DNA of 64,000 bases from Taenia hydatigena (lineage: Eukaryota; Platyhelminthes; Cestoda; Cyclophyllidea; Taeniidae), in assembly GCA_036345935.2 (NCBI GenBank), contig JADWOT020001117.1:61001-125000 (forward strand). Reading direction: 5' to 3'. The notes beneath the pieces are model-generated. The model worked only from the letters and a program-made list of their open reading frames with translations, did no database searches and was not told the DNA's origin. The position numbers and the translations under genes are program-made. Position 1 is the first letter of the stretch. Every line of letters begins with the position of its first letter. Positions 1 to 64,000 of the stretch are shown here, piece by piece.

Positions 1-1075
1 CCCCCCCTTCCCCCCACAGACATACTGATAGTCGGCAGAACCACCTCTTCTGAACTTTTTCCCCAAGCCGAACGCAACTCTAAATTAAATGCACTGCCAA
101 GAGGGATCACTGACGTTGGTGTCAAGCATCGCCTCAATCGCGTCGAATGTTGGCGACTGGCATGGTTAGCTAGTAGGTGCTTCTTGCAGCACTGAGTACG
201 TTGTGATGGCTGGCGCACGAGGTCTATCAAGGAGCGAGTCGGGGACTACGCTCAAAAGAGGAGAGGGGCAGTGTAGTACTTTGTTTAATAAAACCACCGG
301 TTTCGGTTAGGGTCACAATGGTGGTCGTATTGTCCTAAGTTGCTCTGGCTGGCCTTCAAGCCTTGCCAACGGCTCATTTTCCTCTGCCTGTTGAAATGCA
401 TTTATTTTACTCTAGCTATCTGCCTTCTTTTGCCTTCAGGTCAGCCTTGAAATGCTGCTCAGTACTCTCTACAATGTGGGTCGGCCTCTATTGCTGCTAG
501 CCTTTATACGAACAATTTGGAAATGCGATTTTGTCATAACATTCTGACCCATTCAAAGCATTCCTCCTTCCGAATTCAACTTAGGCAGTGAGGATCACTA
601 TAAAAAATAGCAATGTTACAGCATGATGCCCACCATTTTAGCTGCTTTTTTAAGGATAATTTTTGGGGCACTGAGTACGCTGTCTTTATGTTCTTGCATA
701 TTATTGGTTTTTTACGAATTTCCGAGCTTTCTCAAATTAATTTAATTAATGTTACGTGTCCTGGGTGTGACATAGGGCCTACTCCATCTTCGTAGGTTAA
801 TCAGAACTTAAAGTTATCATCGTAATGGGCGATAGAATTAGATTTCCATACCACCCAATCGGAGATCCAGTTTGTGGTATCGCGCGTTTTTCGTCTCTTT
901 GACAGTTTATTTTCCGTAAAAGCATTTTCATTTTTGCTTATCGACTTCCATGGTTTAATTTGGCTCCTTTTGGTAGGAAATTCTCTGCTTTGTGACTCCT
1001 TTATCTCTTCCTATTTTTGCCTTGTTAGCTACGCAATTAAATTCCTCAATTGTGTTGTCCCCCATTGTTTTAGAT
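1..1075. other. 5' flank without a supported gene
   Basis: No open frame here resembles a protein family and splice-like signals do not link into a gene. The stretch holds a poly-C tract at its very start and one copy of dispersed repeat B (270-455). The CHMP6 promoter and 5' UTR should lie in the last few hundred bases, but I see no recognisable promoter element. Confidence 0.5.
270..455 (+). repeat. Dispersed repeat B, copy 1
   Basis: About 185 nt matching segments near 58331-58527 (same strand) and 23027-23215 (opposite strand). Shared landmarks in order are GTAGTACTTTGTTT, a CCGGTTT block, GGTCACNNNGGTGG, a GGCTGGCC block and the end GCCTTCTTTTGCCTT. This copy is the most diverged of the three. 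No coding capacity is visible. It is a short interspersed element of unknown class. Confidence 0.6.
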
Positions 1076-2716
1076 ATGGGCGCTCTATTTAGCCATCATA
1101 GATCTCGTGTTACGGAACACGATAAGGCGGTTCTGCAGCTAAAACAACAACGTGATGAGTTGAAACGCTATTCCCGTAGGATAAATGATTCTATTGAAAA
1201 GGACACCGCTGCCATTAAGGAGCTTGTTTCTCGCAAACAAAAACAGTAAGGCGCTGTATTTCCCATCCTTTTTGTAAGCCATCCCAACTTTTTTGCCTTT
1301 TGAAAGTACTTAATTTTTCTGCCTTTTTCCAGAGGTCCTCTCCTGTCAAAATTTTCTCCACTTGCGATTCCACTTGATAATTTTTCCATTCGTGTGTTTT
1401 TCCAAGAGTTTAAATTAGTCACAATGAACGGAATTCCACGCTAATTTGTGTCACCAATAATCCCAAAATTGAATTACTTGGTATGATGTATATGTTGCAG
1501 TTACACAACTTGTTGTAACGCATTTTTACCTTAGTTCCTGGCTGTAGATAGTTTAATGTCTTCATTTCCGATCTTTTAAGACGAGCACTGCTGCTACTTA
1601 AGAAGAAGAAATACCAAGAAAAGTTGCTTGAACAGTCAGAACAGCACTTAACTACCGTCGAAGGCCTCATAAATGACCTAGAGTTTGCGCAGGTTCAGGT
1701 GCAGGTTGTGGAAAGTTTGAAGAAGGGTAATGAGGCGCTGAAGAAACTGAACGACCTTATGAAATTGGAAGACGTGGAAAAAATTCTTAGCGATGCTCAG
1801 GAGGCTCAGGACTACCAATCTGTAGGTTGATCCGCCTACTTCTATCCATCTCTTTTAAGTTTCAATTTTTCATTACTGCTAAAACCTCCGCTAAATGCGT
1901 TTTTTAGTGCAGTGTGCATGGGAGCAGTTGATGCTGAAAGCTTGATTGCTTTCGTTTGGCTGCTGAGTGAGCAATTCAAGTGCCACACAAGTGTTGGCAG
2001 TGGTTACTACTTTTTAACGTTCACAATTGTAGGAATTGAGCTCTTTGATAGCTGGCAATCTGACGTCTCGAGATGACGCTGAAGTTGAGGCAGAATTGGA
2101 GCGGCTGCTGGCTAGCGACATTGCTGGTGATCTTCCAGCTGTACCAGACCATGAAGTTCTTCGTCCATCGCCATCTCCTGCTGATGCCACGAAGGTCAAG
2201 AAACCAGAGAGTAAGTGTAAAGCGTTGAGTAACTCCTTTGGCCGAATCGACAAGCCAGTGTAGAAGGACATGCCATTGCTAGCACGCGGAAAAGCGGAGA
2301 AGTTTCAGAAGTGGGGAGGGGGGGGGGGTCATGTTACTGAGGCGGTGCTACAAGCCGTTTCCTCATTGTCCCTCTAAGCGCTTGTTAAGTTCACGCATTT
2401 TGAACTCCTCCATGTGGGAATTCGCAGGTTTCTATCATACGCAAGTATTATTTCCCGGTGTCGTTTATGCTTGGTGTCCAGTCAATATAACCAGGATTTT
2501 GGGTTATTTGGACTGAACTCTCTTTTCACTCTCGTCAATGTCTCCTCGCGTCATCATCTGAGGCCCTAATACAGCACGTCTCTGTAACAACGTTTGGCAT
2601 TATGTGCCTTCTCAATACTTATTGAGCCCTGATCTTATGTGATACGTTATTTTTTCATTTACCCAGGTTCTGCCGATCAACACAAAGGCCGTGAGGCAGT
2701 CTTAGTAACCGGTTAA
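1076..2716 (+). CDS. CHMP6: Charged multivesicular body protein 6 (ESCRT-III)
   Basis: CHMP6 (yeast Vps20) is the ESCRT-III subunit that bridges ESCRT-II to the membrane-cutting filament on endosomes. Proposed exons are 1076-1245, 1581-1821, 2033-2210 and 2667-2716; they sum to 639 nt (212 residues), close to the roughly 200 usual for the family. The start is MGALF, with Gly2 suited to N-myristoylation as in CHMP6. It is followed by VTEHDKAVLQLKQQRDELKR, a basic run LLLLKKKKYQEKLLEQ and a MKLEDVEKILSDAQEAQDYQ helix, all matching the family core. The third exon could instead read through to a stop at 2263, but its end carries a perfect donor (A|GTAAGT) and a fourth exon restores frame. VPS36 follows about 600 nt downstream on the same strand. 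The family call is firm; the last exon is less sure. Confidence 0.9.
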
Positions 2717-3315
2717 TCCTTTTTCTACCTGTGATATTAACTTGATCCCTCTTCTTGTACAACATCTTTCGCTACTGTCCTTATGAGCCCTGTCTCTCTG
2801 CCAGAATATATTTCCTACAGCTTTGCACTCGTTCGCCATCTTTTTGTGTGGTTGTGATGTCGTTTGAGATGGTATTGTTATCAAAAATTGGCATTTTCCC
2901 TCATTTTATTTATGCAAGCTTAGTGCATAAAAATGACGTTCACGTCAAAACGAAGCTTTTGAATTCTCTAAGCTAAGCTGCTTTTTCCACTCCACTTGCT
3001 GTTACATCCTTTTTGACACGAGTGAGTGCTGTGACGGGCGGGCTTTACTTCTTCATCGGTGCTGAAACCGTGATGCATAGGGAAATGATATCAAAGTTTG
3101 ATTACCCATCACACTTGCCTCCAAAATGCTCTGCTCCGTGCTTCAAGTCATCCATAGGTACGAAAACGTATCCATGGCCTCGGGTTACACCCCTTCGATG
3201 ACAAGGCACTCCCTTCATTGCATCATGCTGCCACCAGAACGTTTTCGCTGGCGCTGCTGTTTAAGTCGCATGCTCATAACCTCGGTTACTTACTGTTCTA
3301 TGCTCCACACTCCAG
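2717..3315. other. Intergenic, CHMP6 to VPS36
   Basis: About 600 nt between two same-strand ESCRT genes. I see no further gene, no clear polyadenylation signal and no repeat copy. Short open frames here show no family resemblance. Confidence 0.5.
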
Positions 3316-4717
3316 ATGGATCGCTTTCGGTGGTGCCTAACCAAGGCTGAAAGTGACCTCTGCGACGGTGAATCTTCAGTTGCAAGCCTAGCCGGTGTTA
3401 CTCTCTACAATGGACCCGGTCGTACCAACTTTGAGAGGGGTCGCCTTACTCTCACCTCTCATCGGTTGCTCTGGCAACAAGGCAGTGCTATAATGTCGCT
3501 TCCACTGGCTGCAGTGATCAGTATCACTTTGCAACACGCCTCGGGTCCCGGTGCTGCAACACCGAAAATTATGCTGAAACTGCTTTCACAAACTCAACTC
3601 CAAAATGCTGTTAAGGCAATGCCTACGAGACCCCCCTGGTCAGCAGGTTGGATTGTTGATAGTGGGGAATCCCGCGTTGCTATGGCAGCTGGATTGGACT
3701 ATATTCGCCTTGGGTTCACACAGGGTGGGCACAATGTCCTCTACGCTGCCTTGAATGAAACACTTGCAGTGAGTTGTTTATAGACACTTTTCCTCTTCCT
3801 GACGTTGTTTTAAATGTAACTTTCCACTCCCAGGCAAAGGTGTGGACAGTAGCATCGGAATCGGGGTCGGGAATGGTCGGCGTGGCAGGTATTGAACGCT
3901 CTATGCTAGCAAAAACGGTTTCCACGGATCGTAGCATAGCTACTGCCTTCACAGACCTCTCTAAACTTATGGAACATGCGAAAGAGATGGTTGTCCTGTC
4001 AAAAAGTCTATCTCAACGGATTCGATCTACTAAAGCTAGCGGTGGCAAAGTAGCCGAAAACGACATGACAGAGCTTCGAATGGCTATGCTAAGCATGGGC
4101 CTGGAGGATGTCAATGAGGTGGATGAAAAGGATACCGCAGATGTCTCCCCCCATTCTTCATCATTTCATCGACAACTTGCGTCCCAGATATGCCGCCTGC
4201 TACAGCCTTTGTTGGAGCAGCGTACCGCGGGTGTTTGTGGCGGTTGTATTGATCTCACTACCGCCTACTGTCGCATCAATCGTGCTCGAGGTGTTCAGTT
4301 GATTGCTCCCAATGATCTCCTTGAGGCTGCACGTCTGATGCCCACGTTAAAATTGCCCTTGCGGCTCAAAACATTCCCCTCGGGTCTTAAAGTACGTCCC
4401 CTAGCTACTGACCTTCTTCCAGTGCTTTTAATCTCGCTGTCTCTTATCGCTGTAAGCGTTTTTGTTTGAACCAGGTTTTACAACTCGCGAGTGAGTCGGA
4501 AGAGGCCACCTTGAAAGCGACCTGTGATCTTCTGCCACCGGACGGTTCAAAAGGTCTGACCGCAGGTGAACTGGCGCGACAAGCGGGGATAGCGCCTGTG
4601 TTAGCTAGAGAGCGACTTCTGTTGTGTGAGCAGCAAGGCATGCTGTGTCGTGATGATACGGAACGGGGCATTTCATTCTACAGAAATCTCTTTTTGAATC
4701 CGCCAAAAACCTCGTAG
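3316..4717 (+). CDS. VPS36: Vacuolar protein sorting-associated protein 36 (ESCRT-II)
   Basis: VPS36 is the ESCRT-II subunit whose N-terminal GLUE domain binds phosphoinositide and ubiquitin and whose C-terminal winged helices assemble with VPS22 and VPS25. Exons are 3316-3768, 3834-4391 and 4475-4717, all phase 0, 1254 nt in total (417 residues; metazoan VPS36 is about 390). The first exon holds a GLUE-like beta-rich domain (LTLTSHRLLW, IMLKLLSQTQ). The second carries FTDLSKLMEHAKEMVVLSKS and LISPxDL-like ending LKLPLRLKTFPSGLK. The third has the winged-helix end LARERLLLCEQQGMLCRDD and FYRNLF. The intron joining exons 2 and 3 was placed at a GTACGT donor so that SGLK runs into VLQLASESEE as in the family. 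The acceptor CACTCCCAG at 3833 defines a 65-nt first intron. Confidence 0.92.
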
Positions 4718-5425
4718 ATGAGTTTTGTTCCTCATCTATTTGGACATCATCCTAGTGACGCGTAATTTGCTTATATATTGTCTGTCTTTCAAATCTACTG
4801 ATTTCTTTGATCTGATAGACTTATTGTTGTCACTTTGGCCATCTCATCTTACCGCGTACCAAACTTTGGTTCATGGCCTTTTGGTTTTCTCCGCGCTTCT
4901 GTTTGAACAATTTGGAGAGATGGAAGCTTGAGTATATGCGGTTGTCCTTAAGTTAGAACGCAAGCTATGGTGAGTAAAAAGTGCTAGGGTTATTTTGTTC
5001 GCAGAAATTGGGTTCATAAATAGAGGGGTTCGAGACTAGCTACTCTTAGCGTGGGAAGACTAAGGGATATAATATGGCAAAGGTGAGCTAGACTCTGGGG
5101 GAGAAGTCGTACAAACTTCAAAGCACAAGCAAACTAACCTAAATCTAAGCGCAACAATACAGACCCTGTACAATTTCGCGGTACAAACACGCTGCCATAA
5201 ATGTTTTAAGCACGTAGATCCCTGAGTTGTTTAGGAAGTTCTTACAGTCCACGCAGCGTAGAGAATGTGCTATGATATCAATATTCTGAACACGCAGTAG
5301 GTGAGATAAATTAGTTACAAAAAAATTGAAGAAGACAAATAATCATATATGGGTAATAAATACTAGCATGGCTGACGTTTGTATTCATAACTCTCGAGGG
5401 CGGCGCCTTTGCTTGTTTGGTGGAG
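4718..5425. other. Intergenic, VPS36 to NDUFB10
   Basis: About 700 nt of AT-rich sequence. No supported gene, RNA or repeat is visible. Confidence 0.5.
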
Positions 5426-6266
5426 ATGACTGTGGCTGAAGAACGTAAGGAGAATCAGCACGAGGATCACAGTCATCATTCGTTTGAGATCACACGCGAT
5501 GAGCTGTTCAAACCGTATAAGCCCTCACGGTTCGAGAAATACTTATTTCCTTTCATTGGAAACCTTGTCGACAAGCCAGTGACCTTATTTAGGGGTGAGG
5601 GTTTTTTTAGCATATATCTTTAATCATAGAGCAAATTGTTGAAAGGATTCCTCGTAAGAAGTTTTATTATTATCACCAACGTTTTGCTCGTGTTCCTGAG
5701 ATTGATAGTTGTAGAGTTGGTGATAAAGTTTGCATTTCCGAAGCTAATGAACAGTTTCATCGTGATAGGTGGGCGTTGTGTTTCTTTCCATAAGATCTTT
5801 TTCCCTTAGGCTTGTTGATGCGAACATTGTGAGAATCCTTCGTCAGCGTGTTAATGAGTGCAAAAAGTGGTACGATCGTGACTATGAAGACATGGATCGT
5901 TTTTGCAAACCCTATATCAAAGATCACGAAGAGGCCGCTACAAACTTTTTCATTAGGTGTAAGCGCTTTATGTTTGCGTGTTTAGTCACATGGTTTATTG
6001 TTTCTAGTATGTGTCAGTGTGGATCTTTATAATAATTAGCTTGAAAGTTTTCTTCCGGATCCATATTAGATGGGGAACTCTACTACTGGAGTGATGTTCG
6101 CGACGCTTTCATGAAACAGAAGCATCGAATGCTCTGGGAACGTGAACATGGTCCAATTGGCCCCAAGCCCGAATCCTCCTCGGGTGATAAGGAGGCTGAC
6201 AATGCTGTATCGTTTTTGCGACGCTTTCATGCCCACGTCAATCTGCCAAAGGAGCTTCGGTTTTAG
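5426..6266 (+). CDS. NDUFB10: NADH dehydrogenase 1 beta subcomplex subunit 10 (PDSW)
   Basis: Accessory subunit of mitochondrial respiratory complex I, located on the intermembrane-space side of the membrane arm. Exons are 5426-5594, 5630-5768, 5810-5958 and 6070-6266, summing to 654 nt (217 residues; the human protein is 172, so the ends are longer here). Diagnostic stretches are DKPVTLFRG, then KKFYYYHQRFARVPEIDSC, RDYEDMDRFCKPY and KQKHRMLWERE. The first cysteine pair has the family spacing (C-x6-C in DSCRVGDKVC); the second is spaced by 14 residues. Introns 1 and 2 are only 35 and 41 nt. The third donor must be taken at AGGT|GTAAGC rather than two bases earlier to keep frame. The N-terminus is His/Glu-rich (ENQHEDHSHHS) and unlike the vertebrate one. 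Confidence 0.92.
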
Positions 6267-6467
6267 TCTTCGGTGCGTGATTTGTTTTCTTAGCTTTGCT
6301 TTTCATCAAGCCATTCACTAATATCTGTCCTAGAGGATATTCGCATTTAAAAGACCCAGATATTTGAACCTCTAGTTAGGCCATCATCTGTTCTTATCCA
6401 TCTACTCCCCTGGTTCAGCTTGTTTTCTTTTTAAGTGCGTAAGCAGACTCTTGTTGAAACCCGATAC

Positions 6468-6483
6468 GTCACATGTGTGTGTC
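6468..6483. repeat. Palindrome GTCAC-N6-GTGAC, degraded copy
   Basis: GTCAC-ATGTGT-GTGTC; one arm differs from the consensus by one base. It lies in the intergenic region 3' of NDUFB10. Confidence 0.4.
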
Positions 6484-7489
6484 GCCAGATTTAACCTCGG
6501 TTTCTCATTTTTCACCAATTTACTGCGATTTGCTCACTTAAGCTCTCCTATCCCTCTTGTTCTTACTGAGCTTATGGTACATTTTATCCTACTTAAGTTT
6601 TCTTCTCGCTTTAGTAGGTTTTATCAGTCAGCATTTGCGTATGGCGTCGCCTAGAATCGTTAGAGGAATGCGAATCTCTGCTTTTGTACCGGTTGTAAGT
6701 ATATAGATTTTGGTAGTCCCAAAATCTTAGTCTTGTTTTTGTTCGGGCATTTACTTGGAAACCTTATTCCACTAGGTCCCGGTTGGTGTAGGTATTATTT
6801 CCTGACCTTTTTTAGGTCTGTATGCCGCCTCTTGTGTCATAGTTTGGACATTCGTTTACCTCAAGCTGAGACGGCTCGGTCTTGAGTCAATGATGTAGAC
6901 ACTAGTAAGCGGTCGGATTTCAATTACGTTCTATAAAATTAGTCATTCGAAAATGATACAGGTTTCCCGGACTTCATAACTGAGTTTCCATTGAGTATTA
7001 ATTCTGGGAGATTTAAAATAGGTGAGTGTTTAAGCGTTTCAATGATGACCGGGGCTTGACGGGTGATCTGCATGATCTGAAGGGTGCTTTACATAATTCG
7101 ACATTCATCTAGCTACCAATAAAGTTATCCAAGTGGTTTGGTATGGAGTGTAGCCACTGAGACCAGGCTAGATGCGCAGGGTTCGTGTGATTCGCCATGC
7201 GCTAACTGTCCCTTAAAAGAATAATATCCAAATCGGTGCTGATAATTGGCTATATTAGGAATGAGTGGGGAATTTCGATGGTCGTGGGGTGGGTGCAGGT
7301 TATAGAGGGGGCAAGGGCGATGCGCAGGTGTGAGGAAGCGCGTAAAGAGCGCCGTTGGACTGGTAAGCACGAACTGCAGCCAGAGTGTGACGAGTTCTAC
7401 GTTTTGTTATGTTGACCACTTAGGGTAACTGCATAGCCATATTATCGGACGGAAGGGTCTTCGTCAAGTATAATTATCTGTACAAGTTC

Positions 7490-7760
7490 TGTCTAGCATC
7501 CCAGTAAATACAGTTGTAGAGGGTTCCTCCTCTCCCTCCTGGTTACCCTTGATAGCGGAAGTCTGTGTACGTTTAGACATCTTTAATGTATATGGGGTGA
7601 TAAATACAGCTAGGCGAGATATGGGGTGCAGGCCGAGGATGTGTCACGCTCCAGCGAGTCTCGGCGCTGCTCCGTCACGTGGTTCAAATTAACTTTCCGC
7701 CTCTGGCCTACAAAGCGCATTTAAAGAGTTAAGTATTACAACCGTCATTATACCTTTTCA
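7490..7760 (+). repeat. Dispersed repeat A, copy 1
   Basis: About 270 nt similar to 21345-21605 and, more weakly, 11530-11770. Shared blocks are AGAGGGTTCC followed by a pyrimidine-rich run, AGAAGTCTG-like followed by GACAT, then GGTTCAAATT and CTGGCCTACAAAGCGCAT, ending in ATTACAANNNGTCAT. The GGTTCAAATT block resembles a pol III B box, so a tRNA-derived SINE is possible; no convincing A box was found. Confidence 0.55.
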
Positions 7761-8262
7761 AGTGGGAAACTTAAAGGCATATAGTTTTGTCCAAACAATG
7801 TGGTGAGGTGGGGAATTGCTAAAGAAGGGCCGCTCACATTTTGACGCAGTAATCATTATTAATTAAGTAAAAATGTTAAAGTCTTATAATAAGTTGCTTA
7901 ACAAAAACTTTCAAAGAAAAATTTGCTCAGTTTATTGATTTGCAGATATAATAACAACTTTTGTTTGAATGTGCTAAATATTGCGTAGGGGCGTCTGATG
8001 TAACCTATTCGGTCAATGATGGTGATCCTAGTTTGTAAATGCATGTGGTAATGGGAATTCACACAAGGACTGTGTAGAGCAGTTTATTTGTATTTAGCTT
8101 TTATTGATAGTACATCAGGCTTGTGGAACATGCAGGTGGCTGTTTGCATATGCAGATCCCTAAATAAAATCAGGTCAACTCTTGTTTTTTAAGCAGGTTT
8201 TCTGCAGCATGTTTACCTAGGGATTTTGCATTGTGTTACATGTTTTAAAACTAACTTTCTAG

Positions 8263-9241
8263 ATCGACCCGCGCTTTGCTCCACCCAAGCCTCACAGAGG
8301 ATCCCGACAGGCACAGCGTCGCAGCCGGCGTCGTTATATGCCTAGAGCCGATGGACAGTCGAATCCGGTTCGATACGTTCCTCCACTGGAGTTGCGACGA
8401 CCTGCTTACACAAGGAGTGAAAGCATTGAGCCACCTGATTCACACTCTCGACGATCTGATGAAACAAGTTGGCGAAGTCATCGGGAGGAAACGCGTGGAT
8501 TTTCGTATGCTACAGCAGACCACAGTTCCCAGTCGATACCAAGCTTAAATGTAAGTCATTGTCACTTGAAAGCACTTTCCTTCTTTGCACATTTAGCACT
8601 CAAAGGTTCATCGTTTCTGCACAATTGATTATTGATTTAATTGCGGCTTGCATCGATGCAGAATTTCTCCTTGTAATCCTTTTTGGCTCTAGACTTAGCA
8701 GAGCTTGTGACTTTTTGTGTGGGTCACTTTATTTACTAATTATATTTTACTTGATAAAAATATTGTGGTAGTTGTGAATGCCATGATGCTTTTGAAAATG
8801 GTTATGTTCAAGAATAGTTTTTTATATTTATCATGTACTAAATTATGTCCCCATAGTAATAAAATTGGCGTCATGCAACTTTTAATCCCACATTAAAGAA
8901 ATTCTTGTACACTTCTTAAGAAACCGGCGCCCCTTTCAGTAAGTAATCAACCTGCATCAACTGCCGATGCGGAGCAAATTTGCGTGAGTCTGGACTACGT
9001 TCCCGATCGCGGTCGAATGCTGTGGTCTCGATGGATCCTCATTCTCATCTGTCTCGCTCAACTGCTCTCTGCATTCGCTGTCATTGGTTGTCATGCGATG
9101 GATTTTTCTGAGGACACGAAGTTGGAAGCGGGGGTATCCCTTGGAATACTGGCTTTTGGCAACATCTTCGGTGCGTTTTCCATCGATTTAGTTATCATGA
9201 ATTCGCTTTTTGATAAAGACATTTGTGCAACCACTAATTAG
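8263..9241 (+). CDS. Uncharacterised two-helix membrane protein (5' end unknown)
   Basis: Two exons join in phase 0: 8263-8550 (acceptor TTTCTAG, donor GTAAGT) and 8921-9241 (acceptor CTTCTTAAG). The 202 residues seen begin with an Arg/Ser-rich, probably cytosolic region (RRSRRRRYMPRADG) and an acidic/serine-rich linker. Two hydrophobic segments follow: WILILICLAQLLSAFAVIGC and a second around VSLGILAFGNIFGAFSIDLV. The protein ends DKDICATTN. The strong acceptor before 8263 implies at least one upstream exon that I could not find; Met at 8338 is an alternative start. I do not recognise the family. The nearer CAG at 8939 fails because it would break the frame. Confidence 0.5.
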
Positions 9242-9296
9242 TTTTTTTTCGGTTCAGCGAGGATGATTTCGTCCTGCAAAAATAATGTAACGCATT

Positions 9297-9310
9297 CGGC
9301 GCATGCGCCG
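9297..9310. repeat. 14-bp perfect palindrome CGGCGCATGCGCCG
   Basis: A perfect GC-only-armed inverted repeat in AT-rich sequence, 56 nt after the stop of the membrane-protein gene. It could fold into a strong hairpin in the 3' UTR or be a dimer-protein binding site; nothing else supports a role. Confidence 0.45.
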
Positions 9311-11529
9311 CTAAAACATTATTTAAAACACATTTGCGGTTGACTCACAAAAATTGTATTATGTTTAGAAAAGTGTCCAGTCTTAACCGCAAAGAGTTTC
9401 TCATTTTCTATTATGAGGTTTTTATAAAGCTCACTCTTTTGTAGTGTTTCACTTGAATGATAAAACGGTCAGTTCACTTTTACACCGAATTGGAAGGACA
9501 AGTTGGCGTTAAAATGCTATTTTGATGACCTTCTTACTACTTTATGCTGCGGTCTTTGCAAAGGGAAGATCCCATCATTGTTTACAGTTAGGAAATGTAT
9601 TTACTACCTCAAACTTATTGAGCAAATACCACCTCTTGTTCAAAAATTTCTGTTTGCATTGTGTGCTTGGGTGTGTGTGTGTTTTCTTCACTGTGGGCAA
9701 AATTTTTGCCTTTCAAAGGCGGAATAGCAAATGCAACTAGGACTTTTCTGCTTTTTACATCTCGGCGCCACTCAAACATGCTTAACTGAGGCCATGGCTC
9801 AAGAAAGGGCTCCAATCTGCGTGTTCAAGTGAAGCGGGATGATTAGCGCAGGATTGGGCTGCTTGGTTCTAGAGCAAGTGCGGAATTCACAGCTTCTTTG
9901 CGCCCCGTTGGAGCATATTTATGTATTTTGGTGAAGATTAAAGCAACTAAAATTTGCGCTTCATTCAGACATTAAACATTTAGGTTATTATTGCTAAGAC
10001 CAGGTACATTTGGAAAGTGCCAGCATAATTTAAAAGAGTTGCTTCAATTCAGGTAAACTGGTCAATAAGAGGTTAAGTTTATTTGCACTGAAATACTAGC
10101 GCACTTAACTTTTATCCCCAAAAGTTGTGAATTAAACGCAAAAATCTCTGCCTCAGTCATATGCTACGATTACGCCCACGTCTCTTCCCGTCACCTTGAT
10201 TGACATCTTCGGCTCCACATGATTCATGGCAGAGTAGAGCGAATTGTGTTGATGCAGGATTGGGTATGTTGGTTTTCTGACACCAAACGGGCTTATTTTT
10301 CAATAGGTTTCCTTATTACATTCCCAGATTTGGTGTTTAGGATCTCTAGCTCAAGACACTTTGGTGGGTGATTAAAAACCATCTTGTGCGTGTGCAAGGG
10401 TTGCCAGTTTCGAGTTTTTACAGTAAATCGCACCACTCTTTTGGCTTTCACACTAAAATTTAGCAGTAATAGGTTTGTTGTGAGCTGGATCCTCCCACGG
10501 TAACCTTGGTCGTTTGTGATGCAGGATGGATCGTGTTAGACTTCCTTGAAAGGTGCAAGCCGATGTCAACTAATTTTTGGCCATTTGTCTCCATTGCCAT
10601 GAAACTTTGTTTATTTTCACAAATTGTAATAAAGAGGATAAAATTAGGGCTCAATTTCTTCTTAACTTCCTCTATGTAATTTTTTGAATTAAGTTGTACC
10701 TACAGGAAATGCGTGACTAGAACAAAGGTCAGTTTTTGCCATCGACAGCACGATACATTTGTGAATCATACCCGCTCTCTCGCAACGCACCGAATTTTCA
10801 CACGTACTTCTGTACATCTATAGTTGCACACATGCACACACACATTTTTGTGCGCATTTTGCATATGGAGCACCTAGACGGGAGCAAAATTCCACCCGAT
10901 TAAAGGTGTTTCGATTGGGGAAGATCTCAGGAACCTGCCGAGATTAGATCTTTTACTTTTAATGGTATAACTGTGGAATGAAGTACTCCGTGAAGTTGGC
11001 ATGACCCAATCTCACGCCACCGTTCTTTCCGTCGTTTATAAAATAGGATGTCACAATGGGGCCATAAAAACTGTGAACAAACTGTTTCTGAAGTGCAACG
11101 TAGGCCAAAGGGGGAAGGGAAAGATCTTTTAAAGTCCAAAAAAAACATCATATGATCTCATCATTTGAGAACATTTTAATTTTCACATTGAATGTGAACG
11201 GTGTCTTATTTTCTCGACTTCAAAGTCGCACTGTTTATGCCTTTTGGAGGTCATCTTTGAAGGAATAAACAAAGTAGTTGCGAGAATTTTTACTCAGAAC
11301 AAAAACCAACGATGTAAAATGCGCCTGTGCGCATGATCAAAATGTTTTCTCCTCCTCTTTGCAACTTCCAGCAAAGGGGATGGAGCTTTTTTAGTAGAAA
11401 GCTGTGTTTTAACTGCAGCCTACTAAATTAGCCGTCGCTACAGTCGATAACCTTCTCTCATTGAGACATGGGCTATTTACAAACCTTACTTTTATGCATC
11501 AAGCCTTGCCTAAACCACATCCTGTCCTA

Positions 11530-11770
11530 CCTCACTTTTATTTCTCAAGCATCCCTTTAGGCGTATCTTCCTTTCCCTCCTCTTCCCTTTCACTACCCTT
11601 AATATTAGGGGGTTGGATTTTTTTCCCCATCTTTACTGTATTAGGTGAAAAAGCTGGTAGGAAGCGTAGTCTGGAGGTGGAACTATCTACGTCCAGGACC
11701 AGATTCAAATTGTTTTCTCGCCTCCCGCCTGTAGGGTGCATCTAAATAACATAGGCATTACAATCCCCAC
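11530..11770 (+). repeat. Dispersed repeat A, copy 3 (diverged)
   Basis: Shows the same order of blocks as the other copies: a CTTTCCCTCCTCTTCCCTTT pyrimidine tract, ACTACCCTTA, GATTCAAATTG, then GGGTGCATCTAAATAACATA and GGCATTACAA. It is clearly more diverged than the copies at 7490 and 21345. Confidence 0.4.
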
Positions 11771-14700
11771 TCTCTACCATGTGATTGCATCTGCTTAGGT
11801 CACAAATCTTCTCCTTGGTAATTTTTTGGGTAAACAGGGTCTAGGCTGCCTTAATGAGGGGGTTTTGGTCCATCTTTGACCCTTAATGTGTTTTTACCTC
11901 CCGAAGGCGGGTAAACAATGCCATTTGGGGGTGATTATGTACAACCCTCCGAGTGTGAGGCATTGCTTGCTTTTGACATGTAAGATGGATGGTGAGTGAA
12001 ACGTTGTGTGATTAATACAACGCTCTGCTTTTGTCTCCTGGCATGGTAACTCGGAGGCCATGCAGCCGATTGATAACTTTGCTTGCTTTATGAACTGGGG
12101 AATCGAAGAGCACCGAAGCCACTTCTCTTTGCAGGCCAGCAAAAGTCCTGCGTTCTTCTTACATTCGTAAATAAGAAGGCCATTGAGTCGAAACGAGCAC
12201 TCGCATTGCATGAGCTGAAGAGCCCACATTGTTAAGGATAGTTTTATCCAGTTTATTTCCCACTTTGAGCGTTAACCTCACCACCTATGAGGCATTTCTC
12301 GGGGTGAATGGGAGAAAAGACATTTAATCCGTTCATTGGCTATGCGTTTTTGTCGATTTCATTGCTTTCGCAATTCTGGCCTCTTAATTGTCAGGTCTAA
12401 GCAATGATCCTTAACAGGCGCCTTTCAAATGTCAATCAAGAATCTAGAAATGGAGTCAATCAATAAGGCAAAAGGTGAAAGAGCTCTGCGGAGCTAGCAG
12501 TTTGTGTCCACTCCTTGTTTCTCCCTTTGGTCCCATTTCCATGCCACGCAGCCAGCTATTCGGTTTTCACCCAACAGCTCGGCCGAGATGTTGCCGCGCC
12601 TTCTTCTCAAGCACAGTATTTGTGTGTGGCTATTAAGCGTAAGAGTAGCTTTGGCGACCCTTTTGTAGTGATTTACTGCGGGTAGATGCCTTCTTTCCGC
12701 GGCTGTAAGGCTAATAAAGTGATAAAATAATTGGAATAGCTGTTCTGAATAGGCCTCTCTTGTCGATGTGGTGTACGAGCCTTTCTTGCCACAGTATGGA
12801 GCACCGGTTTGCCTTTACCGTGTAGAACAGGTGGATGGCCGGTGGGGAGCCCTATGAGGTTGCTTCTCTACCGCCGGTGGTGCCAATGCAGCTTTGTTTG
12901 TTCTTAGGTGCTAAGGTACGGATCGCTTCAACTCCAGTCTGTCATTCACATGATCGATGGCCTGTCAAATCAGAACTTTTCACTCAACTTACTGATCCAT
13001 CTATTAGTTTGATCGCCAGTTGGCCCTCCCTTTCCTTCGTTTGTTAGAGGATTGGGATGGAGAAGTTTGATTACCGCTAGACGTGATCACGCCTCACATC
13101 ATCCGGACTGAAGTGGCCGCTCCAAAGGGGTGCTCCACATGATTCATTTCCACACATACATGACAATTCATTACTTTCATGTGGCCAATGTCACCAATCG
13201 TGTCCGTGATGCCTCCTTCATACTTTCACTTTCACCCGCCTCCAAAGTCATCTGATAGACTCTAGCGTGGGTTCATTAATCTCCTCGTCAATTTTTTTGC
13301 CTTGCCGGTCCTGGGTATCGAGGTGGAGGTACTGCGAGTAGAGCCTTCATTGGTGACAGGAAAATTGAATGGCATTTACATTAACTTGGACGGAGGTGAT
13401 CGTGATGACAATCATTTAAGTGGGTCCCTCATTTCATGCTTTAACAAGTGTTAATGATTTTTAAGGGCCGACAGTTCGTCGTGCCTCATACCGCCATATA
13501 ACTAACCAGTGATAGGAAAGGAGAGGTGCTGCTCTAACCTCCTCTCTTTTGTATTTCTCTTATTAACATTCCTCTGCTTCATCATATCAGCTTCTCAAGA
13601 CATTGGATACTCGGTCTTTAGTGCCTGAGGTGACTAGGGTTGCCTCGTTTACTTCTAGGGGCAGGAGGTTACGTTTACACACCTTCTACATCCAGTGTGG
13701 ATTCGTGTTTGATCTGGCGCATCACTTTGGGCTCATTTAAATTGCTTGCTGCATGAATAATTAACTTGCGTCCTCTGCTTCGTAAGTACCAGTTAAATTG
13801 AACTACGAGTGTGTTTGTGAGATTTCGGAGGCGTTCACCCCCTTCTCATCTGCACAAACTTAAAAGGAAGGAAAAAAGCTTGATTTGGGCGCCTGCTGTG
13901 ATGTTGATTCAGGTCAGAAGTTGGAGCTGGATTCAGCTTGTCTGAGCCATTTCTCCGAGTCCATGTTCGTTGAAAAGGGGGGAAGGTCCACTGATGCCGG
14001 TATCTGGGTTGTATTTGAGGTGATTTTTCTCTTCCTCGTTCGGTTTCAGACGCCTGTAATCAAGAAGATTGAGTCGGAGGAGTTATTTCTGCCCCACATT
14101 AGCTTACTTTCCAACGTGGAGGGAGGAGAGGACGGAAGGGGATTAAGGCTTGTTTCTGCTATGGGAATCGGTTACATTTCTTAGCCTCGAAGTTGATGCA
14201 GTGTGGTAGCTTTTCATCCCGACGATGATTTCAAATAAGCCTGACAACAGGTCAGGTATTCCATGCTACTTAATTATCCGAAGTGAGTAGTATGTACAGT
14301 GCATGCATTAATTTAGTTGGATTTTCGCTTCCATCAGATTTTATTATTTCTTGCGGTCCTCCATTAGTAGGAGGCTATTTTGAAAATACCTTTTTTTAGT
14401 ACTGCAAACCGGAAATTCTTACCATTGTAACGTACTTTGCCTCCAAAACCAAATCCTCACCACCTCTAGTCGCGCCTACAAATTTTCTCTAAGCCTTCCT
14501 TTCTATTTTGTATTTGATCGTTTGACTTTCCACTGCGAAAACCGAGATGGAATAAAGTCTAGAAGAGTCAGTTCATGGTAATGATGCAACGTTCCTATCC
14601 CCTCCCCATCCAACTGCTTACCCTTGCCCTCTCTTCATCCTCTCCTATCCTAATAAAATTTATCACTTGTCGGTATGAAAATAAGTTATTCCGGATATGG

Positions 14701-15122
14701 TCCTGGTTGTCACATGGTTCTCGTTTGTTCAGACAAATCCAACCTACCGATTGGGAGTTTAGGAAGGGCATAATTTCTTGATAGCTCCTTCATGATGCTT
14801 AATTTTTTTTCCGGACGTCCATGTGCGAGGTACAACCTGATGGATGGAGTAGATATCATTGTCTCTACAGCAGTTAACCTTTTAAACAATGGATTTGTCG
14901 CCCTTAGTTCCTTAATTTTTTTTAATGAGAAGCTAAAGTTCTAAACCTGTTAAGATCCATTTTTGTACAGAAAATTTTAGCCAATCAGAGCACCAAGGGT
15001 TACGACGCATTTGTCAATCAAGTAGCAAAGGTGTCGTGTATGCATCGCAGCTGAGTAGACGAGCGTTTTATTTTTTCCTTTAAATAAACAATTTCCTGTA
15101 AATACCTCTTCCCTTCAAATAG

Positions 15123-15197
15123 CTCCCGGAGTGGTGACCTCGGTTCTCTTCTACCGTCGTTGGAGGAGCGCCGGGACAGAGCCTCGGTCTAAGACGG
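15123..15197 (+). other. Candidate upstream exon of the XKR gene
   Basis: After an acceptor (AAATAG) an open frame reads PGVVTSVLFYRRWRSAG, which resembles the end of XKR transmembrane helix 2 and the following basic loop. The donor is G|GTGAAG in phase 1. It does not join in frame to the next candidate exon (15879-16082), so the model is incomplete. This is inference from a short match only. Confidence 0.3.
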
Positions 15198-15878
15198 GTG
15201 AAGCCAACCACGAAGCGTGGATATGCACACGAGTCGCCTTCTCTCTGATCGGTATGGCACCGATTGCAAGGTCAGCCACTTTGCTGGATCGTTTTTGTGC
15301 CTTTCTTTCACGATGTTTGGAATGACAATGAGCAATCAAATTGACTTTACAGATAAAATTGGTTTGAAACGGCGAGGTTGACGCATCTGACTTTGGATCG
15401 TGTCAACTGAGCTGATAAGTGACCCTTAAGAGACCGCGTTTCTATGACAGTTTAAAAAGTTGGTGGATGGAGGAAAACAAAAACAGCTTGGTAGAATTCC
15501 TTAGACTCGTAATCCACTCGATTCCCAGTGATGGTCACCACAAGCCCATAGTTGTTTTCTGAGGAGATACAGACTAGCTGTTCATTTTTTACCCTGGCCT
15601 CATTATCACTTCTACATCCCACCTTCTTCTTCTGTATGATTGTGGAAAGGATGTGTCAAGAGAAGCGTCTAAGTACCACTAGTAGCTATCATCTTGACAC
15701 AAGGAGGGATTGGGAAGGCTATGGGTGTGGTCAGAATATCAGCCCATGCATAAAGGATATGCGCACTGTGAGGATTAATAACCCCGCCCAGTTGCTTGCA
15801 TCACAGCATCATAGCCCTCCTTTGCCCCTCTGAGCACAGTCCTTAACCCTGGCGTCTGAATGCGTGTGACTTGGGTAG

Positions 15879-16082
15879 CTCCTCCAAAACAACACCTAGT
15901 GGCGTAAAGCGTCCACAGCACGTGCAATTTTTTGTGAAGTGTGATTCTTACTTAACCGCTTCGGATCCCACAGCAGCTTCTGCCACAGTAGAGGAGCTAG
16001 GAGCCTCTAGACAGCTCGCGACGACTGAGGAGTCCGCGCAGTCAAATGGCCAAGAAAACATCTATTACTGCTCGGTAGTGTG
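15879..16082 (+). other. Candidate loop exon of the XKR gene
   Basis: Open frame bounded by an acceptor (GGGTAG) and a GTAAGG donor, encoding a Ser/Ala/Thr-rich segment with VQFFVKCDSYLTASD at its start and ENIYYCSVVW at its end. It could be the variable loop before the helix at 16782. Joining the consensus donor to that exon would create a stop, so either a weaker donor is used or this is not an exon. Confidence 0.25.
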
Positions 16083-16781
16083 GTAAGGCAAAGCCAGTAG
16101 ATTCTAATTGCAGGGCAATTTTTTCCAGTGAGACTTTATCAATCATTTTATTGGGCAATGGAAGAAAAATGAATGAAATAACTCCGGTAAGCCTATATCA
16201 TCGCATGGGATTGCTGAAATCTTAATAAGTAGCGAGGAACTGATACAAAGGTCTGGACGGTTATCGGCATGATGTGAAGGTCAGGTCACAGAGTGACGGT
16301 TATACCCACGAGAATTGGATTGTCCGCATAGGTAAACAAAATACCAACTCACCGCAGGGCCACCCTCCGATTTTGGTGGCTTTGGGGTTTAGTGTGAAGA
16401 GCTACTGCAATCCATTCTCAAATTGGGAGAAAAAATAAACAAATTTTTGGCCCCAATCTTCCTGTTTAAGCCTCTTATCACCAAAGAAATTCATTACGCC
16501 AACAAAAAAAAGGATGGCGACAGAAGCCCATTTTTCGTTGCTATGTTACGCATACGTAATGAAGTGGTTGCTACAGCAACTGCAGAATTTCAAGAGCAGA
16601 ATCTTTGTACCGTTGATTTGTCTCGTGGATAGTTTTACAGTGGAGCAAAGATTTATCGAAAGTAAACCACGAAGAAGCTACTTTGGCTTTCTCTTCTCAT
16701 CGGCAAGGGATGGTGATGCCATTGAAGACCGAGTCACATCTGGGCACAGGATTTGTTAAAGCTTATTTTCCCACATTCTAG

Positions 16782-18894
16782 ATACGTGGAGCTACTGGGA
16801 ATCTACGCGCGTCTAAGTCGGTTGGAGAGGCGTTACGCCAAGGAGGGTAAGCCGCCTCCCAAAGACGTCCACTTCCACTATCGTGACGCGGATCTCAGGG
16901 ATCCCCGTGGTATGGCTGTTTAAAAATAGGTGCTTACTGGCTTAAATGCTCATGGGATGTCCTTGTAAGCAATAAAGGGCCTGGAATATGGGTGAGCCCA
17001 ATAGCATTGGAAAGGTCGCCATCTTTGTGCTAGCTTGAAAGCACAGTTTGCATCAACGTGCCAGTAATGCCTATTTCAATAATCGACTTCAGAACCCGAC
17101 GGTGACTCCGGAGAAACCGCTCGTGAGCTTGAGAAGTTACGCCGATTACGCCGTCTTTTTGTCCAGTTTGACTTTGATGCTTGTATTGTGGGATTAGCGA
17201 ATGCCAGTCTTGGCGCGGGGCCCTTTGCCATAGCTCAGGGCGTTCTGTACTTTCGTCGACTCATGCTCGACCGCATGATGCCCAATTCAACCTGTAAGTT
17301 GGTGACTTTCTACTTATTAAAATTTAAGTAGTCGGTCACTTTCAAGTGCTCTTGTCGCATCGGGAATTGGTCGTGAACCCAGTTTTTATAAGAATTTGCT
17401 ATCAAATTTACATCCTAATGACGGCTTATTACCTCGATTAATCCTCATTGGTGATTCGTGAAGTAAAAATCTATACATAAGGACCGAAGGACCAGAATTA
17501 GAGATAGATACGTAGGCGTAACTGGCACTTGTCACCTCGTAGCATTCCCTTTCAGCGGGCGCAATTCTGGGTGCTTTCATTTTTTCCATCCTCTGGCTGA
17601 CCTCAGCGGCGTGTCAATTTCAACCGGATGCACACTACCTTCCCTGTTCCGAGCTTCTCCGACTACCGGCCCATCGGCACCAACACCTAGTTTCAGCCAG
17701 TGGGAGGATTCTACTCTTCTTTGCTCGCATTTTCCATATCAGTATACGGTTGATCGCCTTCACGCTCTTTGCTGGGCTTTTTGATTGGCTACTGGTGGTT
17801 GTTGTGGCTGTGCATCAAGTGCTTTACCTACTTTGCCTACTGATTTATCGAGGAAGTACAGGGATACTGTCGTCAGTCTATAAGACGAATCCGAACTATA
17901 GGCGACCGTTGGATCAACGGCTCAAGGTATGTGGAAGGTTTGGCATAGATTCATCCATCCATCCCTTAGTGGCAAACGTGTCCATTTTTGCGCCTGATTG
18001 GGCCATCATTCTTCATTCCTAGTGTCCACGATTCTTCCTTTTTTGAACCCACTAAAAGCGGGTCTACTGTTTAAATATACTTTTTTTCAAAAGAGATATA
18101 ATCACTCGTTTTGACTACGCCCATGATCGTAGCTGTATACAAAAGGGGATAGACAATGCCTCCCGCCTCTCTCCCCTCCATCTCTCTCACTCTCCTGCAA
18201 ACATTGTTAGAATAATGCTTTCTTTTTCTGCCCAAAATAGACGAAAGGGATTTTACGCCACTTGGGCACAGATCTGCTCTACACTTACGTCAGTACCTTC
18301 GACTTTTTCAATGGTAGTGCAGGCAAAACTCGTCTACGAGTGATAATTTATTACTTTGCCTACTATTTGGAGAATTCGGCAATGATTGGTGCCTGGTACG
18401 CTGCCTATCCTTTCACTGCCTCATGGTACTACCTTCCAGCACTGCTGGTTGTTGTAACAGTCCAGTGGATTGGCGCCATCTTCCTTCAAGTTTACTTCTT
18501 TTATTTCTCTGCTTCACCACGTGGGACTTCACTGTGTGGACTGTGTTGTCCGGATGAATTGAGAGGCCCCGTGGAGTTGGTCTACTCTCCACCTCCGTTC
18601 ACATATCCACCAGTTCAAAATGCACAACCTCTTCCTCCACCACCCATAGATAATCCCTCGTTCATCCTCCAACCCACTTCACTCTACTCCCGGCGAAGTC
18701 ACTTAGGCCCTGAATCAGGCCATGGAGATCCTTCCAGAACGGATTCTCTAACCGTGGTTACAGCGGAAATTCCAAGGAAGCCGAGATCTCGTTACCTCTA
18801 CGTGAAAGACCCTGTGGAGGATGGATCAGTGGAGGAGTGGAATGAATGGGAGGGCGTGGAGGGCAGCATTCCTCTCGAGGATGAGAATGTATGA
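16782..18894 (+). CDS. XK-related (XKR) family membrane protein, 3' exons
   Basis: XKR proteins are multi-pass membrane proteins; some family members scramble phospholipids at the cell surface. Exons 16782-16909, 17093-17293, 17556-17926 and 18241-18894 join in frame and encode 450 residues. Family hallmarks in order: YVELLGIYARLSRLERR; a helix around VQFDFDACIVGLANASLGAG and AIAQGVLYFRR (the conserved segment on helix packing); helices GAILGAFIFSILWLTSAA, RIFHISIRLIAFTLFAGLF and VVVAVHQVLYLLCLLIY; then FNGSAGKTRLRVIIYYFAYY and LENSAMIGAWYAAYPF, typical of the last helices. The cytosolic tail is Pro-rich (PPPFTYPP, PLPPPPIDNP) and ends acidic. No caspase site was confirmed. The 5' exons with helices 1-2 are unresolved, so the protein is partial here. 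Some internal introns are about 180-315 nt. The subfamily is not assigned. Confidence 0.82.
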
Positions 18895-19023
18895 AAGTCT
18901 GCTACGCGGCCAGAAATGCATGTACATAAACGGAATGAGAACCTTCATTCAGTGGATTATCATCATCCAGTGCTGTGACTTTGATTGAATCATTTGTGTA
19001 ATGTGAGGATTTTTGAATATCTT

Positions 19024-19029
19024 ATTAAA
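19024..19029 (+). other. Polyadenylation signal ATTAAA for the XKR gene
   Basis: Common variant signal 130 nt after the XKR stop codon, on the right strand. Position fits; nothing else supports it. Confidence 0.4.
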
Positions 19030-19059
19030 GAAAATTCAGAAATAAGTTTTGTTTCCTAT

Positions 19060-19430
19060 CCGTCTACTTGGTTACCTATGCTCCATCCTCTATCCATCCA
19101 TTCCTCGGGCCGTTTATTCATCTATCCCGTAAGCACCTATTCATTCTTTCATTTATCCACCCATCCATTCTGTATCCATGCTCCCATCTATCCAACACTC
19201 ATCGTCCTGCCCAATTCGTGTCCATCGATCCTGTACCCCCATCACCATCCTTCTATCCATCTATCCACTCTGTTTCCATACCTCCACCAATCCATTCACG
19301 CATCCGCCTCGCATCCATCGTCTTAACCATCTTTTGTCCATTCATTCATTTTTCCGTCTCGTATCCATTCATCCTCCATCCGCCTTTCTCGGATTCATCT
19401 TTCCCATCATTTTAATTCCTTCCATCTATT
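19060..19430 (+). repeat. Decayed ATCC/CATC tetranucleotide tract
   Basis: Interrupted repeats of CATC, CCAT and ATCC over about 370 nt. Open frames across it (Ser/His/Pro/Ile-rich) are simple-repeat artefacts. The same unit, on the other strand, forms the long tract at 62400-63070. Confidence 0.75.
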
Positions 19431-19612
19431 AGTTGAAGGCTAATTGACAAGCACGACGTGTATCCCCATCTATTGTTAGCTTGGACTTGAGAAATGGTGG
19501 TTATTTAAAACATCTCCTTGCCTAATTATAACTAATGAGGCAAGTGAATTACTGGAATGCCTTTCTTGATGAAGCCATAATAAATTTCTTATTCAACTGG
19601 ACTTTTTTTTAG

Positions 19613-19770
19613 CACTCAGGGCTTGCCTATGTCGAGCCCGAGTGCGTCTACTTCGATGCTGTTGTTAGCTCCACCTTGGACACGAAGTGATCGCGTCAGT
19701 AGCGTGGTACCGGTCAATCCCAATGCTCCGATAACATGGGCTACCTGTTCAAATTCCCCTTGCCATCAAG
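19613..19770 (+). other. Possible exon (unassigned)
   Basis: Open after a strong acceptor (TTTTTTTTAG) to a weak G|GTTGAC donor. One frame ends TWATCSNSPCHQG, reminiscent of the start of an EGF repeat. It does not join in frame to the next candidate at 20170. Treat as a hint only. Confidence 0.2.
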
Positions 19771-20169
19771 GTTGACGCGTCTGCCTATTCAGGCTGCCCA
19801 GTGGTGCCTTCCATCCCGCCTCGGGGGAGGGGAGGAGACCTCCAGTTGGCTCCTTAACTTACCCCCACAATGACCCCTTTAAGGCGATGAGAGAAGGCAA
19901 GTTATTAAGGCTTTTTGGGAGACAAAATCAACTAATATTTTAATAAAAATTATTTAAAGAATGATTTCCCCTGAAAAAGGCAAAATATCAGCAAAAAGGC
20001 CCTGCAAGGGAGAAGAGAAGGCGAAAGCGGAGGATGCTCTTTAGCTTTTATGACACTTTCTCTTTGGTCCTCCGAATGACTAAACTGACCATCTGTCATA
20101 TCGGGCTTTCAGAGTGGAAGAAAATAAAATGCTTATGCTTCCTTTTTGAAATTTCGCTCCCACCTTCAG

Positions 20170-20321
20170 GAGGTGTTTGGTCTTTCCTTTGACTCTCGGT
20201 GCTGTCGATGTCCTCCCCTCTGGCCTCTTCGCCGGTTACGACTTCTACACACAACCTTCAGGGAGGAATTTTAAGCCACATGAGTTTAGGCTCGGTTTTA
20301 CCACTCTTAAATGTCACAAAG
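20170..20321 (+). other. Possible exon (unassigned)
   Basis: Open frame between an acceptor (CACCTTCAG) and donor (G|GTGAGG) reading GYDFYTQPSGRNFKPHEF and RLGFTTLKCHK. The composition looks protein-like, but I recognise no family and found no partner exon in phase. It might belong to a gene that ends with the EGF-like ORF at 20874. Confidence 0.25.
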
Positions 20322-20555
20322 GTGAGGAAAAATGGTTGAGTGTAACAGTTAGATGAGTAGAAAGTGCAGGGCCTTCAAAAAGAGTGGGACCTTCCGAGGA
20401 AACCGCCATTCCCGAAAAAGGGTTATGCCCGGTGCAGAGCTGTGCTAGCCAGGATAAAGAGGAGGAAGCTGGTGTTTTTGCCTTTATTTCGAGAAACCCA
20501 CTGTAAATATCCCCATTTGTTTTACCAAAGTGACCATAAATTGATGAAATGTTTC

Positions 20556-20571
20556 GTCACGTATATGTGAC
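20556..20571. repeat. Palindrome GTCAC-N6-GTGAC, exact arms
   Basis: GTCAC-GTATAT-GTGAC, about 320 nt upstream of the EGF-like ORF. One of four copies with exact arms in the window. Confidence 0.7.
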
Positions 20572-20873
20572 ACGTGTTGGGGTACTCTTAGTTGTCCGCA
20601 TAACTGCAGTGTAATAGCGCATTTGTTTAAATTCTCGTCTTCAAGTAGAAAAATGAAGGCTTATGCACATACGTGGCCGAAATCGATTGGGTTGCGAGGA
20701 TTGGTACGATGAGACGCCAATCAAAGTGACACCTCTCAGACCCCAGTAAATCATCAATCTTACTTTAAACCCTGACCACTAGTAACCCTCCTCTCCCCCT
20801 TGCCTGCATGCCATTGGTCCGTAATGGGAGTATAACAGCGTCTCGACACAACGGCACAGATACTTACGCTACC

Positions 20874-21239
20874 ATGTTACTCCAGATCCTTGTCATCAGC
20901 GCACTCCTAACCGGTCAGTCGAGGGGATTTCGTGCTCCTCCAACGGCACAGGAGGCCTTAGTGGACATGGATCCCGGGTTGGAGCGTGCGGAGGAGGGCT
21001 CAGGAGTGCGGAAACGGGTTAAGCTGCTGCCACTAACGGCGCGAAGTGCAACCGAGGGTCTGAGACGCCTTATCTACGAAGTGGCGCATTGTATGCGGCC
21101 CTGTCTCAACAATGGCATCACGCTTCTTCCGCGAAATGCTGTCGATGTTTGCAGATGCATCTGTCCACCCAATCACTATGGTATAGTCTGCGAGTACGAG
21201 GTCAGTGATGAGATGAAGCAGAGACGGCAGTGGTTCTAA
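20874..21239 (+). CDS. Small secreted EGF-like protein
   Basis: A single open frame of 121 residues. The start at 20874 is chosen because MLLQILVISALLTGQSRG is a good signal peptide; in-frame Met at 20808 would bury it. After a 70-residue spacer with a dibasic-like VRKRVK, the C-terminus holds six cysteines in an EGF-like pattern: CMRPCLNNG at residues ~86-94, then CRCICPP and HYGIVCEYE. No membrane anchor is seen, so the product is likely secreted. It could be the last exon of a longer gene with exons upstream, but the signal peptide argues for a stand-alone gene. Its function is unknown; an EGF-receptor ligand or a matrix role are possibilities only. Confidence 0.55.
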   Translation: MLLQILVISALLTGQSRGFRAPPTAQEALVDMDPGLERAEEGSGVRKRVKLLPLTARSATEGLRRLIYEVAHCMRPCLNNGITLLPRNAVDVCRCICPPNHYGIVCEYEVSDEMKQRRQWF

Positions 21240-21344
21240 CCGACCAATGTTGACTGATTTTTTTTAAAAAAAGATCCTACACGTATACTCGAGGTGTTAT
21301 TTCGCTATTTTTAGCTGCTTAGACAAGCATTGTGACCCTACGTA

Positions 21345-21605
21345 AAGGGATACACTGCAGAGGGTTCCCCCCCTTCCCTCTTACCGCCCTTGTTATTAGA
21401 AGTCTGAACGTGCTTTGACATATTTATTTCGGGTAAGAGGGAGGATATAGAGAGGTCTTGTAGGAAAGTTCAGGACGGAGACAAGCCGCAACCCTGGAAG
21501 TCACCACGCCGCTCCGCAACCAGGTTCGAATTGCCTCCCCACTTCTGGCCTACAAAGCACATGAAAAGAACATAAGCATTACAAACACTGTCATAAATGA
21601 GTAAG
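21345..21605 (+). repeat. Dispersed repeat A, copy 2
   Basis: Best partner of the copy at 7490-7760: AGAGGGTTCC plus C/T tract, AGAAGTCTGAACGT, CAGGTTCGAATTGCC, CTGGCCTACAAAGCACAT and CATTACAAACACTGTCAT. The GGTTCGAAT block is a near-perfect pol III B box, the main reason to suspect a tRNA-derived SINE. Confidence 0.55.
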
Positions 21606-23026
21606 TTACGCAATTTTTTGAAACCAAGAGCGCGTTTTAATAGTCGTACCAGCAGTATAGTCGAAGTCTCGCATAGATATTGCAGAGCAGACGAAATCGC
21701 GGACAAGAGATGGTATTTCAGGATGCCAAGTTGCGAAATACAAGTACATTCTGTCAGAATTTGAAAAAACGTGTTTAAAATTTGCAGATCGCTTAAGTTT
21801 TATTAAAAACATTCTGTGGACAGAGCGTGCATAATACAGCGCAACCTCAAGGCAGTTAAAGTATGCAAATGACATGTTATTTATTTATTTAAAATTACCG
21901 ATGCAAAAATAGGCATTGCAGCTTCTTAGAAAAACGCTGAATTTAGAAATGGATAGATAGAATAAATAAATAGGTAGTTAAAACGGACAAAATATTGGGC
22001 AAGCTATTAGTGCATATAATGATGAAATGTGCATTTTTGGTAAAAATCACCTATGTAAACCAAAAATAGGTTGTTTAAGTTGGTTGAGAAAGTTGGCCGA
22101 ACCAGAGAATATAGCGGATCAGTATCGCAGCCCGGAAGGGGCGCTTGGAGCTGGCTTTTGTGTAATTGATTTCGCCTAATTCTAAGCTTTGAGTCTCCTT
22201 CGTTGTTGTTCACTTACGATCAGACTGATATGCAAAATCGAGTCCCAACTATCCTGCTTGGTTATGCAACCTTTGTGAAATCGCTAAAGGTACGATAAGT
22301 GGTCGCGTTTGGGTGTGTTGGGCTAATTTTACTCGGCAAGTTGGCCTGTTCCTCCTGTCAACATGGAGGTTATCGTCTAGAAAAGGTAGTCGTCCCAACT
22401 CAAACCGATCGAGAGCATGGGGTACGGACCTCCAACAGGTGAGTGCGTCAGTGGCACCGAGGTTGCACACGCATTGTAGTAGGTGTGGTGGTGTGTCGAT
22501 GGCACGAGAATGAGGACGTAGTGGGGCAGGGGAATCTCTAAATCCGTTCTAGAAATGGCAGCATAGTGGGTTTTTGGACTTGGTCGGTGAGTCTCCATTC
22601 GATGGTCAGGAAAATCGCGTTCGAAGGTCGGGAAGTCAAATGCTGGGGGGGTTGTTAATATAGCATCTTCCGATCAGGGAATCGATGTTTGGTGGACCAG
22701 ATTCATGGCAGCAGGTTGGCGACGTTTCTCCCACCATGTAGATGGTAATACTATTTTGCTGCCTTTGGCTGGTGCCCGTTTCAAAAATGGTAGCTGGCTA
22801 TAGTCAGGTAGTTTCTTTAAGCTGGACGAGTGAGTAGCGATGTGGTCGGCTCCTTCGGTTTAAGACCGAGAAAATTCAATTATGAAATGTCTTGTGTCCC
22901 AAGCGCGGAAGAATGGATGTTTTAGAAAGGTACTAAGAACTCGTTGGAATGTAGTCTGTATGTGATTTGGCATCTTGAGGTATCCATGGAGGCAAAAGAA
23001 GGCATAATGCTAGGGCAGAATGCATA

Positions 23027-23215
23027 CTGTAGCGTCATGGGGCTCCTTCGAAGGCAAAAGAAGGCAGAATACTAGGGAGGGATGTATATATTCAGTGGGC
23101 AGGGGGAAATAAGCCGCTGGCATGGCCCAGCGGCCAGCCTAAGCAGCTAGGGCAAGAAGGCCACCCCTGTGGCCCTGACCACAAACCGGTAGTACAAACA
23201 AACAAGGTACCGCAC
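23027..23215 (-). repeat. Dispersed repeat B, copy 2 (minus strand)
   Basis: The reverse complement matches 58331-58527 closely, including GTACTACCGGTTTGTGGTCA, GGCCACAGGGGTGGCC, GGGCCATGCCAGC, the GCCTTCTTTTGCCTT block and AGCGTC/GACGCTACAG at the end. A second partial unit (GGCAAAAGAAGGC with a TGCTAGGGCAG flank) at 22990-23025 suggests an internal duplication or nested copy. Confidence 0.65.
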
Positions 23216-23931
23216 ATACATTTAACAAGCGGAGGGAAGAGACTGCTAATATGTCTCAGAGGCTACCCTCCCCTGCTAGGGAAATGTAGCCACCTTAGTG
23301 ACCGTAGCCAAAGCCGGCAATAAAAAAGCAAACTATTACAAATGAATTATTAAAGAAAACTGAAATTTCCACGTTACTACAAGATTAGCCTTTGAGCTGT
23401 AAACAATCTATCAAAAGCACACACAAGAACACATGCTGTGAGGTCATCTGGTGTTTGGCTTAACAACAAGATTAATTTTAATGCCCGTAGCTTGTAAATA
23501 CTCAGGTAATATAGAACCGCTGTAGCAATTTTGTTTGCTGATAGTATACGGAAAAGGTTTGATAAAAATTTGAGTGTCAGAGAGTTAGAAATGGAATATG
23601 GAATATGTGAAATGTGGGTTATCTCAAAGCGACGTAGACATTTAATCTTAAATTGCATGCAAAACACTGTAGTGGTAAAAATTGAATGCAATGGAACTAA
23701 ACCTCAAATGACAACGCTATATATCATAAGCATTTTCAACCAAACTGTATGGCTGTTCTTATCTGCTTTTATAAAAATAATTTGTGCGCGTCTTCTTTTT
23801 TGTTTAAGATCTTTACACCTGGGGCGCCTGTTTACCTTCACCGGTCGCTTGTTTTGGTGTATGATTGGTTTTCGACTTATTCTTGTGCCGTCTTCTTTGT
23901 GACAGTAATCTTCCTAAATCTTCTCTGCAGT

Positions 23932-26900
23932 ATGCCTGACAAAAAACCATGGGATCGGGATGCCAGTTTTTCGTATGACGCCGTAATTTGTCTATGCGTT
24001 TAGTCTTGTGCCCAAAGTGATAAACGGTGGTATCGCTGGAATTGTCGGTGTTTCATGCGTATTTCCTATCGACTTGGTGAAAACACGACTTCAAAATCAG
24101 CAAAAGGGTGCAATGATGTACAAGAATTTGTGAGTGCGCCAGTTAACCTCTTCTCTGGTATCTTTTCCTAATTTTAGTTGAATTATTTTTTCACTTAGTT
24201 GCTTTGCGGATTTTAATGTTCACCATTTGACAAGCTGACAGTCATATCTCAGGAACTTATCCAAAATTAGCAAATATTTTCGCTACTCTACTATATTTAG
24301 CCTCGATTGTGCACGCAAAACCTATTGGGCCGATGGATTTTTCGGAATGTACAGAGGTACATTTTTAACTCTCGCACCGCATTTTTTTTTCGTTAACACG
24401 TGTATGAACATCGTCTTTGTTTTTACAACAGGATCAGGAGTTAATCTACTCCTCATCACCCCCGAAAAGGCCATCAAGCTGGTTGGCAATGATTTTTTCC
24501 GATATCATTTGAAGACAGAAGGGTGAGCTCCTGTTCTACTGTCTTAGAACAAGCCATTTGCAACATTGAATTTCATAGCGTATAGATCTCCATCGAACTA
24601 TTTATTGTTGTGCTAATTTTTTGTGCATCTGTTGCGAGGTTAGTCAGTAAGTTTCTGTCTGTTTGTTCTCGTAGACGAAGATTTTGTGTTTTATTTTAGC
24701 GAAATTGAAGAACCTAACTAGATTTTACGAATCCACAAGAGCTTCCTTCGTGCGAATCTGTATTATAAGGCACAGATGTAAATAAAAATGCGTTTGCGCT
24801 CCCGGCGCATCTTTTCATCGCATTCTCTTGACAACCATTCTCGGCTCCAGGTTGATGTCATGTGTTTCAAACTTAGATAGTTTATTTGCCAGTCAGAATT
24901 GTTCTCATGGATGTGAAACTTTTTCAGCTAAAAACAAGGACTGTTCGGGTTGTTGTCAGATACACCTTAAGAAAGGCTCAGGAACGGATTAGAGGATCAG
25001 TGTTATATCGGCATCGTAAACACAATTTCTTGCCATCTATTGTAGACGCCTAATTTCGGGAAACCGAAAGAGTCCACGCATTCGAGTTTAAAACCGAAGT
25101 GTGTGTCAGTTTGCTGCAGCAATGTACTTCATTCTTCGTGGTACCTGGTGCTTTTGCCTAAATTGTTGTCCTTTTCTCTATTTTCTGAGGGCTCCACTGA
25201 CACCGATTCGAGAAATGGTCGCTGGTGGCGGCGCGGGTATGTGCCAAATCATCGTCACAACTCCTATGGAGCTGCTCAAAATCCAAATGCAGGATGCTGG
25301 TAGAACACGTGGTGAGAATTTGTGCTTCATTAGCTCTCTCTAATCATTTTCTACATTTCTGAGATACTCTCATTGTCGTGGTTATAGAGGGGTTTGAAGG
25401 CTAAATCTTGAGAAGAAAAAGAGGTAAGTTGGTGGAAAGACTTCAAATGTTTATTCGTAATCATGTCTGGTGGTGCGTTATGGTGCACGTTCTACACTTA
25501 ACTTGCACTTCACTGCGTGAAAACTCGGCGAATTGGGTGGAAAATATTCGGAAAATCTTTCAGCGTCTCATACTTCAAGCTTCTTTGTAGTAGACTCTAA
25601 CATCTGACCTTGGGAACCACTTTTTAAGCCTAATGTTCTAAACAATTGTGGTTTGCAGCTTCCTCTTAGTTACCCATTAAGATTTCGAGAAACTTAAGAA
25701 TTCGCGGGCATGAGACGGAGAGCTAGGCGTCCATTCACTGAATAATAGTCACCCTAGGCGAAGTCATCCGGAACAGCCGCACTTTTTTGCATCAAAAAAG
25801 CCATCAATTTGGGCAGACGTTTCAGTAACTCCTTTGACATTGCTTTAAAAGTTGGTTTACTTTCGATTTTTGGCAAGTAGGAGAACGCTGTTTTTCTCTC
25901 TTTTAATTGCCATGAACTCGTGCCCTACTAAACTTCACTTGTGGTTAGTTTGCAAGGCAAAAGCGGGCATTTGTTCTCACGTTTCAAGCACAGATACAGT
26001 GTGACCTTTTGATGGATATTGGTGTCAGAGTTGACTCTTGCAGAGCTTTTGTAAAGTACCGTTGAGTGGACTGTTCAGGCAAGCAGCCTTTTTAGTGAAG
26101 CAAGGAGCATCCACCCAGTGCCTTCTCGTGGCTCCTGCTCTTTACCTGTTTCCGTTTGGTTTATTAGTTTCTTTGGTATCACATCACTCTTCATAATGAA
26201 AGACCCTCCGTCCTTTAATTCGTTGAAATTCATGATTGAACAGTCGTATTTAAGTCTTAATTTCTGATTTCGACGGTAACTCAATCTTGTTCTTGATTTC
26301 ATGCTTGCCTTTTGATCCAAACAAGCGTTTAGTACCACACTGCGGGCGTGGTTGGTGTAGCTAGGTGGATTCTTGCGGTTTGTTACATTCACCGCCAATC
26401 ATTATTTTCCGTTTGCGCCCAAGGAGCCAAACCTATGCCCAGTCGCCTGCGTTTCTACATTCCCTTTATTTTCCCCCCTCTTCTACTTCGCATGTAACCA
26501 TGCGATTTTCCTGTGTAATCGTCAAGGATTTGTTAATTATTATCTGGAGAACTAGGAATTGGGAAAATATTGGGGAGTATCTTTCTCCCTCACGATTGGT
26601 CCTGAGTTTTGCGACCTTGCGTGAATATGACTTGAACCAGCTTGACTACTACTGGTTGTTTCTCAAGAAGAAAATGTGTTTCTCGCACACTTTTGAGTAG
26701 AAGTGAAATGTATAAAGGAGGACGACCGTTTCGGCTGTCCCCTTTGGCATTTGGTAAGTGAGGGTTGCATTGGGAGTGACTGAACTTGCATTGCACCACA
26801 CATAAACTGGATGCAATCTAATAGGAATAAGGTGGGGTCCCATCATTGGTAGATTCTTCGGAAACAACACGTTTTTATAGGGTGCGTGGGCGAATCGGAA

Positions 26901-29900
26901 GGTAAATATGTTGCCTATTAAATTGAAACATGTGATGACTGGGTGTTTGGCTTCCCAGTTAAGCTGAGCTTGAACTGAACCAAAAATGTTACACGCTTCT
27001 TCATTGCCATGAAGGGAAAGTTATCCATGCTAAACAATGCGTTTCTCGAGAGGCTTCTAGATGGGGTCTAAATTGATTGAAAAGGGAGACACTCTTAGAT
27101 GTCATCAGGATAGTAACAGGAAACTGGTAGACAGCACCATTTGGGGTGCACTACCACCCAAATGTCTACTCGTGCTGTATAATGTATGTCCACAAATAAA
27201 TGCATTCTTCCACTAATTCAGCATGTCATTTGTGACGAGCTATGCAAGAAATCGCACTTCCCGGGCCAACCGATACCACAGAGGGAAATACGTCAATTGC
27301 TCGAGATTTATTTGTGCCTTGTCATTCAGTCGGGCCGTATTGGCTGCTCTACCATCTTCCATTGAAAAATCTCTCTCCGGACTGCAGCAGGGTCATTCCA
27401 CTTGGTGTGCATTAGAGTGACAAGGGTGAGGGCTGAAGGGTTCGGTAGAAGTAGTCCACAGTGCCAGCGAACGGCATCTTCCCTTATAGACGGGTCTTCA
27501 CCGCTACAGAAGAGGCCGTCGTCTCTCGTAAGGATGGAGACGAGGAGCAGGCGGATTATGCTTAATCAAGTTTCCACAATAGAAAACGATCTGAAACGTA
27601 CGTCTCCCTATTGGGACTTCCATTTACCCAACCTTCAACATTCTAACAAGCGCGTCTACCGCTTTGACAGGGTCGGTGTGTGTTGAAGTCCACTGAATCC
27701 AAACTACGTCAACGGACTTATGGAAGTGGACTTCGTTCACTTTCTGACTAGTCAAGTCAGGCCTTCGAGCTTCGCAAGCATCGCGGTACCACACTAATGG
27801 GAGCCTTTCCACCGTTTCGCTTTGAAATCAAAAATCCACCGCTTGTAGAGCCCTGGTGATCCATCAGTTCATAGCACCAGTTCATCTCCCAATGTTGGTT
27901 TGAATGGCGCTGCAATGATTTCTCCTGCATGTCGAAATCAGAGTAGACTCTTAGGTGGAAGGGAGTGCCTTCGCCTCGTTTCTCCTTAGCACGCATGCAC
28001 TCCACTAGTCGGATGTGCATCTCTGCCCCTTCCCGTTCCCTAGGATCTCGGCACCTTTCACTGCCACAAGCACTCCTCAGCACGTTCTTCCCTCGAGTGC
28101 TTCTCAGACTTTGCGTTTGATTTGGCATTCAACTCGTTTGCGCGAGTGCGGAGTTTTAATGAACCGTATTACCCTCGCCCTGAAAAATCTTTGAATTTTT
28201 GAAGTTGTTGGCCAATCAAAAGCTAGAAATTTTTTTTTCCATCAGTTACTGTTGTTAGGCTTTAATTCTTGGCTTGATGTTTTGACTCCTTTCTTGCCGC
28301 ACTTTTTGGTGCTCTTTGATCACCCGGACTTCGAGTTCCAGAAGATTACAAATACATGCGAAGTAGATGCGAAATGAAAACAAAGGTGACTCGGACAAGG
28401 CTGTCTTGTAACCCTCACTGCCTTCTTTCAACGGTGCAGCGCATCAAGGCATTGTTTATGCAGCGTCGATTGCAACCCTCCACTTCTGTCAACGTCATGT
28501 CTGTAGCTAATACGTGATAGATAAACAGGTGGATAACTATTCACTTGCGGAAGTGCTTGTTCGGTCCAAATTGGAGCGAAGCTTAGTCGTGATACTAATT
28601 AACCGTTTCCATCTTTTGGTTACTTGTGTTGTGGAACGACTGGGGTCTTTTTCCTGGAAAGTCAAACGTTGTTCATTGATGGCCTTACTGTGACAAGCTA
28701 GATGATTTTAGGCTGGATCATGGTCATTTTGGGGTGACATGAGCATTTCATTGCCCTCGAGTTACTAGTGAACATGCTAATTCAGGGGTCAAATCGAGGC
28801 TTTGGAGTGTGTACGCGTTTTTCGGCGAAATGGTGACTCTAAACGACGTGACTCTCTGATATCTCCCCCCACGGATATTTATGTTTTGTCTACTTTAGGA
28901 GGACGTTTGCGTGTCATTAGCGATTCCCAATCTAGATGACTCCGTACTGTACCTCTGACTTTGGTTACCCTTATCGAGGTACAGTCGAAACCGTGCGACA
29001 CGTCGACAAGTTGAATGTTGCAGACACGTTATTATTGTCTAGACAGCCTGTTTAACCGCCTTTCCCTTCCCTTTTTTAGGTGGGACTGCGGTAGCCTCAG
29101 CTAATGGTACTGTGGTGACTGCCAAACGCCTCTCTGCCACTCGGCTAGCTTTGGATCTAGTTCGACAGAAGGGCATCTTCGGTCTGTACAAGGGTGTAGG
29201 AGCTACAGCACTTCGGGACATCACATTCTCCATCATGTATTTTCCCCTCTTCGCTCATTTAGACACCCTGGTACGTGAACTTTATCCACCTTGCCTCCTC
29301 TCTGTGTGGAATGGGGTAACTGTGACCCACTTTTTTTCTCATGAAGGGTCCACGTAGAAGTGATGGTACAGGAACGGTTTTCTACTGGTCCTTCTTTGCC
29401 GGGTGTACGGCCAGTACGGTGGCAGCCTTTCTGGTCACTCCTATGGACGGTGAGCAGGTGGTTTTGGTTAGAAGTTTCGACCCACGAGAGCCTTCAAGGA
29501 GCTGCCTGAGAAGGTAGCATAGTTCTGCTGAAATCCAAATAGCACCTCTTCTAATTCAAGGCCTAATAATCGTATTCAATGTTGAAATGCAGGATACTCT
29601 ATGGGCCAGTCACACTCTTACTTGGATGACGTCGTGCAGGGCACTGCGTGAAGGCGCCATCCAAACCACGCACATAAACATTGGGAGGTGAATTGGTGTA
29701 TCGACGTAGTAGATCACTGCCAGGACTTCACAAAGCAGGTAGTAGTTTGTTAACTTCCAAGCGAAACCATAGAAAGAAGAACTTGGCCTACGTCAGTGGA
29801 ATCGCAGTCCTTGCACTGACATTTCTTCCGCTCCTCCTTCTAACATATACCCCCATCCTTTTTCCTCTTCCTTTGTAGTGGTGAAGACCCGTCTCCAGAC

Positions 29901-30108
29901 ACTGTCACATCTGAAAGGTGAGATGCAATTCAGTGGTATCGCAGACTGCTTCTACCGTACTCTTCAACGGGAGGGTCTGCGAGCCTTGTTCAAAGGTGCT
30001 GGTTGTCGTGTCATGGTGATGGCACCTCTCTTCGGTATCGCGCAAACCGTCTACTACCTTGGAGTGGCTGAATTCCTGTTGGGTCTAGGCAAAGCGAAGC
30101 ACCTTTAG
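23932..30108 (+). CDS. SLC25A22: Mitochondrial glutamate carrier (SLC25A22/A18 type)
   Basis: Inner-membrane SLC25 carrier; SLC25A22 and A18 import glutamate with a proton. Eight exons (23932-23972, 24004-24129, 24301-24356, 24432-24522, 25190-25311, 29080-29270, 29347-29449, 29879-30108) sum to 960 nt, 319 residues, against about 320 in vertebrates. Three carrier signatures are visible: [22 protein letters not shown] and VTPMDVVKTRLQ. Glutamate-carrier traits include [54 protein letters not shown] and [17 protein letters not shown]. The second signature, with E-LLK-Q-Q in place of the usual motif, is specific to this subfamily. The first intron is only 31 nt, whereas intron 5 is 3.8 kb. A clean AATAAA lies 227 nt after the stop. 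Whether it is A22 or A18 cannot be said; flatworms may have one ancestor of both. Confidence 0.93.
25312..29079 (+). other. Intron 5 of the glutamate carrier gene
   Basis: 3.77 kb, far longer than the gene's other introns. Open frames on both strands inside it (for example around 27400-28130) show no family resemblance and no repeat match that I could make within this window. It may contain an old insertion. Confidence 0.55.
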
Positions 30109-31925
30109 GTGTCACAATCAACCATCTGTCCTATCCATCCATCAATCAATCATGCGACTAATTTATGCAAGAAAGCCTCGATTACCTCGCAATTTTTGTA
30201 CAACCGAAGCGTCATGTAGCTTTGATTTGTTTGTCTGTCTGTGTGAATGTTGATTTGCTAGTACGTTTGAAGTGTTGATCCATTGTAGGATGGAAGGGAG
30301 AAAGGATGTGGATCAACTAGTCTTCGTCTTGTCAAATAAAGTTCTGATGTGAAATCGGGACAAAGTTATTGAAGGTGTGGAAGTAACGCATGGCGTCGTG
30401 GTGCACCATGATTGAAGCAGGTCAGGAACTGTCTGAGCTCTTTGCTTTCGACAATTTGTGGAGCCGCGTGTGTTCGGATGTGTCCTGTTCCTACGGTGCT
30501 GTGCCAGAGGGGTGATGTTCACTATTTTGCAAGTTATGAAACGTTCTACAGCGCTCAGGAATGTGGGTGGAGGAGGAAGATTGGAAGCGGGACGCCCTTC
30601 TTTCCGAAGCAGCTTGCATGCGACTTCTGGCGCGTCGAGTTGGAAGTGGCTGGTCTGGAGGTTGTGACGAGTGTCGTATATGTTTACATGGAGGTGGCGC
30701 ACGCTGTGTGAATGATGGTCTCTTGGAGGTGTGGATTAGGTAACTCACTGGTGCAATGGTGAATGCACGTCGCCCTGGATACCCGCATTCTTTTTCGACC
30801 AAGTGATTTGAATTTAGCGGAATCAGGGAAGGGGTGGTGGCGCTTGTGCTGTGGGGCGGTGGCATCGCGACGCTGCGATGCGCTTCCTCTCGAGGTGTTA
30901 GTTGGCCGCGGCATTGACTTGTGAAATTGCCGGTGGGATGTTTGTCTGTGGCTTGGTTAGATGTGTATTGGTACACCGGTTTGGCAAAGTCTCGCTTCTC
31001 CCTTTCCATGGAAAGACTCCATTTCTCAGAGCGTCCAGTGCCTCGTCTAATCTGTCTGATCAACCTCGGGTACGTAAGGGCAGCAAATAAGGTAGATTAC
31101 CTCAGGTCGTATCCACCCTCGTGGGTCTGTGAACCTGCGGGCCTTACGATGCATGTTGTGCGTCACTCTTTTGGCATTCTCCCTTGGCTGAGGCGCTCAG
31201 CCAAAATTGCCACGACTCAGGGGCCACGATGGTCAGAATGTGGTCGATCAACCCGTTTCTACCTGTGAGTGGGCCTGACTGCCGGTTAGTCGAGGCATGA
31301 ATACCTCCATGCGGATATCCCAGTTTTCTGACGTGTATGAGTAGGCAGGGCTCACGGCGCGTGTGTACGTGGACAGTGGAAACGTTGACTTAACTGTCCC
31401 ATATTTGGCGTGTTCTGATTGGTCGAGGTCTTGAGCCATCTAATGTCTTCGTACATGACACTAGCCAATTGAAAGAGTCGAGTAAGAGGGCGCAGCTTTT
31501 GAACGGACCAACAATCGGCCGAGGGAAAAAAGGTGCACTTCTGGGTAATTTTTTCCTCGAGGTGTTCACCGTGGAATTTAAAAAGTTCCTCTGAAACTTG
31601 AGTTCACGACCGAGGCGACACTTCTAGAGATGCAGGGCGTAGCCCAAGCTGTCCAGTGCCGTTGCGAATGTCCAAGATGAGTGTCTCGTTTGATCCTTTC
31701 CACCAGTTAGTGTAAACAAAATATCATTCTTTGTGGCGGCAAAAACCTCTCAGTCGAAGCTCTGTTGTGATGGCAAACACAGGGATGTCAGGAGGAGTAA
31801 TTTTGGGGCTTCATTGTCAGTTTCCACTTCAATGAATGATGGAGGTTTTTGGCAGTCTGCAGATCATGCTGCTGGGCGTTGGACCTGTCGATCGATTTGC
31901 CGCCAACTGGTGTGTACTTCAAGCC
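30109..31925. other. Intergenic, carrier to CAP gene
   Basis: About 1.8 kb. Apart from the carrier's polyadenylation signal I see nothing supported. Overlapping open frames on both strands at 30410-31270 are likely chance products of GC-richer sequence. Confidence 0.45.
30335..30340 (+). other. Polyadenylation signal AATAAA for the carrier gene
   Basis: Canonical hexamer 227 nt after the glutamate carrier stop, followed by a GT-rich stretch (GTTCTGATGTG). Confidence 0.65.
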
Positions 31926-32648
31926 ATGCCACGGACTTTAAACTTCTCTAACAGCATGCTAATACTGCTGTGCCTTTCTCTCCTCCACGTAGTTGTATTT
32001 ATCGTCTCCCTCTCGGAGGCCATTTCAGCGGAGGAGCGAGAGATGATCACCTTTCTTCACGTCTCGGCCCGTATGAGCGTGGATCCACCTGCTGCCAACA
32101 TGCGCCCGCTGCTCTGGTCTACAGAATTGGAAAACCTCGCGCGAATATGGGCCAAAAAGTGCTCTTGGGACTTTCCAGACCCATCAATCTCGGAAGAGAA
32201 ATCGCTATTTTATGTGGGCATCAATGTCGCGATGATGTCTACCGAGAGGTTGCGCAATATGGAGGGGACTTTGCCTTCCATAGAAATTTTGTTTGATCTG
32301 TGGTACATCAACCAGATTTACTTTGATCACGAGTTGAACATCTGCAGAGGGGGCTATTGTGGCCAGTACAGACAGATTATTTGGGCCACTACGGAGTACC
32401 TGGGATGTGAGAGGGGTGTCTGTGATAAGGGCATAAAACGTCACGTGCTTGTCTGTTGTTACTATCCCTCGGGGAACGATTCGGAAAGCCGACCTTACGA
32501 ACGATTGAAGGATGAGGATGATTTTCCACTGGATGAGGAACCGTGGATTATGCTACCGTTGGAGATCAGTGAAGTCTCTGGTTCTCCATTAGCCACTGTA
32601 CCTTCTGTGTTTGTTTTTATGTGCCTCCCGGCCTTTCTGGTCATTTAA
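31926..32648 (+). CDS. CAP-domain (venom-allergen-like) protein, tail-anchored or GPI type
   Basis: A 240-residue single-exon CAP (SCP/TAPS) family protein; such proteins are abundant at helminth host interfaces. The start at 31926 (MPRTLNFSNSMLILL) or Met ten residues on precedes a signal-like segment LILLCLSLLHVVVFIVSLSEA. CAP hallmarks follow: EREMITFLHVSARMSVDPPA, WSTELENLARIWAKKCSW, CGQYRQIIWATTEYLGCERG and HVLVCCYYPSGN. Of the four residues that form the usual metal-binding cavity, only the first His (FLHVSAR) remains; the GEN, WxxE and GHYTQ positions read GIN, LWYINQ and GQYRQ. The C-terminus is acidic and then hydrophobic (VPSVFVFMCLPAFLVI) with no basic tail, which suggests a GPI anchor. 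No intron was needed, unusual beside its neighbours. An in-frame Met at 31836 gives a longer but less likely start. Confidence 0.85.
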   Translation: MPRTLNFSNSMLILLCLSLLHVVVFIVSLSEAISAEEREMITFLHVSARMSVDPPAANMRPLLWSTELENLARIWAKKCSWDFPDPSISEEKSLFYVGINVAMMSTERLRNMEGTLPSIEILFDLWYINQIYFDHELNICRGGYCGQYRQIIWATTEYLGCERGVCDKGIKRHVLVCCYYPSGNDSESRPYERLKDEDDFPLDEEPWIMLPLEISEVSGSPLATVPSVFVFMCLPAFLVI

Positions 32649-32779
32649 ATCGCCAAACTGTGGGTGATCTAAAAAGCAACCCTATTTAGAATATTTTTAC
32701 TGATGTAAATTAAGTAGTAATAATGTTTCACCCAATAGACCGATTTTATGGACTCAAGAGACTAAATTACAAACAATGA

Positions 32780-32803
32780 AATAAAATACAAGAATTGAAT
32801 AAA
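32780..32803 (+). other. Two polyadenylation signals AATAAA for the CAP gene
   Basis: AATAAA occurs at 32780-32785 and again at 32798-32803, 130-155 nt after the stop codon. Confidence 0.6.
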
Positions 32804-33895
32804 TTTTGCATGCATGCTGAATTTCATTTCATTTTACAAACATTGGGAGCAAGTCAATTAAAACAGAATGCTGTTTGGACTCAGAGGAGTTAAAGAACTC
32901 AGACAAGTATTGCTGCACAGCATCTTTTCGTCGAAATATTGATTTAATTGCTAATATGGAACAAACAAAACGCTTGCAATTCAACGCGGAACTCCTATGA
33001 GCAAGTCGCTAAGGCGCTGTTGGATGGGCTGTATCCGATGGCCAATTAGATCACTTTGCGGTCTACTTACCGTCGAGATGCACCGCCTCACCCGAACACG
33101 ATAAAGCGTATTGTTTACAGAGCCTTGGCAGCAGCCACAGCAGCAGTAGTAGTGGTGGCTGGCTCCTTGAGGCTGGACCTCACAATGTGTGTGTTGATCC
33201 ATGCCAGGAGGTGAGGGTGTAAACAATGTCATGCTGACATGTGATGGTGCGGACAAGTTACAACACCTAATTTCAGCACACATCTGCACACATGTTTAGT
33301 GGTGGCCGGACTATGCGACATGGCATTAAGCTTGTGTCCATTGCCCCTACCAGTTCACAAGTTCATATGCTTTGATCGTTCGGACGGCCTCATTTGGCTG
33401 TAGCGGTCGCAGACTTCAAAGAGTGCTACCGGTTCGGCTTAAAAAGAAAGCGGATTTTTTTTTTCGCAATTAGCCTGATTACAGGGTGGTCTCATTCCAA
33501 ATCGGTGCCTTTTTATTGTACATTTCTGGCGGCATTTGTGTTTAGTTGCGCCCTGATGGCTGGTGGTACCACAGAAATGGACACCAGACTCCTTGAGGCG
33601 CGGTGACATGGGAGGGTGGGTAGCTAATGAAGCATAAAAAGCTCGATAACTAGTTTTTACCGAGTTTGATTACGAGACACTCAATGAATAGATGGTGAGA
33701 TGTCTTTAATGACCGTAAACTAATCAAAGACAGCCTAACTTGTGTCAGGGCCGACCTTTGACAGCGCAGCTAGTCTTGTTAACGTCTAATTCTAGTCACT
33801 TACTCCTCTCGTGACTGGTTGACACAGAAGACGAAGGCGTATTTAAGGTTTCGTAAAACTAAGAGCTTGTAAATCTGTTTAGCCTGTCCCAACCT

Positions 33896-34060
33896 CTCCA
33901 ACCCGTACCATTAGCCCGTTATTATCCCTTCTTGCTTACCTATCCGTCCACTTATCCAAACAACCTTCCAGTATCCGATACTCCATCCATCTACCCCGTA
34001 TCTATATAGCGTCCATCCATTTACTTACCCGTCTGTCCGTTCATCCATCAAACCTTCCCT
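33896..34060 (+). repeat. Decayed ATCC tetranucleotide tract
   Basis: Scattered CATCC, ATCCA and GTCCATCC units with many interruptions. Same family of simple repeat as 19060-19430. Confidence 0.55.
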
Positions 34061-36515
34061 TTTTTGACTTAATAGGTGAGAGTGCGAGGCGTTCCACTGA
34101 AGACCTTTAACATTTTTCGCGACATTGGTGGGGTAGGGGTCAATGAGCCCACAATCACTGTGGCAGTATCTTTGAGCCTGCGTCCAGATAAATAATCTTT
34201 TATTCGGAGTTGGCCAAAGAGTTCGCGCTCTTGACGGGATGGAGGATTATGAGCAGTGCCATTCCCAAGATGGTATGCTTCCACCTGATGTCCACGAGAG
34301 GTCACAGCGTGAAACGGAGACCCCAAATCAATGAACGATTCAACTCGCCCAGCCTACCACGAATGTTATGCCCAGGTGGAACGAAGTGAAACTTGCAAAA
34401 CTGCCTCCTCTACTCCCGCCAACTCATCAGTCGCATGAAAAATCAGAGACCGAGCAAAGAATTGCGATGAGGCGACCGTGAACGCTAAACCTTGATGGAA
34501 TGATGCGAGGACAAGTGAAGTACTAATGTTTATGTGTATTGCAAAGCGGTACAGCGTTGACACCTGTTGAGGCATTTATTTCCCTCCTTTACTAGTCTCC
34601 AACACTTCAAAAGTCCTATTTTACTTGGAAATGGAATGGATCCGTTTGCATTTCTAACTCGCATTCCTTGTAATTCGGCTTTAAAGAGAGCCTAAACGCA
34701 AGGCGCCATTTAGTTAAATTAATATGAAATTTGGCAGGCGTGACAGCTAAATAGTGTGTTGGTACACATCAAGGGCTGGCTTAAGATTCGTAGGCTGTCA
34801 AGTAATGAACCATTCAAATTGCCTCGCCCACCTCAGATGGTGCTGGATAGCTCCGTCCACTCGTCAAGAAACACATGAAACCAGAGGTCCTTCAAAGTAG
34901 GTGCTATCTAAAGCCAACGGTTGTGATTTGACCAACGGACCGAAAACGGTACATTGTGATGAAATGGCGTGTTGGACCTTGTAAGGACAAGTAAAGTACA
35001 TTTCTTTGTATGCATCACAACGCGTAAATGCCTTCGCTCATTGCTGTGCTGCTTGCAGATCCCTTCCATATCTCTGTTAGATAGGACATTGAAGAGACAT
35101 TCTTTTTCTTTAATAATGGCTTAAAAATAGCCCATGACAACTGTGTATACTGCTCCAAATTGAGGTTAAAAAGACTGTGTAACTATATTCCTTTGCAAGA
35201 CGATTTAGCATTCCAGCTTGTTAGGGTCTGTGTGTTGCTGCTTGCTCGGCGCCTCGTGAAGGACTTCAGATTTGAAACGATTCTTGTATAATTACATAGA
35301 CGTTTGGCAGACGAGTGGAACCATCACTGGTTGGTGACAGGCCTTCCACAATCCAACAAATACTCTCTCCACACCCTCGAGGTAGGCACCAAAAGGATGG
35401 GATGAGTATGTGGGAGGACAATTTCCTCTTACCGTCGCAAGACCAGACAATACAGGCCATCGAATGCCTAAGATACCCATTGTTGCCCTGTCTTGACTTC
35501 CCTCGAACGTATTTGGGTGCTTTTCGCACCGTTCGGGTGCTATTGTAACGTGCGAGGCAGATGGATCTCGACTGTGATCGGTGTTCGGCCTTAAGAGACC
35601 AAAGAGTTCGTAGTAAACTACTCTGTGTCCTAAAGTTAACTGTAAACATGGAAAAATTCGCCTCTTTGATAAGCACTCTTTGAAAGTGTGGAACCAGTAG
35701 TGACGGGAAAGCGGAGTTGTGGCAACCAGCCAATAGCTTGTTGAGTTGTCTACAGAGGCCACTTTACCGTCCCATGTGTTGGCGCCTTCGCGTATAGGAG
35801 GTGAAGTAAGGTGAGGGCTTTCAATTGCTTAATTTTCTCCCTCCACACTTTCCACTCAATCAACCAAACAAACAGAATCCAGTAAAGACCAGCAATAGAC
35901 AACTAGCGTCAACACTTCATGGTGCTCCAACAGCATCTTAGAATCACCACACAAATTACAACAAGCCACCCGAAGACCTAATAACATTCATGGGTGCGCG
36001 ATTGGAAGGTCTTCGATGATGAAATCTCTTCTGTTGCCTTAAAATCTCAGTTTGGACGTCTTTCAGAGGATCAGATAAGGCGCGAGTAGCTTCAGCGCCT
36101 AGGTCACGTACATATTCCACGTAGGTGCCACCAATGAACCGCTGGAGTTACTCCTAGTAGTGTTAGGATCTGTTCGAAAGGAGTATGAAGCTTGCGAAAT
36201 GCGCTAAATGCGGTGCCCGCCCTTCAACGCGCCCACAGAAGGGGAGCTGGAAAGGTTAAGTAAATATGAACCACGAAGAATGTATTTCTTTAAACACCGA
36301 TTAACCTAAGATTAAGTATGTTTGTATGCAAACGTCTGCCATCATAACCGTCCATCTTTTCGACCCCCTCCCCTAGACAACAATGCGCATCGATGACACC
36401 ACCAAAGCACATTCCTATTGGTTGGTAAATAAACATGCCGTGCGCACACACACACAGCGACAGACACAACGGTAGCTGCATTCGGTCAGGTTTCTTCACT
36501 CTTTCACCGCACACG

Positions 36516-39500
36516 ATGCCGAAGCTAGAACTAAGCTTTCTACTCCTTCTCGCATGGCCATTCCTTGGCGTAGGGCAACCATCCACAATGGATTGCTATA
36601 CGCAGAGTGGACCGCCTTACAATGGAACTTTGAATCATACGGCAGCAGGTGAACCCTGTCTACCGTGGAGTGAATTCACCCACCTACATCTGCGCAGCAG
36701 TTGGAATGCCTCGGTGTTGAAGGAGCAGTCAAACTACTGTCGCAACCCGGATGATGATCCACGAGGTCCGTGGTGTATGGTTACGAGAGCAAAGTATGGA
36801 ACGTGTGCAGTTCCACATTGTGGTGAGTTTGAAGCCTTGCTCATGTCGCTCCAAGTTTAAATCATTTTTATCTAGGAAAAGTAGTGAGGGTAGCATATCT
36901 GCTGGCTTATTTTGCAAGAATAGCGAGACTTTGATAGCGTCAAAGCCAGTTTAGCCATTCGTGGCACCCAACCGGAAGGCTGAAAGCGGAGCTACGGTGA
37001 CTCCAATCCATCATTGACCATTAAAACCATTTCGCATCCATTCAGTTATCCAACTAGTTACTCCCATATTCTTCCATCTACCCATTTTTCTGTCCAGTCG
37101 ATCCTATGATCAGTCACCTATTAGATAATATCACACCTCAGACCAACTCCTCACCCGTAGATTCCCAACTTTTGCATTTTGTGTCTTCCACTTTTTCTCA
37201 CGACCACCTGACTTTAAACTGTGTTTCGCTAGTGCGCTTAAAAAAACAAAGTAGAAGTTTTCTTTTTAGCGACGCCACGTAGGTGCTTCTGACACTTTTA
37301 GGACCCACAAACGATGCTTACCTATACGGAGATGAATTTTCCCTTGTTCGTGCCCCTATCTTAAGCTGTACATTTAAGCGGCTTTGTTGAAGGCAGCACA
37401 CGATTTTTGCATAAGTTTATGCAAACTGCGGTTTCATTAGATCTGCATGTAGAAAAAATGTGGTGCCAAAGTTTTTTGCCACTTGCCATGTGAGATAAAT
37501 GTAGCGATCATTTCACGTCGCCGTCACACGAAATTATTTCATTTTTCGCCTCTGTTAATGCAAAGAACCAATCACCGGCAGCTAAGTGCCTTGCGTGCGT
37601 AAACTTTGTTCCTAGTCTATTTAATCGTCACTGAACGAATTTATTTGTTCCAAAAGAAGCATCGACTTTCCATTCTTTGGATATCCTGGACGCGGGCATT
37701 CTGTGGGAGTTTGTTACGGACAAGCAAGGAATGCATTCAAAATAAGCCGCGCGCTGACGCTACAGTACCGTAGGTAACTTGCTTGAAGTGTTCCACACGA
37801 CCAAAAGCTCTGGGGTTTTTAATAGAGAACTTTGACAATTTTCACAGACACATTCTGTTTCGAATAGACGCCCACCAATACCAAGGCTTAGGGTCTTGAA
37901 TAACAGCATCCGACATCGACAGGATTACAACTTATGCCATGGCCATCGTCCATCGGATGTCGCTTGTTTGATACCATCACGATAACGTCTTTCCATTTGA
38001 TTTGCTCAATGTCAGAGCTTGTTTTAAGCTAACCATGCGCGTCCATTTTGTTTACAACGAGGAACTTGTTTGTTTTTAATTTCTTGCTGAAAACATTGAT
38101 AACTGACTTTTACTTGTTAAGGATAAATTATCAATCTGTTTACACTCAATTAGATAAACAGAGTGTGTGACCTTGAAAGTGCAATGGGCTAATCAACCAC
38201 TGGGAACTTTTGCGCAAATTGTTTGAATCTTGTAATCGAAAAGCCCGGTCGGATGTGAAGTACTTTTTTTTAATCATTAAGCCCAATTTAGCGTTTCGCA
38301 GAGACGTACAGGATAAAATGATCTCGACTGGTGTTCGTTTGCACATGGAATAACAGAGAACTCGTATGTCTGATGGTGTCAGATGAAATCGCGAAATATG
38401 GGGTTCCTGCATGGTTAAATATGCAACTGATATGCAGCCTCACCGTTATTAAGCATCACTTTCTAAGCTAGTCTGTTCTGGTGTGGCTGCACGTGCAGGT
38501 TATCGAATCTTTCCAGAAGCTACAGAGGAGGGACCGCGAGGCTGTAGGTGCGACTATATGGAAAAGCTGGTTTAGTTGTGCAGTGTAACAATTAATGGGT
38601 CATAGATTAAGTTTTAATTCTTTATATTTGCTCTAGAACATCTTGTTGATTGCTACGAGGGCGTTGGTGAGGATTATCTCGGAGATGCCAGTGTTACTGA
38701 GGGTGGTCAGGTGAGCAACTTTAATAAAGCATTAAATTTTGGAGGAATTTCTTTCTCAATTTGCCTTTTAAATGCATGCAGTCTTGTTATCTGTGCAGAT
38801 TATGTGCTTTTTTCAGCTAACCTTACGACCCTGACAAGCAGGTTGGGTTATGGTGTCAGAGTTAAGGCTTAGGATAAAACTTAGGTCATTGGCATTCGGA
38901 TTTATATATGTTTATCGATGCATTGTATTCAAACTTCTCCGTTAATATGCTCATCTCCATGCTCACAGTTCTGATATTAAATGGCGGTAAAGCCCTGTAG
39001 ATAGGACCCGGTTTTAAATTTGAAACTGCATTTTCTCAAATTTGAAATGGTAAGGTGCTTTTCGGCGGGTCACTGGATATGATTAGGATGATGATGACTG
39101 CATCAAGGTTTGCTATTACCTCTCGCGGTGTATGGTGAAGGAAAGAGAACTTCAAATATGGCTCTCTATTCAACCCGATAGTTTGAAAGATGAATATCTC
39201 TTTTTAAATAGCCAGTATTATTTAATTGGTGAAAAGTAGGCATTATTTTTTAAAGCCACCTCAGCTGCAAATAATAAGACATTCACTGTATTTAGGATGC
39301 AAGGAAGAGAGGTAGGAAGGGAATGCCGCCATGTCTGCATTCTTTATGTTCTTCAGGTTCATATTTTTCCAAGTTATGATTGTAAATGCTTTGATACCAA
39401 ATAATCGCATTGTCCGCTCCCACAGGTATGTGTCCCATGGGCTGACGTGATTCGCGCAAGTGTCATGAAGCCAGGAACTCCGCATCTAGTGATTGTGAAT

Positions 39501-39699
39501 TACACATCACCAACCAATCGAACTCCAGTCTCCAGCTTTGATTCGAGTGTTGCCAACTTTCGAAGCTGTCGCAACCCTGAGGGTCGAATGGCCAAGCCGT
39601 GGTGCTACGTGTCCGCAGTTTCACACACGGGCAACTCGATGAACTTGTACCTCACCACGGTGGGGTATCGCAAAGCGCCATGTAAAGTTGACATGTGTG
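36516..39699 (+). other. Two kringle domains of the giant gene
   Basis: Kringle 1 is in the first exon: six cysteines in order in DCYTQSG, GEPCLPW, NYCRNPDDDPRGPWCMV, GTCAVPHC, with the typical YNGTLNHTAAG. Kringle 2 is split over 38637-38710 and 39426-39699: DCYEGVGEDYLG, QVCVPW, RSCRNPEGRMAKPWCYV, APCKVDMC. Both start and end at phase-1 introns. The intron between the two kringles is 1.8 kb and contains ATCC-like units near 37020-37110. No protease domain follows, so this is not a plasminogen-type enzyme. Confidence 0.88.
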
Positions 39700-42600
39700 G
39701 TAGGTCAATTGGTTCTTTGGATGCTCCCCATCAATCCCCAACGATGGCTACACCTTCAGTAATCTTATTAAGCTCCACCTTGTGCCCATATATACTAACA
39801 TTACAGTGATTTATAAGGCTTGAATTCGGACAACCGTTCGCATCAGCATTCGAATGCCTACCAGCACATACAAAGTTTACAAGGTCGCAGATAAAAGTGC
39901 AGTTTTTGTTTTCCTCTCGCTCTGCAGTTTTAGCCAAGGCCGATGTGTGATGGTGGTGGTGGTGTTGGTCCGAGAATATACTCTTCACTTGGCTAACTGA
40001 AGCGGTTTGTTTGCATTGTTTACATCTGGTAGACGCCTCTGGGTGTATACAATCCTTCCAAAACACGGCTGACAGGTTACAGGAAAGTGTCAGGGAACCC
40101 AATTTTTTTATCCGTACAAAGTTTTACATCTCGCCTTATTGACACTTCTTCCGACTCTGGCTTGGATTTTGAAGGTGGAGTGTTTAGTGAATAAATAGGA
40201 ACGAATAACGCTACAGAAATCCTTAACAGTAGGCAACAGCACACCAGTGGAGCCTGGATAGCCATTAAAGATGGCTTAAGTTAATACCGCTCTGTTGCAC
40301 AGCTCCCCATATCTTGGCTTCTAGAGCCCTTCTGGGTCGGTATTTAGCTCATATCGAGTGCTTGCATGTTAACCTTTGACTTCCATCGAGGATTCCTTCA
40401 GATGACGCATACCCACTTCTTTACCCATGTTCTTCTTTGAGATCACTCAAGCCACATGGGGCTGCCTCTGGATTTTGGTGATGAGTGTCCACCAGGCTTT
40501 CTGACCCAAGTTGGGAAGACCGCCTCCCCACAGGGCGAAATTTCCACGGTCTACTGTGTCCTCTCTGCTAAGGGGCTGAGAAATACAGAGAAGGGCCGTT
40601 TCAGGAGTTTCTGCATGTTCCTACTCAATCAGAACCGCGAGACCTGTCCTAAGGGTGAGTCGCAAATTTTAACCAGTCAGAAATCTGTGTTGGTGAAGAT
40701 TACAAGGGTACTGGCTGCATTCTTTCAGCTGGTTTTAAACCGCGGTGTATTGACTTCTAAATGAGTCAACTCCAATAGTTATGTTGCCTGCTGTTAAGAG
40801 AAAGGAACGTTGTCAGTATTTTCCACCTTCCTTCGATGTCTTAATTCCCCCCCCCCTCCCCCCCCATATTTAGGGGTTTCAGCTAAAGAATGTAAGATGC
40901 CGACTGCATCGCGCAAACGTTTATTAGTAAGGTATGCTTAAGGGAGGAGGAAAAGGAGTAGATTTTCCGTGTCGATTGCTTATTTGCTCCCTGTTCATTC
41001 TCAGGCTTCGATATGAAACGGACCTTTATGCGTACCAAACTGAAAGCCAAGGGCAAATTCAGCATGTTTCGTCAAGAGGGTTTCACATCTATTTGGCTCT
41101 CTCTTTGCTGCACCAACGGCTCCCATGCCGAACTTCGAACCAAGTTCCCACGATCCAGTGTGGCCTACAAAACCTCACACTCCCGGTCGAATCATCAGGC
41201 ACCGTGGATCCGTGGGGATTCTTATGCATCATTTCCACAATCCGCCGAGGACTCGATACTTAACGACAGCCCAACACCGCCGGTGTCCAGAGACACACCG
41301 CTTTTCTTCTCCATCGAACGCTGCCCGCCGGTGAATGGAACACGTCGAAAGATCTTCACTATGGGCACGTATAGGCCGTCCAATCTAACGGCTACGCTTT
41401 TGGACTATGGCTATTACACCTTGATGTGCGCGTACTATGAGGATGACGAAATACCACCGATTACGTCGTCTATCCAACCCAACAAAAGTAAGTTTCTTGT
41501 CTCTGTTTTTTCCCCCAATTCTCAATTGATTAGTCTGGCATTACGCCACATCGGGACATATATTTTGACTGACTAATGAATTCGCGGTGGTTTCTACCTC
41601 GCGTACCTCGTTGATCTTGACCTTGAAGTGTGTATTAGTGACTGCATTTTCTCCCTTCTAGCGCTCATTCCAAGCATTCTGGTGGAGGGCAAGACCTGTC
41701 CACCCCACTTCTCACCGGCCCCCAATACCAAGGCCCATCATATGTTCTACTACCTTCGTGCGGCTTTCATCCTCTGTAAACCTGAAGGCATCTATCGTCA
41801 TGACGCCATTGATAAGATATTGCCCGATGGAAATCAATGTTTTATCTCTCACACTCCCCGTGAGGTGAAACGTGCTGAGGGAATTATTGAAGAGGGTCCT
41901 GATGGTTCGTCGGATGATGAGGAGCAGGATGAAGAAGACGGTTATGGAACTCGATCGAAGAGGTATCACTGCCCCTCAGGTATGTTTATTTATTTTATAG
42001 CTTTTGGCATTTGTCAAAGTGTTTTTGGTTGATGATTTAAACTAGGGATGAGATGTTTAATAAAGAGCAGAAATCGGACTGTTTCGCGGACACATCCCTT
42101 TCACCCGAAAGGGTCTTGTTTATTTACTACACGAATAAGTGGACATACGACCAATCACAGTGTTCGCTGCGGATGTCACATACGTGTGACGTGCAGATTT
42201 ATTTGTGTGAACCTGAATATCGCATTTATCAGTTGCGGTTCTCGGTGGGTCTCTTCCGATTGGAACGATGAGGCACTTTAATTATTGTCAGCAGACAGAA
42301 TTTAGCTATCATGTACGCCGGTAATGCCGGTGTCCATGTTGTGATCTTGAACTCTGACCACTTGAGTCTAGGACCGGCGCGGATTCGATTCGACTGACTT
42401 AAACCGCAGTATTACCGATGAAATAACACCATCTTCCAGTCTAGGCATCATTAACTGGATATTAGTGTCTCATAGGTTTCGATACGACTGAATTGCGTTG
42501 GGCTGGCGGTAATGCATCAGCTCACGGCTTTGAATCGGTGACTATGTACTTCTGCTGCCGTCGGGGTGCCACCCCAACTATCGGTGGATCACCAATTGCA

Positions 42601-45600
42601 TCATCATCATCAGCCGACAAGAGCGATGGCTCCAGCGGTCCTCCTCCCACCTTCCCACTACCCTTCTACCTCCGATCCGTGCCAACTTTCGCCATTTTAA
42701 TCCTTGGCGGAAGCTGTCCGGATTACTCGGATCAAGGCACCAAACTGACTGCTGACTTTGTAAGTGTGTCAGTGTGTGGAAGTGGATATTCACGATAGAC
42801 CAACAATCACCTTTTGAATGTTTGAAGTTCTTCTTGCGGGGTAGATGCGTGGTGGTTTGTTTGATTCACTTTCGTTCAAGGACGAGTCATTCGGTCAATG
42901 GTTTTGGAGTCGATGCATGACAACACTACCACCATCGATGTCTGGAATGGGCTGACTCCAAAACTCGTCCCCGAATGGCGTTGTCGCAATAACAGCTTAT
43001 AAAAGTTATAGAGCTAGAAGCCTACTTTCACAAAGCAGGTCAATAATTGAAGGCTCCGACGGGGACGCTGATTCGTTCCCGATCCTTTGGTTAACGTCAA
43101 TTCCAAGGCGAAGGGGAGGAATATGCAGTGATTGTTCAAGCCGCCATCCTCCGGATGCTTTCCGACTAAGCATTAATGTCTCCCAACTTGCAAATCTTTT
43201 TTGTTTTTTTAGAGACCAACAATGCAATCTGAGTCGTACTTGACCCTCGAGTTGATTGGTCAAAACAATCCAGTCGATTTTGTGGAATCTATGAGTGGAG
43301 TACGAGGAGTCTTAGCCCTCTGCAAGTATTCTCAGCCTCGTGGTATGTTGTCTCCTCCCTTCCCGAGCAGTTTTTACCCACTCATGCACTAAGAATAGGG
43401 ATAGGACAGTGCTCTTGTGAAGGAGGGCATACATCCCTACTTATTGAATGGTTCATTTTCATGGATAGAACACCCATATTCACCTCTGATTAAGCGTAGG
43501 AAACTTCTTAACTCGCTCTCTTGCTTGACACCGCGACGTGTTAAGCCTAGCATATTTTCCATCAGCGTCACGTACGTGCGACGTCGCGATTTACCTTGCA
43601 GACAGCAAGCGACGTCTGATTGTGATTTTCGAGCCAGTCTTTGAGGAGCGACATTTATTTTTTTTTCGCGCCAGGCCCACAGTTTCCTCTTTCTCTCTCT
43701 ACCACAGATGAAATTGGAATTCTGTCACCGCAAGGCTTCTGTCAAGGGGTCGGTGAACGTCGCGTTCCAACCGTTCACACCTTACACGATGCTGGGACCA
43801 CCTGTGCTGTCAATGTCACTAATGTCGTCTTTCCTGCTGGCTCTTATTGTTTCTACAGAACTGCGAAAGTCTGTCCACCAGGTAATTAAGCGGCCATTTT
43901 TTAACTTGTTACCATTCCTATCCATAGACTCACATCCTTCCAAACTATAACCTTTCTACTCCTGTATGAATTGTTTACAAGATCCGAGGTACTAAAGGAG
44001 AGGAAAGAGTAATGACACAACAAGACATTTAAGACAGTCAGACGCCGGCGTCACATATATGCGGCAAATTCTCCTTCTCGGTTTATGTTGTCCGCTTGCA
44101 TTCACTCATTCCGGAAGTAAATGACTTGAATGAGATGTGCTTACTAGCAGCGAGAATGAGTGCTTCAAATCATAGAAGCAGTTCGTCATACTCATTCATC
44201 TATTTCCTTGCGGTCTGTAGGTCTTCCTGAACTGCAAACCAGTGTTTTCGAAGGTCTGGTTCGTTCCTTCCTTCTCCAGACAATGTTCCTTCCCTCACCA
44301 GCCTTGAACGATGAGAAGGAGCTCTGCTGTCAGTCGGAGGAGTCGCTGGGTGCCATTGAATTGCCACTCAATATAACAGCACCTTTTGCATTGCCGGCAC
44401 TGCAGGCGTCCTGTCAGAGCTTTGTCGGATTCACGGTGGATCAGACAAAGGGATTCTGCGAGTATGCACCCATCACCGGTTAGTTACAGCATTCTAAATG
44501 ATTGGTGGCTTCGGTTAATGGAGGGTTGTTTATTATTTACGTCCAACCATCTGTAAAGACGGCGCCTACACTTCCTTTCCGAGACTTGTCTTATGATCAA
44601 ATAATATCGTGACCAGACGTTTACGACGGATTCATGGTGCTAGATGATGCGGTCGATGGTCTATAGGTATGTAAGCTACACTGGTTTGTGGAAACTTGGT
44701 TTATAATTCAGCATGGGAGCGGTTGGGCCGCAAAATTGACCTGTGAAATGGTTGACACTTTTATCTGTGCAATGTAGCTGGTGGGGAAAGAGTCATTCTC
44801 TCATAGGCTCCTTTATTTTTTCCACTGTTATGGATATAGCTAGGCAGCTGGAGCGCTCTGCCTCCATTGCATCTGTGAAATCATCAAATTGTGGGTGGAG
44901 AATTGGGATTTCTAGACAATTCACTGATTACTAGTACTTAGTGGACGACGGAAGGCCACTCCTCCATAATTGAGGCGGTGAAATAGTCTCTTAGCCATCC
45001 CCTTTTCAAGGTTCCAGCATTCATATCAACTCTCAAAGCTAACAGGTCTTGCAGATAGAACTCATTGTAAAATTCACTCATGTAGCCCAATACTACTCAC
45101 TGCATTTGTGAGTAGCTTCTCAATTTCCTCCTCCCATTTTTTGATGTCATCTTTCCTTCTCACCTCTAGAACAACCAGAGTCAATTGTGGTCTGGCCTCG
45201 TCGCGTTTTTCCTAGCAATCTTCGTGGCAAAACCGAAATCGTTCTCACCTGCAGTGACAACTGGGCTCTCAACTCGGGTAAGCCTTGACGACATGGATCT
45301 ACTGGATTTTGCCAGCTATTTCTGGCAGTTCAGCCTAAAATTTGAGGTTCCGCATTGGTTGTGTAGGCAAAGACAGCCCAAAGGCCAGCTTTCTTCCTCA
45401 TTTTTTAGTTTCTCGAGCTCGCAACTTCATGATGCGCCATCGAAGATTGTGGTTGATTCCAACGCCGATGCAGGACTTCTCATCCAACGATGCAATGGAG
45501 CTTTGCTATAGCGAAGTGCGTGGGACCGAGGTGCCTACAAGAACGGAGTCCGGATATTTGAACTATTGTCTCGTAGCCTTTGCAACATGTCCGAATGAAG

Positions 45601-48600
45601 GTGAGTTGAATGGATAAGTACCGCCACAGCCTATTCATTCATCCATCGGTCCGCCCTTGGGGTTAGCAAAGTTGGAAACATCACATTTTTCTTGCTCTGC
45701 AGATTTTGAGGTGGTCTCCGCATTCCCCTACCAGCAATACATCGTCTGCTGTGTCAAACAGCCTTCACACCTTCAGAACACACCGACGACATTTCAACGG
45801 GTATCAACATGGCCAGAGCACGTGCGCTCCATTGTCACTCTGGGTCGTAAAAGTCCAGGCGACGAGGAGAAGGTTAAGGACTTAGCCGGTCCCACGGAAC
45901 TTCATCGCGATCTGAAGCAACCCGAAACGGATGAAGGATGTCCCGAATTTAAGCAGTACTCACTCATTCGACGATTCGTCAAGATGTGGAGACCCAAACG
46001 ATATAAGACACTGATTGCAAGACCCTCGATTCATCACCTTTTGAATGTCACTACAGGCTTAAATGACAGTAAGGAGGCGTTCGCTAAGAGAACGGGACTA
46101 TGGTTGCAGGATGGTCTGCTGCATGCCATCTTCTGTGAATACCAGACGAATAGGCCGGCAGAACCGAACACTGGTGTTTGTAAGTCTTGCAGTGGGGCGA
46201 ATAAAACGGCTTTAACAGTGAAGTGCATGTACTCGACATGCTCAGTAACGGTGTCACATATATGTGACGCTTGTGCTTTCAAGGTCTAGAGACGCATTAT
46301 TAAGTGGGATTATGAACGGCTTTTGTTTTGTGCCTTATTAGCCTGGCCAATTGATAACTACGCCATCCCGCAGTCAGTAACCGGATGTCCGCCGGACTTC
46401 ACTTCAACCACCTTCATCCACCTCCAAGGTCGAAATGGCTTCCACTATTCACAGGTGCGTAGATCTCATTGCTATAGCCGTTGAGATGGTACCCTTCATC
46501 AAACGCTAAAATCGGTCAGCACTTATGACGCAATCGGTTTCTCGATGTGTCATCTTTTGTTGCCTCTTCAGCCCATTCATCTGGCAGGCGACTTCATTGC
46601 ACACTCCCGCGCGGTAAAATTGAGCTACTGTCACCGAGAAATGGACCCCTCACCATCTCACTGGAACAAGAAACACACCACTTCTCTACCACCGGGACAT
46701 TACTGCGTTCTCCTCGTCGGTAGACGATGTCCAGCCGGTAAGACTCTCTCCGTAGTGTCCTGAATGTTCCGTAAAGTTCAAATATGCTATTACCGGGCTG
46801 TAAGTAGGTTTGAGAGAACCACATTGAAGAGCTGGAAGACCCACCAGCAGAAATAAGCGTCATTCTTGGCGTCTCTTGCGATCAATCATTGGTGTCAGCT
46901 ATTATTGACACAGAATGTGTAACTGTCCAATTGTAGCCCTACTGAAAGGTTCACACAGTCAAATTACGGTCTTTCATTTTATCGTCTCTTCAGGATTTAC
47001 TGCTGGAAGCCTCTCCGTGTTTGAGGGTCTCCTCAAGCCCAACGAGACCGAAGAAGGCGTGGATCCGGCATCGATAGACATCTCAGACCTACCGATGGGT
47101 GCTGACTCATCGACACACAACGCGCCACGCATATTCCGTGATAAAGTGGAAAAAGGTGACACCGGTTTGACATTTGATCGTGTCACCTACATGTTCTGCT
47201 GTCGTGCAGACTCACCTTCTGCATTAATTCCTATCACGGGCTTCCCGAATGACACCGGACCGTTCTATCTATACAGGTAGGCTGTCAATCAGTGAACATG
47301 TGCCTAAGCTCTTAACGTTTAGGGCGTACTAATCTACCTTATTTACTCCTGATGAAGGTTGAAAAGCATGGAGGTTGGGAGGGGAGGGGCTAGAAGACCT
47401 TTGCCAGTAATCCTGTATTAGCTGAGAGAAAGCAAAAACGACACGATTAACCTATCTCACTTTTTCCCGACAGGGCTGGCGAAACGTGTCAGGAGATAGC
47501 TGGACTGCGTGCAACTGAGGAGTATATATGCATGGATGCACCAGAGTTTCTTGTAGGCACTGTCCACTCCTATGCCTTCCAGATGGAGGTTGTGGACAAG
47601 ACGTACCACATTGAAGGCTTCACGCCCACCCTCTCCATGTCTACTGACCATTGTAATGTGAAGATAAACCTTTGCTACTACGAGTCAAGTAAGTGAAATA
47701 AACTTTGGTTTTTCTTCTTTCATTTGGGACGGATAATAATTCTCAAATCATACTTTTGCCATCCCTTTCAGCCATCCCTGAGCCTGAGCCAACGTTAGAA
47801 GGTAAGTACTTCATTTACTTGGTAAAACACGTGCTACTTATATTAGTTAAGTAAAACACGAATTTATTCTAGTGGAGCAGAATAATGGCACAGCTTGGCC
47901 AGCGGGTTCGTACTCGCTTCTCACGACAATTCGAGAGGATGGCACTCTCGCCTGTCCTCCAGGATTCAATTTAGCCATCCGCTACAACATTCGACCGGAT
48001 GTGGTTGCCAATACTTTCTTCCGTCCGATGTCATTCGCCGAGTACTTTACGCAGAAGCCATCAGCTACTGAAGAGGTCTTTGGTCTTACCAATGAGACAT
48101 CAATGCCAACGTTACATACGTGCGAGCGCAATGCGAGTGATGTGCCCGAGGCGTACAACCTTACGGCCTTCCCCGACTGGCCGCCTGGCAATTACTGCGT
48201 CCTCATGGACTTACACACGAGGACCTGCCCACAGGGTAACTACTTACTGATTTCAGTAGCATGCGCTAGGAAAGTGGGTTCATTCAATGGCTTTTCTGTC
48301 ACTGAATGAACTGAGTTATAAGACTGTCAATAGCGTTGACCGTAGCTAGGTGCACACTCATGAAAAATACGTGTTCCTTTGACAGGACTGCACCGTTTCA
48401 CGCGCCAGTTGGCTGAACTGTGTTGTCACACGGCAAGCAGTGTTCCTTCTCTACCGGTGAAACTACCCTTTATTGGCGACTTCTTCCTTATGGGAGCTTT
48501 TGACGAGCCAGAGCTTGCCTGTTTGCCTATTGATAATACGCACGTAAGTTATCAGGATCCAAATATGTTAGAATACATCTTCATCGATCTACAGGCTATT

Positions 48601-51600
48601 TCAACTGGTTGATATTTGTCATCAGCTTTTGCGCTACTGAAATGCATCAGCAGTACATAGGCGAATTCGATGAGCAGTTATGTCGAATCTATGCTTAGTT
48701 TTGATCATCAATTCATTAACAACTGAAATTACTTTCTTTTACAGGTCGAAAAATACGTTATTCTGCTGTTTTCTGCAGTGGATCCTCACATTCACAGCTT
48801 ATGCCACTATTTGCCGCTTGAATGGCTCAAAACCCGCCGAAGCTGGCCTCCTGGTGACTACCTTCTGCCCATTGGAAAACGCGGTCAACCCATTCACGCT
48901 CTCAGTGTGAACGATTCTGACCTCTCAACTCCGATGCCTAAATTTGCCTGTCCCGCTGGCTTTCATCGTATCCTTCACGAATACTCCACTCACGAGGAGG
49001 AATTTGATACAGAAAGTGGTGCAGAATCGGTTTCGGGCTCCACGGTGATGCTGCACTTCTGCCAGCATAATCACTTCAGTAATGAATCAGCTAATGGAAC
49101 AGTTGTCTCCTGGCCTAAGGGCGACTACTGTGTCATTGTGAATGGTGCAATCTGTCCACCTGAAATGCGTGAGTTTTTAAGTGAAAAGCGTTTTATTTCT
49201 CCTTTGCTCTAAAAGTTGGGTCGAGAGGAATGGTTAAGAGGAAGATATGTATTGCTGCCAGTGGAATGCAAGGAGAAGTAGACCACCACTTGGTTGCTGT
49301 TGATCAAGACGACAGGCAGTAGCGGCAGCGGATCCATGAAATAACGCGTAGCCAGGGAACACGGTTTGCGCATTTCAATGATATGGTTTCAGATAGGTCT
49401 GTCCGTTAAGACTTCCATCTCGCATCGGGTATTCATTTTGTTGACCACCCAAGATTGGACTACCGATACATGTACTGGAGGCAAGCCTTTTTGCGGTGAA
49501 TAGGGTAGTTTAAATGGTTAGGGCAGTCTGAGTGCCAAGACAGTTTAGTAGAGTTGACTGATTCGCTGAGATGAGGAGGACCTTCTGTTGGCACTTGACT
49601 GGAATGCTATGATCCGTGTAAAAGCAGTCGAAACTCGGATCGACCGGTATTTCTTCATCTGTGATGAAGTGAGACGCCTCGTTCTACAACGGTTTACCCA
49701 TACTTCTAAGACTCCGGTACCGAAGGCCCTTTCTAGGTGCTGGGCAAGCGCTGAGACAAGTGAGTGCGCCAGGAAATAGTGGGGAATCATGACATTATTT
49801 CTCACCTCTCCTAAGCTGTTCTCACTCTATTCAAGTTTTGGTTTGTCTTGATCGTTCTTGTCTATTTGCGTCGCCTGATCTACTTATTTCTTCTAGTAGT
49901 ATGTTCACTCCTCTCATTTTAGACGCATCTAACGAGCTGGTAATGCGAATACCGCGCAGCTACTTGCGCGCAATTCACAACGCCACCGACTATGGCGACA
50001 TTATTGAGGGACAGTCAGTCGAAATGTCCAGTAACTCGCGCTCGGTCACCTACTACTCAGTTTGCTGTCGAGAGGACAAACAGCTTTTGGTTGATTTACC
50101 CGGCTTTTCTGGGGGCATGTATCTACCCGCTGGATCCAGCCTATGCTCCAGTATCCCTGGCACCTTTATCGAACATGAACAGGTGTGCAAGTGTGATGCT
50201 ACTTAAATGCTATCAGCATCCACTGGCTGAGTAGTCTTATGGGAACTAAGGCTTGTTTTGGTGCGGCACTTCTTAAGTAGCCCTGGAACATACACATTTT
50301 GAGCCCTGTGATGAAGGTGAAAGATAAATGACTTAACTGAAGGTTGAACTTTGCCTCTTTGCGATTGTGATTTCTGCTACGCTTTTCATGAGCATGTGGG
50401 GTGTGGTGCTACCTGAATGCTACAGTTTGGAGGCTTCTAGAGCATAAAGCAAATCGTTCTGGTCTGTAGAAGTCCAACATTATCACTTGCGTGCAGACAG
50501 AAAGGGGTTTTGGTACCGGGGCATTACATTTTATTTGTTTGGCTTTAAAAAAGGTATTTCGTGGCAAAATTGCGTGTGAAGCAATTGGGTGGAGAAGTCA
50601 GCCACCGTCTTGGGTTTACGAGTGGAGGACCGGGGGGTTGAAGTCACTGCGATGATTTTAAGAAAATGGCATCTCTATCTTTGAGAGCGATTTATATGGG
50701 ATTACTGAAGCAAACTTCATTTAGATCCTGTGTGATAGCTGCTTCTGCCTAAATGCTATAAGTTGCTAATCATGCCTTTAAATTTGTAAATCAGATAACG
50801 ACGTATCTGGATCCCACTCTATTGGATCCTTACGTAGTTGAGGGAGGTGATGACGAGGAAAGCAGCAAAAGACGACAACGGCAGCGTCAGCGGTGGATGC
50901 CACCACCCTTCGAAGAGCCAGGAGTAATGACATTGTGCTACTACCACCAAATGCAGAAGATCTTAACCTCGAATTCCTCCACCGAAGACGGTGACATGCT
51001 GCATGAATTGCTTGAACCGGGAAGCACTGCGCTCTCGTTGTGGTTGGCCGGTGAGTAGTGGTTTGGCTCGCTTTATTTGGGTTAGTAATGGAAGAGATTT
51101 CGCTCCAGCGTCTCAAGTCGTAAATGCACACCCAGACATCTAAAATTGAGTAGTTTAGGTCTGGAGGTCAGAACGATCCGGACTGTTCTAAAATTCCTGC
51201 TACCTGAACCGTAATTTCAGCTCAGTTTACGGGCATCAGCATCTCGAGCTACATGTTTTATACGTTCTTTTAACGAAACCATTGGCAACACGTTTATTAT
51301 TTTATCATCTGTGTGGCTTATTTGATCACCCCCGTCAAATTACTAGGCGAATGTGGATGTGCCGAGAACGCCATTTGTCGACCATTCAAACGGTTCTCGT
51401 GCAAATGTAAGAAGGGTTACTTTGGTGACGGCGTTCGCGTCTGTCGACAGATCACTCCTCTCACCGGTCCTTGCGCCAACCTCTGCCATGTGCATGCTGA
51501 GTGCAAGACACGCAGGAAGCACTCCTTCATTAGCAGAACCGTGAGTTGAGAATCTAAACTACTTATTTGCTCGCCTATATTCCCTCCGTAATGCTAAAAT

Positions 51601-54600
51601 GCGGGTCCTTTGCCACCGATGCGAAACTCCAAAAGCCCCTTGAAGTTAAAAAGGTTTGAGATGCTCTGGGTTCAGTCAGACGATTCGGTCCCCAAGCTAA
51701 AACACGCCTTGAACAGGCAGTAAAACAAACTTTGAATTGTAGTAACATGCATCTATTTGAAGCGATATGGGTTCTTAGAATGTGGTCAACTACAAATTCT
51801 CAACTGCTCGATTACAGGATTGTCTCACTGAGCAAACTTTACATGAACGAAAGAATTCGCGTTTATTTAGCATAGCATTAACAAATTGAGTATTTCGTCC
51901 TTTTTCCTAACCAAACTTTTTTTAGAAGGAGGAAACGGCATGCGTCTGTAAACCGGGCTTCGTTGGAGACGGCTTCAGCTGCCTTCCTCAGTGCAGTGCA
52001 CACACCTGTCAACCCTTCAGTCGATGCAAAATTAGGAAAGGAGGTACGTCCTGATTGTCACCTTGATCATGTGATTCAATGCTTGCCACAGAGCCTGGGG
52101 TCTTTCCTATCGAAAAGACGTACATTAATAAGTTGCATGTCTGCAGGTAGAGAGGAGGGACATAAGTACGGAATGTGGGATGAATATTGCTTTTATTTGC
52201 TATGCAATCATCACATTTAATTTGTTCGTGATACACAGACTATTAACCCTAACAACGCCACAAAGTGACCCAACTGAAGCTACAAGAGCTGCTAGCTTGG
52301 CTAGAGTTAAATGGAACTCTCATTGAGGATATTGCGTTGGTATTTTTCGGACTAGCCTAAATTCGAAAGTTTTTTTTTAATAAAAATGAGTTAATTATAA
52401 CCCATTATAATTATCTGATTTACCATAGTCCTCAATTAAATCTTTAAAAGGCCACCAAAGACAAAGATAATCACCTAGTGCTTGTAATCTTCCTTCTCGT
52501 CGTAGAAAGCTTTAATATTATTGCATAGGAAGACTGAAAGGCTAAGTATCGCCCCAAGACTACGCAAAAAAGCCCGAACTCAAAACCACTTGATTAAATT
52601 TACGGATAGAGAATGTGATGAATTATCATTGGTTAAGTTTTTTTCTAGGCCCTGCGAGTAAACTGTTTTTGTTGCCACCGAATGATCTTTTACAGCTAGA
52701 AAAATCATGAAGCCAATTTTAGAAAACTGAAGCAATAATCAGCTGCTCGTAACTTATTGAACCAGCGAGGGGGGCGATTCGTTTTTGCTCGTACCTACTT
52801 AGGAGTGTCACCTGGTTAATTTAAACAAATCACGCTTGGAATGACTTCTTGTAAATTGACATTTATTTTATTTAAATAGAGCCTTTTTTGTCTACAAATT
52901 AGCGTCACATTAAACTTGATTTAAAAGTCAATTTTTTTGCAATATTAACAAGTGGAAGGACACGATGTGTTATATTTGATAAAGAAAATGCCATATGAAG
53001 TGTTTTAACGAAACTACCACCAATTGTTCCTAGCTCACCACCGATAAACGAAATTGACAGTAAGATTTATTAGGACATTTTCTTTTCTTTTTATAGTTCC
53101 CACTTGTGTTTGTGTCCCCGGAACAATTGAAGATGGCGAGAAGTGTCACTTTGACATCTACTCGAGTCTTCAAGCAGAGAAGGACCTGCCACAGTACATG
53201 TTACAGCACCTTAGCTGTTTCAGTGATCCTGTCTTCAAATCTCTGGTTTTGCAACAACCAAAGAGGTTCTTCATTCTCTTTGCACCACCACAGGTATGTG
53301 ATTCACTTTATTCATTTCCACCTGTCCGGTCTGCTTCTAGGGCGCTTTTTTCGCAGTTCAGCCATGTTTAGAAGATCTCTCCTTACTCTTGGTTCGTTCC
53401 AAATAAGTGGTGGTATGCTTTTGCAGTAGTTTTAAATGCACTATTAAGCACACGAGTCTGGGCATAGCCTAATATTAATGGAAGGTCGAGAGTCATCCTC
53501 CTTTTTTAATGAAATGAAAGGGAAAAAGAGGTGGCTAAGACTAGTTCTCAGTGTTTCTTCTCCGAGTTGGATCTACATTCCTCAATGAGCACTGCTGGAG
53601 AGTGCTAAACCTAAATAAATCAATCCACCGCTTAACCCTTTCTTGCTTGTAATTGCCACGATTGTCTTTTTGATTCTTTTTTTTCCGTGCAGCTGCTGAA
53701 AACATGCGACGAAATCTCCTCCCATATTGTTATGCTGAATAGTGAAGGAGAATACCGCAACTTCCTCGAAGCACCGATCTCTCACCTCACCAGTCTCAAC
53801 GGAAGCCTTATTACGGTTAACACTACGGTAAGTGATCAGAAAGTAACGGGAGTAAGTGAGGCTGATCTTTGTAGTACTGTCTAGCGAGGCTATGGAAAAG
53901 TTCCTTGAGTTGGGAGACTACAATCATTAGTGATGGTCCATGTGGAAGAGCAGAAGGGTTAATTTGGATTAATAGGCCGTCCCAAAGATGTCAGCTCACT
54001 GCTGTTCTGCATTCCTCTATGGTGCCCTGCACTATCTTACTGCTTTCCGGAATCGCCATATCATCAATTGTAGGTGGGTTGACCTCGGAGAAAACGTGGA
54101 TCTTATCCAATTTTCGGCTGGCTTAAGTTAACTAGGCTGTGCGGATCTGGTGATGAAGGTCCAAGTGGGAATGCATTAAGTTCAGCCCAGTCCTCTCTCC
54201 ACAGCCATAAAGAATTAAAGTTAAAGAATAGTGCGCCAGGGCTGGTTAGAAGATGCTGCCTCATTGCGAACCCTCAAATCTTCTCCGTTTTCGCTGCCAT
54301 CTGCAAGTTAGGGACGACATTTAGGAATTAAAGGTAGGGAAGAAACAGATGTGGATTGAAAGTAGAATGGAGGAAAAGGCTAGCTTAATCGGCAATTCAT
54401 ATGCCCTGTTTTTTAATAGATGGTATAACCTATAGATTGCCTCCATTATCTTTCTACCTAGGAGGTATTCCGTGTGAACGACGCGGAGGTTCGTGAGAAA
54501 CCTATTCTCTTCACGAATGGCCGAATATACTATACCAGTGCATCCTTGAAGTACATTCCAGTAAGTTGAAAGACGAATTTGGGTCCACAACTTTTCCAAA

Positions 54601-54989
54601 ACGGAAAGCATTCCATTTTTTGCCGTGTAGAGGCTGTAGAAGTTTACCACCTGAGGAGAACTTGTTTGGTTTAACCGACATGATTATTCTTCCAGGCACC
54701 GCATCCGACGGTGGTCAGCACAACAGCAATCGTGGTGTCACTTCTCATAATCCTCCTGATTCTGCTTATCGTTGGATTTTTCGTCCTCCGACATCGCAGA
54801 CCAGAACTCGTCATATTCAATCTTCGGCGACCAGTAGGCGAAAAATCTACCTACTTACACCATTTCAGTAGCATTAATATTTACGAATGAATCTTTTTTC
54901 AGCGCTTTCGTCCAATGGTGGAGAGACCGCAGGCAAGTTGGCGAGGTTCAAAAGGTGTCCTACTGGCCTCCGATGATGCCGAGGAGTGA
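36516..54989 (+). CDS. Giant kringle / tandem ApeC / EGF / FAS1 single-pass membrane protein
   Basis: Thirty exons: 36516-36822, 38637-38710, 39426-39699, 40442-40654, 41005-41487, 41662-41979, 42476-42759, 43213-43342, 43708-43881, 44221-44478, 45170-45277, 45409-45600, 45703-46179, 46342-46454, 46572-46737, 46994-47276, 47474-47688, 47772-47801, 47873-48235, 48386-48543, 48745-49168, 49923-50182, 50795-51050, 51347-51540, 51926-52043, 53097-53293, 53693-53827, 54462-54560, 54696-54833, 54903-54989. All have GT-AG borders and keep one frame to 6528 nt (2175 residues). Order: signal peptide (1-20), two kringles (to 218), about seven ApeC-like modules (219-1853), EGF-like repeats (1854-1975), FAS1-like domain (about 1980-2101), membrane helix (2107-2132), 43-residue tail starting RHRR. 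Many NxS/T sites mark the ectodomain. A receptor or adhesion role is inferred from architecture; its ligand is unknown. Weakest points are exon 4's acceptor and possible missed small exons. Confidence 0.8.
40442..41487 (+). other. ApeC-like module 1
   Basis: Residues about 219-450 in two exons. Pattern: DECPPGFLTQ, an inner Cys strand, ETCPKGFD, SLCCTN, FFSIERCPPVNG and TLMCAYYE. This follows the ApeC order (CPxGF, CPxGF, FCCR, FYL-C, LCYYE), with several positions diverged. Confidence 0.6.
41662..43342 (+). other. ApeC-like module 2, with acidic insert and RSKR site
   Basis: Residues 451-694 in three exons: KTCPPHF, then a strongly acidic insert and RSKR at 548-551, YHCPSGF, VTMYFCCRR, LPFYLRS, GGSCPDYSD and LALCKY. 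RSKR fits the furin consensus R-x-K/R-R. Confidence 0.6.
42175..42190. repeat. Palindrome GTCAC-N6-GTGAC, exact arms
   Basis: GTCAC-ATACGT-GTGAC, in the 496-nt intron between exons 41662-41979 and 42476-42759 of the giant gene. Confidence 0.7.
43568..43583. repeat. Palindrome GTCAC-N6-GTGAC, one mismatch
   Basis: GTCAC-GTACGT-GCGAC, in the intron 43343-43707 of the giant gene. Confidence 0.6.
43708..44478 (+). other. ApeC-like module 3 (short)
   Basis: Residues about 695-838: SPQGFCQG, VVFPAGSYCFY, KVCPPGL, KELCCQSEES, LPLNITAPF, ASCQSFVGF and GFCEYAP. It is shorter than its neighbours and may be partly degenerate. Confidence 0.5.
44050..44065. repeat. Palindrome GTCAC-N6-GTGAC, degraded
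   Basis: GTCAC-ATATAT-GCGGC, in the intron 43882-44220 of the giant gene; two arm mismatches. Confidence 0.45.
45170..46179 (+). other. ApeC-like module 4
   Basis: Residues about 839-1097: exon 45170-45277 (VLTCSDNWALNSG), then DAMELCYSEVRG, YLNYCLVAFATCPNEG, QYIVCCVKQ, DEGCPEFKQY and HAIFCEYQTN. The CC and CEY positions fit the family; the middle is long and basic (KMWRPKRYK). Confidence 0.5.
46253..46268. repeat. Palindrome GTCAC-N6-GTGAC, perfect
   Basis: GTCACATATATGTGAC is perfectly self-complementary over 16 nt. It lies in the 162-nt intron 46180-46341 of the giant gene. Confidence 0.75.
46342..47688 (+). other. ApeC module 5 (best match)
   Basis: Residues about 1098-1356 in four exons. 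The strongest ApeC match in the gene: TGCPPDF, LSYCHRE, LPPGHYCVLLVGRRCPAGF, VTYMFCCRADS, GPFYLYRAGETCQEIAGL, RATEEYI and INLCYYES. This module anchors the family call for the others. Confidence 0.75.
47873..51050 (+). other. ApeC-like modules 6 and 7
   Basis: A 30-nt micro-exon (47772-47801, a PEPEP linker) precedes them. Module 6 (about 1367-1566): LACPPGFN, DWPPGNYCVLMDL, RTCPQGL, AELCCHTAS, LACLPID, HSLCHYL. Module 7 (about 1567-1853): SWPPGDYLLP, FACPAGF, VMLHFCQHN, SWPKGDYCVIVNGAICPP, SVCCRED, MYLPAGSS and VMTLCYYHQM. Module 7 contains a basic/Gln run KRRQRQRQRW. Each module begins with a W-P-x-G-x-Y strand. Confidence 0.6.
51347..53170 (+). other. EGF-like repeats of the giant gene
   Basis: Exon 51347-51540 encodes CGCAENAICRPF, SCKCKKGYFGDGVRVC and the start of a second repeat (CANLCHVHAEC). 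Exon 51926-52043 completes it (ACVCKPGFVGDGFSC) and opens a third (CSAHTCQPFSRC). Exon 53097- closes with TCVCVPGTIEDGEKC. The GYxGDG signature is that of EGF repeats beside FAS1 domains in stabilins. Confidence 0.75.
53160..54560 (+). other. FAS1 (fasciclin)-like domain of the giant gene
   Basis: Three exons (end of 53097-53293, 53693-53827, 54462-54560) read FFILFAPPQ, ISSHIVMLNSEGEYRNF, LNGSLITVNTT, EVFRVNDAEV and LFTNGRIYYTSASLKYIP. The order FAP...H-I...L-G...V-N-A-V...NG-I-Y...L-P is the FAS1 fold signature. It is shorter than a full FAS1 domain (about 120 residues). Confidence 0.65.
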
Positions 54990-55707
54990 GCAGCAAAATC
55001 ACCCGTTTGCTTTCATTTCACGAGCACGAAAACAATTACTATTTTCCATTTTCATATGAAAGTGGACGCCTTTCTTGATTGCGTTGTGCAGTGCTCTTTT
55101 CAATTACCTGTTCCATACTATCATTCCATGCATAGAGGCAAGTACTTGCCCCCATATCTAGTGTTGTCTTCGACGCAAAAGCGGGTGGAAAAGATTTGGC
55201 CATTTGTTCTGGGTGGTGGGTGGTCACTCCAAATTGCGAGTCGGCATTCTTATTCCCACTTTTGCACTTCAGTTGTACCTTCTCGCTAGGGTAATGATCA
55301 CCTCTTGGCGAAATGCGACCCAAGGGATTGTGAAGCTCGAGGCAGTGTTCTGTATCTCCTAATCTCCCTCCTCTCTCCTTAGTCTTCTATTTTCCTCTGT
55401 TGATTTCCAGCAGAAAAAAGGCGAATTCGAGGCCAAAGAGATCGTTTAAAATACCAAAAAGACATGCATTCCTCCTCAAAACGACTACAGTCATACCATT
55501 AGTAGCAGTGCTGAAGGTTTTTAACTTATTCACAAATGCGTAAAACAAAGGGTTTCGCTCTCTCTGTCCCAACCTCTGGGATGTCAATTTAATCACATAT
55601 TTTCCCCCTGTTACTTCGTGTCGCTCATTTCGCGTTCCTACAAAGGGAAAGAAGGAGAATGTTGGAGATTGAAAAAGAGAAAGGCTGGAGGCTGAAGGAG
55701 AGACAGC
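54990..55707. other. Tail-to-tail spacer, giant gene to TTC39
   Basis: About 720 nt between two converging stop codons. It must hold both 3' UTRs. I see no canonical AATAAA on either strand and no repeat copy. Confidence 0.5.
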
Positions 55708-58700
55708 CTACAGTTCAAGGGTGATTTGGTTGTCATCGTCGTTGCCAAGTGAGGGGTTGAATTGGATGTCAAAGGGATTTTCATCATTTTCAGTGAATTT
55801 GTTGAGTCCATTTTGCCACGAACTCACCGGAGTGCCGTGCAAACTCTTACTGACGCGTTGTTTGGGATCCTTTAGAGCCTTTATTTGCGCGTTCAGGGAG
55901 TGCAGACGGAAGTGTAGTCGCGCCTCCAGGCTGTACTTGGTGTAGTTCCTAGTTCCGATCCCAAAAGGAACCGGTTTAGAAAGGGCATTTTCAATCAATG
56001 TCTACAGGTATGAGGACGTACCATGCCTTATCAAGGTGTGACTTTGCCTCGTCAATTTCCCCCTCTTCCAGGGCGAGTTGACAGAGCTCAACCTCACTGA
56101 AGGGCAGCAGGTACTTGTCCAGACGTATTGACTTCTCACTAGAGAGAAGAAATAAAATCAAGGGAAGAAGAATTGACTCGTGTACGCTTTTCCCCTTTCT
56201 CCTAATTTACAAGCTTACTTCATTAGGACTTCCGTGAAGCACATCTTCGCTTGGAAGCGCTTTCGCAAGCACCGAAGACACACGCCCTTGAGGAGAGTGG
56301 CCAAACAAAAGTCATCTGCGTAGTTGGTGACGCTCTCTACAAAAAAAACGATGCACCAAAAAAGTTCCTCTTTTCCATTCTTCGGGCAAACTTATCAAGC
56401 TAAGGAGTCAAAAATTTACTTTGGTTGTCAACAAGGCTGTGAATCTTGGATTCTATTATGAGGAGGAATTTATTCACCAGATCTCGGTTGTCATTGATGA
56501 GTTTGAAACCACTCCAAAGGTACATTATTTCCTAAAATAAAAAAGTAAACATCTCTTTTAGTGAGAAAAGAAAGTAACTCCTGCGCTGGAGGGGCGCTGA
56601 TATCGTTATAAGTAGGTGGCACCCCATTTTTGACAGCTTAGAGGCGATGATAGAAGCCCCCAGGATTTGGCGCTTAGCAACCGCGGATACCTATTTTTAC
56701 CTAAGTAAGGGCAGTTGTGCGTCTTGTGGTGGTAATGGTGGTTGCGCAGCTCCTCACAACTATCCCCGATTTCGTAAGAATGGATTAAAGATCCTGCCCA
56801 AATCGCAAACCTTAGCTTTTTATTAGAAGTAAGTTCACTGACTCTGGTTTGACGTAAATTTCGCTGCGTAGGGTATCAGCCACGCAATTCACTTACAAGA
56901 CCGGGTAGAGTTAGTCTCTTGCCTTGTTCAAAGAACCTCAATGCCTTCTTCATGGCGAATTTTTCAATGGGAAGGGACTTTCCTGCTATTCGTTGGATCA
57001 TTTGGGGCACATTCCTGAAAGGAAGTAAAATACATCAAAAGTTTTTCACAATAAGGTTCTCTTGTACTGCCGATAAACTACTTGACCTTAAAGTGAATTA
57101 TTTTTGGTCTTTTAGAGACTCTTAAAATAATATCGAGATTTGTCGAGCCACGAGCTAAGAGATATAACAGTTTTTTGGACTGCTGTGGTACTCGGAAAAT
57201 GAGAAATTGTCTGATGTCGGACTCTGCGTGCTGCAGCACGTCTAAATACCATCCTGCACATCCCGCGGAGTAGCTGTAAGAAGAGAGCGGACCGCGGATG
57301 CCTCGGTCAACCAGGATAAAGCCTATTCAGAGAGGTGCTCATACCCGGAAATTCCATTTCGACTACATCCAATGACACAATCAAGCGACTCGAGCTTTTC
57401 ATTTTTCTAGCATGCAGAATCAGGATTTAAATTTACTCAAGCAGATCCTCCACATTTTTCGCCAAAACCCCACCGTCAGCATCGTCTTTTGGGTCGCAGA
57501 TAATTGGTGCGGGGGTGGAGACCTTGCGAGGGGTTTTCATTTGACAAACTGCAGCTCTGCGTTCCTCATCAAGGAATTGGATAATGAAAACTGCCTGGAG
57601 GTAGCGATATGTCGCATTGCTCCACTTGCTCTCACAGGCCAACCTCTCCGCATACTTCATTGCATCCATCCACTCGCCTTGGACACTTCATAGGAATGTC
57701 AGAAATGGCCAATATTCAGCCTCTTTAACTGGCCTGCAATACGCATTCACTAACTAGTGGAAAAAGGCATCAACTCACCAATGGCACCACATCATCTCCC
57801 AGTAGCAAATGTGGTAGAAGTTTTGAAAATCTGTTTGGCAGGATATGGACTTGAAAAAATAGTCTTTGGCCTAAACAATGACAAAAATGTGCAGGATTAA
57901 AATTAACAATTGCAAGTGGTCAGCTAGGAGTAGATAATACCTCTTGAAAATTGCCACTGAGGGCGGCCAAGCGGCCACGCAGGAAGATGAAGAAAGCACT
58001 GTTTGGAGACTTCTTCATCCAGATTGGGAGCAAGCCACGAGCGTCTGCTAATGCAACACTCTCGTCTCCGACTGAAATGGAAAACAAGGAGACACGTGGT
58101 TAAAATTTATTACTTTTTGCCCCTTACGCACTGGCAAAGCACGAGCAATTGCTCCGATACCACAAAAAATATGAGAACGTGGTTAATATGTTAGAAATGT
58201 GGGAAGACGTTCATAAGAAAAATCAGTGTGTTTTTATCAAATTTTATGAAACAGTTAGACTTAAACTTGTCAATCATCAGAACAAAAGGAAAGGGGTTAT
58301 TACTAATCAGAATTTGAGAAGGTTTTATTACAGTGACTGTAGTACTTTGTTTGTTAGAACTGCCGGTTTCTGTCCAGGTCACGGGGGTGGCCGCACTGCC
58401 CTAACTGCGTGGGCTGGCCTCCGGGCCATGCCAGCAGCCTATTTCCTTCTGTTCGGTGAATATATGTATTCTACCCTGCCACTTTGCCTTCTTTTGCCTT
58501 AAGGGAGCCTCGGGACGCTACAGTGACATTTACAAATTCGGTCTCAATAAACGGATATAATGTTTATGATCAAGATGCAAAATCACAAGAGAGAATTCGC
58601 CTCCGATATTTTAATCAACTAGTTTAGCTGCACAATACAATTTTAGACTGAGTTAATAAAAGAGCGAGATTTCAAGCATTCATTGTCAAAAACATACAGT

Positions 58701-61700
58701 GGTGCATATTCGTTTTGCCACTATAAAGTTTTATAAGCATTAGGAACCCGTATCGCATATTTACCGCACTAATTGCCCTCCGATTTGTCCTTGAGGACTT
58801 TTTGAATCTGCAACATTTACCTCAGAGAGGTTGCCAGTGGCATTACTGAGTTTTGCAAACGAAAATCATAATGTATGCCTCGCAAGTTATTACCAAGAAG
58901 TTTTCCTAGCCTATCTTAAAGCCGAACCTATCAAATTAGCAATTACGGTAATCATGCATCAAACATGCAGTGGGTAAGCGCGCACTTTCTCTCAAGAAGT
59001 AATTAATGGATAAGGTGTTTTTTTGGGATAAGATGCATTGTGCAGCGGTCGATCATTTGATCACAATCTGTTTAACTCTACCTCTCGATGTGCCCCACGA
59101 CAGCACTTAATCCTTGTGCTTAAAAACTTGGCGCGACTGCAATTTACCTAGCTGGCCCGAATAAATTTGAAAATTAAGAAGCGTGCCGTCTCGAATTACA
59201 TTAAACGGGTTCAAAGTGAGAAAATAAAGTCTTCAACGCTTCGGTTCAGTGTGTGCCACACTTAGACAAATAATAATGAAGACCTAGGTTGTGTATACTT
59301 TCGTAAAAGAAATCAAAGGCTCCTAGCTCTGTCTAGGTTAAGTTCTTTGCTCCACTATGGATCAGTATGGAATATTTTCGAAACTTTTTGGGATGTCTGC
59401 CATAGTTTAATGTTTGGATTTTTCCTTTCTAGCAAAAAGCAAATTAGGTCTAAACGTATTGCGTATTTGAGTGTTCAAAATGTTTCAAAAAATAGTTCAC
59501 ATTGATGACTTGGAATTAATGAGCAGGCGACTTTTTTACAAAATTAAGTCTACATATCTGATTCCGCAGTCTTAATAGGTGTGTAGACGAAGCGGAGCGT
59601 GTTTATAAGACAAGATTTGATTGAAAAACCAAAATTAGTCGAAGCAGATTAAGGAGAGTGACAAAATGTGATTGAGAGGAAGACAGTTTCAAAGCTGTGA
59701 AAAAGGCAGAAATTTGCAGCACTCACTTGCATCACATGCAGTATCACCTGTGAATGTAGCGTGGATGAATGAATTTGTGTATTTTAGTTGTAGTGGTAAA
59801 CAAAAGCCTTTCTTGTTGCTTTCCATGTGATTTTCCTGTGTTAATTAACAAACTTACGGGAGACAAAACATATAATCACCGAGAGGTACAGCAGCAATCT
59901 TCCAAAAGTGCAATTCTTTATCAGCGATTGCGACTCACATGAATGACATCTGCTTAGTCCAACTAGGGGCAAATTTTCAAATCTACGCTGTTTGTTTAAA
60001 CAGCCCGATTCAAGAGGTAGCCTTGGAGGGTCGCCTACCCTCCAAATCTGATTGGTTGATAATGAGGTAGAGACCTAATGTAGCCTGGTCGCCACTTCGA
60101 TGCTGCTGATCCACTCAACTCCAGCTTATTTTAAGTCAATTCTATGCAGAATTATAGCATGACCTTTTTGGTAGATAAATAGTGACGTTATGCGCCTCTG
60201 ACCCATAGTGTGTGTGCGAGAACCTCATCACTCCTTGGCTGGCCTATAAACGAATTACACTACTCATCTTTGAGTGTGATTGGCTATTTGCAAGGCTATG
60301 AGAGATAGCAAAGGGATGAGGAAAAATAACTCTATTTTGTTTAATGCACAAAGGAGCCAAATTTTCCAATGGAAAGATGAAAGCTTACCGGTCATCTGTG
60401 TAGCATATAGATCATATACAAGGATTATTAGTGCACAGAGCGAGTCGCGAACGCCGTGCTCAATCTTACTGCCCTCTTGCAGAAGCTGAAGACCCACTTC
60501 CTAGAAGAAAGAAGAGTCAGAGAACGGGAAAAAATATTTAGAGCTCAGATTGATTGACTCCTATAACTTAAAATTGCTAACTTGTTTGCTCTCAGCGTCA
60601 CAAACATGTGACACCTACTTCATCTCGTCGTCCCCGTTTTTTGCATCCAATCAAAAAAAGTTAATCAAGTTTAAGTAGTAAAAGCAGTAGAAATGCCACA
60701 TTGGAGCAATGAAGTGCCCATTTGTCGGAGGGGACTGATTTTCCTTTGGAAGAGATTCTGGTGTCTATTGTACTAACCGCCAATCCTAGCCAGGATTCAT
60801 TTGCCTTTTATGCCAAGATTTTAAGTAAATTGACTCAATGTGTGGGAGAGTTTACCTTTTTCCCAGAAAATCCAACTATTTCCAACAGAGAAAGGACCTT
60901 AGAGGGAAGCAAGGAGAGGAGCTGAAATAAAAAGGGAAAAAATTTCTCATCTTCACTACAGGTTTGAGGTGGCAGAACCTCATTATTTTTCCTCCTGGCG
61001 TTCGTAACTTACTTTAACTTAATTCAGAAAATGCACAAGGAACTTTTTTATTTCCAACTTATTTGGTCCATTGTCTACTAATGTGATTAGTGATGACTTG
61101 GAAAGACAGGTTAGTCATTAAAAATCCCTAGTTTTGGAAATAAACTTGACAGAGTAAGGAGGAATTTAAGGAGGAAAATAGTCCCTAATGAAGGTAAAAA
61201 AGACAGAAAGGGACAAGTTATATGTCAGATGACAGGTGGTAAAGACTAACCAAATTGAAAGCTCCAACCCCCATTAGAACACCGCATTCAAAGGATGCAC
61301 GTGTGGGTCGCCGCTCCCAGTCCTTGTTCTTGTAGATCTTCCAACAGGTCCTAAAAAGCAAGACATTTGTTTTTCCAACTCTTTCTGACACCTTCAGGTG
61401 GATGAATGGGGGGGGGGGGAGATATCCAAACGCTTCAGTCAAGCCTGCACCACAGCCGCCTAATGTCTTGGAACACCTTGAATATGGCCTAAAGTGCAGT
61501 CACACAGGCAGAGAGCAAGCACTGCCTTCTGGGAGTGAAGTAGTGCGTGTCTTAGAGGCGTGGTTGTGTGAGCAGATGGTTTTAGAGCCGACAAATTGGT
61601 GATGTGTTCGTTTCTTGCCGCACGAGACTTTCAATCAGCACTCTGGATGGCGTCACAGCTCTTTCAAAGTTGACAAGGAATGACAGCTTCAAAAACCATC

Positions 61701-63270
61701 TCAGTCATCCATTTTTTGAGCCAATATTGGTTGACAGCTAAAGTAGAGCCGCTTTGTTAGACTCTCACACCGGATGGACACAGAGCCGACTACTTCAACG
61801 TGACACAACACGTCTTCCGCCCACCCCCGTCCTTGAGACAGCGCCTTCTTCAGGCCGTCCACATCCATGACTGGAGTGCCACGTCACCCCCCAATTTTCA
61901 TTTTTTTTCACTGGACAAGTCTCAACCGAACGCAAAAGAGGAAAAGCAAACTTACTTGTAGCATTTGTAGCATTCTCGTAGTTTGATGGAGCTCTTGATG
62001 AGGGTCACAAGTTTCTCGTCCTGCAACACAGCCAGAAACACCCATTGGAGGAGGCTCTCGGCGTAGCAGAGTTCAGCATGCGCTTCGTCTGTTAATGCAA
62101 GACATCAACGGTGATAAAATTCACTATTTAGTTTATTTTAGAATACTTCCAGAGTTTACACAAGAAGCTAAACAGAAGAGCTGTTTGAAGAAGGCATGAG
62201 AGAGGGTAAATGACTGCCAGATTGACTTCACATTTCTTGCCAATTACGTTGCGCCATGTGGCACAAACAACAAGTGCTTTCAGATGTGTAGAATTTGTAA
62301 CATTTGAAAGCACTACTGCGGGATTCAACTTTACTCTGTCCTACTTCAAGGTGCCAAAACGTGGAGTCAATAATCAGAGTCACCGTTGTAAGGCAGACAA
62401 ATGGATGAGTGGATGGATAGGTGGGAGAACGGATGGATGAGTACAAAATGAACACCGTATGGATGAATCTATAGATACTAGATGGATGGATGGACGGTTG
62501 TATGAGTGGAGGCAGAGATACTAGATGGATGGGTGCATACAGGATGGTCGGATGAATGGATGGAAAGATAGATGGATGGGTGGATGACTAGATGGGTGGA
62601 GGGAGCGATACTGGATGGTCGGATGGATACGTAGGTGGATAAAATACCAGATGGATGGATGAGTGGAAGGATAGCTACTAGATGGATGGCTATGGAATAA
62701 ACGGATGGATACGAGGTTGATGGATAAAATACCAGATGGATGGATGGATGGATAAATGGATGGATGGATGGATGGATGGATGGATGGGTGGATGGATAGA
62801 TGGATGGATGGATGGATGGATGGATAGATGGATGGATGGATGGATGGATGGATGGATGGATGGATGGATGGATGGATGGATGGATGGATGGATGGATGGA
62901 TGGATGGATGGGAGGAGGTATCGATACTAGATGTATGGATACTGGATAGATGGATGAATAGATGATTAGTTGGATGGATAAGTGAGTCAGGAGATGGATG
63001 AATGGATAGATGGTTAGATGGATGGAGGGGTTCAAAAAGGTTGGATATGCGATAAATGGACACGAGATTGATGAACAGACAGGTGGATAGATAGAGATCA
63101 GGATAGGTTGATAAACAAACCCTCTTACCATCCGTATAGGCTGCATAGAAGGCTGCTTTCGCCTTGTTTGTTGATTTGGCAAAGTTGTCAGCAAATTTAC
63201 CCTTCCTTCGCTTCTTCAGACATGCCTTCACGGCGTATTTAATGTGATTTGTCGCCTCCTCCAGATCACT
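55708..63270 (-). CDS. TTC39: Tetratricopeptide repeat protein 39 family (5' end missing)
   Basis: TTC39 proteins (yeast Iml2 relatives) are cytosolic TPR proteins linked in animals to lipid metabolism and trafficking. Minus-strand exons, 5' to 3': 63270-63129, 62088-61956, 61350-61251, 60921-60856, 60500-60389, 58071-57941, 57870-57779, 57685-57437, 57014-56897, 56531-56420, 56336-56219, 56138-56022, 55948-55708. They join in frame to 1731 nt (576 residues). Hallmarks in order: [171 protein letters not shown] and [18 protein letters not shown]. The last intron is 73 nt. The N-terminal 100 or so residues are missing or beyond the window. Member A, B or C is not resolved. Confidence 0.92.
58072..60388 (-). 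other. TTC39 intron containing repeat B
   Basis: 2.3 kb, AT-rich, with repeat B copy 3 on the opposite strand at 58331-58527. Nothing else is supported. Confidence 0.55.
58331..58527 (+). repeat. Dispersed repeat B, copy 3
   Basis: About 197 nt, closely matching the reverse complement of 23027-23215 and less closely 270-455. It begins near CAGTGACTGTAGTACTTTG and ends AGCCTCGGGACGCTACAG. The CAGTGAC at both ends (58331 and 58521) may be a short direct duplication at the insertion site. Confidence 0.65.
60597..60612. repeat. Palindrome GTCAC-N6-GTGAC, exact arms
   Basis: GTCAC-AAACAT-GTGAC, in the TTC39 intron 60501-60855. Confidence 0.7.
62400..63070 (+). repeat. (GGAT)n microsatellite in a TTC39 intron
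   Basis: About 670 nt of GGAT/ATGG units. The centre (about 62735-62912) is nearly perfect and the flanks are increasingly degenerate. It fills most of the 1.04-kb TTC39 intron 62089-63128. Long open frames over it on both strands (His/Pro/Ser/Ile or Met/Asp/Gly/Trp) come from the repeat and are not genes. Confidence 0.95.
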
Positions 63271-63473
63271 CTAAAGACAAAGGCAAGAAAACGCCTCCAT
63301 GTTAATCCCTTTATGCATAAAACATTTTAATCTGCGCTAGAGTAAAGACAACTTAGTTAGCGGGCAGTCCTAAAGCCCTCTTCAACTCCCCACTGAGGTG
63401 TCTTGACAAGAGCAACAAGGAGCTTGAAATCCACATTTTGAGTAGATTTAAAAAACTCACACGCACAACTCAC

Positions 63474-63527
63474 AATGACATCTGGTGGGCGTTGGTTCAC
63501 TGCCTCATTCTCTTCAATCTCATGACG
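63474..63527 (-). other. Candidate upstream exon of TTC39
   Basis: On the minus strand an open 54-nt segment reads RHEIEENEAVNQRPPDVI. It ends at a GTGAGT donor in phase 0, matching the phase-0 start of the exon at 63270. RPPDVI followed by SDLEEA resembles the PQDILLAGNxMKEA region of TTC39 proteins. The acceptor (CTAACAAG) lacks a good pyrimidine tract, so this stays a suggestion. Confidence 0.3.
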
Positions 63528-64000
63528 CTTGTTAGGTCTTAATTACGGCATGATTACCAACTACGAATCACGTCGCCTCTCTTCCTTAATGACGAGGCTT
63601 CTCAGGCTTGTCAGGTGATTCTGAGCCATGACTAACCACCACATTAGAGTGTAGAGGTGCTACAAAACCTCGCACCCCCCCCCCCCCACCCATCACCGTG
63701 ACCTCCGCCTCTGTCCCCCCACAAACCGCAAAATGAACTTCTAATTGACTTATGCGCAGATGCGGATTTACGGGAAGATAGGGACGCATTAGTTAGGCAT
63801 TAAATTTTACTCTTTCTCCTTGAAAAAGTTCTAATCAACTTAAAATGACTTTTTTTTAACTTTCACAGGACTAAATCCACTTCCTTGCGTGTGTGGCTCG
63901 GTGGAAGGCTATCGAGCACTCGGAGAGACGAAAGAAAGGAAGAAGGAGAGAAAGACAGAAAAACGTTCCACCAATCACACATAAATGTCTTCCTATGACG
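63528..64000. other. Right edge without a supported gene
   Basis: Contains a C-rich tract near 63678-63692 and an AG-rich tract near 63930-63970. The missing TTC39 5' exons may be here or beyond the edge; none is recognisable. Confidence 0.45.

What the first reader, a model, noticed from the sequence alone, without database searches (positions are those of the whole stretch)
36516..54989. A 2175-residue kringle-kringle-(ApeC)n-EGF-FAS1-TM surface protein, apparently undescribed
Seen directly: 30 GT-AG exons hold one frame and total exactly 6528 nt, with signal peptide, two six-Cys kringles, seven Cys-rich modules, EGF repeats, a FAS1-like domain and one membrane helix. From family knowledge: the module pattern W-P-x-G-x-Y-C, C-P-x-G-F, F-C-C-R, P-F-Y-L, C-Q-E, L-C-Y-Y-E is that of ApeC; module 5 is the clearest. 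ApeC proteins in lancelets have been tied to binding of bacterial wall components, and kringles and FAS1 domains are adhesion modules. Inference: this is a flatworm surface receptor for microbes, host matrix or self-adhesion. I know of no protein combining these four domain types.
Basis: partly seen in the sequence, partly recalled or inferred. Interest (0 to 1): 0.92.

Follow-up and report, generated by a model that had tools for sequence, protein, structure and literature searches.

The report
Fluke and tapeworm ApeC-array surface protein
A very large, apparently membrane-anchored protein of a tapeworm, built from two kringles, seven divergent ApeC modules, EGF repeats and a FAS1 domain, has matching proteins in flukes and other tapeworms, where databases carry it under misleading names such as plasminogen, and its job is untested.

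Summary
Thirty exons (36516-54989, +) give 6528 nt and 2175 aa. Pfam confirms two kringles, ApeC, a dedicated family 'ApeC_platyh' (PF24148) and EGF_3. FAS1 is below Pfam's cut-off, but its predicted structure matches solved FAS1 domains. All seven modules share an eight-cysteine register and a phase-1 intron just after the fourth cysteine, including the modules that the classic ApeC model misses. No DXED motif of typical ApeC domains is conserved in any module.

'Undescribed' is too strong. Three protein searches gave 18 relatives: 5 tapeworm, 12 fluke, 1 without organism. Databases call them 'plasminogen', 'hepatopoietin-A', 'nidogen-2' or 'kringle domain-containing'. No title in the ten paper-search listings, some capped, names this protein; the 2021 survey of ApeC proteins is not held. 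A limpet protein with ApeC and a kringle is in print.

Best reading: a type I membrane adhesion or scavenger-like receptor with a disulphide-rich ectodomain and a short tail with shared residues. The ligand is unknown. Microbe binding is possible but not favoured. A plasminogen-like protease role is unsupported: the Pfam scan lists no protease domain.

The parts
36516..54989 (+). whole coding span, 30 exons, 6528 nt of CDS, 2175 aa
   Evidence: relatives align along the length
36516..36584 (+). signal peptide, residues 1-23 (hydrophobic core read by eye, no predictor run)
   Evidence: hydrophobic N-termini in several relatives, absent from the P0001 model
36585..36822 (+). kringle 1, residues 24-103, six cysteines
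   Evidence: Pfam Kringle, best stretch 27-102; plasminogen and HGF kringles in PDB
38637..39699 (+). kringle 2 with a long insert, residues 104-219, exons 2-3
   Evidence: Pfam Kringle 42.3 bits, cut-off 34.3
40442..41487 (+). module 1, exons 4-5, eight cysteines
   Evidence: cysteine register and intron position; no Pfam match
41662..43342 (+). module 2, exons 6-8, eight cysteines, acidic/serine-rich insert
   Evidence: cysteine register and intron position; weak profile link to module 7; no Pfam match
43708..44478 (+). module 3, exons 9-10
   Evidence: ApeC 24.1 bits, E 3.6e-5, below cut-off 26.5; profile match to module 5
45170..46179 (+). module 4, exons 11-13
   Evidence: Pfam ApeC_platyh 243.7 bits
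46342..47688 (+). module 5, exons 14-17, with the GFHYSQPIHL stretch
   Evidence: Pfam ApeC 67.9 bits
47772..47801 (+). 30-nt linker exon 18
   Evidence: similar residues in tapeworm relatives
47873..48825 (+). module 6, exons 19 to part of 21
   Evidence: ApeC 23.6 bits, E 5.4e-5, below cut-off; profile match to modules 5 and 7
48826..51050 (+). module 7, part of exon 21 to exon 23
   Evidence: Pfam ApeC 36.5 bits, cut-off 26.5
51347..53146 (+). EGF repeats, exons 24 to part of 26, 18 cysteines
   Evidence: Pfam EGF_3 49.2 bits, four stretches
53147..54560 (+). FAS1 domain, residues 1975-2101
   Evidence: structure model of the E. granulosus counterpart, pLDDT 83.7, pTM 0.78; Foldseek and VIA-align match solved FAS1 domains
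54711..54785 (+). membrane helix, about residues 2107-2131
   Evidence: the only segment with 19-residue mean hydropathy above 1.6
54786..54989 (+). cytoplasmic tail of about 44 residues with a shared C-terminal pattern
   Evidence: tail alignment of relatives

Best explanation
It is a type I single-pass surface receptor. After signal-peptide removal the chain threads out of the cell. About 2080 residues form a long, disulphide-rich ectodomain: kringles at the tip, seven ApeC modules in the middle, and EGF plus FAS1 next to the membrane. Shown by computation: the domains, their order, one hydrophobic segment placed for a membrane helix, and conservation across tapeworms and flukes. Inferred: membrane topology; that the ApeC array and kringle 1 bind glycans or glycoproteins of the worm's own surface or extracellular matrix; that EGF and FAS1 act as an adhesive stalk, as in stabilin- or periostin-like proteins; that the short tail docks a cytosolic partner. 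An endogenous adhesion or scavenger role is preferred to a microbe sensor because architecture, nearly all cysteines and, in tapeworms, kringle 1 are kept; no test for selection was run. The ligand, the tissue and the tail partner are unknown.
Against: No expression, localisation or binding data for this gene were found. Adhesion is argued from domain types. No genome-wide rate and no test for selection was computed, so conservation is only described. Kringle 1 is only 33-37% identical between the window and flukes. Mollusc and lancelet ApeC proteins that were tested bind peptidoglycan (PMC9585378, PMC8361754; passages), which favours the microbe rival.
Confidence: 0.5

Rival explanations
1. 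A pattern-recognition receptor: the ApeC array binds bacterial peptidoglycan at the gut or body surface and the tail signals or drives uptake.
For: Short ApeC proteins of lancelets and molluscs bind Lys-type peptidoglycan and agglutinate bacteria (PMC8361754, PMC9585378; passages). Lancelet ACP5 does so with all three DXED motifs changed. Tandem modules would give avidity (inference).
Against: No DXED position is shared by more than 2 of 18 rows. Modules 1, 2 and 4 do not match the classic ApeC profile. Tapeworms have no gut (general knowledge). No diversification was seen, but none was formally tested.
Confidence: 0.22
2. A host-interface protein: kringles and FAS1 on the worm surface bind host matrix or the host's fibrinolytic proteins.
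For: All 17 named relatives are in parasites. Kringle 1 keeps the two aspartates that, as recalled, form the anionic centre of lysine-binding kringles in 6 of 6 tapeworm sequences (window included) and in 4 of 9 fluke or fluke-like sequences.
Against: The recalled aromatic residue after the fourth kringle cysteine is Met in tapeworms and Val in flukes, and the following loop is two residues shorter than in plasminogen kringle 1. Kringle 2 keeps the aspartate pair in 0 of 15. Free-living flatworms may be poorly covered by the database, so 'parasite only' is not shown.
Confidence: 0.15
3. Two neighbouring genes joined by the gene model, the kringles being a separate gene.
For: No cDNA of this species; intron 1 is 1.8 kb; the Clonorchis model P0008 starts inside module 3 without kringles.
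Against: Kringles and ApeC modules lie in one protein in tapeworm and fluke relatives, and in P0012 on one 6466-nt contig. The kringle 2 / module 1 border is a phase-1 intron like seven of the other eight borders.
Confidence: 0.03
4. A plasminogen- or HGF-like protein, as the databases name it.
For: Best matches of the kringles in the PDB are plasminogen and HGF.
Against: No trypsin family is listed in the Pfam scan of the whole protein; kringles are 2 of about 14 domains.
Confidence: 0.01

Closest known systems
ApeC-containing proteins (ACPs), Pfam PF16977 and PF24148 ApeC_platyh
   Same: Modules 5 and 7 pass PF16977, module 4 passes PF24148; eight cysteines per module, ten in module 5; extracellular by inference.
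   Different: Seven modules in a row; no conserved DXED motifs; joined to kringles, EGF, FAS1 and a membrane segment. The binding assays I saw described are for short secreted forms.
Limpet P-vulgata_14 (PMC7333891) and an annelid apextrin-like EST with kringle and MACPF (PMC2762978)
   Same: Kringle in one protein with ApeC (limpet) or with an apextrin-like MACPF (annelid); passages seen.
   Different: They carry peptidase, CUB, sushi or MACPF domains; the passages report no ApeC array.
Stabilins, TGFBIp and periostin (FAS1 proteins)
   Same: FAS1 fold; stabilins, as recalled, also combine EGF, FAS1 and a membrane helix.
   Different: One FAS1 here, no Link domain listed in the Pfam scan, and kringles plus ApeC in front.
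Plasminogen / HGF / ROR kringles
   Same: Kringle sequence and cysteines.
   Different: No protease and no kinase domain listed.

Membership tests
ApeC domain | about 200 aa with eight conserved cysteines (PMC8361754) | tested here: met
   seven modules, six with 8 and one with 10 cysteines, in a fixed CC register
ApeC domain | three 'relatively conserved' DXED motifs (PMC8361754; also spelt DEXD there) | tested here: not met
   window: one, at residue 540 in an acidic insert of module 2. Among 18 aligned rows (window and 17 of 18 relatives) no DXED column is shared by more than two rows; one DEXD column, window 1527 in module 6, is shared by four tapeworm relatives, where the window reads DEPE. 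Published ACP5 has all three changed, so this marks a divergent type rather than excluding it
ApeC domain | Pfam profile score above cut-off | tested here: met
   modules 5 and 7 (PF16977) and 4 (PF24148) above cut-off; 3 and 6 just below; 1 and 2 no match. So met for 3 of 7 modules
ApeC domain (modules 1, 2, 4) | homology to the other modules by profile comparison | tested here: inconclusive
   hhalign: module 2 with 7 E 1.7e-5, module 1 with 5 E 8.2e-5, module 4 with none; a control, module 5 against itself reversed, reached 7.1e-5. Shared intron position in 7 of 7 supports homology
ApeC domain | peptidoglycan binding | not testable with these tools
   needs purified protein
Kringle | six cysteines and Pfam match | tested here: met
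Kringle, lysine-binding type | Asp-x-Asp anionic centre plus aromatic trough (recalled) | tested here: inconclusive
   Asp pair in kringle 1 of 6 of 6 tapeworm and 4 of 9 fluke or fluke-like sequences; aromatic position changed; kringle 2 0 of 15
FAS1 / fasciclin | Pfam PF02469 above cut-off | tested here: not met
   15.1 bits against 22; 2 of 10 relatives match, best E 0.0011, and DUF687 does as well (2 of 10, best E 0.0015)
FAS1 / fasciclin | FAS1 fold | tested here: met
EGF | EGF_3 match | tested here: met
   49.2 bits, cut-off 28.5
Plasminogen / tissue plasminogen activator | trypsin-like protease domain | tested here: not met
   none among the six families listed at E up to 10 for the whole protein
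Nidogen | NIDO and G2F domains (recalled) | tested here: not met
   none among the six families listed

The most novel reading that the evidence does not exclude
A receptor with a tandem array of seven motif-stripped ApeC modules arose at the root of the parasitic flatworms, perhaps with their new syncytial skin, and has been kept in fixed architecture across flukes and tapeworms. It would be an ApeC protein repurposed from microbe binding to holding together or sensing the parasite's own surface, in contrast to the rapid turnover reported for ApeC proteins between phyla.
Probability: 0.2. Interest if true: 0.75.

Novelty: new variant of a known kind. Interest (0 to 1): 0.45.

Why it matters
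Databases carry one conserved protein of important human and livestock parasites under at least four unrelated names. Recognising it as a single ApeC-array receptor gives one clear gene to localise and knock down. It also extends ApeC to long tandem arrays without the DXED motifs, which makes the role of those motifs testable.

Tried and rejected
Structure of module 5: the model came out at mean pLDDT 44.2, pTM 0.48, mostly strands. Sequence search of module 5 against the PDB at E up to 10 gave 0.

Profile comparison of modules: the six pairs among modules 3, 5, 6 and 7 have E from 5.2e-14 to 2.5e-4, five of them at 4.1e-6 or better. The weakest (3 with 7) and all links of module 1 are no better than the worst reversed control (module 5 against itself reversed, E 7.1e-5); module 2 with 7 (1.7e-5) is little better. 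The other 48 of 49 reversed comparisons were at E 0.013 or worse. Module 4 links to none. I therefore rest the homology of 1, 2 and 4 on the cysteine register, the intron position and Pfam's naming, not on profiles. The first try of this comparison failed on a format error.

DXED count: one search looked at the window and 8 of 18 relatives only; one search repeated it on 17 of 18 relatives and found one aligned DEXD column in module 6 of four tapeworm relatives, which I now report.

Search outside tapeworms and flukes: three protein searches, the last with a 12-sequence profile, returned none.

Literature: ten searches. I saw listings, several capped: 20 of 42 papers, 30 of 1844 (17), 20 of 215 (24), 5 of 16524 (52), 20 of 28 (56); all of 3, 3, 1, 0 and 2. 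Passages were seen of seven papers: PMC8361754, PMC9585378, PMC10855680, PMC7333891, PMC4284660, PMC2762978, PMC4795655. No listed title or abstract start was about this protein; papers beyond the caps were not seen. Li et al. 2021 (doi 10.1016/j.ympev.2020.107009), the survey of ApeC architectures, is not held and may well list this architecture.

Considered and rejected: fusion of two genes; plasminogen-like protease; nidogen.
Full report
The gene. Reading the region and rebuilding the splice chain gives 30 exons, 29 GT-AG introns, one open frame of 6528 nt and 2175 residues.

Seven modules of one kind. Between residues 219 and 1850 there are 58 cysteines and seven CC pairs, with 6, 6, 6, 6, 8 and 6 cysteines between successive pairs. 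In 200000 random placements of 58 cysteines, 641 had seven or more CC pairs and none had five or more gaps of six. In all seven modules a phase-1 intron lies three to five codons after the fourth cysteine; random placement of the same introns reached at most 3 of 7 in 200000 trials. Eight of nine domain borders carry a phase-1 intron; the border of modules 6 and 7 has none. Such borders are the classic mark of modules spread by exon shuffling and duplication (established knowledge). Profile comparison links 3, 5, 6 and 7, and is not decisive for 1, 2 and 4.

Departure from typical ApeC. The literature describes about 200 residues, eight cysteines and three DXED motifs (PMC8361754, passages). 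Cysteines are met. DXED is not: the window protein has one, in an acidic insert at residue 540; in 18 aligned rows no DXED column is shared by more than two, and a DEXD column in module 6 is shared by four tapeworm relatives but not by the window, E. granulosus or flukes. Lancelet ACP5 has all three changed and still binds bacteria and Lys-type peptidoglycan, so the loss alone says little about binding.

Relatives. Three protein searches returned 18 proteins: five tapeworm (Echinococcus granulosus 90% identity, Mesocestoides, Anoplocephala, Hymenolepis, Spirometra), twelve fluke (Schistosoma and other genera) and one unnamed. Their names include plasminogen, hepatopoietin-A, nidogen-2, tissue-type plasminogen activator and kringle domain-containing protein. 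Of the 17 aligned, 8 cover every part from kringle 1 to the membrane helix (P0001, P0002, P0003, P0005, P0006, P0011, P0012, P0013); the rest are partial or disrupted, for example P0008 without kringles and P0004 without FAS1. The unnamed P0012 has 2096 residues on a 6466-nt contig, from kringle 1 to the tail, which fits one uninterrupted transcript. 86 of 90 cysteine columns are kept in every aligned relative with a residue there; the exceptions are residues 27, 213, 218 and 1113. The 90% identity to E. granulosus suggests a taeniid tapeworm as the source of the window (inference).

Kringles. Kringle 1 is 82-99% identical to the window in five tapeworm relatives but 33-37% in flukes. It keeps the Asp-x-Asp pair in 6 of 6 tapeworm sequences and 4 of 9 fluke or fluke-like sequences; kringle 2 keeps it in 0 of 15. 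The role of this pair in lysine binding is recalled, not tested. The neighbouring aromatic residue is Met or Val and the loop is shorter than in plasminogen, so lysine binding is doubtful.

Tail. The last residues read ASWRGS-x-GVL-x-AS in the window and four of five tapeworm relatives (P0004 has no such tail), and R-(A/T)-x-W-x(6)-(I/V)LVEE in five of six other relatives with a tail, not in P0014. The shared core is W, then a hydrophobic-leucine pair five or six residues later, then acidic residues. The membrane helix itself is poorly conserved in sequence. A docking role is inferred.

Novelty. The architecture sits in public databases and Pfam has built a family that matches module 4, so the gene is not unknown. 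In the listings of ten paper searches, several of them capped, I saw no title about it. Limpet P-vulgata_14 already joins kringle and ApeC, and the key survey could not be read. I file it as a divergent, tandem-array variant of the ApeC-containing proteins.

Function. Domain order and the hydrophobic segment are computed; adhesion or scavenging of endogenous ligands is my preferred inference (0.5), a microbe receptor comes second (0.22), a host-interface role third (0.15).

Noticed in passing
window 31836-32648 (+): Open frame with a CAP/SCP domain (52 bits) and a hydrophobic C-terminus, upstream of the gene. The Anoplocephala relative P0003 carries a CAP domain at its N-terminus, 43.6% identical over 179 residues: probably a gene-model fusion, and a sign of conserved gene order.
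   Followed up: partly
window 3280-4469 (+): Vps36 / EAP30 (ESCRT-II) matches in two open frames.
   Followed up: no
window 17543-18894 (+): XK-related matches in two open frames, probably exons of one gene.
   Followed up: no
window 41662-41979, residues 548-551: A furin-like R-S-K-R site next to an acidic stretch in module 2; the basic residues are not kept in all relatives.
   Followed up: no
window 46342-46737: The stretch GFHYSQPIHL in module 5 is identical in 13 of 18 aligned rows and has one change in P0013; the other four rows are partial or disrupted there. It may be a functional site.
   Followed up: partly
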